Assembly: GCA_030765145.1 (NCBI GenBank)
Contig: JAVCDA010000063.1
Coordinates: forward strand, 1 to 45,655
Direction: 5' to 3'
Source: Candidatus Saelkia tenebricola
GTDB lineage: Bacteria; Omnitrophota; Gorgyraeia; Kaelpiales; Kaelpiaceae
DNA: 45,655 nt
In this document: positions 1 through 45,655 of the stretch, piece by piece
Position numbering within the stretch: the stretch's first letter is position 1
Layout of the letters: each line of letters starts with the position of its first letter
The notes under the pieces: generated by a model
Database searches by the model: none
Told to the model about the DNA's origin: nothing
What the model saw: only the letters and a program-made list of their open reading frames with translations
Translations under genes and position numbers: made by a program

Positions 1-3000
1 TTAATTTTGCCCTCGGCTATCTTCTCTTCTCTCTCTTTTAATGCAATTGCTTCCTTCCTCGACTCTGTCTCCAAACGCTGATTGATTTCTAAAATATACC
101 CTCGGGCCTCCTTATTCGCAAGCTCAATATCTAAAACCTGATTGAAAGACTCTAATGCTTTTTGATAATTCTGATTTTTTAAATTTTTCTTCCCGATTGA
201 AATAAGAGCAGAGATTTCTATACTCCTATCTTGATAAATTTTACCCTCACAACGTGTAAGCATCTCCTGGGCAATTTTATCATCAGGATTAATAACCAAG
301 ATATCATCAAAACTACTCCAGGCTTGCTGATAATCTTTTTCGGCATAATATTCATTAGCTTGTTTCCATAAAACTCTTAATTTTTGCTCCTGGTCTATCA
401 TGTCAGAACATAAAGCAAAATGCCTGGACGCCTCTATATTTCGAGAATCTTCAAGAAGTATTTTCTGTAACATATTTTTAGATTCTTTGTATTTCCCATT
501 TTGATATAGCCCTATTGCTTTATTTAAATTATCTTGAATTTGCTTTTCTTTCTTTTCTAAATCTATCTGCTCATAAATTTCTACAATGCTATTCTTGGCT
601 TCTCTATTAAGAGAGTCTAGCTCTAAAACCTTATTGAAATAATCTAATGCTTCTAAATACTCTTTTTTTCTATACGCCCTTTCCCCTGCCAATAGGAAAG
701 AGGATATTTCCTTTAATTTGCTATTATATATATTATCCTCACAACGATTTAACATATTGACAGCGATTTGATCATTAGAATCAACAGATACAATATCAGC
801 ATACTTTGCCCAAGCTGATTCATATTGTTTTGCAGCATATAATGCATTAGCCTCTTCCCAAAGCAATTTTAATTCCTTTTCTCGCTCTAAATCATATTCG
901 ATGGACATTTCTTCAACATCTTCTTTATCCTCTAATTCTTTTACTTTAATCTCTCTGTTAATCTTAACAATACTATTATCTGCCTCCTTATTAGCTGGAT
1001 CTAATCTCAACACATTATCAAAATATTCCAATGCTTTTTGATACTCTTTATTCCTATATTCCTTTCTCGCAGATACAAGAAGTGTTGACACCTCTCTTTT
1101 CCTCAAAATATCAATCTTGTCTTCACAGCGAGCGAGCATATCCATTGCAGATTTATTATCAGGCTGAATACTTAAAATCTGAGCATATTTTGCCCGAGCT
1201 GATTCATAATTTCTTTGAGTATATAACTGATTTGCTTTTTCCCAAAGCACCTTCAATTCCTCATCTTGTTTCTGAGGCAAATCGGCTATCTTTTTGAACT
1301 GCTGCTTTTCTGTTTTCTCTTCCTTCTTCTCCTTTGCCATACTTTCCTTAACTTCTAATATCTTCCTGTCTGCTTCCTTATTATCGGGAGCGAGATCTAA
1401 AACTTCATCAAAGTATTCCAATGCTTTTTGATATTCTTCATTCCTATATGCTTTTTTACCAGAAATAAGCAAAGAAGTTACTTTTTGATTTCTTGTTTCA
1501 TTAATCTTATCTTCACATTTATTAAATTTATTCATAACATCTTGATTCATTACATCAATGCTCAAAATATCCCCAAATTTTTCTCTGGCTGATTCATAAT
1601 CTCCCTTAGCATATAGTTGATTTGCTTGTTCCCATAAATCTTCTACCTTCTGACGCTTACTTATCATATCAGAACACAGACTGAGGTATTTCTTGGCTTC
1701 AATATTATCCGGGTCCTTTTTAAGCACCTCTTCCAATACCGCTTTTGCTTCTATATGCTTTTTATCTTGATACAAAGCAATAGCATTATTTAAACCAGTT
1801 CTGACTTGTATCTCTGTTTCATCCAATTCCATTTTTTTGTTTATCTCAATAATATTGTTATCTGCACCTTTATTAGCAGGGTCAAGCTCCAAAACTTTAT
1901 CAAAATATTTCAACGCTCTAAGATATTCCCCTCTTCTCAATGCTTTCTTACCCAAAACAAGTAAAGAAGACACCTCTTCCTCTTTTACAATATCAATTTT
2001 ATCTTCACATCGGGCAAGCATATCCATTGCAGATTTATTATCAGAATCCAAAGCTAAAATATCTGCATATTTTGTCCGCGCCAATTCATAACTTCTCCTG
2101 GCGTATAACCTATTTGCCTCCTCCCATAGAGTATTTAAATCTTCTTTTTTTCTCATTGCCTGAGAACATAAAACAATATATTTCTCTGCCACTACATTAG
2201 CTGGATCATTTTTTACAATATTTTTTAACATTACTCTGGATTCAATATATTTTTCATCTTTGTATAATTCTATCGCTCTGTTTAAATCAGCTTTAATTTG
2301 CTCTTTGGTCTGTTTGAGTTCCAACTGTTTATTGATTTCTACAATATTGTCTTCTGCATCTTTATTCATAGAATCAAGCTCTAAAACATCATCAAAATAT
2401 CCCAATGCTTTATCGTATTCTTTTTTCCTAAAAGATTTCTCCCCTAATAAAAGCAGTGAAGAAATCTTCTTAGCTTTATCATCACCTATTTTATCTTCAC
2501 AGCGATCCAACATTTCCATTGCAGATTTATTATCAGGCTGAAGCGTTATGATTTCGGTATATTTAGCCCGAGCTGTTTCATAATCTCCCTGTATATATAC
2601 CTTATTAGCTTCTTTCCACATAGCCTGCAGCTGTTGATCATGGATCAAATCCACATCTAACGATGCCTCTGTTTCTTTTGTCTGTATGCTTACATCAATC
2701 TCCTTAATATAACTCTGAGCTTCTTTATTCTCCGGATCAAACTCTAATGCTTTTTTAAATAACTCTAAAGCCTCAGTATGTTTCCCTTCACGCATCGCTC
2801 TTCTGCCTGACAAGAGCACAGAAGACACATCCATACTCTTACCACTATCTATTTTATTTTGACAACGCTGCAACATATTAACAGCCATCTCATCGCTTGG
2901 TTTTAACGCTAAAATATTTGTATATTTAGACCGGGCTGTTTCATAATCCTGCGCAGCATAAGCCTTATTAGCCTCTTTCCACAGAATCTCTAATTTTACT
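1..3000 (-). repeat. Seven in-frame TPR-like modules within the secretin gene
   Basis: Seven modules each start with a LWxxAN motif followed by YExARxKY and RCEDKI, then a second helix pair with KALxYFDxVLELDP. The Trp codons end at 2981, 2618, 2126, 1634, 1244, 860 and 368. The steps are 363, 492, 492, 390, 384 and 492 nt, so three modules are exactly 164 codons and the rest 121-130. The long modules contain an extra TPR (AIxLYxDxKYxExxxML then LCSDMI). Similarity is clear at protein level and visible in the DNA, implying serial internal duplication. Confidence 0.85.
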
Positions 3001-4553
3001 GTTTTTAGCTCAACTTCCAGTTCTTCTTTATTCTTTTTAACTTCTAACTTCTCAATTGCTTCTTCTTTGATTTTTTTGGCATCGTTTTCTTCTGAATCTA
3101 TCTCGAGAATTTCATCAACCTTTAAGATCACCTCTTCATATTCCTTCTTATATAATAAGTCCTCGATATCTTCATAGAGTTCCTTTATTTTTTTCTCATC
3201 AAGCTCTTTCTGACCCTCTAAATTTATAATATGCGGCGTTACAAATATAAGTAACTCTGATGATGTATCACTATCGGTATTATAGGAAAAAATCTTGCCT
3301 AACAAGGGGATATTACCTAAAAAAGGAATTTTTCTCGTCGTCTTAGTTTTAGTATCACTGATTAAACCTCCGATAACAATAGTCTCTCCATCTTTAACAG
3401 TAACCTTAGTAGTAGCGGTTTTACTTTCTATGATGGGTAATTCAAATCCGGTACCTGTAATTGTTACTGTAGCATCTACCGCTCCTACCGTAGGTTCTAT
3501 ACTCATAGTGATATAATTGTCTCTTGCTATAAAAGGAGTGACTTTTAACGTTATTCCTATATCTTTGTATTCATATCCTGAAACAGTTAATTCACCTGTA
3601 TCACTATTTATTTCATAAGTAGGAAGAGGATATTCGGTTGCAACTCCCATCTCAGCTTCTTGATTATTTAAAGTAGTAACCTGAGGATTGGAAATAACTT
3701 TGCTGTTGGTATTTGTTAAAAGTGCCCTTAAAACAGCTTGGAATTCAGAAAAATCAAGAGTTCCAAAAGTATAGGCATCAGTTTCAGAATCAGGGAAACC
3801 TGCTACATTTTCAGTTGAATCTGAATTAGTAAGATATTTCCTGTTGTTTGCAGCACTTGAGAAAGGCCAAGTAACAGGCCTACCTGCACCTGATGCCGTT
3901 ACAGCCATAGTCCAATCAATACCCAAATTTTTTGTTGTTCCTAATGAAGTTTCAATAAATTTTGCTTCGATTAAAACTTGCTTGCCCTTAACATCTGCAT
4001 TTTTGATAAAACCCTGAATCATACTTAAATTATCTTCAGTATCGGTGATCATTATTGAATTTGAAACTTCATCAACAACAATTTTACCTTCATCACCCAA
4101 AAGTGATGTTATATTCTCTAAAATTCCGCTGGCTGCAATATTTTCTACCTGAAAACTTTTAACAAGCGCCGGCTTTGCTCTAACTCTGATAACATTGTCA
4201 ATTTCTTTCATGGTGTAATTTTGAGAATCCAAAATTTGCTTTAACGCTTCTTTAATCGAAATATTACCCAAACTTGCAGTGACCATTCCTTCGACTTCTT
4301 TATCAGCAATAATGTTTAATCCATACTGGTAAGCAAAAAACCTGATGATATCTTTCAGATCAGCGTTTCTAAATTCTATATTGAAGATATTTTCACCCTT
4401 CTGCTCTATTTTTATATTCTTTCCTAACTTTTCAGCAACAATCTCTTCATCTGTCACAACATCTGTCTCCACCGCTTCTTCTGCCCAAACAATATCAACG
4501 GGGATGAAACTAACTGAAATTAAAAATACAATTATGATACTTGCTATTTTCAC
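1..4553 (-). CDS. pilQ: Secretin fused to a very long TPR-repeat region (partial, runs off left edge)
   Basis: Outer-membrane channel of a type IV pilus or type II secretion machine. The frame is open from a GTG at 4553 to the window edge, about 1,517 codons with no stop. Residues 1-24 are a signal peptide (cleavage near VWA-EEA). Residues 50-125 resemble an STN domain, 130-190 a secretin N1 domain, and about 195-445 a secretin domain with the ISNPQVTTLNN and KIPFLGNIPLLGKIF motifs and the terminal VTPHII. From about 446 onward the protein is acidic, helical TPR-like repeats, which ordinary secretins lack. The GTG overlaps the pilP stop (GTGA), so translation is coupled. The pilQ label rests on the secretin fold plus adjacent pilP. 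Whether the repeats sit in the periplasm is inference. Confidence 0.9.
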   Translation of the reverse strand, partial: MKIASIIIVFLISVSFIPVDIVWAEEAVETDVVTDEEIVAEKLGKNIKIEQKGENIFNIEFRNADLKDIIRFFAYQYGLNIIADKEVEGMVTASLGNISIKEALKQILDSQNYTMKEIDNVIRVRAKPALVKSFQVENIAASGILENITSLLGDEGKIVVDEVSNSIMITDTEDNLSMIQGFIKNADVKGKQVLIEAKFIETSLGTTKNLGIDWTMAVTASGAGRPVTWPFSSAANNRKYLTNSDSTENVAGFPDSETDAYTFGTLDFSEFQAVLRALLTNTNSKVISNPQVTTLNNQEAEMGVATEYPLPTYEINSDTGELTVSGYEYKDIGITLKVTPFIARDNYITMSIEPTVGAVDATVTITGTGFELPIIESKTATTKVTVKDGETIVIGGLISDTKTKTTRKIPFLGNIPLLGKIFSYNTDSDTSSELLIFVTPHIINLEGQKELDEKKIKELYEDIEDLLYKKEYEEVILKVDEILEIDSEENDAKKIKEEAIEKLEVKKNKEELEVELKTVKLEILWKEANKAYAAQDYETARSKYTNILALKPSDEMAVNMLQRCQNKIDSGKSMDVSSVLLSGRRAMREGKHTEALELFKKALEFDPENKEAQSYIKEIDVSIQTKETEASLDVDLIHDQQLQAMWKEANKVYIQGDYETARAKYTEIITLQPDNKSAMEMLDRCEDKIGDDKAKKISSLLLLGEKSFRKKEYDKALGYFDDVLELDSMNKDAEDNIVEINKQLELKQTKEQIKADLNRAIELYKDEKYIESRVMLKNIVKNDPANVVAEKYIVLCSQAMRKKEDLNTLWEEANRLYARRSYELARTKYADILALDSDNKSAMDMLARCEDKIDIVKEEEVSSLLVLGKKALRRGEYLRALKYFDKVLELDPANKGADNNIIEINKKMELDETEIQVRTGLNNAIALYQDKKHIEAKAVLEEVLKKDPDNIEAKKYLSLCSDMISKRQKVEDLWEQANQLYAKGDYESAREKFGDILSIDVMNQDVMNKFNKCEDKINETRNQKVTSLLISGKKAYRNEEYQKALEYFDEVLDLAPDNKEADRKILEVKESMAKEKKEEKTEKQQFKKIADLPQKQDEELKVLWEKANQLYTQRNYESARAKYAQILSIQPDNKSAMDMLARCEDKIDILRKREVSTLLVSARKEYRNKEYQKALEYFDNVLRLDPANKEADNSIVKINREIKVKELEDKEDVEEMSIEYDLEREKELKLLWEEANALYAAKQYESAWAKYADIVSVDSNDQIAVNMLNRCEDNIYNSKLKEISSFLLAGERAYRKKEYLEALDYFNKVLELDSLNREAKNSIVEIYEQIDLEKKEKQIQDNLNKAIGLYQNGKYKESKNMLQKILLEDSRNIEASRHFALCSDMIDQEQKLRVLWKQANEYYAEKDYQQAWSSFDDILVINPDDKIAQEMLTRCEGKIYQDRSIEISALISIGKKNLKNQNYQKALESFNQVLDIELANKEARGYILEINQRLETESRKEAIALKEREEKIAEGKI

Positions 4554-5041
4554 TCAGTCACCCCCAATAACTGTTCTATCATTCCTTCGGTCCATTCTTC
4601 TGTCGCCTGAAGTTCTTCCGATGCTGTTATTGTTTCTGTCACACCAGATTCTTCTTTTACAACTTCCGGTTTTTGAACTGCTAAAACATGTTTTAATTTT
4701 AATTCCATCTCTTTAAGATCCGTCTTTAGAATAATGCTGAGAGGCTTTATTTCCTTAATAGTAAAATTTCCGACAATATCACCTTCGATATAAAATTCGG
4801 AATTTATTATTGCAACTTTTTTCTCCCCATAAACTATTGCGGAAAGATTAAGTTTTTGTAAAGGAATATTCTCTTTGGTTTTTTTCTCGGTAGGTTTAAT
4901 GCCAAGTTCTTTCATTTCTTCTTTCTGTGTCAAAAATGGGTTCCTTAAATAAGAAGCTTTTTCTTGAGAAAAAGCTTCCTTAAAAGAATATAATATTAAT
5001 AGAATTATTAAAACAAAAAAAATAAAAAAACTTTTTTTCAT
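4550..5041 (-). CDS. pilP: PilP-like pilus assembly protein (GspC/PilP HR domain)
   Basis: Inner-membrane-anchored periplasmic protein expected to link the PilM/N/O platform to the secretin. Residues 5-20 are a single hydrophobic anchor; no lipobox Cys is present, unlike many PilP lipoproteins. The RNPF motif near residue 32 precedes the core at about 63-120 (LNLSAIVYGEKKVAIIN, then a GD-hydrophobic pattern), matching the PilP/GspC homology region. The C-terminal 35 residues are Glu/Thr-rich. It overlaps the HTH gene by 4 nt (ATGA) and the secretin start by 4 nt (GTGA), so the three genes form one translationally coupled unit. 163 aa is normal for PilP. Confidence 0.78.
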   Translation of the reverse strand: MKKSFFIFFVLIILLILYSFKEAFSQEKASYLRNPFLTQKEEMKELGIKPTEKKTKENIPLQKLNLSAIVYGEKKVAIINSEFYIEGDIVGNFTIKEIKPLSIILKTDLKEMELKLKHVLAVQKPEVVKEESGVTETITASEELQATEEWTEGMIEQLLGVTE

Positions 5042-5232
5042 TCTCTGCCTAATATTTTTTTTAATTTTTGGACATCACCCCAGGCATACTCTCTCCATTT
5101 ATTTATTGGATTACGTTTCGCCCGAGGGAAACAACCTTTTTTCTCATACCTGAGAAGTGTCTGCTTAGAAATGCCTAACAGCTCCGCAACTTCACGCACA
5201 GAGTAAAACTCTTTTTTAGTATTAATTATCAT
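5038..5232 (-). CDS. Small MerR/excisionase-type HTH DNA-binding protein
   Basis: A 64-residue, single-domain winged-HTH protein. Residues 9-30 (YSVREVAELLGISKQTLLRYE) form the helix-turn-helix typical of the HTH_17/MerR N-terminal group, followed by a wing and the WREYAWGDVQKLKKIL helix. It has no effector domain, so it resembles BldC-like or excisionase-like regulators. It overlaps pilP by 4 nt, placing a transcription factor first in the pilP-secretin operon. Autoregulation through the palindromes just upstream is an inference. It could alternatively be a mobile-element excisionase, but no integrase is nearby. Confidence 0.75.
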   Translation of the reverse strand: MIINTKKEFYSVREVAELLGISKQTLLRYEKKGCFPRAKRNPINKWREYAWGDVQKLKKILGRE

Positions 5233-5234
5233 TT

Positions 5235-5298
5235 GTTAGCATCTAACCCTTTTTAATACTACTTGATGTATTTTGATACATTTTGAGAAATTTGTCAA
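5235..5298 (-). promoter_or_regulatory. Promoter and inverted repeats upstream of the HTH-pilP-secretin operon
   Basis: Reading the minus strand, a perfect TTGACA lies at 5298-5293; any -10 is weak (AT-rich, around 5274-5269). It overlaps a perfect inverted repeat ATGTAT-TTTG-ATACAT at 5266-5281. A second inverted repeat (AATAC/GTATT) overlaps it, and GTTAG-CAT-CTAAC at 5235-5247 lies next to the start codon. Dyads over the core promoter suit an operator for the HTH protein encoded directly downstream; this is inferred. Confidence 0.5.
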
Positions 5299-5315
5299 GA
5301 AAAAAATATCAGAAC

Positions 5316-6296
5316 TTATTTAAGAAAGGTTTTTTTCTGTAAATAATTCAAAACATAGTCTGCAATCGCTTCTTTAAAATTCCAAGGTTCTTTAATATAA
5401 CCAGCCTGCTTTATTTTCCCCATATCCGCCTGAGTAAAATATTGATACTGCTCTTTTAAACCTGCCGGCATATCGATGTACTCTATCTTTACCTCTTTAC
5501 TTAAAGACTCAAAAACAGCATTAACAAGCTCATTCCAAGAATGCACAGAACCTGTTCCAACATTGTATATACCAAAAGTATTTCTGTTATCAAAAAAGAA
5601 TAATGTCTCATCAACTACATCCTTGACATAAATAAAATCCCTCAATTGTTCTCCATCTTCATAATCAGGTTTATACGATTTAAATAATCTTACTCTTCCT
5701 GTTTTTTTAATTTGCTCATACGCTTTAATGATAAAGCTTCTCATACCTTCTTTATGATATTCATTAGGACCATAAACATTAAAATATTTAAGCCCGACGA
5801 TTTTATCTAAAAGATTATTTTTTTTAACCCACATATCAAACCACTGCTTACTTTCTCCATATAAATTAAGAGGCTTAAATTGCTCTATCTTAGATTCATC
5901 ATCACTGAAACCTAAAGAACCATCTCCGTAAGTAGCAGCAGAGGAAGCATAAATAAACCTAATCCCTTGTTTTAAAGAAAATTGCGCAACATCTACAGTA
6001 TATTGGTAGTTGTTATCCTTTAGATACTCCTCATTTTTTTCCATAGTCGAAGTACAAGCTCCTAAATGTATGATACAATCAATATCTTCTTTATCCCATA
6101 TTCCCTTAAACAGGTTGTTTCTAAAAACATCATGAGGAATATACTCTGAATATTTTAAGTTTGAAATGTTCTCTCGATTACTGTGTTCTTCTAAGTCAAC
6201 AATCCATATGTTTTCAATACCCCGACAATTTAGCCCCCAGACAACAGCACTCCCGATGAAACCAGCTCCGCCTGTAACAACAATATTTCTACTCAT
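5316..6296 (-). CDS. hldD: ADP-L-glycero-D-manno-heptose 6-epimerase
   Basis: Converts ADP-D-glycero-D-manno-heptose to the L-glycero form, the last step in making the heptose donor for LPS inner core. It is an extended SDR protein with the NAD motif GGAGFIG at 9-15, the family-specific HLGACTSTME, ASSAATYGDG, the catalytic YGESK (Tyr/Lys), KYFNVYGPNEYHK and DYEDGEQLRDFIYVKD. The length of 326 aa is normal. The start overlaps the flavodoxin gene by 8 nt. Other heptose genes (gmhA, hldE) are not in this window. Confidence 0.93.
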   Translation of the reverse strand: MSRNIVVTGGAGFIGSAVVWGLNCRGIENIWIVDLEEHSNRENISNLKYSEYIPHDVFRNNLFKGIWDKEDIDCIIHLGACTSTMEKNEEYLKDNNYQYTVDVAQFSLKQGIRFIYASSAATYGDGSLGFSDDESKIEQFKPLNLYGESKQWFDMWVKKNNLLDKIVGLKYFNVYGPNEYHKEGMRSFIIKAYEQIKKTGRVRLFKSYKPDYEDGEQLRDFIYVKDVVDETLFFFDNRNTFGIYNVGTGSVHSWNELVNAVFESLSKEVKIEYIDMPAGLKEQYQYFTQADMGKIKQAGYIKEPWNFKEAIADYVLNYLQKKTFLK

Positions 6297-6768
6297 TTAA
6301 TGACCTCTTTACTAAATCTGCAATTCTTTTTCCGAACCTGCAGCAGTTATCCTCTACTCTGGAATCAGGCACACCTATACTAACGGGTCCGTAATGATCA
6401 CCTTGGGAATCTCCCTGAACTATCATACCGTGAATAAGCATAGCATTAATAATATCTAAAATAGTTGTTTCATTTCCTCCTCCGATATTAGCTGCTGAAG
6501 AAAATGCTCCACCTATCTTACCATCAAGTTTTCCATGGAACTGAACGCTTAAATCTAAAAGCTCCTTAACTTGATATGCCATACTTCCATAATAAGTCGG
6601 GGATCCCATTAAAATAGCATCATAGATAAGCAGCTCTTGTGCTTTAATATCTTCTACTGCTTTTAAATCACAATTCAATCCATTGGATTTAATCGAACCT
6701 GCGATAATCTCAGCCATTTTTTTAGTGTTACCACTTTTTGAATAATACCCAACTAACACTTTAGCCAT
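6289..6768 (-). CDS. Flavodoxin-fold NAD(P)H oxidoreductase (WrbA-like)
   Basis: FMN-binding redox protein. The phosphate-binding loop is YYSKSGNTKKMA at 8-19. MGSPTYYGSMA near 54 matches the WrbA/flavodoxin FMN-contact loop, and GGAFSSAANIGGGNET near 86 matches the second ring-contact loop. At 159 aa it is shorter than E. coli WrbA (about 198) and is best called a flavodoxin-family protein. The ATG follows GGAG with good spacing. It overlaps hldD by 8 nt, which suggests co-transcription rather than shared function. Confidence 0.8.
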   Translation of the reverse strand: MAKVLVGYYSKSGNTKKMAEIIAGSIKSNGLNCDLKAVEDIKAQELLIYDAILMGSPTYYGSMAYQVKELLDLSVQFHGKLDGKIGGAFSSAANIGGGNETTILDIINAMLIHGMIVQGDSQGDHYGPVSIGVPDSRVEDNCCRFGKRIADLVKRSLNE

Positions 6769-6881
6769 TTTTACATTCTCCTATAAATTTTTCCTTAATC
6801 GGATAACGACCGCAAGAAAATTTCTCCCCATGCATCAGGTGTAACTGAAAGCATTTTAATATTTAATTTGGCTGCAGACAT
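6761..6881 (-). pseudogene. Possible internally deleted thyX remnant (or 28-codon ORF)
   Basis: A GAGGAG ribosome site lies before an ATG at 6881 that opens a 28-codon ORF (6795-6881) whose early residues read LNIKMLSVTPDA, like the start of many flavin-dependent thymidylate synthases (LLSxTPDP). In the next frame, ending at 6761, the sequence reads HGEKFSCGRYPIKEKF, which resembles the Cys-containing tail of the same family. Both ends in the correct order but out of frame, with the middle missing, suggest a deleted thyX. The matches are short and from memory of the family, so the short ORF may instead be a genuine small peptide. Confidence 0.35.
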
Positions 6882-6884
6882 TTT

Positions 6885-7295
6885 TTACTCCTCTATATCA
6901 ACTTGTTTTAAAACTTCATCATTTGCAAAAATCGAAGCTCCAGCTCGTAAAGCAAGCGCAATGGAATCAGATGGTCTTGCATCTATTTCTATAACTTCTC
7001 CCTGTTTTTTTTCAACCATTATCTTGGCATAAAATATTTTATTCTCAAGCTTCTCAACTACAATTCCCTTAAGCTCACCACCCAATTGTCTTATCAGATC
7101 ATTCATAAGATCATGAGTCAAAGGTCTAGGAGGGCTAAAACCACTAACTTTCATTTTAATAGCACTGGCTTCTATAATACCGATAACTATCGGAAGAAAC
7201 CTATTTCCATTTTTTTCTTTTAATACAATAACCTGTTCTCCCCTTTTCTCATCAATCCTTATTCTTACCAATTCCATTTCTATTAAATTATCCAT
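6885..7295 (-). CDS. Bifunctional nuclease (BFN/DUF151) family protein
   Basis: Small family reported to have DNase/RNase activity in some members; the cellular role in bacteria is unclear. Family marks are LPIVIGIIEASAIKM, the strongly conserved PRPLTHDLM, and IDARPSDSIALALRAGA followed by IFANDEVL. The 136 aa length covers the whole domain without the UvrB/C-like extension seen in some homologues. It lies just downstream of the DUF6485 gene in the same orientation. A GGAA sequence before the ATG is an acceptable ribosome site. Confidence 0.88.
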   Translation of the reverse strand: MDNLIEMELVRIRIDEKRGEQVIVLKEKNGNRFLPIVIGIIEASAIKMKVSGFSPPRPLTHDLMNDLIRQLGGELKGIVVEKLENKIFYAKIMVEKKQGEVIEIDARPSDSIALALRAGASIFANDEVLKQVDIEE

Positions 7296-7311
7296 TATTT
7301 AATTCCAACAT

Positions 7312-7509
7312 TTATTTAGATTCATATGTTTTAATAAAGTACTCTATCGATCTGTCATACGTTTTCTCATCAGACAAAGAGAAATAACACCCCGGAAGCT
7401 CTGCTCTGTCTCTGTGATACTTTATACATTCACAGCAAACTCCTTTTTTATCACAGGATGAATAACTACAATTACAATTCTTTAAATTATCCTCTTTCTT
7501 ACATTCCAT
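7312..7509 (-). CDS. DUF6485 family Cys-rich small protein
   Basis: A 65-residue protein with seven cysteines in [21 protein letters not shown], then LPGCYF and a C-terminal [13 protein letters not shown] helix. This layout matches the DUF6485 family, a probable metal-binding protein of unknown function common in anaerobes. The ATG is preceded by AGGAAG. It lies between lptD and the nuclease-family gene, all in the same direction. No function should be assigned beyond a likely metal site. Confidence 0.8.
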
Positions 7510-7558
7510 AATTCTTCCTGATATAAGTTTTCATTTTACCCTTTCTCTAATAGACCTC

Positions 7559-9622
7559 TCAACTACCTGGAGGATTATACGATTGGGAAAACCTAAAAGG
7601 ATGCTGGGGAAACGCTTTAATCGTAAACACTACAAAAAAAGATTTGTTACCATCTAATCTATTATTTACGAATGAAAACTTTGCATCCCAGCAATGAAGA
7701 TCACGATAAATCGTCAACTCCTGCCGTTCAGAACAAGAATTTTGAAAATCATACCTTTGATAAACTCTGAACTGCCACTTTTCATTAATTCTATATTTGA
7801 ACTCGGCTGTAGTCTGAGAAGAAGTATCTCTTTCATACCTCTGCCCTATCCCCAATTGCCATCTATCCTGGTTTAAAACCATATCAAGACTTGCTGTATT
7901 AAAATACCCTGGATGAAGATCATACTTAGCCTCTGAGGTAAATCCTAACCAATCTAATGGCATATATGCAGACTCCAACGTCGCTTCACCCCATTTGCTA
8001 CCGCCTGCAATTTTGAAATCATAATCCGCAGAAGCATCAAAACTTAATATATCCCTTTTTTTAACATCATCACCTTCTCCTGTTTTTATCTGCCATAAAT
8101 TTTCCAATGCAAGCGTAATTTTGTTCTTCTTATCAATTTCATCTATTTCATCAAATTGCATCAGAGTTGTCCTTAGCATCGTTGGTTCAGCAACATATGA
8201 ATATCTAAGGATAGGTGTAATTGTATGCCTATAAGCATTAGCTTCTGCAAACAAAAATTTTTCTCCTTTAGGTACCCCAACCTTATACAGCTTTGTTGAA
8301 GTATCAAAACCGGTATAAAAAGCCCCTCTTATCTTATGCTCATCACCATCTATGTTTTTTGAAAAAAACGTTTGTCGAATTCCAATATAAGGACTAAAAT
8401 TTAAAAATCCGAAATACCTCTTAGCATGTGAAAACTCATTATAAGTATCAAATCTCCAAACATCATCATCAGAATCAGAATTTGCAGTTTTATTGGTCAA
8501 GTTAGAGAAATAAACTTGAGAACTGTAATAGAAGTTTGAATCCTTGATTCTTAAATCACTGATATCCATACCAACTTCGGGAAGTCTTTCAACTTCTGTA
8601 AAAAAATGATTCGCCCTCTTGTTGATATTAAGATTCAACGTGGCATACGGCAATCTTCGTATCAGATAAAAATACGTTTGGGGATCAGGATCTTTCTCAT
8701 ATTCTTTTTCGTAAAAATAATCCTTAAGAAAATCTATATCACTCATTTTATTATATTCCGTATAAATAGAAGTAGCACTGTCAGGCTGCCAATGATGCCT
8801 AAAATTGACCTTAAATCTGTCATTGTCGGAAAATTCTGAATCCTTTTCATTCATATAGTAGTATTTTATAATACCGTCTCCAAAAGCAGTTTTATATTCA
8901 TGGTCCACTCCATGCGCAATACCTTTTTTCTCCCTATAATCTAATCTAATACGTCCCTTACTATTATCATTTAAGTAATACCTATAAGAATTCAATAGAT
9001 ACCAACCCCAGTCATCATTGTTACCCGGAATAATCATAAAAGGCATTTTTTTATCTTTAAGAGAATATTTTAAATACGGCAAATACAGAAGTGGTATGTT
9101 TCTCACATAAAAAATAACATTTTTAGCAATAATTTTGTCACCTATGTATGCTTTAACAGTCTTAGCCTGCAATTTATAGTGAGGTTCTTCTAGATCACAG
9201 GTAGTAATATAGGCTTTCTTTATCAGATATTTTGATTTTTCATATTCTTCAGCTTCTACCCCCTTGCCATACCAAGGTCCATGCTTCTCAAAACTTGGCT
9301 CAATAATTTTTCCTTTATTTTCTTCAAAATAATAGCTTATTTCCTCTCCGTAAAATGTTGTTTCATCCCGTACCAATCGAACATTGCCCTGGGCCAAAGC
9401 CTGCTGTTCATCAAGCCAAACTGTTATCTTATCTGCATAGAGTGCCATTCCTTCATATAACACTTCGACATTTCCAGTGCCCACCATAACCTTTTCTTCC
9501 GGATCATATTCAACCTTATCACCATTCACAGTAATCGGTTCTTTAAGCGCCATTTGTTCAGCACAACAAATTCCGCTGAATACAGTAGTTGTTAAAACGA
9601 ATATCAAGATCAATCTATACAT
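7559..9622 (-). CDS. lptD: LPS-assembly outer-membrane protein LptD (OstA)
   Basis: Places LPS in the outer leaflet of the outer membrane. Residues 1-21 form a signal peptide. An OstA/LptA-like jellyroll follows (about 25-190) with VNGDKVEYDPEEKVMVGTG, ALYADKITVW and EQQALAQGNVRLV, then a long beta-barrel region rich in alternating aromatic strands to the C-terminus. 687 aa is within the family range, toward the short side. AAAGGAG lies 10 nt before the ATG. A 42-codon ORF overlaps its start and may couple translation. LptE is not recognised here. Confidence 0.87.
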   Translation of the reverse strand: MYRLILIFVLTTTVFSGICCAEQMALKEPITVNGDKVEYDPEEKVMVGTGNVEVLYEGMALYADKITVWLDEQQALAQGNVRLVRDETTFYGEEISYYFEENKGKIIEPSFEKHGPWYGKGVEAEEYEKSKYLIKKAYITTCDLEEPHYKLQAKTVKAYIGDKIIAKNVIFYVRNIPLLYLPYLKYSLKDKKMPFMIIPGNNDDWGWYLLNSYRYYLNDNSKGRIRLDYREKKGIAHGVDHEYKTAFGDGIIKYYYMNEKDSEFSDNDRFKVNFRHHWQPDSATSIYTEYNKMSDIDFLKDYFYEKEYEKDPDPQTYFYLIRRLPYATLNLNINKRANHFFTEVERLPEVGMDISDLRIKDSNFYYSSQVYFSNLTNKTANSDSDDDVWRFDTYNEFSHAKRYFGFLNFSPYIGIRQTFFSKNIDGDEHKIRGAFYTGFDTSTKLYKVGVPKGEKFLFAEANAYRHTITPILRYSYVAEPTMLRTTLMQFDEIDEIDKKNKITLALENLWQIKTGEGDDVKKRDILSFDASADYDFKIAGGSKWGEATLESAYMPLDWLGFTSEAKYDLHPGYFNTASLDMVLNQDRWQLGIGQRYERDTSSQTTAEFKYRINEKWQFRVYQRYDFQNSCSERQELTIYRDLHCWDAKFSFVNNRLDGNKSFFVVFTIKAFPQHPFRFSQSYNPPGS

Positions 9623-9738
9623 TTAAACATTAACTCCTTTGACACTACAGTAGAATTCATAATCGCTCCATCTAAAATACCCCAGTTACTCTTTTTTTTA
9701 ATTCCATCCCAATTCCCAGCATTAAGAAATAACCTCAT
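9610..9738 (-). CDS. Small 42-codon ORF overlapping the lptD start
   Basis: Not recognised. The ORF begins at an ATG (9738-9736) with GGAG 7 nt upstream and encodes 42 residues (starting MRLFLNAGNWDG, ending ELMFKCID). Its stop lies 13 nt inside lptD, in another frame. It occupies nearly all of the gap between the ROK kinase and lptD. The good ribosome site and overlap suggest a coupled leader gene, but no signal peptide or known motif is visible. It could be an eroded gene end. Confidence 0.4.
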   Translation of the reverse strand: MRLFLNAGNWDGIKKKSNWGILDGAIMNSTVVSKELMFKCID

Positions 9739-9770
9739 GCTAAATCTCCATTTGCAATTTGGGCTATGCT

Positions 9771-10742
9771 TTAAAAAGATCTTTTTTCTAAAGCATATTT
9801 TGCTATTAATGCAGAACCTATTATTCCAGCTTTATTCTGAAATTTTGCCTTAACTATTTTAACATTCTTTGCCTGAATGTCCATAGCTCTCACTCGGACA
9901 AATTTCCTAAGCGGTTTAAATAAGAACTGCCCTGCAGCTGATACCCCGCCACCTATTACTATTTTTTCAATATTTAAAATGTTCACGACACCAACCAACG
10001 CTTGGCCCAACTTTTCTGCCACATCATTCCAAAAATCGATAGCAAACTTATCTCCTGCTTTAGCAGCATCAGTAATATCTTCTAAGCTTATAATTAATTT
10101 CTTTTTTTTAACAGCAGATAAAACAGATTCAGGGTGTTTATGTAGAATTCTATACGCATAATTTAAGAGATTTTGATTTCCTATATAGCTCTCCAGACAC
10201 GCTATCCCCTTACAATTACATTTCGGACCTTTTATACTCAGAGGAATATGTCCTATCTCAGCGGTAACATTACTCGCTCCTCTATAAATTTTGCCTCCTA
10301 AAATCAATCCTCCTCCGACACCAGTACCCAATGCAACCATCATCATATTCAAACAACCTCTGCCGCTACCCAAATAATACTCCGCCAGCGTAGCTGCATT
10401 AACATCATTATCCAGAAAAACCGGGATTTTAAGTTCTTGCTCCATTAATTTCTTCCAACCAATATTTCTCCAGTTTTTTAAATTTACAAGATAATGAATA
10501 TGTCCTGTTTCAAAATCCACTGGTCCTGGCAACCCAAAACCTATAGACATCAGCTTATATTTTTTTGATAAATCCGAAACTAAATCCTTAATAAACACAA
10601 TAGAAACCCGAGGATCCTTTAATTTTCCCAGAGACATGATTTTAAATTCTTTTAAGTTAAACTCAGAATCTACAACACCGAACTTAAAATTAGTTCCTCC
10701 AAAATCTATTCCTAAATAATGTTTATTCACTTTAGGTCGCAT
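9771..10742 (-). CDS. ROK-family sugar kinase (glucokinase-like)
   Basis: Phosphorylates a hexose, probably glucose, with ATP. The phosphate-binding motif GIDFGGTN is at 11-18, GLPGPVD near 70, the catalytic-Asp motif FLDNDVNAATLAE at about 104, and MMVALGTGVGGGLI at 135-148. The zinc motif of ROK proteins is present as CNCKGIACLESY with the preceding EIGH histidine. There is no N-terminal repressor HTH, so it is an enzyme rather than an NagC-type regulator. No Shine-Dalgarno is seen; the ATG is 9 nt after the GGDEF gene stop. Exact sugar specificity is not deducible. Confidence 0.85.
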   Translation of the reverse strand: MRPKVNKHYLGIDFGGTNFKFGVVDSEFNLKEFKIMSLGKLKDPRVSIVFIKDLVSDLSKKYKLMSIGFGLPGPVDFETGHIHYLVNLKNWRNIGWKKLMEQELKIPVFLDNDVNAATLAEYYLGSGRGCLNMMMVALGTGVGGGLILGGKIYRGASNVTAEIGHIPLSIKGPKCNCKGIACLESYIGNQNLLNYAYRILHKHPESVLSAVKKKKLIISLEDITDAAKAGDKFAIDFWNDVAEKLGQALVGVVNILNIEKIVIGGGVSAAGQFLFKPLRKFVRVRAMDIQAKNVKIVKAKFQNKAGIIGSALIAKYALEKRSF

Positions 10743-10751
10743 TTTTATAAA

Positions 10752-12044
10752 TTACTTGATTACACTGTAAGCAATGACTTTATTTCTGCCTTTCCTTTTA
10801 GCGTAGTAAAGAGCTAAATCTGCTTTTTCTATCAATTCAATACTATCACGAGCATCATAAGGAAATAAAGAAAGTCCTATACTTACCGTTATCTTCAACG
10901 TTTCGTCATAAGCACGAAAAGTATATCTTTCAACAGTTTTCCGAATTCTCTCCGCAACATAGATCCCATCTTTTAATTTCGTTTCAGTCAAAAATACACA
11001 AAATTCCTCGCCTCCATATCTACCTACAATATCTATCTCCCTGACACTCTGTTTAATTATCTTTGCAGTCTCTTTTAGTATTACATCTCCAACCAAATGA
11101 CCGAATGTATCATTACAACTTTTAAATTTATCCAAATCAAGCATTAAAAAACACGCTTCGTCGTTTCTATCTTTAGCCCGGCTTAATTCACCATGATAAA
11201 CATCGCGAAAATGCCGACGCACAAACACCTGAGTCAGTTCATCAGTAATAGCAAGCTCTTGAACTTTATCATATAATTTGATTTTCCTCAGAGTCAAAGC
11301 AAGGAACCCCGCAAAAGTATGTGCTAAGTCAATTTTATCTTCACTTAAATCTTCAAGCATCATAAACCCATTGATTCTCCCTTCTAAAATAAGAGGTATT
11401 ATATACATCTCTTCCCGAAGTGCTACATAACCAAGTTTTACCAACAATGGTTCTAAACCCTCTGCATTGTAAAAACCAGATTCTTCATCACTTATAATAT
11501 TATCCCTATCAATGCTAGGCGAAACTTCTATGTTTTCCTTAAAATCAATTATATTTTTATCCGGATAAATTAAAATATTGTGCATTTTATTTTTATCAAA
11601 AATCAAAACCCCTAAAGATGCAACATCAAACCCTCCTTTAACGATTTCTGCAATAACCGGAGTCAGCTGTTGCAAATACATAACCTTTGTAAGTTCTTTG
11701 CTGATTTCAAAAAATCCTGTAATCTTTGTTACTTCCTTTTGAACTTGTTTGTTAAACTGTTCTATTTCAACCAATTTGACTTCGCTCTTTGAGCAATATT
11801 CTTTTGCATTTTCATGTCTCAATTTTATATTTTTAATCTCACTTGAAACTAAATTCTGATTTATATAATCTAAAACAAAAATTCCTACATAAACAAGCAT
11901 CCATGCAAAAAATATATTTAAGTTCAAATGCTGGAAAAATAACACCAGCAAAAACAATACTCCTGATGACACAATTCTGTATTTAATGTTTTTTACAAAC
12001 ACCAATAATACAACAAGAGTCAATAAAAATAAAATTTCACTCAT
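10752..12044 (-). CDS. Membrane-anchored diguanylate cyclase with GAF-like domain
   Basis: Predicted to make c-di-GMP. Two or three short hydrophobic segments occupy residues 1-62, a coiled coil about 70-110, a GAF-like sensor about 115-255 and a GGDEF domain about 260-430. The active-site motif is GGEEF at 344-348. The I-site RxxD (REID, 335-338) stands exactly five residues before it, so product inhibition is expected. Its start overlaps the next GGDEF gene by 8 nt, indicating co-expression. Confidence 0.88.
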   Translation of the reverse strand: MSEILFLLTLVVLLVFVKNIKYRIVSSGVLFLLVLFFQHLNLNIFFAWMLVYVGIFVLDYINQNLVSSEIKNIKLRHENAKEYCSKSEVKLVEIEQFNKQVQKEVTKITGFFEISKELTKVMYLQQLTPVIAEIVKGGFDVASLGVLIFDKNKMHNILIYPDKNIIDFKENIEVSPSIDRDNIISDEESGFYNAEGLEPLLVKLGYVALREEMYIIPLILEGRINGFMMLEDLSEDKIDLAHTFAGFLALTLRKIKLYDKVQELAITDELTQVFVRRHFRDVYHGELSRAKDRNDEACFLMLDLDKFKSCNDTFGHLVGDVILKETAKIIKQSVREIDIVGRYGGEEFCVFLTETKLKDGIYVAERIRKTVERYTFRAYDETLKITVSIGLSLFPYDARDSIELIEKADLALYYAKRKGRNKVIAYSVIK

Positions 12045-13455
12045 ATATAATTTTGTTTTTTCCTGTTCTCTTACCCTTATAAAGCCTATTATCAGATGCC
12101 TCTATCAAATCAGAGGTACTTTTACCATCTTGAGGGAAAAAAGCAACTCCTATTGTAACCGTAACATTCACCACCTGCCTTCGTATCCGAATCTGACTAC
12201 TTTCAATCGTCTGCCTGATTAACTCAATACGTTGTTCAAACTCATTCTTATCCCGAACGTTAAGCAGAATTAAGAACTCTTCCCCTCCATATCTGCAAGC
12301 ATATTCCTCTTTCATTAATACAGATCTAATAATCCGGGCAATGCTCTTTAATACCAAATCTCCTGTAATATGTCCAAAATTATCATTACAATTTTTAAAA
12401 TCATCTATATCTATCATTAAAACAGCAAAGTAATCAGTTTTATTCTGAGCTTGTGCAATTCTTTTATCAAATAAATTCAAAAACTCCCGCCGAAGATAGA
12501 ACTTGGTCAGACTATCATGAACCGCAAGTTCCTCCATCATTTGAAAAAGAAAAGCATTATCAATCGCAATTGCAGAAAGTGCCGCGATAATATCCAAAAG
12601 ACGCAAATCATCGGCTGTAAACTCTTCAGTCATGATACTATCCATCCTGATGACTCCTAAAAACTTATTTCTTGAAATTATAGGTACAGAGATAAGCGAC
12701 CTAAATTCCCTGCCATATGAAAAAACCTCTTCAGAATCAAACCTAAAATCTCTAAGTATATCTGTCAATATTAAAGGCGTTCTCTGCCTGAAAACCCAAT
12801 GTTCACAAGGGTCACCCTTTTTAGCCCTGACTTTTAACTTTGAAGATGCAAGATATGAATTAGCAAGATTAAACGATTCATTCTTATGGTCGAACAAATA
12901 TATCAAACACACATCTCCTCTGGCTATTATCTCCATAACTTTCTGTGTTATAACATTCAATAATTCATTTAAATCTAAATTCGCAATTATATCTTCAGAA
13001 AATTTCCTTAAATCTGTAAATCTGGAAATTTTCTTCTCTAAAGCCTCATTTATCTTAAGCAATTCTAAATATTGCACATTATTAATATTGGCAGCTTCTT
13101 TTATAGACTCAAGTTCCAGATTTAGAGAATCAAGCTGTACTGTATGCTTCGTTTTGTAGCGATAATATCTCACACCTTGTATAACAATCATTAATAAAAA
13201 ATACATACAAAACGGATAAGGATATTTAACTATTAAAAAAAACAAACTCAGAATAATCATCTCTACAATATAAACCGTTAACCCAATCTCAAAACGTAGT
13301 AGAATAAAAAAAGATGCAGAAAAAACTAAAAGTACCAGAAATGGGAAATGAAAATTAATATCCTGGAAAAAAAAGAATATAGTTAAAAAACATATTACTT
13401 GGAAAAAAAATATAAGAAAAACAAAAAAATTCCTTTTTGCATTTACATTATTCAT
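12037..13455 (-). CDS. Membrane GAF-GGDEF diguanylate cyclase without I-site
   Basis: Second predicted c-di-GMP synthase of an overlapping pair. Residues 10-98 contain four hydrophobic segments, 110-145 a coiled-coil linker, 150-305 a GAF domain and 310-472 the GGDEF domain. GGEEF is at 390-394 with DIDDFKNCNDNFGH upstream, so catalysis looks intact. The position where an RxxD inhibitory site would be carries MKEE/KEEY instead, so feedback inhibition is probably absent. It may therefore differ from its neighbour in output level rather than in reaction. Confidence 0.87.
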   Translation of the reverse strand: MNNVNAKRNFFVFLIFFFQVICFLTIFFFFQDINFHFPFLVLLVFSASFFILLRFEIGLTVYIVEMIILSLFFLIVKYPYPFCMYFLLMIVIQGVRYYRYKTKHTVQLDSLNLELESIKEAANINNVQYLELLKINEALEKKISRFTDLRKFSEDIIANLDLNELLNVITQKVMEIIARGDVCLIYLFDHKNESFNLANSYLASSKLKVRAKKGDPCEHWVFRQRTPLILTDILRDFRFDSEEVFSYGREFRSLISVPIISRNKFLGVIRMDSIMTEEFTADDLRLLDIIAALSAIAIDNAFLFQMMEELAVHDSLTKFYLRREFLNLFDKRIAQAQNKTDYFAVLMIDIDDFKNCNDNFGHITGDLVLKSIARIIRSVLMKEEYACRYGGEEFLILLNVRDKNEFEQRIELIRQTIESSQIRIRRQVVNVTVTIGVAFFPQDGKSTSDLIEASDNRLYKGKRTGKNKIIYE

Positions 13456-13463
13456 GCATGCAA

Positions 13464-14567
13464 TTAAATAATAGCTTTCTCAGTATCTTTATCAAAAAAA
13501 TGAATTCTGCTCATATCGAATACTACTTCTAAATCTTGTCCCGGCTCAACTTGTTCTTGACCAGCAACCTTAGCTATGAAAGAAGAATCTCCTGAATTCA
13601 AATACAAATAGACTTCACTTCCCATAGGTTCTACAACATCAACGTTAACATGAACTATATTCTCTGGAGGAGCTTCTGAAACAAATAACTTATCATATAT
13701 ATCTTCGGGACGAATGCCAAAAACAATTTCCTTCCAAAGATAATCCTTAATATAGGCAACCATATCATCAACTATTCTTACTTTTAAACTTCCGGAATCA
13801 AAATAAAATTTACTATCTTTTTTAATAATTTTACCATTTAAAAAATTCATCGGCGGAGTACCAATAAAACCAGCGACAAATTTATTAACAGGTTTATTAT
13901 AAAGCGTGTGAGGATCTGCAATTTGCTGAATCTGCCCGTCTTTCATAACCACTATTCTTTCACCCAGAGTCATAGCTTCAATCTGATCATGAGTAACATA
14001 AATCATAGTGGATTGTAATCTCTTATGTAATTTATTTAACTCAATACGCATCTGGACACGCAACTTAGCATCCAGATTACTTAACGGTTCATCAAATAAA
14101 AAAACCAGAGGCTTTCTGACAATCGCACGACCAACAGCAACTCTTTGTTTTTCACCACCCGAAAGCTCCTTAGGCCGTCTTTTCAACAGACGTTTTAGAC
14201 TAAGTATTTCGGCTGCATCATTAACTCTTTTATTGATCTCATTTTTGGGATACTTTCTTAACTTCAAACCAAAAGCCATATTTTCATATACCGTCATATG
14301 AGGATATAGCGCGTAATTTTGAAATACCATTGCTATATTTCTATCTTTGGAAGGAACATCATTAACAAGCTTATCTCCGATATAGATCTCACCAGACGTT
14401 ACTTCTTCTAAGCCTGCTACCATTCGAAGGGTTGTAGATTTGCCACATCCGGAGGGACCTAAAATAACAGTGAATTCTCCGTGTTCAATCTCTATCGAAA
14501 AATTATCAACAGCCAACACTTCCCCGGAGTAAATTTTCTTCACATTAGTTAAACTTACCTGTGGCAT
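13464..14567 (-). CDS. ABC sugar-transporter ATPase (MsmX/UgpC/MalK type)
   Basis: ATPase subunit for carbohydrate importers. Walker A GPSGCGKST is at 37-45, the Q-loop in MVFQNYALYPHMTV, signature LSGGEKQR near 136, Walker B VFLFDEPLSNLDA and the switch histidine in YVTHDQIEAMTL. A regulatory TOBE/MalK-type domain follows from about 235 to 367. No permease or binding protein is adjacent, which suggests a shared ATPase like MsmX serving distant transporters (inference). The -10 box ends 6 nt before the ATG, so the mRNA is probably leaderless. Confidence 0.9.
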   Translation of the reverse strand: MPQVSLTNVKKIYSGEVLAVDNFSIEIEHGEFTVILGPSGCGKSTTLRMVAGLEEVTSGEIYIGDKLVNDVPSKDRNIAMVFQNYALYPHMTVYENMAFGLKLRKYPKNEINKRVNDAAEILSLKRLLKRRPKELSGGEKQRVAVGRAIVRKPLVFLFDEPLSNLDAKLRVQMRIELNKLHKRLQSTMIYVTHDQIEAMTLGERIVVMKDGQIQQIADPHTLYNKPVNKFVAGFIGTPPMNFLNGKIIKKDSKFYFDSGSLKVRIVDDMVAYIKDYLWKEIVFGIRPEDIYDKLFVSEAPPENIVHVNVDVVEPMGSEVYLYLNSGDSSFIAKVAGQEQVEPGQDLEVVFDMSRIHFFDKDTEKAII

Positions 14568-14573
14568 ATCAAG

Positions 14574-14602
14574 TATATACTCGATATTGAACTAATAGTC
14601 AA
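14574..14602 (-). promoter_or_regulatory. Promoter directing a leaderless ABC-ATPase mRNA
   Basis: Minus-strand TTGACT at 14602-14597 and TATATA at 14579-14574 with a 17-nt spacer. The -10 box ends only 6 nt before the ATG at 14567, so the expected start of transcription falls on or beside the A of the ATG. No ribosome-binding sequence can fit. Confidence 0.65.
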
Positions 14603-14652
14603 GAAGAAATGTTAAATTTTGTTGGATAAATAGATATTAACGAACTAAATTA

Positions 14653-15102
14653 CTAATCTTGACAACCCAAATAAAAGAGCATTGTTAGGCTCAAATACAG
14701 GCTATATTTTTCTTCCAATATATTTTGAGCAGCTATATATCCGTTACGTGCAACTAAATCTTTTAAGAAATTCTCAAATTCCTGTGTGTATCTTTTACTG
14801 GCAGCAAGACCTTCGATTTGTTCGGTAAATGTTTTAACAACACAGCTATCGTTAACGCATAAAAACCTTTTTTTATTAATCTCAATTTCGACCTTTTTAT
14901 CACTCCTAGGCCTATCAAGAATTATCTGTTTTCTGTGTTCATATACTTTATCGGTCGGGGTTTTACAATTGGGACAAATTCCGATTTTATTAGCCGTTTC
15001 AACGATAACACGTATTCCTGATGTAAAAAGTTTGATTTCTTTCTTCTGAACATCTTTAAGATTTAACTCAATTTTCCCCTCAATGAACTGCTTTCTTTTC
15101 AT
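14653..15102 (-). pseudogene. Truncated ISL3-type transposase (zinc-finger N-terminus only)
   Basis: Residues 42-92 carry the ISL3 zinc-ribbon pattern: CPNCKTPTDKVYEHR, an ILDRP strand, KKRFLCVNDSCVVKTFTEQ, and then KRYTQEFENFL, the beginning of the HTH segment. Full ISL3 transposases are about 400 aa with a DDE domain; here the frame ends at about 149 residues after an unrelated-looking tail, so catalysis is impossible. I prefer the ATG at 15102 because AGGAGAGGG lies directly before it, and a promoter-like TTGACA at 15148 predicts transcription starting downstream of the longer ATG at 15129. No terminal inverted repeats were found. Domestication as a DNA-binding protein is a less likely alternative. 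Confidence 0.7.
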
Positions 15103-15119
15103 TCCCTCTCCTAATAGTA

Positions 15120-15148
15120 AGTAAACCACATAATAACTACTTTGTCAA
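15120..15148 (-). promoter_or_regulatory. Promoter-like sequence before the ISL3 remnant
   Basis: Minus-strand TTGACA at 15148-15143, 17-nt spacer, and TTTACT at 15125-15120 preceded by TG (extended -10). A start near 15113 would leave a leader just long enough for the AGGAG before the ATG at 15102. Confidence 0.4.
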
Positions 15149-15193
15149 ATTTATTAATAAGTTTTAAGAGAGTAAGATATTTAACTCGTGATA

Positions 15194-16663
15194 TTATATG
15201 ACGTCTCCGAAATACCCTAAATCAGACAAAATATCATAAAAATTATTGGCGGGAGATACAAAATCAATACTATCAAGCACTGCCCTGTTATGAGACTGCC
15301 TGTAATCTTGAAGTTGGTCATCCAGCTGTATAATACTTGAGCTTATGGACCCATAATCAACGTCGTCATAAATCTCAGATAAAAGATTTACAAAATCCCG
15401 ACTATCACCAGGCTGCATCATGGATGTACTCAAAGCAAGGACATACCATAATATATTTTTACCTTCGTTAGGATTAATATCTTTTTCTCGTTGCGTCACT
15501 CCGCCAAGCGGACAATACCCTGATTCTAAAACTTCGTCTCCACTAATAAGACCATCATCCATATGAAGACTTAAGAAATATGGGAATAAAACCGAACTGA
15601 AAACTAAAAATTTATCATAAAGAGTTAGGTCATCCCCTTGCAATTGCTCAATAACAGATCTTCCTATTTCTTGGTTACTCAATTCACTCCAGTTTTCGGG
15701 CAATAAAACATCTAAAAGATTGACATACATCTCGCGTGCCGAATCATGAGCATCAAGAAGCATTTCTTCCTGGCTGCTATAAAGCGTGGTTAACATCTTG
15801 CCTAAGCTAATATGGTTCTCTACGTTGGTTGAATTCAAAAGCATAGCCATTCTGTCCACATTAAGAGTCATGGTTGTAGCAGCAACCCATACTTGCTCAA
15901 GCACCGTATCGTCAAGCTCAAGGTCTAATAGCGCTCCAAACTCCGGTGCCCCATTAATACCCTGCCCTTCCGCCATTGCTAAACCGAATAACCCAAGCAT
16001 TCCGTATAAACCTAATTCAGACCTGCCCCCAACATTTTGAAGACAACCAAAAAGTAATCCTGCTAAAATTTCGGGATTTTTAATCCTATCCTTTAAAAAA
16101 TCAGCATTAAATTCATCGTAATAATCCTGATAAAAAAAACCCATATCATCAAGCAATTCTGAATCAAACACTCCTGATGAAACTACCTGATCTAATAAGG
16201 TTTCCCTGTTTCCGTTATCAGCAACAACTTGATTTAAATCACTTCTTTGATTAACTCTATCCTCCTGGGCAGAACTTCTATGAAAACTTAAAATAAATCT
16301 TCCACTACCTCCAATTCTTTCTAATTCGTCACTTAAAGACGTACGCCCTCCGTTTAACATAATCTCACCATCTATTATGCTATCCACCTTAAACTCATCC
16401 CCTTGAGGCTCGAAAGAGATATAGGCAGTATCAGCATAATACTTATAACCTGATGGCAAATATAAAGCTATATAGTGTGATATACTCTGGATTGAATCAG
16501 AAGAAGTAAATTCGAAACATTCGGCATGAACAGGAATATCAGCTCCAGAAATTGTTACAGACTCAGAATTAATTTCATATATATCTATTGCTGCGGAAGA
16601 ATATATAAACCCCTGAAATGCAATAATAAAAAGTAAATAAATGTACCAGATCTTTGCCTTCAT
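15194..16663 (-). CDS. Secreted protein of unknown function
   Basis: Not recognised. A signal peptide occupies about 1-25 (cleavage near SSA-AID). A short all-beta-looking part (about 26-130) is followed by a long, acidic, mostly helical part with few cysteines and no transmembrane segment. No catalytic motif, repeats or surface anchor is visible. It is probably periplasmic or exported. Its promoter ends 8 nt before the ATG and no Shine-Dalgarno exists, so the mRNA is likely leaderless. The 3' neighbour is a transposase remnant, so the gene may lie in a more plastic stretch. Confidence 0.75.
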   Translation of the reverse strand: MKAKIWYIYLLFIIAFQGFIYSSAAIDIYEINSESVTISGADIPVHAECFEFTSSDSIQSISHYIALYLPSGYKYYADTAYISFEPQGDEFKVDSIIDGEIMLNGGRTSLSDELERIGGSGRFILSFHRSSAQEDRVNQRSDLNQVVADNGNRETLLDQVVSSGVFDSELLDDMGFFYQDYYDEFNADFLKDRIKNPEILAGLLFGCLQNVGGRSELGLYGMLGLFGLAMAEGQGINGAPEFGALLDLELDDTVLEQVWVAATTMTLNVDRMAMLLNSTNVENHISLGKMLTTLYSSQEEMLLDAHDSAREMYVNLLDVLLPENWSELSNQEIGRSVIEQLQGDDLTLYDKFLVFSSVLFPYFLSLHMDDGLISGDEVLESGYCPLGGVTQREKDINPNEGKNILWYVLALSTSMMQPGDSRDFVNLLSEIYDDVDYGSISSSIIQLDDQLQDYRQSHNRAVLDSIDFVSPANNFYDILSDLGYFGDVI

Positions 16664-16671
16664 TACATTTA

Positions 16672-16700
16672 ATTATACCATATAAATCATTGTTTTTCAA
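16672..16700 (-). promoter_or_regulatory. Extended -10 promoter directing leaderless secreted-protein mRNA
   Basis: Minus-strand TTGAAA at 16700-16695, 17-nt spacer, consensus TATAAT at 16677-16672 preceded by TGG (extended -10). The -10 box ends 8 nt before the ATG at 16663. The -35 box lies inside the 3' end of the small ORF upstream. Confidence 0.7.
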
Positions 16701-16794
16701 GCTTTTGAATTCTTTTGAAAAGCTCTTTACTGATATAGTCCGATACATTACCCACCCACAAGAGATAAAAACCCGCGACTACTTTCCCCTGCAA
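16687..16794 (-). CDS. Hidden 35-codon ORF with TTG start
   Basis: Not recognised. A TTG at 16794-16792 has GGAGG exactly 8 nt upstream and opens 35 codons ending TGA at 16687. The peptide has a short hydrophobic stretch (VVAGFYLLWVGNV, residues 5-17) followed by an amphipathic, basic helix (YISKELFKRIQKLEKQ), a composition typical of small membrane-associated proteins rather than random sequence. A TTGACT/TAATAT promoter lies upstream at 16827-16855. The downstream gene's promoter overlaps its 3' end. No family can be assigned. Confidence 0.55.
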   Translation of the reverse strand: MQGKVVAGFYLLWVGNVSDYISKELFKRIQKLEKQ

Positions 16795-16826
16795 GCTTAT
16801 AACCTCCAGAATCTCCGTAAAAAAGT

Positions 16827-16855
16827 ATATTATAAAGTTGGAAAAAAATAGTCAA
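16827..16855 (-). promoter_or_regulatory. Promoter of the 35-codon ORF
   Basis: Minus-strand TTGACT at 16855-16850, 17-nt spacer, TAATAT at 16832-16827 (TATAAT overlaps it in a 15-nt register). Predicted start near 16820 leaves about 25 nt before the TTG at 16794, containing the GGAGG site. Confidence 0.6.
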
Positions 16856-16888
16856 TAATTATTTAAATTATGGGGGTAACTACAGATT

Positions 16889-18124
16889 TTAAACTTTTTT
16901 GAACACTAAACAAGCATTATGACCACCGAATCCGAAAGAATTAGAAATTACATAATTAATTTTTGAACCCCTTGATTCATTAGGCACATAATCTAAATCA
17001 CAATCCGGATCCGGATATTCATAATTTATGGTAGCAGGTATAACTTGATCCCTTATTGCCAGCACGCAAGCTAATGCCTCTACCCCTCCTGATGCACCGA
17101 GCAAATGTCCAACCATAGACTTTATAGAACTAACACCTATTTTATAGGCATTATCTTTAAACAATCTCTTTATCGCTGCAGTCTCCATTCTATCATTAAG
17201 CTGGGTAGATGTTCCATGAGCATTGATATAATCAACATCCTCCGGATTCACCCCTGAATCTTCTAGCGCTAATTTCATAGCATAATAAGCACCTTCACCA
17301 TTCGGATCAGGCGCTGTCTGATGATAAGCATCACAACTTGCCCCGTATCCTGCAACTTCAGCGTATATATTGGCATTTCTTTTCTTAGCGTGCTCATAAT
17401 CCTCAAGAACAATAAGCCCAGCTCCTTCACCTATAATAAAACCATCACGCTCTTTATCAAAAGGACGGCTAGCACGCTGAGGATCATCATTTCTGGTAGA
17501 TAAAGCTTTCAACGAACAAAAACCTCCTACACCTAAACTCGTAATGCAAGACTCTGTTCCTCCGGCAATCATAACATCACCATATCCCCCCTGAATAATC
17601 CTAAATGCATCGCCAATAGAATGGCTACCCGAAGCACAAGCAGTAACAACACAATGATTAGGCCCTTTTAAACCCAAAGCAATTGCAACCTGCCCCGGAG
17701 CAATATTAACTATCATAAGAGGAATAAGAAAAGGGCTTATCCTGCGAGGCCCCTTGTCCTGATAAATCGCAAATTGATCTTCTACAAGCTTCAAAGCACC
17801 AATTCCGGAACCTATCACAACACCACTTCTATAAGGATCCGCCCCGCCCTTATTTAATCCGGAATCTTCCCATGCTTTAGTAGCTGCATAAACCGCAAAT
17901 TGCGTGAATCTTTCCATCCTCCTGATTTCTTTAGGATTCAGGTAAACATGAGGATTAAACTCTCCTACTTCTCCCGCTATACGAGAAGCAAAATTTGATA
18001 CGTCAAATTGGGTAATTAATCTAACACCAGAACGTCCTTTAAGTATCGATGCCCAAAACTCATCAACCTCATTGCCCAAAGGACTTACAATACCTAAGCC
18101 TGTTACAACTACACGTCTTTTCAT
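16889..18124 (-). CDS. fabF: Beta-ketoacyl-ACP synthase II
   Basis: Elongating condensing enzyme of type II fatty-acid synthesis. The catalytic Cys is in VTACASGSHSIGDA, the two His in NAHGTSTQLND and VGHLLGASGGVEA, and the Gly-rich tail NSFGFGGHN is intact. I choose the ATG at 18124 (MKRRVVVTGLG), giving 411 aa, the normal FabF length; the frame could open 13 codons earlier at 18163, but that extension is encoded by a hairpin and lacks family similarity. It follows acpP, the usual fabF partner. Confidence 0.93.
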   Translation of the reverse strand: MKRRVVVTGLGIVSPLGNEVDEFWASILKGRSGVRLITQFDVSNFASRIAGEVGEFNPHVYLNPKEIRRMERFTQFAVYAATKAWEDSGLNKGGADPYRSGVVIGSGIGALKLVEDQFAIYQDKGPRRISPFLIPLMIVNIAPGQVAIALGLKGPNHCVVTACASGSHSIGDAFRIIQGGYGDVMIAGGTESCITSLGVGGFCSLKALSTRNDDPQRASRPFDKERDGFIIGEGAGLIVLEDYEHAKKRNANIYAEVAGYGASCDAYHQTAPDPNGEGAYYAMKLALEDSGVNPEDVDYINAHGTSTQLNDRMETAAIKRLFKDNAYKIGVSSIKSMVGHLLGASGGVEALACVLAIRDQVIPATINYEYPDPDCDLDYVPNESRGSKINYVISNSFGFGGHNACLVFKKV

Positions 18125-18141
18125 TATAATCCGAATAATGT

Positions 18142-18164
18142 TATGCCGAGCAATGCCCGGCATA
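18142..18164 (-). other. Stem-loop between acpP and fabF
   Basis: Arms TATGCCG and CGGCATA pair perfectly and, after one A-C mismatch, pairing continues almost to the centre. No T-run follows in the minus direction, so it is not an intrinsic terminator. It probably protects the acpP 3' end or lowers fabF translation; both are inferences. Confidence 0.6.
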
Positions 18165-18190
18165 CATATTGATCCTTTTTATTGTATGGC

Positions 18191-18436
18191 TTAATCTTCC
18201 TGCGTTTTAGCCTTCTCATCAATATACTTTACCGCATCATTAACCATGCGGATTTTCTCAGCATCTTCATCAGGAATTTCAATTCCGAATTCTTCCTCAA
18301 AAGCCATAACCAATTCTACTGTATCAAGAGAATCAGCTCCTAAATCATCCACAAAAGAAGAATTCTCTGTAATTTTATCTTCTTTAACATTCAACTGCTC
18401 CGAAATAATTTTTTTTACCTTTTCAGCAACTCCCAT
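18191..18436 (-). CDS. acpP: Acyl carrier protein
   Basis: Carries growing acyl chains on a phosphopantetheine arm. The attachment Ser is in [21 protein letters not shown], the invariant ACP signature, followed by [13 protein letters not shown]. The 81 aa length and strong acidity are typical. AAAGGAGG precedes the ATG, an excellent ribosome site, and it has its own extended -10 promoter despite being inside the fab cluster. This fits the need for far more ACP than enzyme. Confidence 0.96.
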
Positions 18437-18476
18437 ATCTATTCCTCCTTTTTTTCAGTAATTATCAAGCTTAAAT

Positions 18477-18505
18477 TGTATACCATATTAATAAAAATTA
18501 GTCAA
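18477..18505 (-). promoter_or_regulatory. acpP promoter
   Basis: Minus-strand TTGACT at 18505-18500, 17-nt spacer, TATACA at 18482-18477 preceded by TGG (extended -10). It lies in the 87-nt gap after fabG, so acpP-fabF can be transcribed separately from the upstream fab genes. Confidence 0.7.
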
Positions 18506-18523
18506 TATTTTATCCTCCCACAC

Positions 18524-19267
18524 TTACATAACCATGCCACCGTCAACCGTTATAACCTGACCTGTTATGTAATCTGATAAAGTACTAGCTAAAAAAATGG
18601 CTGTATTTGCAACATCGCTCGGATTCCCAAATTTTGCAAGCGGAATTCTTTTTAACATCTCATTCTTTACTTCATCAATCAGAGAATCAGTCATTTTTGT
18701 CCTTATAAAACCAGGCGCAATAGCATTCACATTAACATTCCTTGAAGCAAGCTCCTTGGCAACAGATTTAGTAAATGCAATAAGCCCTCCCTTAGAAGCA
18801 GCGTAATTCACTTGACCAGCATTACCTATTAACCCAATGATAGAAGCAATGTTTATGATTTTACCCTGACGCTTCTTAATCATGTGCTTAGAAATCACCT
18901 TAGTACAGTTAAATGCACCTTTTAAATTGACTCTTAAAACTGAATCCCATTCATCTTCACTCATTCTAATAAGCAAATTGTCTTTTGTTATACCGGCATT
19001 ATTAATAAGAATATCTATCTGAGGAAATTCTTGCAAAATCGATGCAAAAACTTCCTCGACTTCTCCTGAATTCGAAATATCACATTTAAAACTACTTGAT
19101 TTCCCACCTATTACCTTAATTTCTTCGGCTACTTCTTTAATCCCTCCTAAATCTAAATCTATACACGCTACTCCTGCTCCATTCCGAGCAAATGTTAGGG
19201 CAATTTCCCGCCCTATCCCCCTTGCTGCACCTGTAATTACAGCAACTTTACCCTTCAACATATCCAT
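18524..19267 (-). CDS. fabG: 3-oxoacyl-ACP reductase
   Basis: NADPH-dependent reduction of 3-oxoacyl-ACP, the second step of each elongation cycle. SDR motifs are complete: TGAARGIG near residue 13, NNAG near 88, the catalytic Ser in NIASIIGLIG, YAASKGG with Tyr and Lys, and the C-terminal ITVDGGMVM. 247 aa is the normal length. GGAGG precedes the ATG, and the fabD stop is 1 nt away, so the genes are tightly coupled. No enoyl reductase or FabZ is in the window. Confidence 0.94.
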   Translation of the reverse strand: MDMLKGKVAVITGAARGIGREIALTFARNGAGVACIDLDLGGIKEVAEEIKVIGGKSSSFKCDISNSGEVEEVFASILQEFPQIDILINNAGITKDNLLIRMSEDEWDSVLRVNLKGAFNCTKVISKHMIKKRQGKIINIASIIGLIGNAGQVNYAASKGGLIAFTKSVAKELASRNVNVNAIAPGFIRTKMTDSLIDEVKNEMLKRIPLAKFGNPSDVANTAIFLASTLSDYITGQVITVDGGMVM

Positions 19268-19268
19268 T

Positions 19269-20231
19269 TCATACCTCCTCTATAATCAACTCATTATAAA
19301 AATTCTCTATATCCTGAGAAGTTTCTATATTGTGTACTATCAAATTAGAATCAATTTTCCTCAACAACCCCTTTAAAGTTTTGCCAGGACCTATCTCAAG
19401 AAAACTCGTTACACCTAAATCAACCATTGTCCTTATACAATCCAACCACAAAGTAGAATTGTTAACCTGATTAACCAAATTAGCCTTGATTTCCTGAGGT
19501 AAAGAAGAAAAATACGCATTAACATTGCTGAGCACTGTAAACTCAGTCTTATTGACTGTTACATCATTTAAATATACCATGAGTTTCTTAGCCGCTTGAG
19601 TCATCAAAGAAGAATGAAATGCCCCAGAAACATTTAATCTCATCACTCTGCGAGCCCCTTCACTACGAGCCAGATTTTCTGCTTTTTCCACACTACCAGC
19701 TTCGCCTGAAATAACAATCTGCTCCGGTGAATTAACATTTGCAATCTCTGCCCCAGATTCCTTACAAATCTTTATTACACTTTCTTTTTCCATACCAATA
19801 ATAGCGGACATAATCCCGGGATTCAGTTTAGTTGCCTCCTCCATATATTCCCCTCTTCTTCTTACCAGCATTAAGGCATCTTCAAAAGATATTGCACCAG
19901 CTGCCACTAAAGAAGCATATTCTCCCAGACTTAATCCACCTGTAACTACAGGCTTAAGGATATTTTGATTTTGGGAATTTAATTTTTCAGCAAAAAATTT
20001 TTCTAAACATCTAAGAGTTATCATTGAAACTAAAAACACTGCTGGCTGACAATTCTTTGTTTCTGTGAGTTCTTCACGAGGTCCAAAAAAACAAAGTCTC
20101 ATAATATCAAATTTCAAAATTTCATTTGCCTTATGAAACATTTCCTTGGCAATATCAAAATTCTCATATAAATCATGCCCCATTCCTATAAATTGGGTAC
20201 CTTGACCCGGAAAAAGATAAGCTAATCTCAT
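19269..20231 (-). CDS. fabD: Malonyl-CoA:ACP transacylase
   Basis: Loads malonyl groups onto ACP. The N-terminal FPGQGTQFIGMG loop is present, and the nucleophile Ser is in GLSLGEYASLV (Leu replaces the more usual His in GHSLGE, a variant found in other FabD). The catalytic His lies in SGAFHSSLM and the Gln-containing loop is at residues 10-14. 320 aa is slightly longer than E. coli FabD (309). The start follows the fabH stop by 15 nt. Confidence 0.93.
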   Translation of the reverse strand: MRLAYLFPGQGTQFIGMGHDLYENFDIAKEMFHKANEILKFDIMRLCFFGPREELTETKNCQPAVFLVSMITLRCLEKFFAEKLNSQNQNILKPVVTGGLSLGEYASLVAAGAISFEDALMLVRRRGEYMEEATKLNPGIMSAIIGMEKESVIKICKESGAEIANVNSPEQIVISGEAGSVEKAENLARSEGARRVMRLNVSGAFHSSLMTQAAKKLMVYLNDVTVNKTEFTVLSNVNAYFSSLPQEIKANLVNQVNNSTLWLDCIRTMVDLGVTSFLEIGPGKTLKGLLRKIDSNLIVHNIETSQDIENFYNELIIEEV

Positions 20232-20246
20232 ATTAAACTCATTATT

Positions 20247-21224
20247 TTAACTAACTTCGATAACACTTGCACCCCAGGTAAGTCCTCCGCCAAATGCAAC
20301 TAAAAGCAAATTGTCTCCCTTCTTAACACCTTTAGACGATAAAGACTCGCATAATGCAACTGCACATGAAGCACTGGACATATTACCGTATTTATGTATG
20401 TTTACAAAAATCTGTTTTTTCTCCAAATCCAGTTTACGAGCCGTCGCCCAGATTATTCTAGAATTTGCCTGATGAGGAATTAAATATTTAATATCAGTTT
20501 TATCAAGACCTGCTTTCCTAAGAGCTTTATAAGCTGATTCTGCCATTAATCTAACCGCAAATTTAAACAGCTCATTACCCTTCATTTTTACGTAATGCAT
20601 TCCTTGATTAACAGTTTCATGCGTTGCAGGATTCCGCGACCCACCTCCAGGCATATTGAGCAGTTCGGATTTACTGCCATCAGCCCCTAAATAAACACTC
20701 TTTATTCCGCCTTTTTTAACAGGGCCTAAAACTACAGCTCCGGCACCATCACCAAATAAAACACATGTATTTCGATCCTGCCAATCAGTTATGGCAGTAA
20801 GCTTTTCAGCTCCTATTACCAAAGCGTTTCTATAGCTTCCACTTTCTATTAAACCTTTGGCAACTTTTAAAGCATATATAAAGCCCGAGCAAGCGGCACT
20901 AACATCAAAGCAGGCAATATTTCTAGCCTTTAATTTTGCCTGTACAAAACAAGCTGTTGATGGGAAAAACATATCCGGAGTAATAGTCGCCACAATAATA
21001 AGATCGATATCAAAAGGCGTAAGTCCTGCTTTTTTCAGTGCCTTTTTCGCAGCCTTTACACCCATATCGCTTACAGCCATTTCAGGAGGTGCAATTCGTC
21101 TTTCTTTAATACCAGTACGCGTAGTTATCCATTCATCAGAAGTATCAACTATCTTTTCTAAATCCTTGTTTGTACGCACCTCATCAGGGACATAAAACCC
21201 CCATCCTATTACGCCTGTATCCAT
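20247..21224 (-). CDS. fabH: Beta-ketoacyl-ACP synthase III
   Basis: Starts fatty-acid synthesis by condensing acetyl-CoA with malonyl-ACP. The catalytic Cys is in DVSAACSGFIYAL, His in LIPHQANSRI and Asn in NIHKYGNMSSAS. The CoA-binding segment TRTGIKERRIA is near residue 35. 325 aa is normal. GAGGAG precedes the ATG. It lies between plsX and fabD in the classical plsX-fabH-fabD-fabG-acpP-fabF order. Confidence 0.95.
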   Translation of the reverse strand: MDTGVIGWGFYVPDEVRTNKDLEKIVDTSDEWITTRTGIKERRIAPPEMAVSDMGVKAAKKALKKAGLTPFDIDLIIVATITPDMFFPSTACFVQAKLKARNIACFDVSAACSGFIYALKVAKGLIESGSYRNALVIGAEKLTAITDWQDRNTCVLFGDGAGAVVLGPVKKGGIKSVYLGADGSKSELLNMPGGGSRNPATHETVNQGMHYVKMKGNELFKFAVRLMAESAYKALRKAGLDKTDIKYLIPHQANSRIIWATARKLDLEKKQIFVNIHKYGNMSSASCAVALCESLSSKGVKKGDNLLLVAFGGGLTWGASVIEVS

Positions 21225-21249
21225 ATCTTCTCCTCTTCTTTAAATTTCA

Positions 21250-22236
21250 TCACAAACTATGCAGCCTTTCTTTAATTTTCTGCTTAACGTCTTTTTCAAC
21301 CATCTCCTTAGCTACCTTAATAGCATTTTTGATAGCTTTATCAGAAGACGATCCATGGCAAATCACAACATTTCCATCAACTCCTAAAAGAGGAGCACCG
21401 CCATATTCTGTATAATCAATATCTTTTTTAATTTTCTTAAACGTAGGCATAAGCATTAAAGCACCGAGTTTAGCTAATAAACCATCTTTAATATGCTTTT
21501 TTAATATCTCTCCAGTTGCAATAGCTACAGATTCAGAAACTTTTAAAGCAATATTACCGACAAATCCATCAGCAACTACAACATCATATTTACCCAGAAA
21601 CAAATCCCTACCTTCAATATTGCCTTTATAATTAAGAGAACATTCTTTTAAAAGCTGATTTACTTCCTTCATAAAATCTGTTCCTTTAGATTCTTCTTCC
21701 CCTATATTTAAAAGCCCTACTGTAGGATTGTTTTTTTTAAGAATTAACTCTGTATAAGCACTGCCCATAATACCATACTGATACAGATGCATCGGTTTAG
21801 GATCGATATTTGCACCTACATCTATCAAAAGACAGAATCCTTTAGTAGTAGGAAATATTATAGCAATACCAGGTCTTTCAATATCCGGTAGGAGCCTTAA
21901 AATCAAACTTGCTGCACATACTACAGCTCCGGTATTACCGGCGCTTATGAAAACATCTGCTTGACCATCTTTTAATAAAGATATCGCCTTATTAATAGAA
22001 GAATCCTTTTTCCTCCGTACGCTTATTGCAGGAGATTCATCCATATCTATAAATTCTTCGGCATGCACAACTTTGATTTGAGGATGCTTGTTCAAAGAAC
22101 TTTTTATTTCATCCTCCCGCCCAACCAATATAACTTCAATCTCAGAGTCTTCCCTAACAGCTAATTCTGCTCCTTTTACACAAACTAAAGGAGCAAAATC
22201 ACCACCCATAGCATCTAATGCAATTCTGGCTTTCAT
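21250..22236 (-). CDS. plsX: Phosphate acyltransferase PlsX
   Basis: Makes acyl-phosphate from acyl-ACP for phospholipid synthesis. Recognised by ALDAMGGDFAP at the N-terminus, SAGNTGAVV near 98 and DGFVGNIALK near 217 together with the late EYGGAPLLGVDG. 328 aa is typical. It overlaps the rpmF stop by 4 nt. The gene pair rpmF-plsX is widely conserved and ties lipid synthesis to ribosome production. Confidence 0.94.
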   Translation of the reverse strand: MKARIALDAMGGDFAPLVCVKGAELAVREDSEIEVILVGREDEIKSSLNKHPQIKVVHAEEFIDMDESPAISVRRKKDSSINKAISLLKDGQADVFISAGNTGAVVCAASLILRLLPDIERPGIAIIFPTTKGFCLLIDVGANIDPKPMHLYQYGIMGSAYTELILKKNNPTVGLLNIGEEESKGTDFMKEVNQLLKECSLNYKGNIEGRDLFLGKYDVVVADGFVGNIALKVSESVAIATGEILKKHIKDGLLAKLGALMLMPTFKKIKKDIDYTEYGGAPLLGVDGNVVICHGSSSDKAIKNAIKVAKEMVEKDVKQKIKERLHSL

Positions 22237-22415
22237 TCTTCAGTCTTATCTAAAACCTGTCTGCCTTTGTAAGTCCCGCATTTAGGACAAACTCGATGCA
22301 TGGGCTTAGGACTTTTACAATCCGGACAAACCGTCATAGCATTACTGGAAGCTTTCCAGTGTGTCCTTCTTTTCTTGGTTCTGGTATTTGAATGTCTTCT
22401 TTTAGGATTTGCCAT
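22233..22415 (-). CDS. rpmF: 50S ribosomal protein L32
   Basis: A 60-residue basic ribosomal protein with the N-terminal NPKRRHSNTRTKKRRTHW and a four-Cys zinc ribbon (CPDC near 31 and CPKC near 48), the zinc-binding (C+) L32 form. GGGAGGTAA lies before the ATG. It lies between DUF177 and plsX, the standard arrangement. Confidence 0.95.
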   Translation of the reverse strand: MANPKRRHSNTRTKKRRTHWKASSNAMTVCPDCKSPKPMHRVCPKCGTYKGRQVLDKTEE

Positions 22416-22430
22416 TTTAAAATTACCTCC

Positions 22431-22874
22431 CTATTCAGCTACAAGTTTAACATTGCCACATTTACAATTTTCCATATTCAAGTTCACTTTACACTTAACA
22501 CAAATTCCTTTGCAATCTTCACTACATAACGGCTTCAGAGGATAATTCAGAATTATTTCCTCTCTCACATCATCCGTTATATCCACTGTTTCTAAATTCT
22601 GTATATTATAAGTAAAAATGTGTTTCCCTTCAAACAGAAGATCAAACTTTTCCAAACACCTGCTGCATATCATTTGCAGTTTATACATGAGAATACTGCG
22701 AACTACCAGCTCTTTACCTGCTAAGTTTATATCCGCACTTATGTTTATTGGAGTTATAAATTTTACAGGCAATGCAACTTTAGATGCTTCTATTTCTAAA
22801 TCTAATTCACAAGGATTATATTCCGCCTCTTTATGCACCCCCTTAGAAGAAATATCATTTATCTCTATCTTCAC
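22431..22874 (-). CDS. DUF177/YceD family protein
   Basis: Family usually placed directly before rpmF and implicated in 23S rRNA processing or maturation (known for relatives, not shown here). The central CSRCLEKF and late YPLKPLCSEDCKGICVKC motifs are characteristic; together with CKCG the C-terminal Cys suggest a metal site. 147 aa is normal for this group. The start overlaps the ackA stop by 1 nt. Confidence 0.85.
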   Translation of the reverse strand: MKIEINDISSKGVHKEAEYNPCELDLEIEASKVALPVKFITPINISADINLAGKELVVRSILMYKLQMICSRCLEKFDLLFEGKHIFTYNIQNLETVDITDDVREEIILNYPLKPLCSEDCKGICVKCKVNLNMENCKCGNVKLVAE

Positions 22875-24007
22875 TACATCGCCTCTTTATGACTTTTATA
22901 TTTCAATAATTTTAATGATTCCTTCGCAATCATAAGCTCTTCATCCGTTGCAATCACTAATATTTTTGTTTTAAATTTCTCTAAAAGAGGTTTGATTATT
23001 TTTTCAACCGCACTCCTTAAACGCTTTTGATTCTCTCCTATTCCGCCTGTAAAAACAACTGCATCCGCTCCGCCTAAAACACCAACATAGGAAGAAATAT
23101 ATTTGGCCAATCTGTACACAAAAATTTCACGAGCTAAAGATGCTCTTTTATTCCCCTTAGATATTTCTTTTTCTATTTCTCTCATATCATTACTTATCCC
23201 GGAAACACCTAATAATCCACTTCCTCTATTTAACAACTCCTCAACTTCAGTGGGAGAATAACCTTTCTCTATTAAGAAAAAAATTATCGCCGGATCAATA
23301 TCTCCAGACCTAGTTCCCATAACTAAGCCTTCTAAAGGAGTAAAACCCATACTGGTATCAATAGATTTCCCATTTTTAATAGCTGCAATACTACAACCAT
23401 TACCTAAGTGACATGTTATAAGCTTAAGTTTATTAAAAGGTTTTTTTAAAATCTTTGCAGCCTCAACAGCAACATAATTATGACTAGTACCGTGAAAACC
23501 ATATCTTCTTACTTTATATTTTCTATAAAAGTCGTATGGCAAAGCATATGTATAAGCAGCAATAGGAATAGTATGATGAAAAGCTGTATCGAACACAGCA
23601 ACCTGAGGTACATTTTTAAGCAGTTTTAAACATGCCTCTATAGCAAGGATGGATGGCGGATTATGTAATGGTGCTAAGTGGTTACACTTTTTAATATGCT
23701 TTAACACCTGCGTATTTATAATGACCGAATCTTTAAACCTTTCACCACCGTGAACTACCCTGTGCCCTACAGCCATTAAAGAGCTTACCTCTTTAATCTC
23801 AGATTTTATTTCAGCAAGTATAACTTCAATTGCATCTAAATGGTCTCTTATAATGATTTTTTTTCTCTTGGATTCTTTTATAAATACAGCAGCCTCTTCT
23901 CCTATCTTTTCTACTACCCCCTTATCTTTTAGGAGCAAGCGCCTACCAACTTTAAAAAGGCTATATTTTATTGAAGAACTACCGGAATTTATTGTTAAGA
24001 ACCACAT
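22874..24007 (-). CDS. ackA: Acetate kinase
   Basis: Interconverts acetyl phosphate and acetate with ATP production. NSGSSSIKYSLF lies at the N-terminus, VGHRVVHGGERF near 83, VFDTAFHHTIP, FHGTSHNYV and the catalytic/ATP region CHLGNGCSIAA and MGTRSGDIDP. At 377 aa it is about 20 residues shorter than E. coli AckA but complete. It is 3 nt after pta, so the pair is the substrate-level phosphorylation branch. Confidence 0.94.
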   Translation of the reverse strand: MWFLTINSGSSSIKYSLFKVGRRLLLKDKGVVEKIGEEAAVFIKESKRKKIIIRDHLDAIEVILAEIKSEIKEVSSLMAVGHRVVHGGERFKDSVIINTQVLKHIKKCNHLAPLHNPPSILAIEACLKLLKNVPQVAVFDTAFHHTIPIAAYTYALPYDFYRKYKVRRYGFHGTSHNYVAVEAAKILKKPFNKLKLITCHLGNGCSIAAIKNGKSIDTSMGFTPLEGLVMGTRSGDIDPAIIFFLIEKGYSPTEVEELLNRGSGLLGVSGISNDMREIEKEISKGNKRASLAREIFVYRLAKYISSYVGVLGGADAVVFTGGIGENQKRLRSAVEKIIKPLLEKFKTKILVIATDEELMIAKESLKLLKYKSHKEAM

Positions 24008-24010
24008 TAT

Positions 24011-24991
24011 TTAAGCATCCATATTCTGAAGTTGAGCCATAATTGAAAGTACCGCAGAAACTAAAACTATCTCACTTACAGCACACCCGCGAGATAAATC
24101 ACTAGCCGGCTTCCTTGTGCCCAAAAAAATAGGCCCTAGTGCTTCGGCATCAACTAATCTATCTACAAGTTTATAACAAATATTACCGCTGTTTAAATCC
24201 GGAAAAATCAACACATTCGCCCTGCCTGCCACTTCACTATCTGAGCATTTAATATCTGCTACTTCCTTAACTATAGCAGCATCTCCCTGAAGTTCACCAT
24301 CGATTTTTAAATCAGACCTTTTACTTTTAACAATTTCAAGGGCACTTCTTATTTTATCAATGCTTTCGCCCGATGCACTTCCATGAGTTGCATAACTTAA
24401 GAGTGCTACATATGGCTCCGCATCAAATATTTTCCTGAACAAATCACCTGAATCTATTGCTATCTCCGCCAGTTGTTCTGAGGAGGGAGAAACTATTATA
24501 CCGGAATCTGCAAACATAAATTTGCCTTGATGCCCAAATTTTTCATTTTTTGTGTCCATAATAAAACAGCTTGATACAATAGTCTTCCCCTCATTAGGCC
24601 CTATACAATGAATAACAGCCTTAGCTACGTCTTTAGTAGTATTCTCAGCACCTGCTATTAAAGCATCTGCGAGGCCAACTCTTACCATTAAAGCTGCAAT
24701 GAAAACAGGATTACTAATTAGCAATTTCTTGGATGCATCGACACCCAAACTTTTATTTTTTCTAATCTGAATATAGGTATCGACATATTTATTTATTACT
24801 TCATCATGAGAGGGGTCAATAACTTCAATCCCTAAAGATTGCAACCTTTGATCTTGTTTATGAAAAATAATCGGTTCGGCTATTTTTAACCTTTTGACTT
24901 CAATAGCCGCCTCTTGGATTCTCTTATCATTCCCTTCCGGAAACACTATCTTCGCCGGTTTAATAGCCGCCCGAGCAATTAACTCTTGCAT
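24011..24991 (-). CDS. pta: Phosphate acetyltransferase
   Basis: Converts acetyl-CoA and phosphate to acetyl phosphate. The catalytic-domain fold is recognised by KIVFPEGNDKRI, SCFIMDTK, FADSGIIVSPSSEQLAEIA, LSYATHGSASG, DGELQGDAAIV and FPDLNSGNICYKL. 326 aa is the short, one-domain Pta form. AAGGAG precedes the ATG and the gene overlaps coaD by 13 nt. Adjacent ackA makes acetyl rather than butyryl transfer the better assignment. Confidence 0.92.
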   Translation of the reverse strand: MQELIARAAIKPAKIVFPEGNDKRIQEAAIEVKRLKIAEPIIFHKQDQRLQSLGIEVIDPSHDEVINKYVDTYIQIRKNKSLGVDASKKLLISNPVFIAALMVRVGLADALIAGAENTTKDVAKAVIHCIGPNEGKTIVSSCFIMDTKNEKFGHQGKFMFADSGIIVSPSSEQLAEIAIDSGDLFRKIFDAEPYVALLSYATHGSASGESIDKIRSALEIVKSKRSDLKIDGELQGDAAIVKEVADIKCSDSEVAGRANVLIFPDLNSGNICYKLVDRLVDAEALGPIFLGTRKPASDLSRGCAVSEIVLVSAVLSIMAQLQNMDA

Positions 24992-25479
24992 TTACGCTTC
25001 TCCTTAAATTTTAATTTCAAAACTTTCTCGACATATGGAGGAATAAAATGTGAAATATCTGCCCCTAATAAACTCACTTCCTTTATAAGTCGGGAAGAAA
25101 TATAAGAATATTTTTCATTCGGCATCATGAATATCGTTTCTATTCTCGGAGCTAACCGTCTGTTAGTAAGTGCCATTTGGAATTCATATTCAAAATCAGA
25201 AATCATTCTTAAACCTCTTAAAATAATCCTAATATTCTTTTTATCCGCAAAATCTACGACTAAACCATTAAACGATTCCACCTTAATACCTTTACAATCC
25301 CGGGTCACTTCTTCTACTATTTCCACTCTTTCTTTAAGATTAAAAAGCGCGTCTTTTCCCGTAACATCAGCTACTGCTATAATAATCTCATCAAACAAAC
25401 AAAGCCCCCTTTTTATAATATCAAGATGTCCGTATGTAAGGGGATCGAATGTTCCGGGATATATAGCTCTTTTTTTCAT
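24979..25479 (-). CDS. coaD: Phosphopantetheine adenylyltransferase
   Basis: Transfers AMP to 4'-phosphopantetheine in coenzyme A synthesis. The nucleotidyltransferase (H/T)xGH site appears in YPGTFDPLTYGHLDIIKRG, and the RGLRMISDFEYEFQMALTNR substrate helix and YSYISSRLIKEV segment are intact. 166 aa is standard. It is 7 nt after rsmD, its commonest genomic partner. Confidence 0.94.
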   Translation of the reverse strand: MKKRAIYPGTFDPLTYGHLDIIKRGLCLFDEIIIAVADVTGKDALFNLKERVEIVEEVTRDCKGIKVESFNGLVVDFADKKNIRIILRGLRMISDFEYEFQMALTNRRLAPRIETIFMMPNEKYSYISSRLIKEVSLLGADISHFIPPYVEKVLKLKFKEKRKCKS

Positions 25480-25486
25480 TTATTCT

Positions 25487-26032
25487 TTAACACTGCCTTT
25501 TAAAAACAGATATGACAGTTTCTCCGTACTTTTTCTGCCTTACTAAAGCAAGAACCCCTATTTTATCGGGAAAAATTTCCTTTTTATGATGTTCTGCTAT
25601 AAACAACGAATTTTCACTTACTATATCATAAACAGATATCTCAAGCAATATAGATTTTATTGCCTTTTCTTTATACGGAGGATCAATAAAAAATATATCA
25701 AACACATTTCCCTTTAATAACCTTATTGCCATAAACACTTCTAAAGGAACAACTTGCGTTTCAACATTCTTTAATTTCGACAAATTAGTTTTTATAGTTC
25801 TTACACATTCTGGATCAAATTCAACAAATGTTGCCTTTTTTGCTCCTCTAGATAAAGCCTCGATACCTAAAGCACCCGTTCCGGCATATAGGTCAATAAC
25901 GTTTTTATTCTTTATGACAGGTGAAAGAAAATCAAAAATAGCACGTCTTACAACAGATGAAGTAGGGGTTATTTTTATATTCTTAGGTGTATAAATCCTT
26001 ACCCCCTTAAATTTTCCAGATATTATCTGCAT
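25487..26032 (-). CDS. rsmD: 16S rRNA (guanine-966 N2)-methyltransferase
   Basis: Modifies G966 of 16S rRNA. The SAM-binding motif is VIDLYAGTGALGIEALSRGA, the catalytic DPPY is in IFFIDPPYKEKA, and the N-terminal RPTSSxVR pattern appears as TPTSSVVRRAIFDFL. 181 aa is normal, and coaD follows directly. It begins a long run of co-oriented housekeeping genes to fabG with gaps no larger than 25 nt. Confidence 0.92.
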   Translation of the reverse strand: MQIISGKFKGVRIYTPKNIKITPTSSVVRRAIFDFLSPVIKNKNVIDLYAGTGALGIEALSRGAKKATFVEFDPECVRTIKTNLSKLKNVETQVVPLEVFMAIRLLKGNVFDIFFIDPPYKEKAIKSILLEISVYDIVSENSLFIAEHHKKEIFPDKIGVLALVRQKKYGETVISVFKRQC

Positions 26033-26059
26033 CTAAATAGTATTTTCTTTTTTACACTT

Positions 26060-26998
26060 CTAGAGTAACCAAAAAAGAAATGGAAGAGTAATAATTAAAA
26101 AAAGATGTGTATATATAATCCCTTGGGATACAAATTCCGTATTAGCATTTTTATAATGTGCAATTAAAGATAACGTAGTAGCAGAGGGCATTGATGCTTC
26201 CAACAAAACCAAAAAAGATATAAAAACGGGCAATTTAACCATCTTTAATAACAACAATACAATGAGTGGTAAAAAAATCAGCTTGGAAAATACTAAAAAC
26301 AGCAATTCTTTAACATAGCAAAGCCGAAACAATTTGGATTGAGCCAGTATCATCCCTAACAAGATCATACTCAATGGAATTGTAGTCTCACCTAATCTAT
26401 GTATTGGTTGCATTACAATAGCTGGCATTTTACCACCCAAACCTAAAAGAGCAGCTAAAACACCTGCGATTGAAACTAAAAACGGAGCTGATAAAAAATC
26501 TCTTATTTTAAAACTGGAATCCTTCTTCATATAATAGAATCCAAATGAAAGCATGATCAAATTAAACCCGATCAGATAAGAAAAAATGTAAAGATAAGCA
26601 AGTTCTTTATCCGCTGATACAAACATATTGGCAACCAATGCTAAAGGGAGATATCCTGAATTCTGAAAAGCATTAAGCAGCACAAACTCTCTCTTTAATT
26701 CTTTATTCTTAAGGAAAAACTTAACAACTGTAATCCCTATCAAAAAACCAAATGCAAATATAACAAAAGAAAGAAGCAGAAAAAAAGAACAATCCCCGAG
26801 AGTATCTACTCTTAAATGCGTGAGAAAAGAATAGAAAATCAAAGCCGGTAAACAAAGATATAGAATAAACTTTGTCAAATCATCTACTGTTTCTTTTTTA
26901 AAAAAGTTTAATTTTCTGAGTAAATACCCGATAAAAACAAGCAATGCAGTCTCAAGCAGTGCTTTTAAAAGTCCCATATTTACGCTTAAATCAGTCAT
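26060..26998 (-). CDS. AEC-family transporter (auxin efflux carrier fold)
   Basis: Integral membrane protein with about ten hydrophobic segments across 312 residues. The early GYLLRKLNFF then FILYLCLPALIFYSFL, and the late PSATTLSLIAHYKNANTEFVSQGIIYTHLF, are typical of the AEC/Mem_trans family. The substrate in bacteria is often malate or other small organic acids, but nothing here fixes it. AAGGAAG precedes the ATG. A short tandem repeat separates it from the upstream tRNA. Confidence 0.82.
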   Translation of the reverse strand: MTDLSVNMGLLKALLETALLVFIGYLLRKLNFFKKETVDDLTKFILYLCLPALIFYSFLTHLRVDTLGDCSFFLLLSFVIFAFGFLIGITVVKFFLKNKELKREFVLLNAFQNSGYLPLALVANMFVSADKELAYLYIFSYLIGFNLIMLSFGFYYMKKDSSFKIRDFLSAPFLVSIAGVLAALLGLGGKMPAIVMQPIHRLGETTIPLSMILLGMILAQSKLFRLCYVKELLFLVFSKLIFLPLIVLLLLKMVKLPVFISFLVLLEASMPSATTLSLIAHYKNANTEFVSQGIIYTHLFLIITLPFLFWLL

Positions 26999-27030
26999 GT
27001 TCTTCCTTTATACTTCGCATAACACCTAAT

Positions 27031-27147
27031 ATGCTTCGCTACCCTAAAAAGGATGCTTCACTACCCTAAAAAGGATGCTTCGCTACCCTAAAGGATGCTT
27101 CGCTACCCTAAAAAGGATGCTTCGCTACCCTAGAGGGTGCTTCGCTA
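27031..27147. repeat. 22-bp tandem repeat abutting the tRNA-Leu 3' end
   Basis: Five adjacent units at 27031-27052, 27053-27074, 27075-27094, 27095-27116 and 27117-27137 are 22, 22, 20, 22 and 21 bp, and a partial unit joins the tRNA 3' end. The shared core is GCTTCGCTACCC. Degenerate traces continue left to about 27012. Most units contain GCTTCGC, whose complement GCGAAGC is known to form an exceptionally stable DNA mini-hairpin. There are no spacers, so it is not a CRISPR array. Its function is unknown. Confidence 0.85.
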
Positions 27148-27231
27148 TGCCGAGAGGGGGACTTGAACCCCCATGAGATTTCTCCCACATGGTCCTGAAC
27201 CATGCGCGTCTGCCTATTCCGCCATCTCGGC
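27148..27231 (-). tRNA. tRNA-Leu (anticodon CAG)
   Basis: Full cloverleaf on the minus strand. The acceptor GCCGAGA pairs with TCTCGGC and is followed by discriminator A. The anticodon stem CATGG/CCATG encloses TTCAGGA, giving CAG. A long class II variable arm and the T-arm GGGGG-TTCAAGT-CCCCC are present. CCA is not encoded. It is nearly identical in body to the tRNA-Leu at 44076-44157. Confidence 0.95.
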
Positions 27232-27249
27232 ATAATTATTAAACAGCTT

Positions 27250-27278
27250 ATATTATATTAGAAGCATGCAAGAGTCAA
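27250..27278 (-). promoter_or_regulatory. tRNA-Leu(CAG) promoter
   Basis: Minus-strand TTGACT at 27278-27273, 17-nt spacer, TAATAT at 27255-27250, with transcription expected about 12 nt before the tRNA 5' end. Confidence 0.7.
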
Positions 27279-27299
27279 TGTAAGATAGAATAGTGATAA

Positions 27300-27881
27300 C
27301 TATTCTACTTCAGAAGCAGATTGAATTATCGAAATTCTGAAATCAGTTTCCACCAGCGGAACTATAGCAGGATTTCTTTTTAATTCTAATTCTTCCATAT
27401 TAAGTAAATACTTAGCCTTTTGCAGAATACCGTAAAATTTGATCATATCTTGATACTTTCCCTGACAATAAATCCTGAACTGCCTGCGATAAAAACCCCC
27501 ATCATCAATCGCTTCAAGCGGTATAATATCAACTCTTATTTCCTTTAATCTGTATTCCGAAGAAAACTGGTCAGAAAACCCCTGTAGAAGCTTAACAAAC
27601 TCAGTTGTATCAACACTATGGGGAATAGCATCTGAAAACTTCAAAGTTTTAGATTCTATCTCGAGCTGCTCTTTTTTAAAACTATTTACTTCTTGCATCA
27701 TCATTTTCTTTCTTTTCATTTCACCATTAGCAATATTGATTTTCTGGTCCAACTCACGCATCTGATTTTTCCCTCCCTTAAACAAATTACCGAAAAAAAC
27801 CAATCCGAATATTAGACCTACAACCACAAGAACGATTATCGTTATAAAACTTTGGTTAGATTTTAAAAAACTTTTTTTCAT
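27300..27881 (-). CDS. pilO: PilO-like pilus alignment protein
   Basis: Inner-membrane protein that pairs with PilN and contacts PilP. One transmembrane helix (about 13-33), a charged coiled coil (about 38-78), then a ferredoxin-like periplasmic domain with the PilO-style FYRRQFRIYCQGKYQDMIKFYGIL segment. 193 aa is normal. It overlaps the pilMN stop by 4 nt. PilP and the secretin, the next genes in a standard pilMNOPQ operon, are instead about 22 kb away. Confidence 0.82.
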   Translation of the reverse strand: MKKSFLKSNQSFITIIVLVVVGLIFGLVFFGNLFKGGKNQMRELDQKINIANGEMKRKKMMMQEVNSFKKEQLEIESKTLKFSDAIPHSVDTTEFVKLLQGFSDQFSSEYRLKEIRVDIIPLEAIDDGGFYRRQFRIYCQGKYQDMIKFYGILQKAKYLLNMEELELKRNPAIVPLVETDFRISIIQSASEVE

Positions 27882-29545
27882 AATTTTCTTTTCTCTTGTA
27901 CATTTTCTTCTACATATCCTGCTATTGTATAAGGAAATTCTTTAACCTCTCCAATTCTGACTTTTCCGGAACGCTTAATTTCAAACTTCACATCTTTAAA
28001 TAATTTTGACTCCTCCAATCCCAACCGCACCTTTCTTAGGGTCAGTTGAGCATCCGGAAATGTACCTACATAATTCCCATCAATTTGAAACACCATTTCC
28101 TCATCTTCTGTGAAACTAATCCAAATACTCTCAACAAGCATCTGAAGATCTATCAAATTGCCAACTTCTATAAATAACCTTTCCCAATTTATATAGGGTT
28201 TTTGAAAATCAGAAAAACTTTCTTTAAGATCAAAAAATTCTTCTCTTTTTTTCAAAACGTTATCATACTTTTGTTCTAAATCAGCAGGGTGTTTTTGCAT
28301 TTCAACTTGTATTTGATTAAATGCTTCCTCCTTCGCAAAAATCTTTTTATCATACCCAATATAGTAATAATAGGCTACCCCATAAGCAATCAAAAATACT
28401 GCACATATTTCGGCATAAATCGCTTTAGAAATCTTTTTCTTCTCTGATTTAGGCACAAGATTAAGCTTGCTTTTAAGATCAAAACTTAATGCGGATCCAA
28501 TACAAGCAGTATATAAATGATAAATATTTTCTGGTTCTTTTATATTAGAAGATAAGGTAATTTTTTTAGAAACTGGTAATATATTAACATTAAGCTTAAT
28601 CCTGTCTTTAAATACCTGTTGTAATCCCTTGATATTTAAAGCTGTTCCAGTAAGAATCACATCAGAGATCTTATCGCCATCTCCATATTTTTCTTGATAA
28701 AAAAGTATTGAACGTTGCAACTCGGCTTTAAATTTATCCAGGAATTTAAAAACAGAATTCTTATATTTCTGAACTTGATCCACATCAGGATATGATTCAA
28801 ACTCAAATCCATATTTATTAAGAAAATCTTCTGTTTCTTTAACCGAAATAAATAACTCCTGAGATATCAAATTTTTCAGACTCTCCATTGTTACATATAT
28901 ATTTCTGACAAACTTTAGTTGACCTGATTTAACTATAACAATAGATGTAAGATCTTGCCCCACATCAACTAAAGCAGCATCGCTAAGATCCGGATAAAGT
29001 TTTATGAGAAGACTAAATAATGAAAAAGATTTTACCGTAAACATATTCGGCCTTATTCCAGTAGATATAAAGTTATTAAAATAGTCCGCCAACTTTGCTC
29101 TATCAGTAAGAACTGTCAAAACATCCTGAGTTTTATCTGTTTTTACAGCTTTTTCACTAAGTTTTAAATATGCTATCTGAGTTTCAACATCTTCTGCCAT
29201 GGTAACTGTCTTTTTCACTTCCCTTTCTAAAAACTGGATCATATCTTTGCCTTTAATCAACGGAACAGTCAGCAAAATGGTATTAGCATCTTTGGGAGGA
29301 ATTATAAAAGAGATAGATGCTGAAGCATAATTCCTACCCTTAAATTCTTCTTTAAGCTTGGAAATCAGAATCTCCCAATCAACTATGCGTTCATTCGTAC
29401 GTTCCCCTCCAGGAAGAGTAAGCATTGGTATCGGGATTTCCCTAAGAGAATTGATTTTAAAATCACTTGTTCCAGCTGAGTCTAACTCTGCTATTCTTAA
29501 GTTTTCTAACCCTAATTCTATTCCAACAAGTTTTTTTACAGCCAT
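27878..29545 (-). CDS. PilM-PilN fusion protein
   Basis: Two pilus platform proteins in one chain. Residues 1-355 are the actin-like PilM (GIELGLENLRIAEL at the start, ALVDVGQDLTSIVI near 191, DVILTGTALNIKGL near 295). LNLVPKSEKKK at 361-371 is the normal beginning of PilN; by itself that motif is what PilM binds in other systems. A transmembrane helix follows (376-397), then a coiled coil and a PilN ferredoxin-like domain (about 450-555). 555 aa equals the sum of both families. A promoter lies just before the ATG. Confidence 0.85.
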   Translation of the reverse strand: MAVKKLVGIELGLENLRIAELDSAGTSDFKINSLREIPIPMLTLPGGERTNERIVDWEILISKLKEEFKGRNYASASISFIIPPKDANTILLTVPLIKGKDMIQFLEREVKKTVTMAEDVETQIAYLKLSEKAVKTDKTQDVLTVLTDRAKLADYFNNFISTGIRPNMFTVKSFSLFSLLIKLYPDLSDAALVDVGQDLTSIVIVKSGQLKFVRNIYVTMESLKNLISQELFISVKETEDFLNKYGFEFESYPDVDQVQKYKNSVFKFLDKFKAELQRSILFYQEKYGDGDKISDVILTGTALNIKGLQQVFKDRIKLNVNILPVSKKITLSSNIKEPENIYHLYTACIGSALSFDLKSKLNLVPKSEKKKISKAIYAEICAVFLIAYGVAYYYYIGYDKKIFAKEEAFNQIQVEMQKHPADLEQKYDNVLKKREEFFDLKESFSDFQKPYINWERLFIEVGNLIDLQMLVESIWISFTEDEEMVFQIDGNYVGTFPDAQLTLRKVRLGLEESKLFKDVKFEIKRSGKVRIGEVKEFPYTIAGYVEENVQEKRKL

Positions 29546-29555
29546 AAGTTGTACA

Positions 29556-29583
29556 ATTTTACCAAATAATTATAATATTTCAA
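29556..29583 (-). promoter_or_regulatory. pilMN promoter, nearly leaderless
   Basis: Minus-strand TTGAAA at 29583-29578, 16-nt spacer, TAAAAT at 29561-29556 preceded by TGG. The -10 box ends 10 nt before the ATG, leaving a leader of only a few bases and no Shine-Dalgarno. Confidence 0.55.
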
Positions 29584-29604
29584 TCTCATAACCCGTTACT
29601 CACA

Positions 29605-31011
29605 TCACAGCCCATCCGGCTTAATATCATCAGCTGCTCCCGAATCATCATCTTTATCAGGCCCATAGGAATAAAAATAATAAACAGTTTCACTCCCTGC
29701 TGTCATAGAATCCAAAGCATATTCCGTCTCCCACTCATCATATTTAAATGCATAATCATGTAAATCAAAATAATCCCTTGGGTGTCCCGGATTCTCGTAA
29801 TGACGCAGGATTTCATCTGCAGAAAGAGCAATATTATAGATACAAACTTCGTCGATGTACCCATTAAAGTAATTCCCAGATACATCCCATATTCCACCTC
29901 CTCCGATATCAAATGCATACGAAGAATTCGTATGGGAATTTCTACTAACAGAATCTACTTGTCTAGCATCAACGTATAATATAAGATCGCTTCCATCCCA
30001 AACTACCGTAAAATAATACCATATATTTAAAGTGGAGAAGCTATAGCTAACAGAATTTTGTGGTGTCCAGCAACTAACCGTTGAGCTATTTATAAAACCA
30101 AATCCCACAGCATTGTTCTGTCCAAAAAAACCTATTCTATTTCCTGAGCTTTTCGGGTAAACCCAACCTCCCATTGAAAAAGCACTAACATCATTTAATA
30201 AATTTTCACCTGTTCCGACATAATCAGCAGCTCCATCAAAACTACCACAACACCCTATTTTTCCGCCACTGATTGTAGTAACACCATTATATGCTCTCCC
30301 ATGATTACCCGCGCCGGAATAATCTACTACCTCATCTGCCGCTCCAGTCCAAGAAGATTCATCCATATGCATATTCAAAACTTCCCACTCAAACAAATCG
30401 CCTATTGTAGATGGGGCAGAACCAGTAGCACTTATATAATCATAAAGCGCAATTTGAATAATATTAAGTTCATCCTGAGTTGCTCGAATTTGATCATCCT
30501 GAATGCTTTTGGCATTAGCTCTAATTGTAGTATCATCTCCACCGCTTGCTCTATCAGCCCCGAAACTAATTACTTCACAATAATTATTCCCATATGTATA
30601 ATTATATACATAATCACTCTGCCAAGCATCCGACATATATCCATTATCATTAAATTTATCCTGAATATAAGGCCCATCCCATTTGCTTAACCTCCATGTT
30701 TTTAATGCGTTAGACCCATCGAACCTGTTTCTATTCGGAGGAACTCTTTCTAAATCCAAGAAAATGTTACTCGTAGAACCACTATCTTTAGGAAATTGGC
30801 CTATATCTTTATAAAATGCCAACAGCGATTCTTTAATTCTTTCTAATTCTTTTTCTGTAGCTCTATTAAGATCTGCATTAGTCGTTTTGTAAAAAACCGT
30901 TACAAATGTACCGCCAATCAAGCTGGAAATAACAATAGCTACAATAAGCTCCATTAATGTAATGCCTGAGGTATTAATTTTTAATTTCAGTTTTGAGAAA
31001 ATAAATTTCAT
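29605..31011 (-). CDS. Tandem GspG-type pseudopilin with inserted LamG-like domain
   Basis: A prepilin-type leader (cleavage between Gly16 and Ile17, with the required Glu at +5 in GITLMELIVAI) and hydrophobic helix are followed by a first GspG-like module ending in the calcium-loop-like SFGADRASGGDD (149-160). A second module begins about 170 and is interrupted at about 212-408 by a LamG/concanavalin-like fold (LNDVSAFSMGGWVYP, WYYFTVVWDG, GYIDEVCIYNIALSADEI). It resumes in YAFKYDEWETEY and ends with YSYGPDKDDDSGAADDI. 468 aa is three times a normal pseudopilin. It is the last of the pseudopilin series before pilMN. Confidence 0.82.
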   Translation of the reverse strand: MKFIFSKLKLKINTSGITLMELIVAIVISSLIGGTFVTVFYKTTNADLNRATEKELERIKESLLAFYKDIGQFPKDSGSTSNIFLDLERVPPNRNRFDGSNALKTWRLSKWDGPYIQDKFNDNGYMSDAWQSDYVYNYTYGNNYCEVISFGADRASGGDDTTIRANAKSIQDDQIRATQDELNIIQIALYDYISATGSAPSTIGDLFEWEVLNMHMDESSWTGAADEVVDYSGAGNHGRAYNGVTTISGGKIGCCGSFDGAADYVGTGENLLNDVSAFSMGGWVYPKSSGNRIGFFGQNNAVGFGFINSSTVSCWTPQNSVSYSFSTLNIWYYFTVVWDGSDLILYVDARQVDSVSRNSHTNSSYAFDIGGGGIWDVSGNYFNGYIDEVCIYNIALSADEILRHYENPGHPRDYFDLHDYAFKYDEWETEYALDSMTAGSETVYYFYSYGPDKDDDSGAADDIKPDGL

Positions 31012-31032
31012 AATTCTAAACCTTAACTTTCC

Positions 31033-31734
31033 TTATGGCACTCCAATCGGAAGAATATCATCGTCGGCACATGTATCATTCGCCCCATCAGGTCCATAGG
31101 AATAAAATGTGGCTTTGGTACTATCGTAATGATACTCCTCCCCATCAGCCCTGACTGTTCCCGGTGTGCTCCGCTTACCCCAAGGATCATAGATACAATT
31201 ATTATCCGATAAATTAAAACCAGTAGTTGTAGAAGTTACACTGGTTGTCAAAGATTTGCCTTCTCTTGTAAAATTTTCAGCAGCTTTATTAACTTTTTTC
31301 AAAGCATCCTGAGTCTGTTTTTTATATTTTTTATATATCTCCATACAGGTAACATTGTAAGTAATATCATCTGTAGCTCCTGAATCATTTGTTCTGTTGG
31401 GTCCATAAGAAACAATTGTCACTGTTTTAGAATCTGTTTTAGTATAAACGAGCGCTTTCCTCCAAGCATCATAAGCATAATCATTCGCATACGCTGATTC
31501 CCGAATATAATTAGGTTCAAGATCCGTTAAATTAGCAGCTGGTAAGTCAAACTTGCAATCGTAATAAAGCAAAAGAGCTTCATTTAAAGCTTGCATCTTA
31601 TTTTCTGTAGCAGAAACTTGTGCCCTTTTCATTGTAGTCGCTGCCAAAGGAGTAAGCGCCCCTGCCAATAATCCCAAGATGGTTATGACAGCAACAAGCT
31701 CTATCAATGTGAGTGCCTGCTTAGATGTCTTCAT
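31033..31734 (-). CDS. Pseudopilin with two GspG-like modules
   Basis: Prepilin N-terminus ALTLIELVAVITILGLLAGAL carries Glu at +5. The residue before cleavage is Ala rather than Gly, if the site is KQA-LTLIE, which is atypical. Module 1 ends with the motif SYGPNRTNDSGATDDI near 110 and module 2 with SYGPDGANDTCADDDI near 212; the second has a GspG-like DPWGKRSTPG loop. At 233 aa it is about 80 longer than one GspG. It overlaps the next upstream pseudopilin gene by 4 nt. Confidence 0.82.
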   Translation of the reverse strand: MKTSKQALTLIELVAVITILGLLAGALTPLAATTMKRAQVSATENKMQALNEALLLYYDCKFDLPAANLTDLEPNYIRESAYANDYAYDAWRKALVYTKTDSKTVTIVSYGPNRTNDSGATDDITYNVTCMEIYKKYKKQTQDALKKVNKAAENFTREGKSLTTSVTSTTTGFNLSDNNCIYDPWGKRSTPGTVRADGEEYHYDSTKATFYSYGPDGANDTCADDDILPIGVP

Positions 31735-32402
31735 GGTGTCATATCAATTCCTCCGGAATACACTTCGTCACCACTTCCCGGAGTACCATCCGGACCGTAA
31801 CTGTAGAATGTAGAAAGAGCCGCGTCATAACGATAAGGATTACCCCAGGGGTCATAAATATTAGCAGCATCTAAGTGGGCAGCAAGGTTTACAGAGCTAT
31901 CTCCAGAACCTATAGTATTCCCTGCTCTTATGTGCTTCTCTACAGCTTCATTTACTTTTCCTAATCTTTCCTCTGTCGTCTGCCTCCATTTATTCCATAT
32001 ATCTTTCGCCTGAACAATGTATATAATATCATCCCCTCCGCCATCTGCTCTATCAGGACCATAAGAACGTACTTTATTAGTCGCACCTCCTACATTGTAA
32101 GTATACACAAAAGGGACACGCCAGGCATCACAGGCATAATCATCAGCATAATCTGATTCGCTTACATAACCAGCTGTTTCTAAAGCAGTTAACCCCGCAG
32201 GGTCTATTGGAAATATTGCATAATTCTCATAATAACTCAATAACGCTGTATTAAGAATTTCTAATTTCCTTTTAGTTTCTTTAATCTTTGTTGTCCTTAA
32301 AGCAACTGTAGATAGAGGTGCTAGAATTCCGGCAAAAATACCCACAATAATAATAATCACCATTATCTCTAACAGAGTAAATCCTTTTTCTTTCCTATAC
32401 AT
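31731..32402 (-). CDS. Pseudopilin with two GspG-like modules
   Basis: The ATG at 32402 is chosen because GAAGGAGG precedes it and it yields a normal prepilin start (MYRKEKG, then FTLLEIMVIIIIVG, with Gly at -1 and Glu at +5); upstream ATGs in frame lie inside the neighbouring gene. The first module ends in SYGPDRADGGGDDI near 108 and the second in DPWGNPYRYD then YSYGPDGTPGSGDEV near 201. 223 aa. Organisation matches its downstream neighbour, implying duplication. Confidence 0.84.
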   Translation of the reverse strand: MYRKEKGFTLLEIMVIIIIVGIFAGILAPLSTVALRTTKIKETKRKLEILNTALLSYYENYAIFPIDPAGLTALETAGYVSESDYADDYACDAWRVPFVYTYNVGGATNKVRSYGPDRADGGGDDIIYIVQAKDIWNKWRQTTEERLGKVNEAVEKHIRAGNTIGSGDSSVNLAAHLDAANIYDPWGNPYRYDAALSTFYSYGPDGTPGSGDEVYSGGIDMTP

Positions 32403-32418
32403 AATAAACCTCCTTCTT

Positions 32419-33888
32419 TTAATCTTGGGTAATATCATCTCCACCACCTGATGCTTTATTCGGCCCATAGCTATAAAATTCATCATCGATTGAATCCCAA
32501 ACATATTCTGTCTGCCATTCATCATACTTGTATGCCCAGTCAGTTAAATAACTCCCCCGCAAATATTCTTGAAAAACATCACTATCAGGTAAAGCGCGAG
32601 ACCAAACGCGAACCTCATCAATTGTACCAGTAAATTGATATGAATTGGCAGATTGCCCTTTGCCAATAAATTGGCGACTAGCATAATCCGTTGCAGGGAT
32701 GTATGGAGTAACTAGAGTTCCAGAGACACTATTATCTACATCGCCATTTAAATATATTGTCATCGATCCAAAATCATCACCATCATACACACCAGCAACA
32801 TGATACCAGTTATTCGCTACCAATGTTGTTGTTCCGAGAATGCTCTTTTGCCCGCTTGCCCCCATGGATAGATGTAATTTCCCATTATTTCTTACATTAA
32901 AATGTGGTAAATAATGTCCCATGAACATATTATATGCTTTGGGAAACGATGTTGGTTTAATCCACGCTTCATAAGTAAACCCCGTACCAATATCAAAATC
33001 AGCATGGTCATTTATTTGTATATATTCATTGCTGCCGTCAAAATTTAAAGCTTTACCTAATTTCCCGCTATTAATCCAATCACTACTTTCCATGCTTTCC
33101 AAGGTACCATTATGCCCTCCTGAGCTGCTGTCATCTGCAGTATTACCGCTTCCATCATCCAACTTCCACCAACCAACTAAGCCTGCTGTATCAGCTCCGT
33201 AAGTCCGAAACAAATCATCAATATCAAATCCGGCAGGAGGCCAGGATTCACCTGCATTATCATATCTTGTTTCTAATTCTTCTTTTTTAGCATTTATGTA
33301 AGCAAGCTCATTTTTTGTCTTCCTTATTTTTTCCTCAACTATATCATTGGCATAGACAGTTATTATGATATCATCCCCCCCACCGCTAATTCTATTCAAT
33401 CCATAACTTGTAAGAGTGCAAGTTGTAGCACCTGCGGTATAGTCATAAACATAATTCGTTCTCCAAGCATCGTAAGTATAATCATCAACATCAAATAAAT
33501 CAGGGGTAGAAACATCAGAATCAAATCCACCCTCAAAATAAGTCCCCTCCCACACACTCTGCCGGTATGACTTTAAGGAAGCTGAGCCCTCAAACCGGCT
33601 GGTAGCCGGTTGTGACTGTAAATCAGCAAAATCTGTCGCAATAACATTAGTATCTTGTGGAAACTGATCACAATCTTTATAAAAGCCCACAAGCCCCTTT
33701 CGAATCTTCTCCATTTCTATCTCTGTTTTCTCAACAGTTTGGGATTTTAAAATAACATCGCTTAAAACCAAAACACTCCACACAGATAGAGACACAACAG
33801 CAACTAAAATTACAACAGATACGAAAGTAACTCCATTTTTTGAAAACCCATTCGCATCAATCTTCAATATAAAATTATCGATTAACAA
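32419..33888 (-). CDS. Tandem GspG-type pseudopilin with LamG-like insert and aberrant leader
   Basis: Starts at a TTG (33888). The leader SKNGVTFVSVVILVAVVSL keeps Gly at -1 but has Ser, not Glu, at +5. Module 1 ends with SYGLNRISGGGDDI (161-174). A LamG-like domain occupies about 235-445 (GLVGWWKLDDGSGNTADDSS, FTYEAWIKP, WYHVAGVYDG, IDEVRVWSRALPDSDV). Module 2 then resumes (YKYDEWQTEYVWDS) and ends in FYSYGPNKASGGGDDI. 489 aa. No ribosome site is visible before the TTG, so the true start is uncertain. Confidence 0.78.
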   Translation of the reverse strand: MLIDNFILKIDANGFSKNGVTFVSVVILVAVVSLSVWSVLVLSDVILKSQTVEKTEIEMEKIRKGLVGFYKDCDQFPQDTNVIATDFADLQSQPATSRFEGSASLKSYRQSVWEGTYFEGGFDSDVSTPDLFDVDDYTYDAWRTNYVYDYTAGATTCTLTSYGLNRISGGGDDIIITVYANDIVEEKIRKTKNELAYINAKKEELETRYDNAGESWPPAGFDIDDLFRTYGADTAGLVGWWKLDDGSGNTADDSSSGGHNGTLESMESSDWINSGKLGKALNFDGSNEYIQINDHADFDIGTGFTYEAWIKPTSFPKAYNMFMGHYLPHFNVRNNGKLHLSMGASGQKSILGTTTLVANNWYHVAGVYDGDDFGSMTIYLNGDVDNSVSGTLVTPYIPATDYASRQFIGKGQSANSYQFTGTIDEVRVWSRALPDSDVFQEYLRGSYLTDWAYKYDEWQTEYVWDSIDDEFYSYGPNKASGGGDDITQD

Positions 33889-33937
33889 TTAACATAACGG
33901 TTAAAATATGAATTTCGCAACGAATATAACTTCATTT

Positions 33938-35155
33938 TTAGTGGGATTTTACAGCACCGACCATACTAAACAAAGGGACAAAAATTGAAAATGCTATAAA
34001 ACCTACCCCCAGCCCCATTACGACCAGCATTAACGGTTCCAGCACAGTAAAAACTTTATTGATTGTCTTAGGAACCTCAGTATCATAATATTCAGATACC
34101 TTACCTACGGTTTCCTCCAAAGTTCCTGATGTTTCCCCCACAGCTACCATGCGAGTAATCAAAGCTGGGAATTCTGATGTTTCCCGAAATGCATCAGAAA
34201 GATTCTCGCCTATATTTACCTTGTCGCGTATTGCAGCAATATCCTTTTCTACCACTTTGTTGCCAACAACATCAACACATAAATCCAATGCTCTCATAAC
34301 ATCAATACCTGATCTCAATGACATAGAAAAAGTATGGGCAAATCTTGAAATACAAACTTTTTTCATCAAAATTCCAAAAATCGGAAGATGCAATTGTAAT
34401 TTATCATATAACAAATGCCCCTGTTTGGTCTTAATAAAAGTCTTAAGCCCCGCTACTAAAAGTCCCGTGCCAATTAAAATAAGCTTCCACCTCAATTTTA
34501 TAAATTCGCTAAGCCAGATTAAAAACTCTGTTGACAGAGGTATCTCAATACCCATGCCTCTAAATATTCCAATAAATTTTGGGAAAACAAAAGTAACCAA
34601 TAGAATAATAGCTCCCCCAATTGCTATAAAAAGGATCAACGGATACATCATAGCTTGTTTAACCTGGGCTTTTAATGATTCCTGCCACTCCAAATATCCG
34701 GAAAGATATTTTAAAACCCCTGCCAAATTACCAGTTGTCTCCCCACTTCTTACCGAACCTACATATAACTGATCAAAGATCTTGGGATATTTTTTTAAGG
34801 ATTCCTCAAAAGAAAACCCCTTTTCTATCATACTGTAAATATCATAAACTATAACTCCTACATTTGGATCTTCCGGGCTGTTAGAAAGGTCGTAAAGAGC
34901 GCTCATCAATGGAACACCGCTATCGAGATATGTTGCGAGCTGATAAGTGAAAGTGGTTAAAGAAGTAACTTTAATGGTGGTGACTTTTCTAGGACTGAAT
35001 ATCTGTATATCTTTTTTAACAACTTCATGGACTGAAACCAGAGTTTGACCGCTTTCAGTAACAATACGCTCTACTTCTTTTTCAGTATCGGCTGTGACTT
35101 TGCCTTTAATATACTTTCCATTACTATCTACAGCTTTATAAGCATATTTAGGCAT
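33938..35155 (-). CDS. gspF: Type II secretion/pilus platform protein GspF/PilC
   Basis: Polytopic inner-membrane core on which the ATPase acts. Starts with the family PKYAYKAVDSNGKYIKG motif. Two T2SSF domains (about 65-190 and 265-390), each followed by hydrophobic helices; the second has RFAHTFSMSLRSGIDVMRALD and the conserved MVAVGETSGTLEETV. 405 aa is normal. No Shine-Dalgarno is visible. It lies in the middle of the pseudopilin cluster, splitting it three and four. Confidence 0.92.
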   Translation of the reverse strand: MPKYAYKAVDSNGKYIKGKVTADTEKEVERIVTESGQTLVSVHEVVKKDIQIFSPRKVTTIKVTSLTTFTYQLATYLDSGVPLMSALYDLSNSPEDPNVGVIVYDIYSMIEKGFSFEESLKKYPKIFDQLYVGSVRSGETTGNLAGVLKYLSGYLEWQESLKAQVKQAMMYPLILFIAIGGAIILLVTFVFPKFIGIFRGMGIEIPLSTEFLIWLSEFIKLRWKLILIGTGLLVAGLKTFIKTKQGHLLYDKLQLHLPIFGILMKKVCISRFAHTFSMSLRSGIDVMRALDLCVDVVGNKVVEKDIAAIRDKVNIGENLSDAFRETSEFPALITRMVAVGETSGTLEETVGKVSEYYDTEVPKTINKVFTVLEPLMLVVMGLGVGFIAFSIFVPLFSMVGAVKSH

Positions 35156-35183
35156 AATGTATATTTAATATTGCAATATGCTA

Positions 35184-35690
35184 CTATGAATTTGGGCCTT
35201 CCGCTACATAAATATCAATACTAGCACCACTACCACGAACATTACCTGCCCCAGTAGCACCATCATCGAGTAAGTTATCAACCTCTGCCTGAATATCACT
35301 GGGCAAAGCATCTGCACCTTGATCTATTGAAACATACAATTCATTTCCAGCCGTTCCATCATAATTAAAAGCAGCATAGGTCCCGTAGTTATAGTCATAC
35401 TCACCATTCCAAGGAGTTTCATCAGGCCAGGCATCAATATAATCAGGAGCAAGACCAGGGTCAACTCCTTGAGCTACTTCAACAGGAAAAGCCGCGTTAT
35501 CACCATAATAAGACATAAGCGCCTTTCTGATCATATTGACATCCGCTGTTGATTTAGTAACTCGTCCGGCTTGGATAACATCATTTATTTTAACTACCGC
35601 AGTAGCTGCAAGTATACCCATAATAACTATGACCATAACCAACTCAATTAATGTAAAACCCTTTTTCATATAAATATTTTTCATCTTCAT
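35184..35690 (-). CDS. Type IV pilin-like / GspG-like pseudopilin
   Basis: Canonical prepilin start: basic leader MKMKNIYMKKG, then FTLIELVMVIVIMGILAATAV, with Glu at +5. The globular part is 140 residues and lacks the SYGPDG loop of its neighbours, having instead an acidic, Gly-rich C-terminus (VDNLLDDGATGAGNVRG). It could therefore be the main subunit or a different class. It overlaps the previous pseudopilin by 4 nt (ATGA). Confidence 0.85.
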   Translation of the reverse strand: MKMKNIYMKKGFTLIELVMVIVIMGILAATAVVKINDVIQAGRVTKSTADVNMIRKALMSYYGDNAAFPVEVAQGVDPGLAPDYIDAWPDETPWNGEYDYNYGTYAAFNYDGTAGNELYVSIDQGADALPSDIQAEVDNLLDDGATGAGNVRGSGASIDIYVAEGPNS

Positions 35691-36115
35691 CTCTCGTACA
35701 ATTTTTTGTAATAATATAGCACTATCCCCACATTACCTCCCATACTATCAAGCCTTTCAAATTTTGTACATCCTACAATAGCATAAGGAGGACTCGTGTT
35801 GAATCTTTTGTAAGCATAGCGATAGGTAGCATTATTTTTGGGATCTGCTATTGTCTGAGTAATATGGTTATCATCTGTAAGTTCGGAAAGAAAACCTGAT
35901 GCATTGCTATACTCCCAACCAACACGGGGGTACGCCCCGCTATTCTCCATATGGTAAATCTGCAACGCACTGGCAAGACTGTCAATATCAGCAATTCTTC
36001 TGGCATCTCTTCCTTTTTCAATTGTCGCTACAATCCTGGGGGTAATCATTCCTGCTAATAACCCCATGATTACAATAACCGCCACAAGCTCTGTTAATGT
36101 AAATGCTTTTTTCAT
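35687..36115 (-). CDS. Minor pseudopilin
   Basis: The ATG at 36115 (MKKAFTLTELVAVIVIMGLLAGM) is chosen because GGAG lies 9 nt upstream and it gives a standard prepilin leader; longer in-frame starts lie in the neighbouring gene. Ala rather than Gly precedes the cleavage site. The body is short (142 aa total) with PRIVATIEKGRDARRIADIDSLASALQIY, a typical GspG helix, but the C-terminal calcium-loop motif is missing. Confidence 0.82.
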   Translation of the reverse strand: MKKAFTLTELVAVIVIMGLLAGMITPRIVATIEKGRDARRIADIDSLASALQIYHMENSGAYPRVGWEYSNASGFLSELTDDNHITQTIADPKNNATYRYAYKRFNTSPPYAIVGCTKFERLDSMGGNVGIVLYYYKKLYER

Positions 36116-36119
36116 TTTT

Positions 36120-36602
36120 CTAATCTCCATCGTTATAAACGACAACATAAATATCATCATCTCCATTGGAAGCAGTTATCAAATGAGGATTTGTCATATC
36201 ATTACCTTCATCCGGACCATATGATAACAAATAAGAAATCGGCTTACCGGATGTGCCATCATTATCTGCATATCTGTAAGCAATTCCCCAAGGGTCAGTA
36301 AGAACAGATTTGTCTATATACGGCCCGTCCCAACCACCGGCACTATCATCTGTTAAAAGTGCATTAAGAATAGCTGTTGTGATATTTGCTTCACCAAAGA
36401 CAGCTGATTTAGGCGGAAGTTCTCCGGTATCATCTTTATACGCCAGCATAGCCCCTTTTATATGGTTAAGCTCTGCTTGAGCCTTGGAATCTTTTGCTTG
36501 AGTAAGCACCCTATTAACTTGAGGAAGCAGGATTCCTCCTAAGGCAATAATCACACTCATCACAACTATCAGTTCCATTAACGTAAAAGCATTCTTTTTC
36601 AT
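36120..36602 (-). CDS. GspG-type major pseudopilin-like protein
   Basis: Begins MKKNAFTLMELIVVMSVIIALGG with Glu at +5. Start chosen at the ATG (36602), which has AAGGTGG 5 nt upstream, rather than the GTG three codons earlier that is part of that site. A single GspG module has WDGPYIDKSVLTDPWGIAYRY and a SYGPDEGNDM loop ending in NGDDDIYVV. 160 aa. It is the first pseudopilin after the ATPase, the usual place for a GspG-like subunit. Confidence 0.86.
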   Translation of the reverse strand: MKKNAFTLMELIVVMSVIIALGGILLPQVNRVLTQAKDSKAQAELNHIKGAMLAYKDDTGELPPKSAVFGEANITTAILNALLTDDSAGGWDGPYIDKSVLTDPWGIAYRYADNDGTSGKPISYLLSYGPDEGNDMTNPHLITASNGDDDIYVVVYNDGD

Positions 36603-36623
36603 TTTATCCACCTTTTTGAATTA

Positions 36624-38615
36624 TTATACAATAACTTCTTGGGTTACCCTAAACATTTCTTCAACTGTGGTTGTTCCTTTAAGAACCTTCAACAAACAAT
36701 CATCCCTTAAACTATGCATTCCTTCCTCTTGTGCAACCCTATCTATATCGGATGCAGGAGCATGAGAAATTATCAACTCTTGAATTTTAGGAGTAACTTT
36801 CAGCATAGAATATATTCCTATTCTACCCTTATAACCTGTACCTTTACATAAAGAACACCCTTTGCCTTTATAAAACACCACATCTTTCTTCCCAGTTAAA
36901 TCCAGTTCCTCAATTATAGTCTGAACAGGTTTATACGATTCCTTGCATTTTTCACAAATCACCCTAATCAAACGCTGGGCAATGACACCGATAATCGAAC
37001 TTGATGCTAAAAACGGTTCTATCCCCATATCAATAAAACGCGGGAAAGCACTTGCTGCGTCATTAGTATGAAGGGTTGAAAACACTAAATGACCTGTTAA
37101 TGCAGAATGAACAGCTATCTCAGCTGTTTCTAAATCCCTGATTTCACCAACCATTATTATGTCAGGGTCCTGTCTCAATATAGCACGCAAACCCGCTGCA
37201 TACGTAAGACCTATCTGAGGATTAACTTGTGTCTGCCTAATTAAAGACAGCTGGTATTCTATAGGATCTTCCATTGTCATAATATTTCTATCCTCGGTAT
37301 TGACCCTGTTAAGAGCAGAATACAAGGTTGTAGTTTTACCACTACCTGTAGGTCCGGTAACCATAATCATACCATACGGCCTGGCAAGAAAATCTGTAAA
37401 TAGATTAAAATCTTCTTTTGAAAAACCCAAACTTTCTATTCCTATCATAATGCTGGATTTATCCAATATTCTCATAACAATGTTTTCCCCAAACATTGTG
37501 GGCTGCAATGAGACACGCAAATCTATGGATTTATTACCTACTTCCATTTTTATTCTTCCATCTTGGGGCAATCTTCTTTCGGCTATATCCAAATCAGACA
37601 TAATTTTCATACGCGAGGTAATAGGTGCTTGTAAGAATTTAGGTAAAGAGACAACACGATGCAAAACTCCATCAATTCTGTATCTAACTCTAACCATTTT
37701 GTCTTCCGGCTCAATATGAATATCACTCGCCCTGTCTCTTACGGCCTGGACCATTATCAGATTGGCAAGTTTTACAATCGGAGCTTCTTCACCTGCTTCC
37801 TTAGCACTTAAAAGCTTTTTCTCATCAACGGATTTTACAATTTCATAAATAGTATCTGCGGTGCCATATGTCTGATCAAGCGTTCTGACTATTTCCATAT
37901 CAGATGCCAGAACAGGTTCAATCATAAGCCCCGTCTCTCTTTGAAGCTGATCAATAGCATGAATATCCGTAGGATCAGCCATAGCTATGGTTAAAGTATT
38001 AGATTCTTTAAATAGAGGTAGGATTTTTAATTTCCTAACAACAGCCTCGGGTATAAGAGCTGCTATTTCCGGTTCTATTATTATGCTGGCAAGATCAACA
38101 GTTTGAACCCCCATCTCAATACCTAAAAGTAAAGGCATATGTTCTTTAGAAAGAAACCCGCTTGCAATTAAAACATCCTTTAACTCTTTTTCTGTTTCTT
38201 CAGACTCTTTTTTAGCAGAATCTAACTGTTCTTCTGTTAAAAGCCCCCGATCTATAAGAACCTCTTCCAGTGTTTTTGATTTAATAAAAGAAGGCCCCTC
38301 TTTGCCATCACTTTCTTCTAAATGTTCATACTTCTCAAGTTTATCTGCTTGAGTTAAATCAGCTGTAAATTCATCTGCAACATCAGAACTTAAATCCTGC
38401 TTGTCTTCCTTTGAACCTTCCTCAGGAATTAAATCTTTCTCTTTCTCGCTATCGTCTTCTTTAATGTTATCAGGGCTTTTAGGATCTGAATTCGGCTTGT
38501 CTTCTTTTGAACTTTCTTTAGAAACTAAATCTTGATTTTGCTCGCTATCATCTTCTTTCTTTTGCTCATTCTTTGCTTCTTTAAAATCCAAATCTTGCTC
38601 TTTATTATTTTCCAT
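36624..38615 (-). CDS. gspE: Type II secretion/pilus assembly ATPase GspE/PilB
   Basis: Hexameric cytoplasmic ATPase that drives pseudopilus extension. The start at 38615 follows GGAG by 7 nt. A low-complexity acidic extension occupies about 1-105, containing two similar segments (each KEDDSE...SKEDK). An MshEN-like region follows (about 117-180), then the ATPase: Walker A GPTGSGKT (423-430 counted from two codons upstream), DPDIIMVGEIRD, STLHTND and a zinc pair of CxxC motifs (CEKC, CSLC). The residues that bind c-di-GMP in MshEN domains (RLG) are replaced (TLE, ELK), so such regulation is doubtful. Confidence 0.93.
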   Translation of the reverse strand: MENNKEQDLDFKEAKNEQKKEDDSEQNQDLVSKESSKEDKPNSDPKSPDNIKEDDSEKEKDLIPEEGSKEDKQDLSSDVADEFTADLTQADKLEKYEHLEESDGKEGPSFIKSKTLEEVLIDRGLLTEEQLDSAKKESEETEKELKDVLIASGFLSKEHMPLLLGIEMGVQTVDLASIIIEPEIAALIPEAVVRKLKILPLFKESNTLTIAMADPTDIHAIDQLQRETGLMIEPVLASDMEIVRTLDQTYGTADTIYEIVKSVDEKKLLSAKEAGEEAPIVKLANLIMVQAVRDRASDIHIEPEDKMVRVRYRIDGVLHRVVSLPKFLQAPITSRMKIMSDLDIAERRLPQDGRIKMEVGNKSIDLRVSLQPTMFGENIVMRILDKSSIMIGIESLGFSKEDFNLFTDFLARPYGMIMVTGPTGSGKTTTLYSALNRVNTEDRNIMTMEDPIEYQLSLIRQTQVNPQIGLTYAAGLRAILRQDPDIIMVGEIRDLETAEIAVHSALTGHLVFSTLHTNDAASAFPRFIDMGIEPFLASSSIIGVIAQRLIRVICEKCKESYKPVQTIIEELDLTGKKDVVFYKGKGCSLCKGTGYKGRIGIYSMLKVTPKIQELIISHAPASDIDRVAQEEGMHSLRDDCLLKVLKGTTTVEEMFRVTQEVIV

Positions 38616-38676
38616 GTTCACACTCCAATTTTATTATAAATCTACATTCTCATTTTACATATTTACGATATAATTT

Positions 38677-40305
38677 TCAACTCTGATTTTCAATATAATA
38701 CTTAATCTGGTAATATAAATAAGGATCATTCAACAACACCTTATTGAAATAAAAATCTGCCTGTTCTTCATCATGCAACCTATGATAAGCAAGCCCTTTA
38801 AAAGCATACACCTGCAAATAATTCCCCGCTATATTTTCTACATCACTATAGCTCTTTAAAGCATTGTATAAATCTTCATCAGATCCTTTCTCCAAATATA
38901 TATTACCCATAAGATAATGGCTTAACGGATTAAAATAATTGAACCTGATAGCTTTGTGATAGAAAGGCACTGCTTCATTTAATCTTCCAACCTGAGAATC
39001 ATACACAGCTTTCCTAAGATAAAAATCTGAAGCAAATATCCGTAGTGAAAAATACATGATCACTATATTCAAAACAACACAGATACCCAACATTGTTTGA
39101 TAAGCTAAATTGTTGAAGTATAGAGTCTTTCTTTTCTTGATTCGTGTTACATCCTTAACTTCACAAAGAGCGAGTCCAAACATCAAAGCATATAAAAAAT
39201 AGGCTGCAAAAGAATGCAAGCTTTGCGAAATAATATTCTGAAAAAGCATCCCCCCCATAATGGCAAAATAATAAAAACAAAGCCTGCTACCGTTATATTT
39301 CAAGAGATAATAAAAAAGAATCACATTCATAGCAACGAAAAGCAACAAATAGATAATTCCACCTTCTACCGCCAAGTTTAAATAATAATTATCAGGATGC
39401 AAAAATTCAATCTGATGATCTTCTAACAACAAAAACAGTTCCGGATTTCTAAAACCCGGGTAAACATATGCAAAACTCCCTAACCCCCAACCTAAAACAG
39501 GCTTTTCTCCTATCATTCTAAGAACATCTTCCCAGAGATAGTTTCTATAAAAAACAGAATCTGTCTTAATACAAACCGTAGAAGTCAAAACTGTTATTAG
39601 AATCACTAAGAAAAGAAAGAACAACAAAATCCGTACCGATTTTTTAAAACTTAATGAGAGCAACATCCCTGAAAACAAAACTCCCCAGATACCGCTACCG
39701 CTTTTAGAGAAAATCAGCATAATAAAAGCCCAAACGACCAATAACAACATAAATTTCTTCTTTTTCTCAAAAACATAATATAGCCCCAGAAAAAATATCA
39801 ACCCGGCATATAAAGCTAAATCATTTGGATTAGCTAACGTCGAGAAGATTCTTCCATTTTCTAAAAATTCTTCTCCGTGTTTGAGAAGATTAATACCATA
39901 TATTTGCAACGTACCGTATAAAAAAACAATGATTGAAGACAAAAAAATAAACTTATGAATTTTCTCCTTACTCACATTTTCCTCTAATACAGCTAAAGTA
40001 AACATAAAGAACAAAGTATTTAAAATTGACTGTTCAAAACATATAGCTTTAAATTCATTCTTAAAATACAAGCATACACCAAACAGGAAAAACCCTCCCC
40101 ACAATATTAATACCGGAATAGGTAAAGATGCCAAAGTTTTGAACTTTTTCTTGATATTCATATAAATCCAGAGAAAGAAAATCCAAGGCATAATTAATTC
40201 AAAAAAAGTAATTTTTATTCTTGTAATTTCAAAAGTCGAAACAGAAAAAATTACAGGAACTATTAAAATCAGGGCTAAAAGCAACAAAACAAATGCTGTT
40301 TTCAT
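38677..40305 (-). CDS. O-antigen polymerase/ligase-like membrane protein with C-terminal TPR
   Basis: Wzy_C-type glycan polymerase or ligase. About ten hydrophobic segments cover 1-430, with the periplasmic loop GWGLGSFAYVYPGF...HPDNYYLNLAVEGG carrying the conserved His and Glu. Residues about 430-542 form TPR-like helices (AVPFYHKAIRFNYFNP, ALKSYSDVENIAGN). Enzymes of this family attach glycans to lipid A or to pilins; its position before the pilus genes makes a pilin-glycosylation role possible but unproven. TATAAT ends 6 nt before the ATG. Confidence 0.8.
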   Translation of the reverse strand: MKTAFVLLLLALILIVPVIFSVSTFEITRIKITFFELIMPWIFFLWIYMNIKKKFKTLASLPIPVLILWGGFFLFGVCLYFKNEFKAICFEQSILNTLFFMFTLAVLEENVSKEKIHKFIFLSSIIVFLYGTLQIYGINLLKHGEEFLENGRIFSTLANPNDLALYAGLIFFLGLYYVFEKKKKFMLLLVVWAFIMLIFSKSGSGIWGVLFSGMLLSLSFKKSVRILLFFLFLVILITVLTSTVCIKTDSVFYRNYLWEDVLRMIGEKPVLGWGLGSFAYVYPGFRNPELFLLLEDHQIEFLHPDNYYLNLAVEGGIIYLLLFVAMNVILFYYLLKYNGSRLCFYYFAIMGGMLFQNIISQSLHSFAAYFLYALMFGLALCEVKDVTRIKKRKTLYFNNLAYQTMLGICVVLNIVIMYFSLRIFASDFYLRKAVYDSQVGRLNEAVPFYHKAIRFNYFNPLSHYLMGNIYLEKGSDEDLYNALKSYSDVENIAGNYLQVYAFKGLAYHRLHDEEQADFYFNKVLLNDPYLYYQIKYYIENQS

Positions 40306-40311
40306 TGCATT

Positions 40312-40317
40312 ATTATA
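40312..40317 (-). promoter_or_regulatory. Extended -10 promoter directing leaderless membrane-protein mRNA
   Basis: Consensus TATAAT at 40317-40312 on the minus strand with TGT directly upstream (extended -10); no good -35. It ends 6 nt before the ATG at 40305, so transcription should start at the ATG. Confidence 0.6.
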
Positions 40318-40346
40318 ACAAAAAATAAACCCTCTCGGTTAATAAA

Positions 40347-40375
40347 ATTGACATCATTAGCTTAAAACTTTATTA
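40347..40375 (+). promoter_or_regulatory. Promoter of the FIST-kinase-regulator operon
   Basis: Perfect TTGACA at 40347-40352, 17-nt spacer, TATTAT at 40370-40375. Expected start near 40382, giving a leader of about 49 nt to the ATG at 40431, in which no Shine-Dalgarno is visible. Confidence 0.75.
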
Positions 40376-40430
40376 TATTATCCATATTTTGATAAAAAAA
40401 TACTTACTAACATTTTCACTCACTTAACCA

Positions 40431-41654
40431 ATGGCATTAAGAATTGGCACTGGTCTTAGTTCAGAAACTAATGCATACTTTGCCGGAAAAAACGCATCTT
40501 TAAAAGCACTGGAATCTTTAGGTGTAGATGTTCCTGAATTAGGCATAGCATTTTCTCATTACGAATACCCTATTTTACAGATAAACGATGGTATAAAGAC
40601 TTCTATCGGAGAAAGAAATCTGGTTGTTATAAATTCTGAAGGAAATATCCTAAATGAAACTTCTAAAAAAAGGTCGCTTTTACTTACTTTACTATCCGGC
40701 CATTCTTATTATCATGCTGCATCTCTAGTAAAAAATATAAGCAGCAATCCGTATATCTCAGGTCATCATCTTGCCTGGGAACTGCTGGATATACTGGGAG
40801 GTAAAACCGGCGGAAAGGAGTCTTTAAGAAAGCTGGCAATTGTTTTCGCTTCCAATAGTTTTTATCAAAAATCAGAATTACTTAGAGGTCTTCAAGAGGT
40901 CTTAGGCATAAGATTTCCGATAACAGGAGGAATAATATCAACTGATTCTTCTCTTAATCCTGGGGCATTAACTTTCAACAGAGAAGGAAGCGCAGATTCC
41001 GTTGTAGGCATTCTTTTGGCTGGTGAAAATCTAGTGATAGGAGTAGGATGTTACCATGGTTGGATTCCACTGGGATTACCTAAAAAAGTAAAAAAAATAG
41101 ACAAAAATAGGCTTCAGGACCTCGATGATATGACACCGTTAAAATACTATATGAAATATTTAGGTAAACACCTGGATTTAACTAAAGAGGACATCGCTTC
41201 GATTTCAACAATTCATCCTTTAGGAATAGAGATAGAAAAAGGAAAAGAAGATTATCTCTTAAGATTCCCCAGATCGTTTGAACCAGGAGGAAGCATACTT
41301 TTTGATTCTCAAATGTTAGAGAATCAGCATGTACGGCTCTTAATGGGCACACGCAAGGAATTGCTTGCAGCTTCCAAAAAAGCCTTGAGAGAGGCTTTAA
41401 AACCATTTGAAGCTGAACAAACAATCCCTAATCTCATAATTATAACTTCAGCTATTGAAAGAAAAGAAATTTTGGGGATAGATATAAATAATGAAATCAG
41501 CTATATCAGATCAAGAGTACCTGATACGACAAAAATCATAGGATTATACACACATGGCCAGTTTAGTCCTTACGGAGGGAGCTCATCTCTGACTCCATCC
41601 TTATACCACAACGGAGCAATTACAATAACCGCAGTAGGCATGAAAAAGGCTTAA
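40431..41654 (+). CDS. FIST-domain sensory protein
   Basis: FIST proteins are proposed small-ligand sensors in signal transduction. The FIST N-terminal part is recognised by RIGTGLSSETNAYFAGKNASLK at the start and GGIISTDSSLNPGALTFN near 165, then VVGILLAGENLVIGVGCYHGW. The C-terminal FIST_C part includes GTRKELLAASKKALREAL, LIITSAIERKEIL and the terminal GLYTHGQFSPYGG. No membrane segment or output domain, so it is a separate cytoplasmic partner. It is 1 nt before a histidine kinase start, so direct signalling to it is likely. Confidence 0.82.
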   Translation: MALRIGTGLSSETNAYFAGKNASLKALESLGVDVPELGIAFSHYEYPILQINDGIKTSIGERNLVVINSEGNILNETSKKRSLLLTLLSGHSYYHAASLVKNISSNPYISGHHLAWELLDILGGKTGGKESLRKLAIVFASNSFYQKSELLRGLQEVLGIRFPITGGIISTDSSLNPGALTFNREGSADSVVGILLAGENLVIGVGCYHGWIPLGLPKKVKKIDKNRLQDLDDMTPLKYYMKYLGKHLDLTKEDIASISTIHPLGIEIEKGKEDYLLRFPRSFEPGGSILFDSQMLENQHVRLLMGTRKELLAASKKALREALKPFEAEQTIPNLIIITSAIERKEILGIDINNEISYIRSRVPDTTKIIGLYTHGQFSPYGGSSSLTPSLYHNGAITITAVGMKKA

Positions 41655-41655
41655 T

Positions 41656-43149
41656 ATGTACGTAAATATGGGGTTGGGGCTTTTAATATTATTCTTCGTA
41701 CTCCTGACTCTATCTGCATTTTTACTTACTCTCCTAGGCCAAGAAAAAATCAACAAAAGGAAATTGCTAACCGAATTAGAATACATGCGCAAGGTTTACA
41801 ATGAAGTTGAGGCGCAATCCCGGCTGCTTGCTGATACAAATCTTGATTTTCAAAGGACACAACGTGAGCTGGATAAAAAACTTAAGGCGCTTAACACTTT
41901 GTATAAAATAACCCAAACTGTAAGCAAAACTTTTGAAACAGATAAAATTATTGACAGTATAGAACTTGAGGATATAGAGGAATTAAGTTTCGAGAAACTG
42001 ATTTTTTTCATTTTCGATGATACAGGAAAAGAAATAGCCATTCAAAAATTCACCGGCTACAGAGAAGAAATCCCTGAAATAACTCTCAATATATTAGAAT
42101 CTCTAATGGGTATTAAAAGTCCGATTTATGTCGGAAGTAAAGTCCATATACCCGAAAGCCTTATGCCTTTAACAGAAAAACTACAACTTTCATCCATGAT
42201 AATACTTCCCCTTTTAATCCGGGAAAAAAACATCGGTATTATGATTTGCGGGAATACAAAAACCTATAAAAAACCGTCTGAATCAGACATCGAAATACTT
42301 TCCTTACTTGCCAACCAGCTGGTGCAAAGCATAGAAAACGCAACTTTATATGAACAACTATGGAAATCCTATCAGGAGTTGGAAGAAAGAGTTAAAGAAA
42401 GAACCCGGGAATTGGAAGAAGCAAACAAAGCTCTTCAGGAGATGAACCAGATTAAATCGGACTTTGTCTCAGCAGTAGCACATGAGTTAAGAACTCCTTT
42501 AACATCCATTAAAGGATATGCAACTATTTTATCAAGCGGAAGACTCGGAAAACTAAAAGATGAACAGAATGAAAGATTAAACAGAATAAATAAACATTCC
42601 AATGAACTGGTAAATTTAATAAACAACTTGCTTGATATTGCTCGAATTGAAGCCGGTAAAACTACAATGGTTATTGAAGAAGTCAATTTAAACACAATCA
42701 TCTCTGATGTAGAAGAGATAATTTCACCGCAAGCTGAGGAGCTCCAGATAACGTTTAAAACCAATATTACTCCAAACCTTGAAAAAATACTGGCGGATAG
42801 AATACAATTGGAAAGAGTTTTAATTAACCTCTTAAGTAACTCTCTTAAATTTACACCCCCCGAAGGAGAGATAGGACTAAATGTAACATCTGATAAAAAT
42901 TATATTCAGTTTGAAACTTATGATACCGGCGCGGGAATTGAGGAAAAAGATCTGGAGAAAATATTTTACGAGTTCTATCGTGCCGACAACAACATAAATA
43001 GAGAAAAAAAGGGAACCGGTTTGGGTTTATCGCTTGTAAAACAGATAATCGAAGCTCATCATGGCGAAATTTGGGTAGAAAGCAAAGTGGGCATAGGGAG
43101 TCATTTCTTTTTTAAACTCCCATTGAATAAGGAGATAACAAATGGCTAA
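41656..43149 (+). CDS. Membrane-anchored GAF histidine kinase
   Basis: One N-terminal transmembrane helix (about 6-28), a coiled coil, a GAF-like domain (about 90-230), a second coiled coil, HisKA with phospho-acceptor His276 in VSAVAHELRTPL, and a HATPase with LINLLSNSLKFTP (N box), DTGAGIEE (G1) and GTGLGLSLVK (G2). 497 aa. It overlaps the response regulator by 8 nt and starts next to the FIST gene, forming one operon. Confidence 0.9.
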   Translation: MYVNMGLGLLILFFVLLTLSAFLLTLLGQEKINKRKLLTELEYMRKVYNEVEAQSRLLADTNLDFQRTQRELDKKLKALNTLYKITQTVSKTFETDKIIDSIELEDIEELSFEKLIFFIFDDTGKEIAIQKFTGYREEIPEITLNILESLMGIKSPIYVGSKVHIPESLMPLTEKLQLSSMIILPLLIREKNIGIMICGNTKTYKKPSESDIEILSLLANQLVQSIENATLYEQLWKSYQELEERVKERTRELEEANKALQEMNQIKSDFVSAVAHELRTPLTSIKGYATILSSGRLGKLKDEQNERLNRINKHSNELVNLINNLLDIARIEAGKTTMVIEEVNLNTIISDVEEIISPQAEELQITFKTNITPNLEKILADRIQLERVLINLLSNSLKFTPPEGEIGLNVTSDKNYIQFETYDTGAGIEEKDLEKIFYEFYRADNNINREKKGTGLGLSLVKQIIEAHHGEIWVESKVGIGSHFFFKLPLNKEITNG

Positions 43150-44071
43150 AAGAGTTTTAGTGGTAGATGATGAACCTGACATCAGAGATATTTTAAAAAT
43201 CCTTCTTGAAGCTGAAGGATTTGAAGTCGAGGAAGCTTCAAATGGTAAAGAAGCATTAGAAAAGATTGAACACCGTCCACCTGATTTAGTAATCACCGAT
43301 TACGTAATGCCCATTAGTGACGGCATTGAGCTATGCAAAATGATAAAGCGGGACATCTTGGTACGTCATATTCCTGTAATAATGCTTACAGGGAAAAAAG
43401 AAGATGTAACCGATAAAATCACAGGCATAGATGCCGGAGCAGATGATTATATCGTTAAGACCGCAGATGAAAAAGAAATTTTGGCTCGAGTTAAGATGAT
43501 CATAAGGCGAACCGAGATAGATTTAGACGCTAATCCCTTAACACGCTTACCAGGCAATGTTTCTATTCTCAACGAAATCGAATCCAGAATAAAAAAAAAT
43601 ACAACCTTTGCTGTTTGTTATGCAGACCTTGACAAATTCAAAAATTATAACGATAAATACGGATTTGAGAAAGGTGACAGAATCATTCAGCATACTGCAA
43701 GAATACTTATTGAGGCAATAGATGATGTAGGGGTTGAAAGTGATTTTATAGGTCATGTCGGCGGAGATGATTTTGTAATTGTAACCGAAGTAGAAAGAGC
43801 TGAAAAAATATCTCAAAACATAATAGAAAAATTCAACTCCCGAGTGCCTGATTACTATTCAGAAGAAGATATCAAAAGAGGTTATATTATTTCTAAAGAC
43901 AGAAAAGGCAAAGAAGACCAAATCCCTCTTCTTTCAATCTCAATCGCAGTAGTTACCAATCAAAAGACTCCTTTTCAGCATGTTGCCGAAGTTTCACAGC
44001 GCGGTGCTGAAGTCAAAGAATATACAAAATCTCTTTCCGGTTCAACTTACGCAATAGATAGAAGGGATTAA
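43142..44071 (+). CDS. Response regulator with GGDEF-like output domain
   Basis: Receiver domain 1-122 with acceptor Asp53 in VITDYVMP, the Thr83 and Lys106 switch residues and DD at 10-11. Residues about 130-300 resemble a GGDEF domain: YADLDKFKNYNDKYGFEKGD is well conserved, but the signature is GGDDF (207-211), with Asp in place of the usual Glu, and no I-site RxxD precedes it. Activity is therefore uncertain; it may be a weak cyclase or a c-di-GMP/GTP sensor. A ribosome site (AAGGAG) lies within the kinase gene end. Confidence 0.88.
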   Translation: MAKRVLVVDDEPDIRDILKILLEAEGFEVEEASNGKEALEKIEHRPPDLVITDYVMPISDGIELCKMIKRDILVRHIPVIMLTGKKEDVTDKITGIDAGADDYIVKTADEKEILARVKMIIRRTEIDLDANPLTRLPGNVSILNEIESRIKKNTTFAVCYADLDKFKNYNDKYGFEKGDRIIQHTARILIEAIDDVGVESDFIGHVGGDDFVIVTEVERAEKISQNIIEKFNSRVPDYYSEEDIKRGYIISKDRKGKEDQIPLLSISIAVVTNQKTPFQHVAEVSQRGAEVKEYTKSLSGSTYAIDRRD

Positions 44072-44075
44072 GAAA

Positions 44076-44157
44076 TGCCGGGAGGGGGACTTGAACCCCC
44101 ACAGCGTTAACCACATGGTCCTTAACCATGCGCGTCTGCCTATTCCGCCATCCCGGC
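44076..44157 (-). tRNA. tRNA-Leu (anticodon AAG)
   Basis: Acceptor GCCGGGA pairs with TCCCGGC, discriminator A, and CCA is not encoded. The anticodon stem CATGG/CCATG encloses TTAAGGA, so U33 is followed by AAG, an A34 anticodon unusual in bacterial tRNA-Leu. Body nearly identical to the tRNA-Leu(CAG) at 27148, with a different class II variable arm. The plus-strand regulator gene ends 4 nt beyond its 3' end, so the two are tail-to-tail. Confidence 0.93.
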
Positions 44158-44169
44158 GCATAGGTTTTT

Positions 44170-44197
44170 ATTATAACCAAGAACAGCTAAAAGTCAA
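44170..44197 (-). promoter_or_regulatory. tRNA-Leu(AAG) promoter
   Basis: Minus-strand TTGACT at 44197-44192, 16-nt spacer, perfect TATAAT at 44175-44170. Transcription should begin about 6 nt before the tRNA 5' end. Confidence 0.75.
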
Positions 44198-44210
44198 CTT
44201 GCACATAGAT

Positions 44211-44240
44211 AAAAAAACCCCCGCAAACTCGCGGGGGTTT
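44211..44240. terminator. Bidirectional intrinsic terminator
   Basis: A stem CCCCCGC/GCGGGGG (44218-44224 with 44231-44237) encloses a 6-nt loop. In the minus direction it is followed by seven T, so it ends the porin transcript; in the plus direction TTTTAT follows, so it can also stop the FIST operon after it runs antisense across the tRNA. Confidence 0.9.
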
Positions 44241-44262
44241 TATAATCTTTAATCTAATACTT

Positions 44263-45618
44263 TTAGAAACTTACTACAACAGAACCAATGACTTCAATAG
44301 CTTCGTCATTAGTCGTATCAGCTGCAGTTGAGTAAGCAAATGCATCACCTGGCATGAAGTAACCTGCTTTCAAGCCAAACTGCACATCTTCTGAATAATC
44401 ATACAGCAATGTTACATCAATTTCATCACCAAGATCATCATCTTTCTTCATAGTGTAACTATTTGATGAATAGACTGACGAAATTGTAGCACCTGTAGCA
44501 CTAGTTGTAATCTCTTCATCCAAGATGTATTTGAACCAATCAAGACCAATTGTCAAATCTTCCATCGGCTTTAAAGAAGCACCGAGGTTAATGATATGAG
44601 CATTGGAATTAACTCCGCCATTTACACCTGCAAAGAGATAATCTGCAATCAAACCTTTACTCTGATCTTCATATAATGGCAACCATGCTTCATAGTCACC
44701 AGTTGACTTATCTGATTTCTGACCGCTTCTGTAGTCATAGCAAAGCTTAATTGCCGGCTCATACTCATTATCCCAAGCATATGAACCTTCAACTGTTGCT
44801 GCCATAGCATCAATATTTCTTGCTGCTGTTGAACCAGAGGAAGTTGTATAATCTCCACTCTGAAATGCAACTTCTGCGCCCAGCACTAAACCATCAGCAG
44901 GAACTAAGCTACCTCTTAAACCAAAAATAGCAGCATCAATATCAGTAGCACCTGTTGAATTCACATCGCCATCAACACAGAACACATATGCTTCCAATTC
45001 TCCATCATAATCAACAAAATCATAAGCAAGATTTAAACCAAGAATATCTTCATCCTCGCTATCAGTTGCTTCAAAAACTTCATCAACCTTTGCATAAAGC
45101 AAATCAATTGTCCATGGGTCATAATCAAGTACACCACGGATAGCATCAAATGCCTTCATTTTGCTCAAAAATGGAGCATGAGTAAGGCCACTATCTGCTG
45201 ACTTAACAGCATTAGTTGTAGGATCACCAACAACAAGTTTGCTGCCGTATGCTAATTCCTGACGACCGATAGTCAAAGTCAACGGTGAATAGAACATCTC
45301 TTTCATTGTCAAGTATGCAAGATCTATTTCAGCATTTGTGGTAGCACTGCATGCTACATCCCATTCTCTTTCATTTGCTAACCTGATTGTTGCTGCAACA
45401 TTATCCGTTAAATCTGCATCAATTCTTAAACGGGTGATTGTTGCAATAAATCCTAAATCATCTAACACTGTATCATTACCTACTGTATCAAGCAAATCAA
45501 ATTCATTCTGACTAACTGCAAAAGTCTCAATGTCTCCTGAAACTTTTACATTCTGCACAGCTGCGAATGCCGGCACTGCCAACATCATAACTGCTGCAAG
45601 TATAATTAACTTCTTCAT
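44263..45618 (-). CDS. Outer-membrane beta-barrel porin
   Basis: A signal peptide (1-19, cleavage AFA-AVQ) is followed by a long sequence of amphipathic beta strands separated by polar, Asp/Gly/Thr-rich turns, ending in SVVVSF with the C-terminal Phe recognised by the Bam machinery. TRLRIDADLTDNVAATIRL and LTIGRQELAYGSKLV resemble alginate-export-type porins, but substrate cannot be assigned. 451 aa. AAAAAGGAG precedes the ATG. A strong terminator follows; the promoter lies outside the window. Probably an abundant single-gene transcript. Confidence 0.85.
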   Translation of the reverse strand: MKKLIILAAVMMLAVPAFAAVQNVKVSGDIETFAVSQNEFDLLDTVGNDTVLDDLGFIATITRLRIDADLTDNVAATIRLANEREWDVACSATTNAEIDLAYLTMKEMFYSPLTLTIGRQELAYGSKLVVGDPTTNAVKSADSGLTHAPFLSKMKAFDAIRGVLDYDPWTIDLLYAKVDEVFEATDSEDEDILGLNLAYDFVDYDGELEAYVFCVDGDVNSTGATDIDAAIFGLRGSLVPADGLVLGAEVAFQSGDYTTSSGSTAARNIDAMAATVEGSYAWDNEYEPAIKLCYDYRSGQKSDKSTGDYEAWLPLYEDQSKGLIADYLFAGVNGGVNSNAHIINLGASLKPMEDLTIGLDWFKYILDEEITTSATGATISSVYSSNSYTMKKDDDLGDEIDVTLLYDYSEDVQFGLKAGYFMPGDAFAYSTAADTTNDEAIEVIGSVVVSF

Positions 45619-45655
45619 TCGTTTTTCTCCTTTTTAATTTATGAGGTTCGTAAAA

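Follow-up and report, generated by a model that had tools for sequence, protein, structure and literature searches.

Tandem-module pseudopilins of Candidatus Saelkia tenebricola with LamG domains held in the second module: a probable variable tip of a type IV filament

What would a type IV filament gain from pilins whose heads are doubled and, in some genes, split by a lectin-like domain? The question is raised by a contig of Candidatus Saelkia tenebricola (Omnitrophota), of which 45,655 nucleotides (the window) were analysed. From the letters alone, the original prediction placed four consecutive genes at 29605-33888, and all four open reading frames are found there on the minus strand (D1 to D4; Table 1). 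Our preferred reading, to which we give a probability of roughly 0.6, is that they belong to a third type IV filament of the cell, in which they replace the HIJK tip set and carry LamG domains at the tip, with a variable face that gives each species its own specificity.

Table 1. Positions of the pilin genes, their parts and the associated machinery in the window
Feature	Position	Strand	Description and basis
PilB/GspE extension ATPase	36624..38621	(-)	T2SSE E 5e-137
Three single-module GspG-like pilins	35184..36611 (35184-35690, 35687-36166, 36120-36611)	(-)	N_methyl and GspG models; all with Glu5
PilC/GspF platform protein	33938..35155	(-)	T2SSF E 9e-53
D1	32419..33888	(-)	Two-module pseudopilin with LamG; leader G/VTFVS, without Glu5 (tip-cap-like)
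D1 LamG domain, aa 236-446	32551..33183	(-)	Pfam E 8.5e-28; AF2 strands 237-429; Foldseek AbnA domain 4, target TM-score 0.71
D1 LamG variable core, aa 286-422	32623..33033	(-)	26-33% identity among orthologues against 58-84% in flanks
D1 module-2 C-terminal strands (LTDWAYKYDEWQTEYV...SYGPNKASGGGDDI)	32422..32547	(-)	Alignment, module-1 profile, AF2
D2	31731..32402	(-)	Two-module pseudopilin without LamG; module 1 to 32010, module 2 32009-31734
D3	31033..31734	(-)	Two-module pseudopilin without LamG; module 1 to 31348, module 2 31347-31036
D4	29605..31011	(-)	Two-module pseudopilin with LamG
D4 LamG domain, aa 208-410	29782..30390	(-)	Pfam E 8.6e-19
D4 LamG variable core, aa 261-385	29857-30231	(-)	22-33% identity among orthologues
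D4 module-2 C-terminal strands (LHDYAFKYDEWETEYAL...SYGPDKDDDSGAADDI)	29608..29781	(-)	Alignment, module-1 profile
PilM-PilN fusion (GspL-like)	27878..29545	(-)	PilM_2 E 2e-15, TIGR01175 E 7e-26; length, conserved position
PilO/GspM-like	27300..27881	(-)	Position and topology only; no Pfam match; conserved place after PilM-N
PilP/GspB-like periplasmic protein	4550..5041	(-)	T2SSB E 4e-4, below Pfam's curated cut-off
Secretin with TPR extension of >1,000 aa, running off the window	3..4553	(-)	Secretin E 1e-49 and TPRs

Each of the four genes encodes one prepilin leader, and Pfam matches to N_methyl and T2SSG occur among them. The leader of D1 has no N_methyl match and that of D4 falls below the cut-off; both align with the other leaders. 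In D3 the last leader residue is Ala. The likely start of D2 is at 32402 (MYRKEKGFTLLE) and not at the start of the longest open reading frame, which reaches 32525 and overlaps D1.

The second module is less obvious than the first. T2SSG matches module 1 in all four proteins, and two stretches in D2. A profile built from the twelve module 1s of this genome and the two other near-complete genomes of the family (G000, G002 and G003) scores module 2s at up to 32 bits, and 10 of the 12 module 2s of these genomes score above 13.1 bits, the highest value among 24,000 shuffled sequences. When module 2 is searched alone, T2SSG is the top Pfam family for D2 (E 3.2e-3) and for a relative in G008, a genome from another class of the phylum (8.7e-4); module 2 of D3 alone has no Pfam T2SSG match. 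The AF2 model of D2 (mean pLDDT 79, pTM 0.66) consists of a long pilin helix (10-61) and a sheet of three strands (99-131), followed by a second helix (133-159) and two further strands (191-193 and 198-201), and GspG/PulG chains make up four of its five best PDB matches in Foldseek, with probabilities of 0.95-0.99 and E-values of only 0.08-0.33. The alignments behind this model and that of D1 (below) are shallow (5 and 13 rows), because only window proteins and proteins of related loci entered them. Pfam, the module-1 profile and the D2 model thus agree with the predicted plan of one leader and two GspG-like modules per gene; module 2 is a genuine second GspG-type copy that lacks the membrane helix.

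A search of other genomes for the same architecture, as had been suggested, returns two-module pilins in G002, G003 and G008, that of G008 without LamG. Full-length double modules thus occur in G008 and in all three of the family's near-complete genomes; at the sensitivity used, none was found in any other genome sampled from the class or the phylum.

Laminin_G_3 (PF13385) matches residues 284-438 of D1 and 259-401 of D4 and is absent from D2 and D3. To place the insert, D1 and D4 were aligned with D2, D3 and the LamG-free G008 relative, leaving out alignments that pulled D2 and D3 into the LamG columns. In both proteins LamG sits at the same point, between ...IDDLF/IGDLF... and LTDWAYKYDEW/LHDYAFKYDEW. 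The strongest evidence for this insertion point is the insert-free relative, a two-module pilin of 224 aa that matches D2 across both modules (E 1.6e-21): its module 2 runs ...SIDELYNGGY LTDFSFRTDLWGNDYY..., and that of D1 runs ...DIDDLFRTYG, then LamG, then LTDWAYKYDEWQTEYV.... Since a tree of the scaffolds separates D1 and D4 from D2 and D3 (98/95), the simplest history is a single insertion and a later duplication.

The AF2 model of D1 (pLDDT 69, pTM 0.52) shows a helix (22-72), a sheet (147-179), another helix (180-212), a LamG jelly-roll (237-429) and a closing pair of module-2 strands (463-465/470-473, pLDDT 82-89); residues 76-137 of module 1 are poorly predicted. Among its top 50 Foldseek matches, the best target TM-score belongs to the arabinan-binding domain 4 of AbnA. 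Matches to clostridial neurotoxin binding domains and sialidases reflect the generic jelly-roll (target TM-score about 0.3) and have no bearing on toxicity. Pfam, the insert-free relative and this model agree that LamG splits the second module of the first and last genes. The LamG fold, on which that claim was staked, and the closing strands are in the D1 model; the GspG-likeness of module 2 in D1 and D4 is recognisable only in the helix and tail.

PF13385 is confined to D1 and D4, giving two copies per near-complete genome of the family, and most of the LamG-matching reading frames inspected elsewhere in the phylum have a secretion-type signal at their start in place of a pilin leader. The idea that the two LamG domains of the window align best to each other does not hold: they share 25% identity (E about 1e-7), and that of D1 matches LamGs of other families at about 1e-23. 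A sister origin of the two domains was set aside at the level of their cores, with AU tests still not rejecting single clades.

The neighbouring genes supply the rest of a filament machine. Together with the single prepilin peptidase of the genome, they provide the set that marks the type 4 filament superfamily: extension ATPase, platform protein, prepilins, prepilin peptidase and, for a diderm, a secretin. LptD is encoded at 7559-9622, which supports a diderm cell. The order PilB, three pilins, PilC, D1, D2, D3, D4, PilM-N and PilO is the same in G002 and G003; the genes for the PilP-like protein and the secretin are found towards the opposite window end. In the secretin, the TPR repeats follow the secretin domain for more than 1,000 residues, and on the same contigs of G002 and G003 the secretin matches fall within frames of 1012 and 1722 aa. 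Genomes further away in the class have ordinary minor pilins ahead of their PilM-N fusions (about 25% identity), so D1-D4 fill the minor-pilin slot. Elsewhere the same genome encodes an ordinary type II secretion system, which has minor pilins of its own, and a type IV pilus whose locus includes a PilT-like gene (both named from sequence reading); this makes the D1-D4 system a third filament.

Several side observations concern the surroundings. A protein of the O-antigen-ligase/Wzy_C type with TPR repeats (38677-40305, minus strand) is encoded directly upstream of pilB and is kept in G002 and G003; it is possibly a pilin O-glycosyltransferase. Adjoining the operon at 40431-44071 (plus strand) are genes for a FIST-domain protein, a GAF histidine kinase and a response-regulator-GGDEF protein, and in G008 a FIST protein and a GAF/GGDEF-like protein likewise precede the pilus operon. 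An outer membrane protein of the alginate-export type lies at 44263-45618 (minus strand). In G008, a Cys-rich, secreted-looking protein of 316 aa with repeated SPWSxC-like motifs and no Pfam match (L148:12176-13126) is encoded between pilB and the two-module pilin and could be a tip partner there; in G018, of the same family as G008, there is a row of four to five pilin genes whose leaders are nearly identical (L150:4888-7843).

The machinery could also build a short endopilus that serves secretion in the manner of a type II system, its tip LamGs selecting or pushing out secreted substrates and not binding other surfaces. PilM and PilN are fused as in GspL, a mark of type II secretion (555 aa, of which 8-339 form the PilM domain and the rest is N-like), the locus has a secretin and a GspB/PilP-like protein, and the layout of the operon resembles E-F-G-H-I-J-K-L-M. 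No PilT, the retraction ATPase expected of a type IVa pilus, is linked to the locus in the family (the contig has a single T2SSE match), so that the filament only presumably extends beyond the cell, and HIJK tips are thought to recognise effectors (PMC10191384). Against this, the genome already has an ordinary type II secretion system, PilT is present in the two-module pilin operon of G008, and a variable core of the kind described below suits outside-facing ligands better than a cell's own substrates. We consider an endopilus rather unlikely.

If D1-D4 are a tip set, one of them should cap it. Tip complexes are capped by a subunit without Glu5 (PMC10191384), and among D1-D4 only D1 lacks Glu5, in all three genomes; D1 is thus probably the cap. 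As in an HIJK set, four minor pilins are encoded together, one of them without Glu5. None of the four reaches an equivalog cut-off for GspH, GspI, GspJ or GspK (the best match is a weak one, of D2 to GspH at 33.9 bits against a cut-off of 80), and where GspK has an alpha-domain insert D1 carries LamG. D1 and D4 have the extra non-pilus domain, Laminin_G_3, that defines Pelicic's modular type IV pilins; the extra module of D2 and D3 is itself a pilin, so these two fall outside the definition. The tandem modules and the LamG insertion of the original prediction are thus borne out, and operon context and Glu5 pattern speak for its tip set; its description of the system as undescribed fares less well, as discussed at the end.

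The LamG domains themselves are divided into conserved and variable parts. G002 and G003 are two species of a single genus. Identity between them is 81-84% for the scaffolds of D1 and D4, and 84-89% for D2 and D3 as a whole. Between the same two genomes the LamG core, bounded by the FDG and IDEV motifs, is only 29% (D1) and 22% (D4) identical, and nucleotide identity falls from 0.79-0.89 outside to 0.37-0.52 in the core. A third species of the genus (G004) has a further distinct D4 core (25-28% to the other two). The conserved parts of LamG are the first and last strands, which adjoin the holder, and the central strands lie in the variable part. This contrast between scaffold and core in sister species is new. 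Assembly error is unlikely, because the contrast is in frame and recurs in both genes and in more than one genome.

Third-position GC drops in the core relative to the flanks in D1 of G002 and in D1 and D4 of G003, and every core except that of G004 has its best-scoring LamG partner in another family and not in its own. The tree of cores is saturated, with neither D1 nor D4 cores forming a clade, and AU tests do not reject clades or vertical descent of the cores (p 0.10-0.60); exchange is therefore likely, not proven. Judged from these sequences, exchange or very fast divergence of the putative binding site, two courses that the phylogeny does not tell apart, would be the likely explanation of the contrast. 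IS200-like (Y1) transposase genes lie directly downstream of D4 in G004 (L039:817-1575) and G001 (L038:8578-9234); they are absent at that place in the other three genomes, and could bear on movement of LamG parts.

It might instead be argued that the LamG parts have no specific ligand and serve as structural spacers, diverging under little constraint. Conservation of the LamG ends beside a differing core, and AU tests that allow vertical descent, would suit such spacers, but all eight LamG copies or fragments in the family still exceed the family cut-off (E 8e-15 to 5e-29) in open frames, and the divergence beside flanks conserved at 82% is too large for simple relaxation. We regard spacers as very improbable. 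A pilus that recognises other cells, whether for predation, for symbiosis or to exchange DNA, and whose range of partners is set by the variable LamG, would accord with core variation between sister species, with the analogous Kil tips (PMC12075869) and shufflon PilV (PMC9045228), and with the FIST, histidine kinase and response-regulator-GGDEF module that adjoins the operon. No killing genes, conjugation genes or shufflase are found among the annotated window genes, however, and no inverted repeats around D1-D4, which leaves this role improbable. A shufflon or phase variation was likewise rejected: 29500-33950 holds no inverted repeats, its direct repeats are the module motifs themselves, and with only two LamGs per near-complete genome no spare copies are found in the family.

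Because the middle of LamG differs almost completely between sister species and the rest is constant, D1-D4 probably form an exchangeable gripping tip. In the reading that we prefer, the filament would be assembled in a diderm envelope by PilB, PilC, PilM-N, PilO, the PilP-like protein and the secretin, with D1-D4 as four minor pilins standing in for the usual HIJK set. Module 1, a membrane-anchored and normal GspG, would pack into the filament, and module 2, a soluble GspG, would lengthen the head. In D1, the probable cap, and in D4, the split module 2 would hold LamG out, fixed at both ends, as a rigid platform at the tip. The pilin scaffold and the LamG ends would be kept and the central strands, the presumed binding face, replaced or quickly diverging, so that the surface glycan or protein recognised might differ from species to species. 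Not all LamG domains bind sugars. For ligand binding by the LamGs of D1 and D4 the precedent is S. sanguinis PilC (PMC9934059); tip assembly, exposure outside the cell, ligand binding and a function in adhesion are what we infer. A more specific version, which we hold only tentatively, is a dedicated specificity platform: the tandem-module holder would receive lectin central strands swapped between species by recombination at the conserved LamG end motifs, giving the tip a new ligand and leaving the filament unchanged. A pilin head can, then, be doubled and its second copy serve as holder of a foreign domain, and nature here offers a series of tip lectins on one constant scaffold, which makes the origin of new tip binding specificity directly testable.

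For the principle, "undescribed" is too strong a word. In the published catalogue of pilin architectures, those that combine a pilin with PF13385 lectin modules rank among the commonest (PMC8179133), and the lectin module of the S. sanguinis tip pilin PilC binds glycans (PMC9934059). D1 and D4 share with these pilins a class III signal peptide, a concanavalin-like domain and a proposed role in adhesion (PMC9934059, PMC8179133), and with S. sanguinis PilC a tip set with more than one adhesive module (PMC9934059). They differ in that the extra module of the known pilins follows a single pilin module, whereas LamG lies inside the second copy of a doubled one; S. sanguinis PilC also has an Ig-like module. 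Insertion into the pilin fold is known from GspK and from ComZ of Thermus (PMC8179133), where, as here, a minor or tip pilin carries the extra domain and where the GspK position, like D1, lacks Glu5; there the insert is an alpha domain or a beta solenoid in the sole pilin module, and in D1 and D4 it is LamG. D1-D4 resemble GspG/PulG in the T2SSG matches of module 1 and of module 2 of D2, in the top Foldseek matches of D2 and in the SYGxDG...DDI loop, but have two tandem modules, of which the second lacks the hydrophobic helix. Variable domains at filament tips are known from the Kil pilus (PMC12075869) and from shufflon PilV (PMC9045228), where minor pilins likewise carry specificity regions that can be exchanged; D1 and D4, unlike these, have no inverted repeats or silent LamG copies, and their variation is between species and internal to LamG. 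No description of tandem pilin modules, or of LamG held inside a second pilin module, was found in the literature searched. A lectin on a pilin, a domain inserted in the pilin fold and variable tips are thus already known, and the comparison suggests that tandem pilin modules with LamG held in the second are apparently new against that literature.
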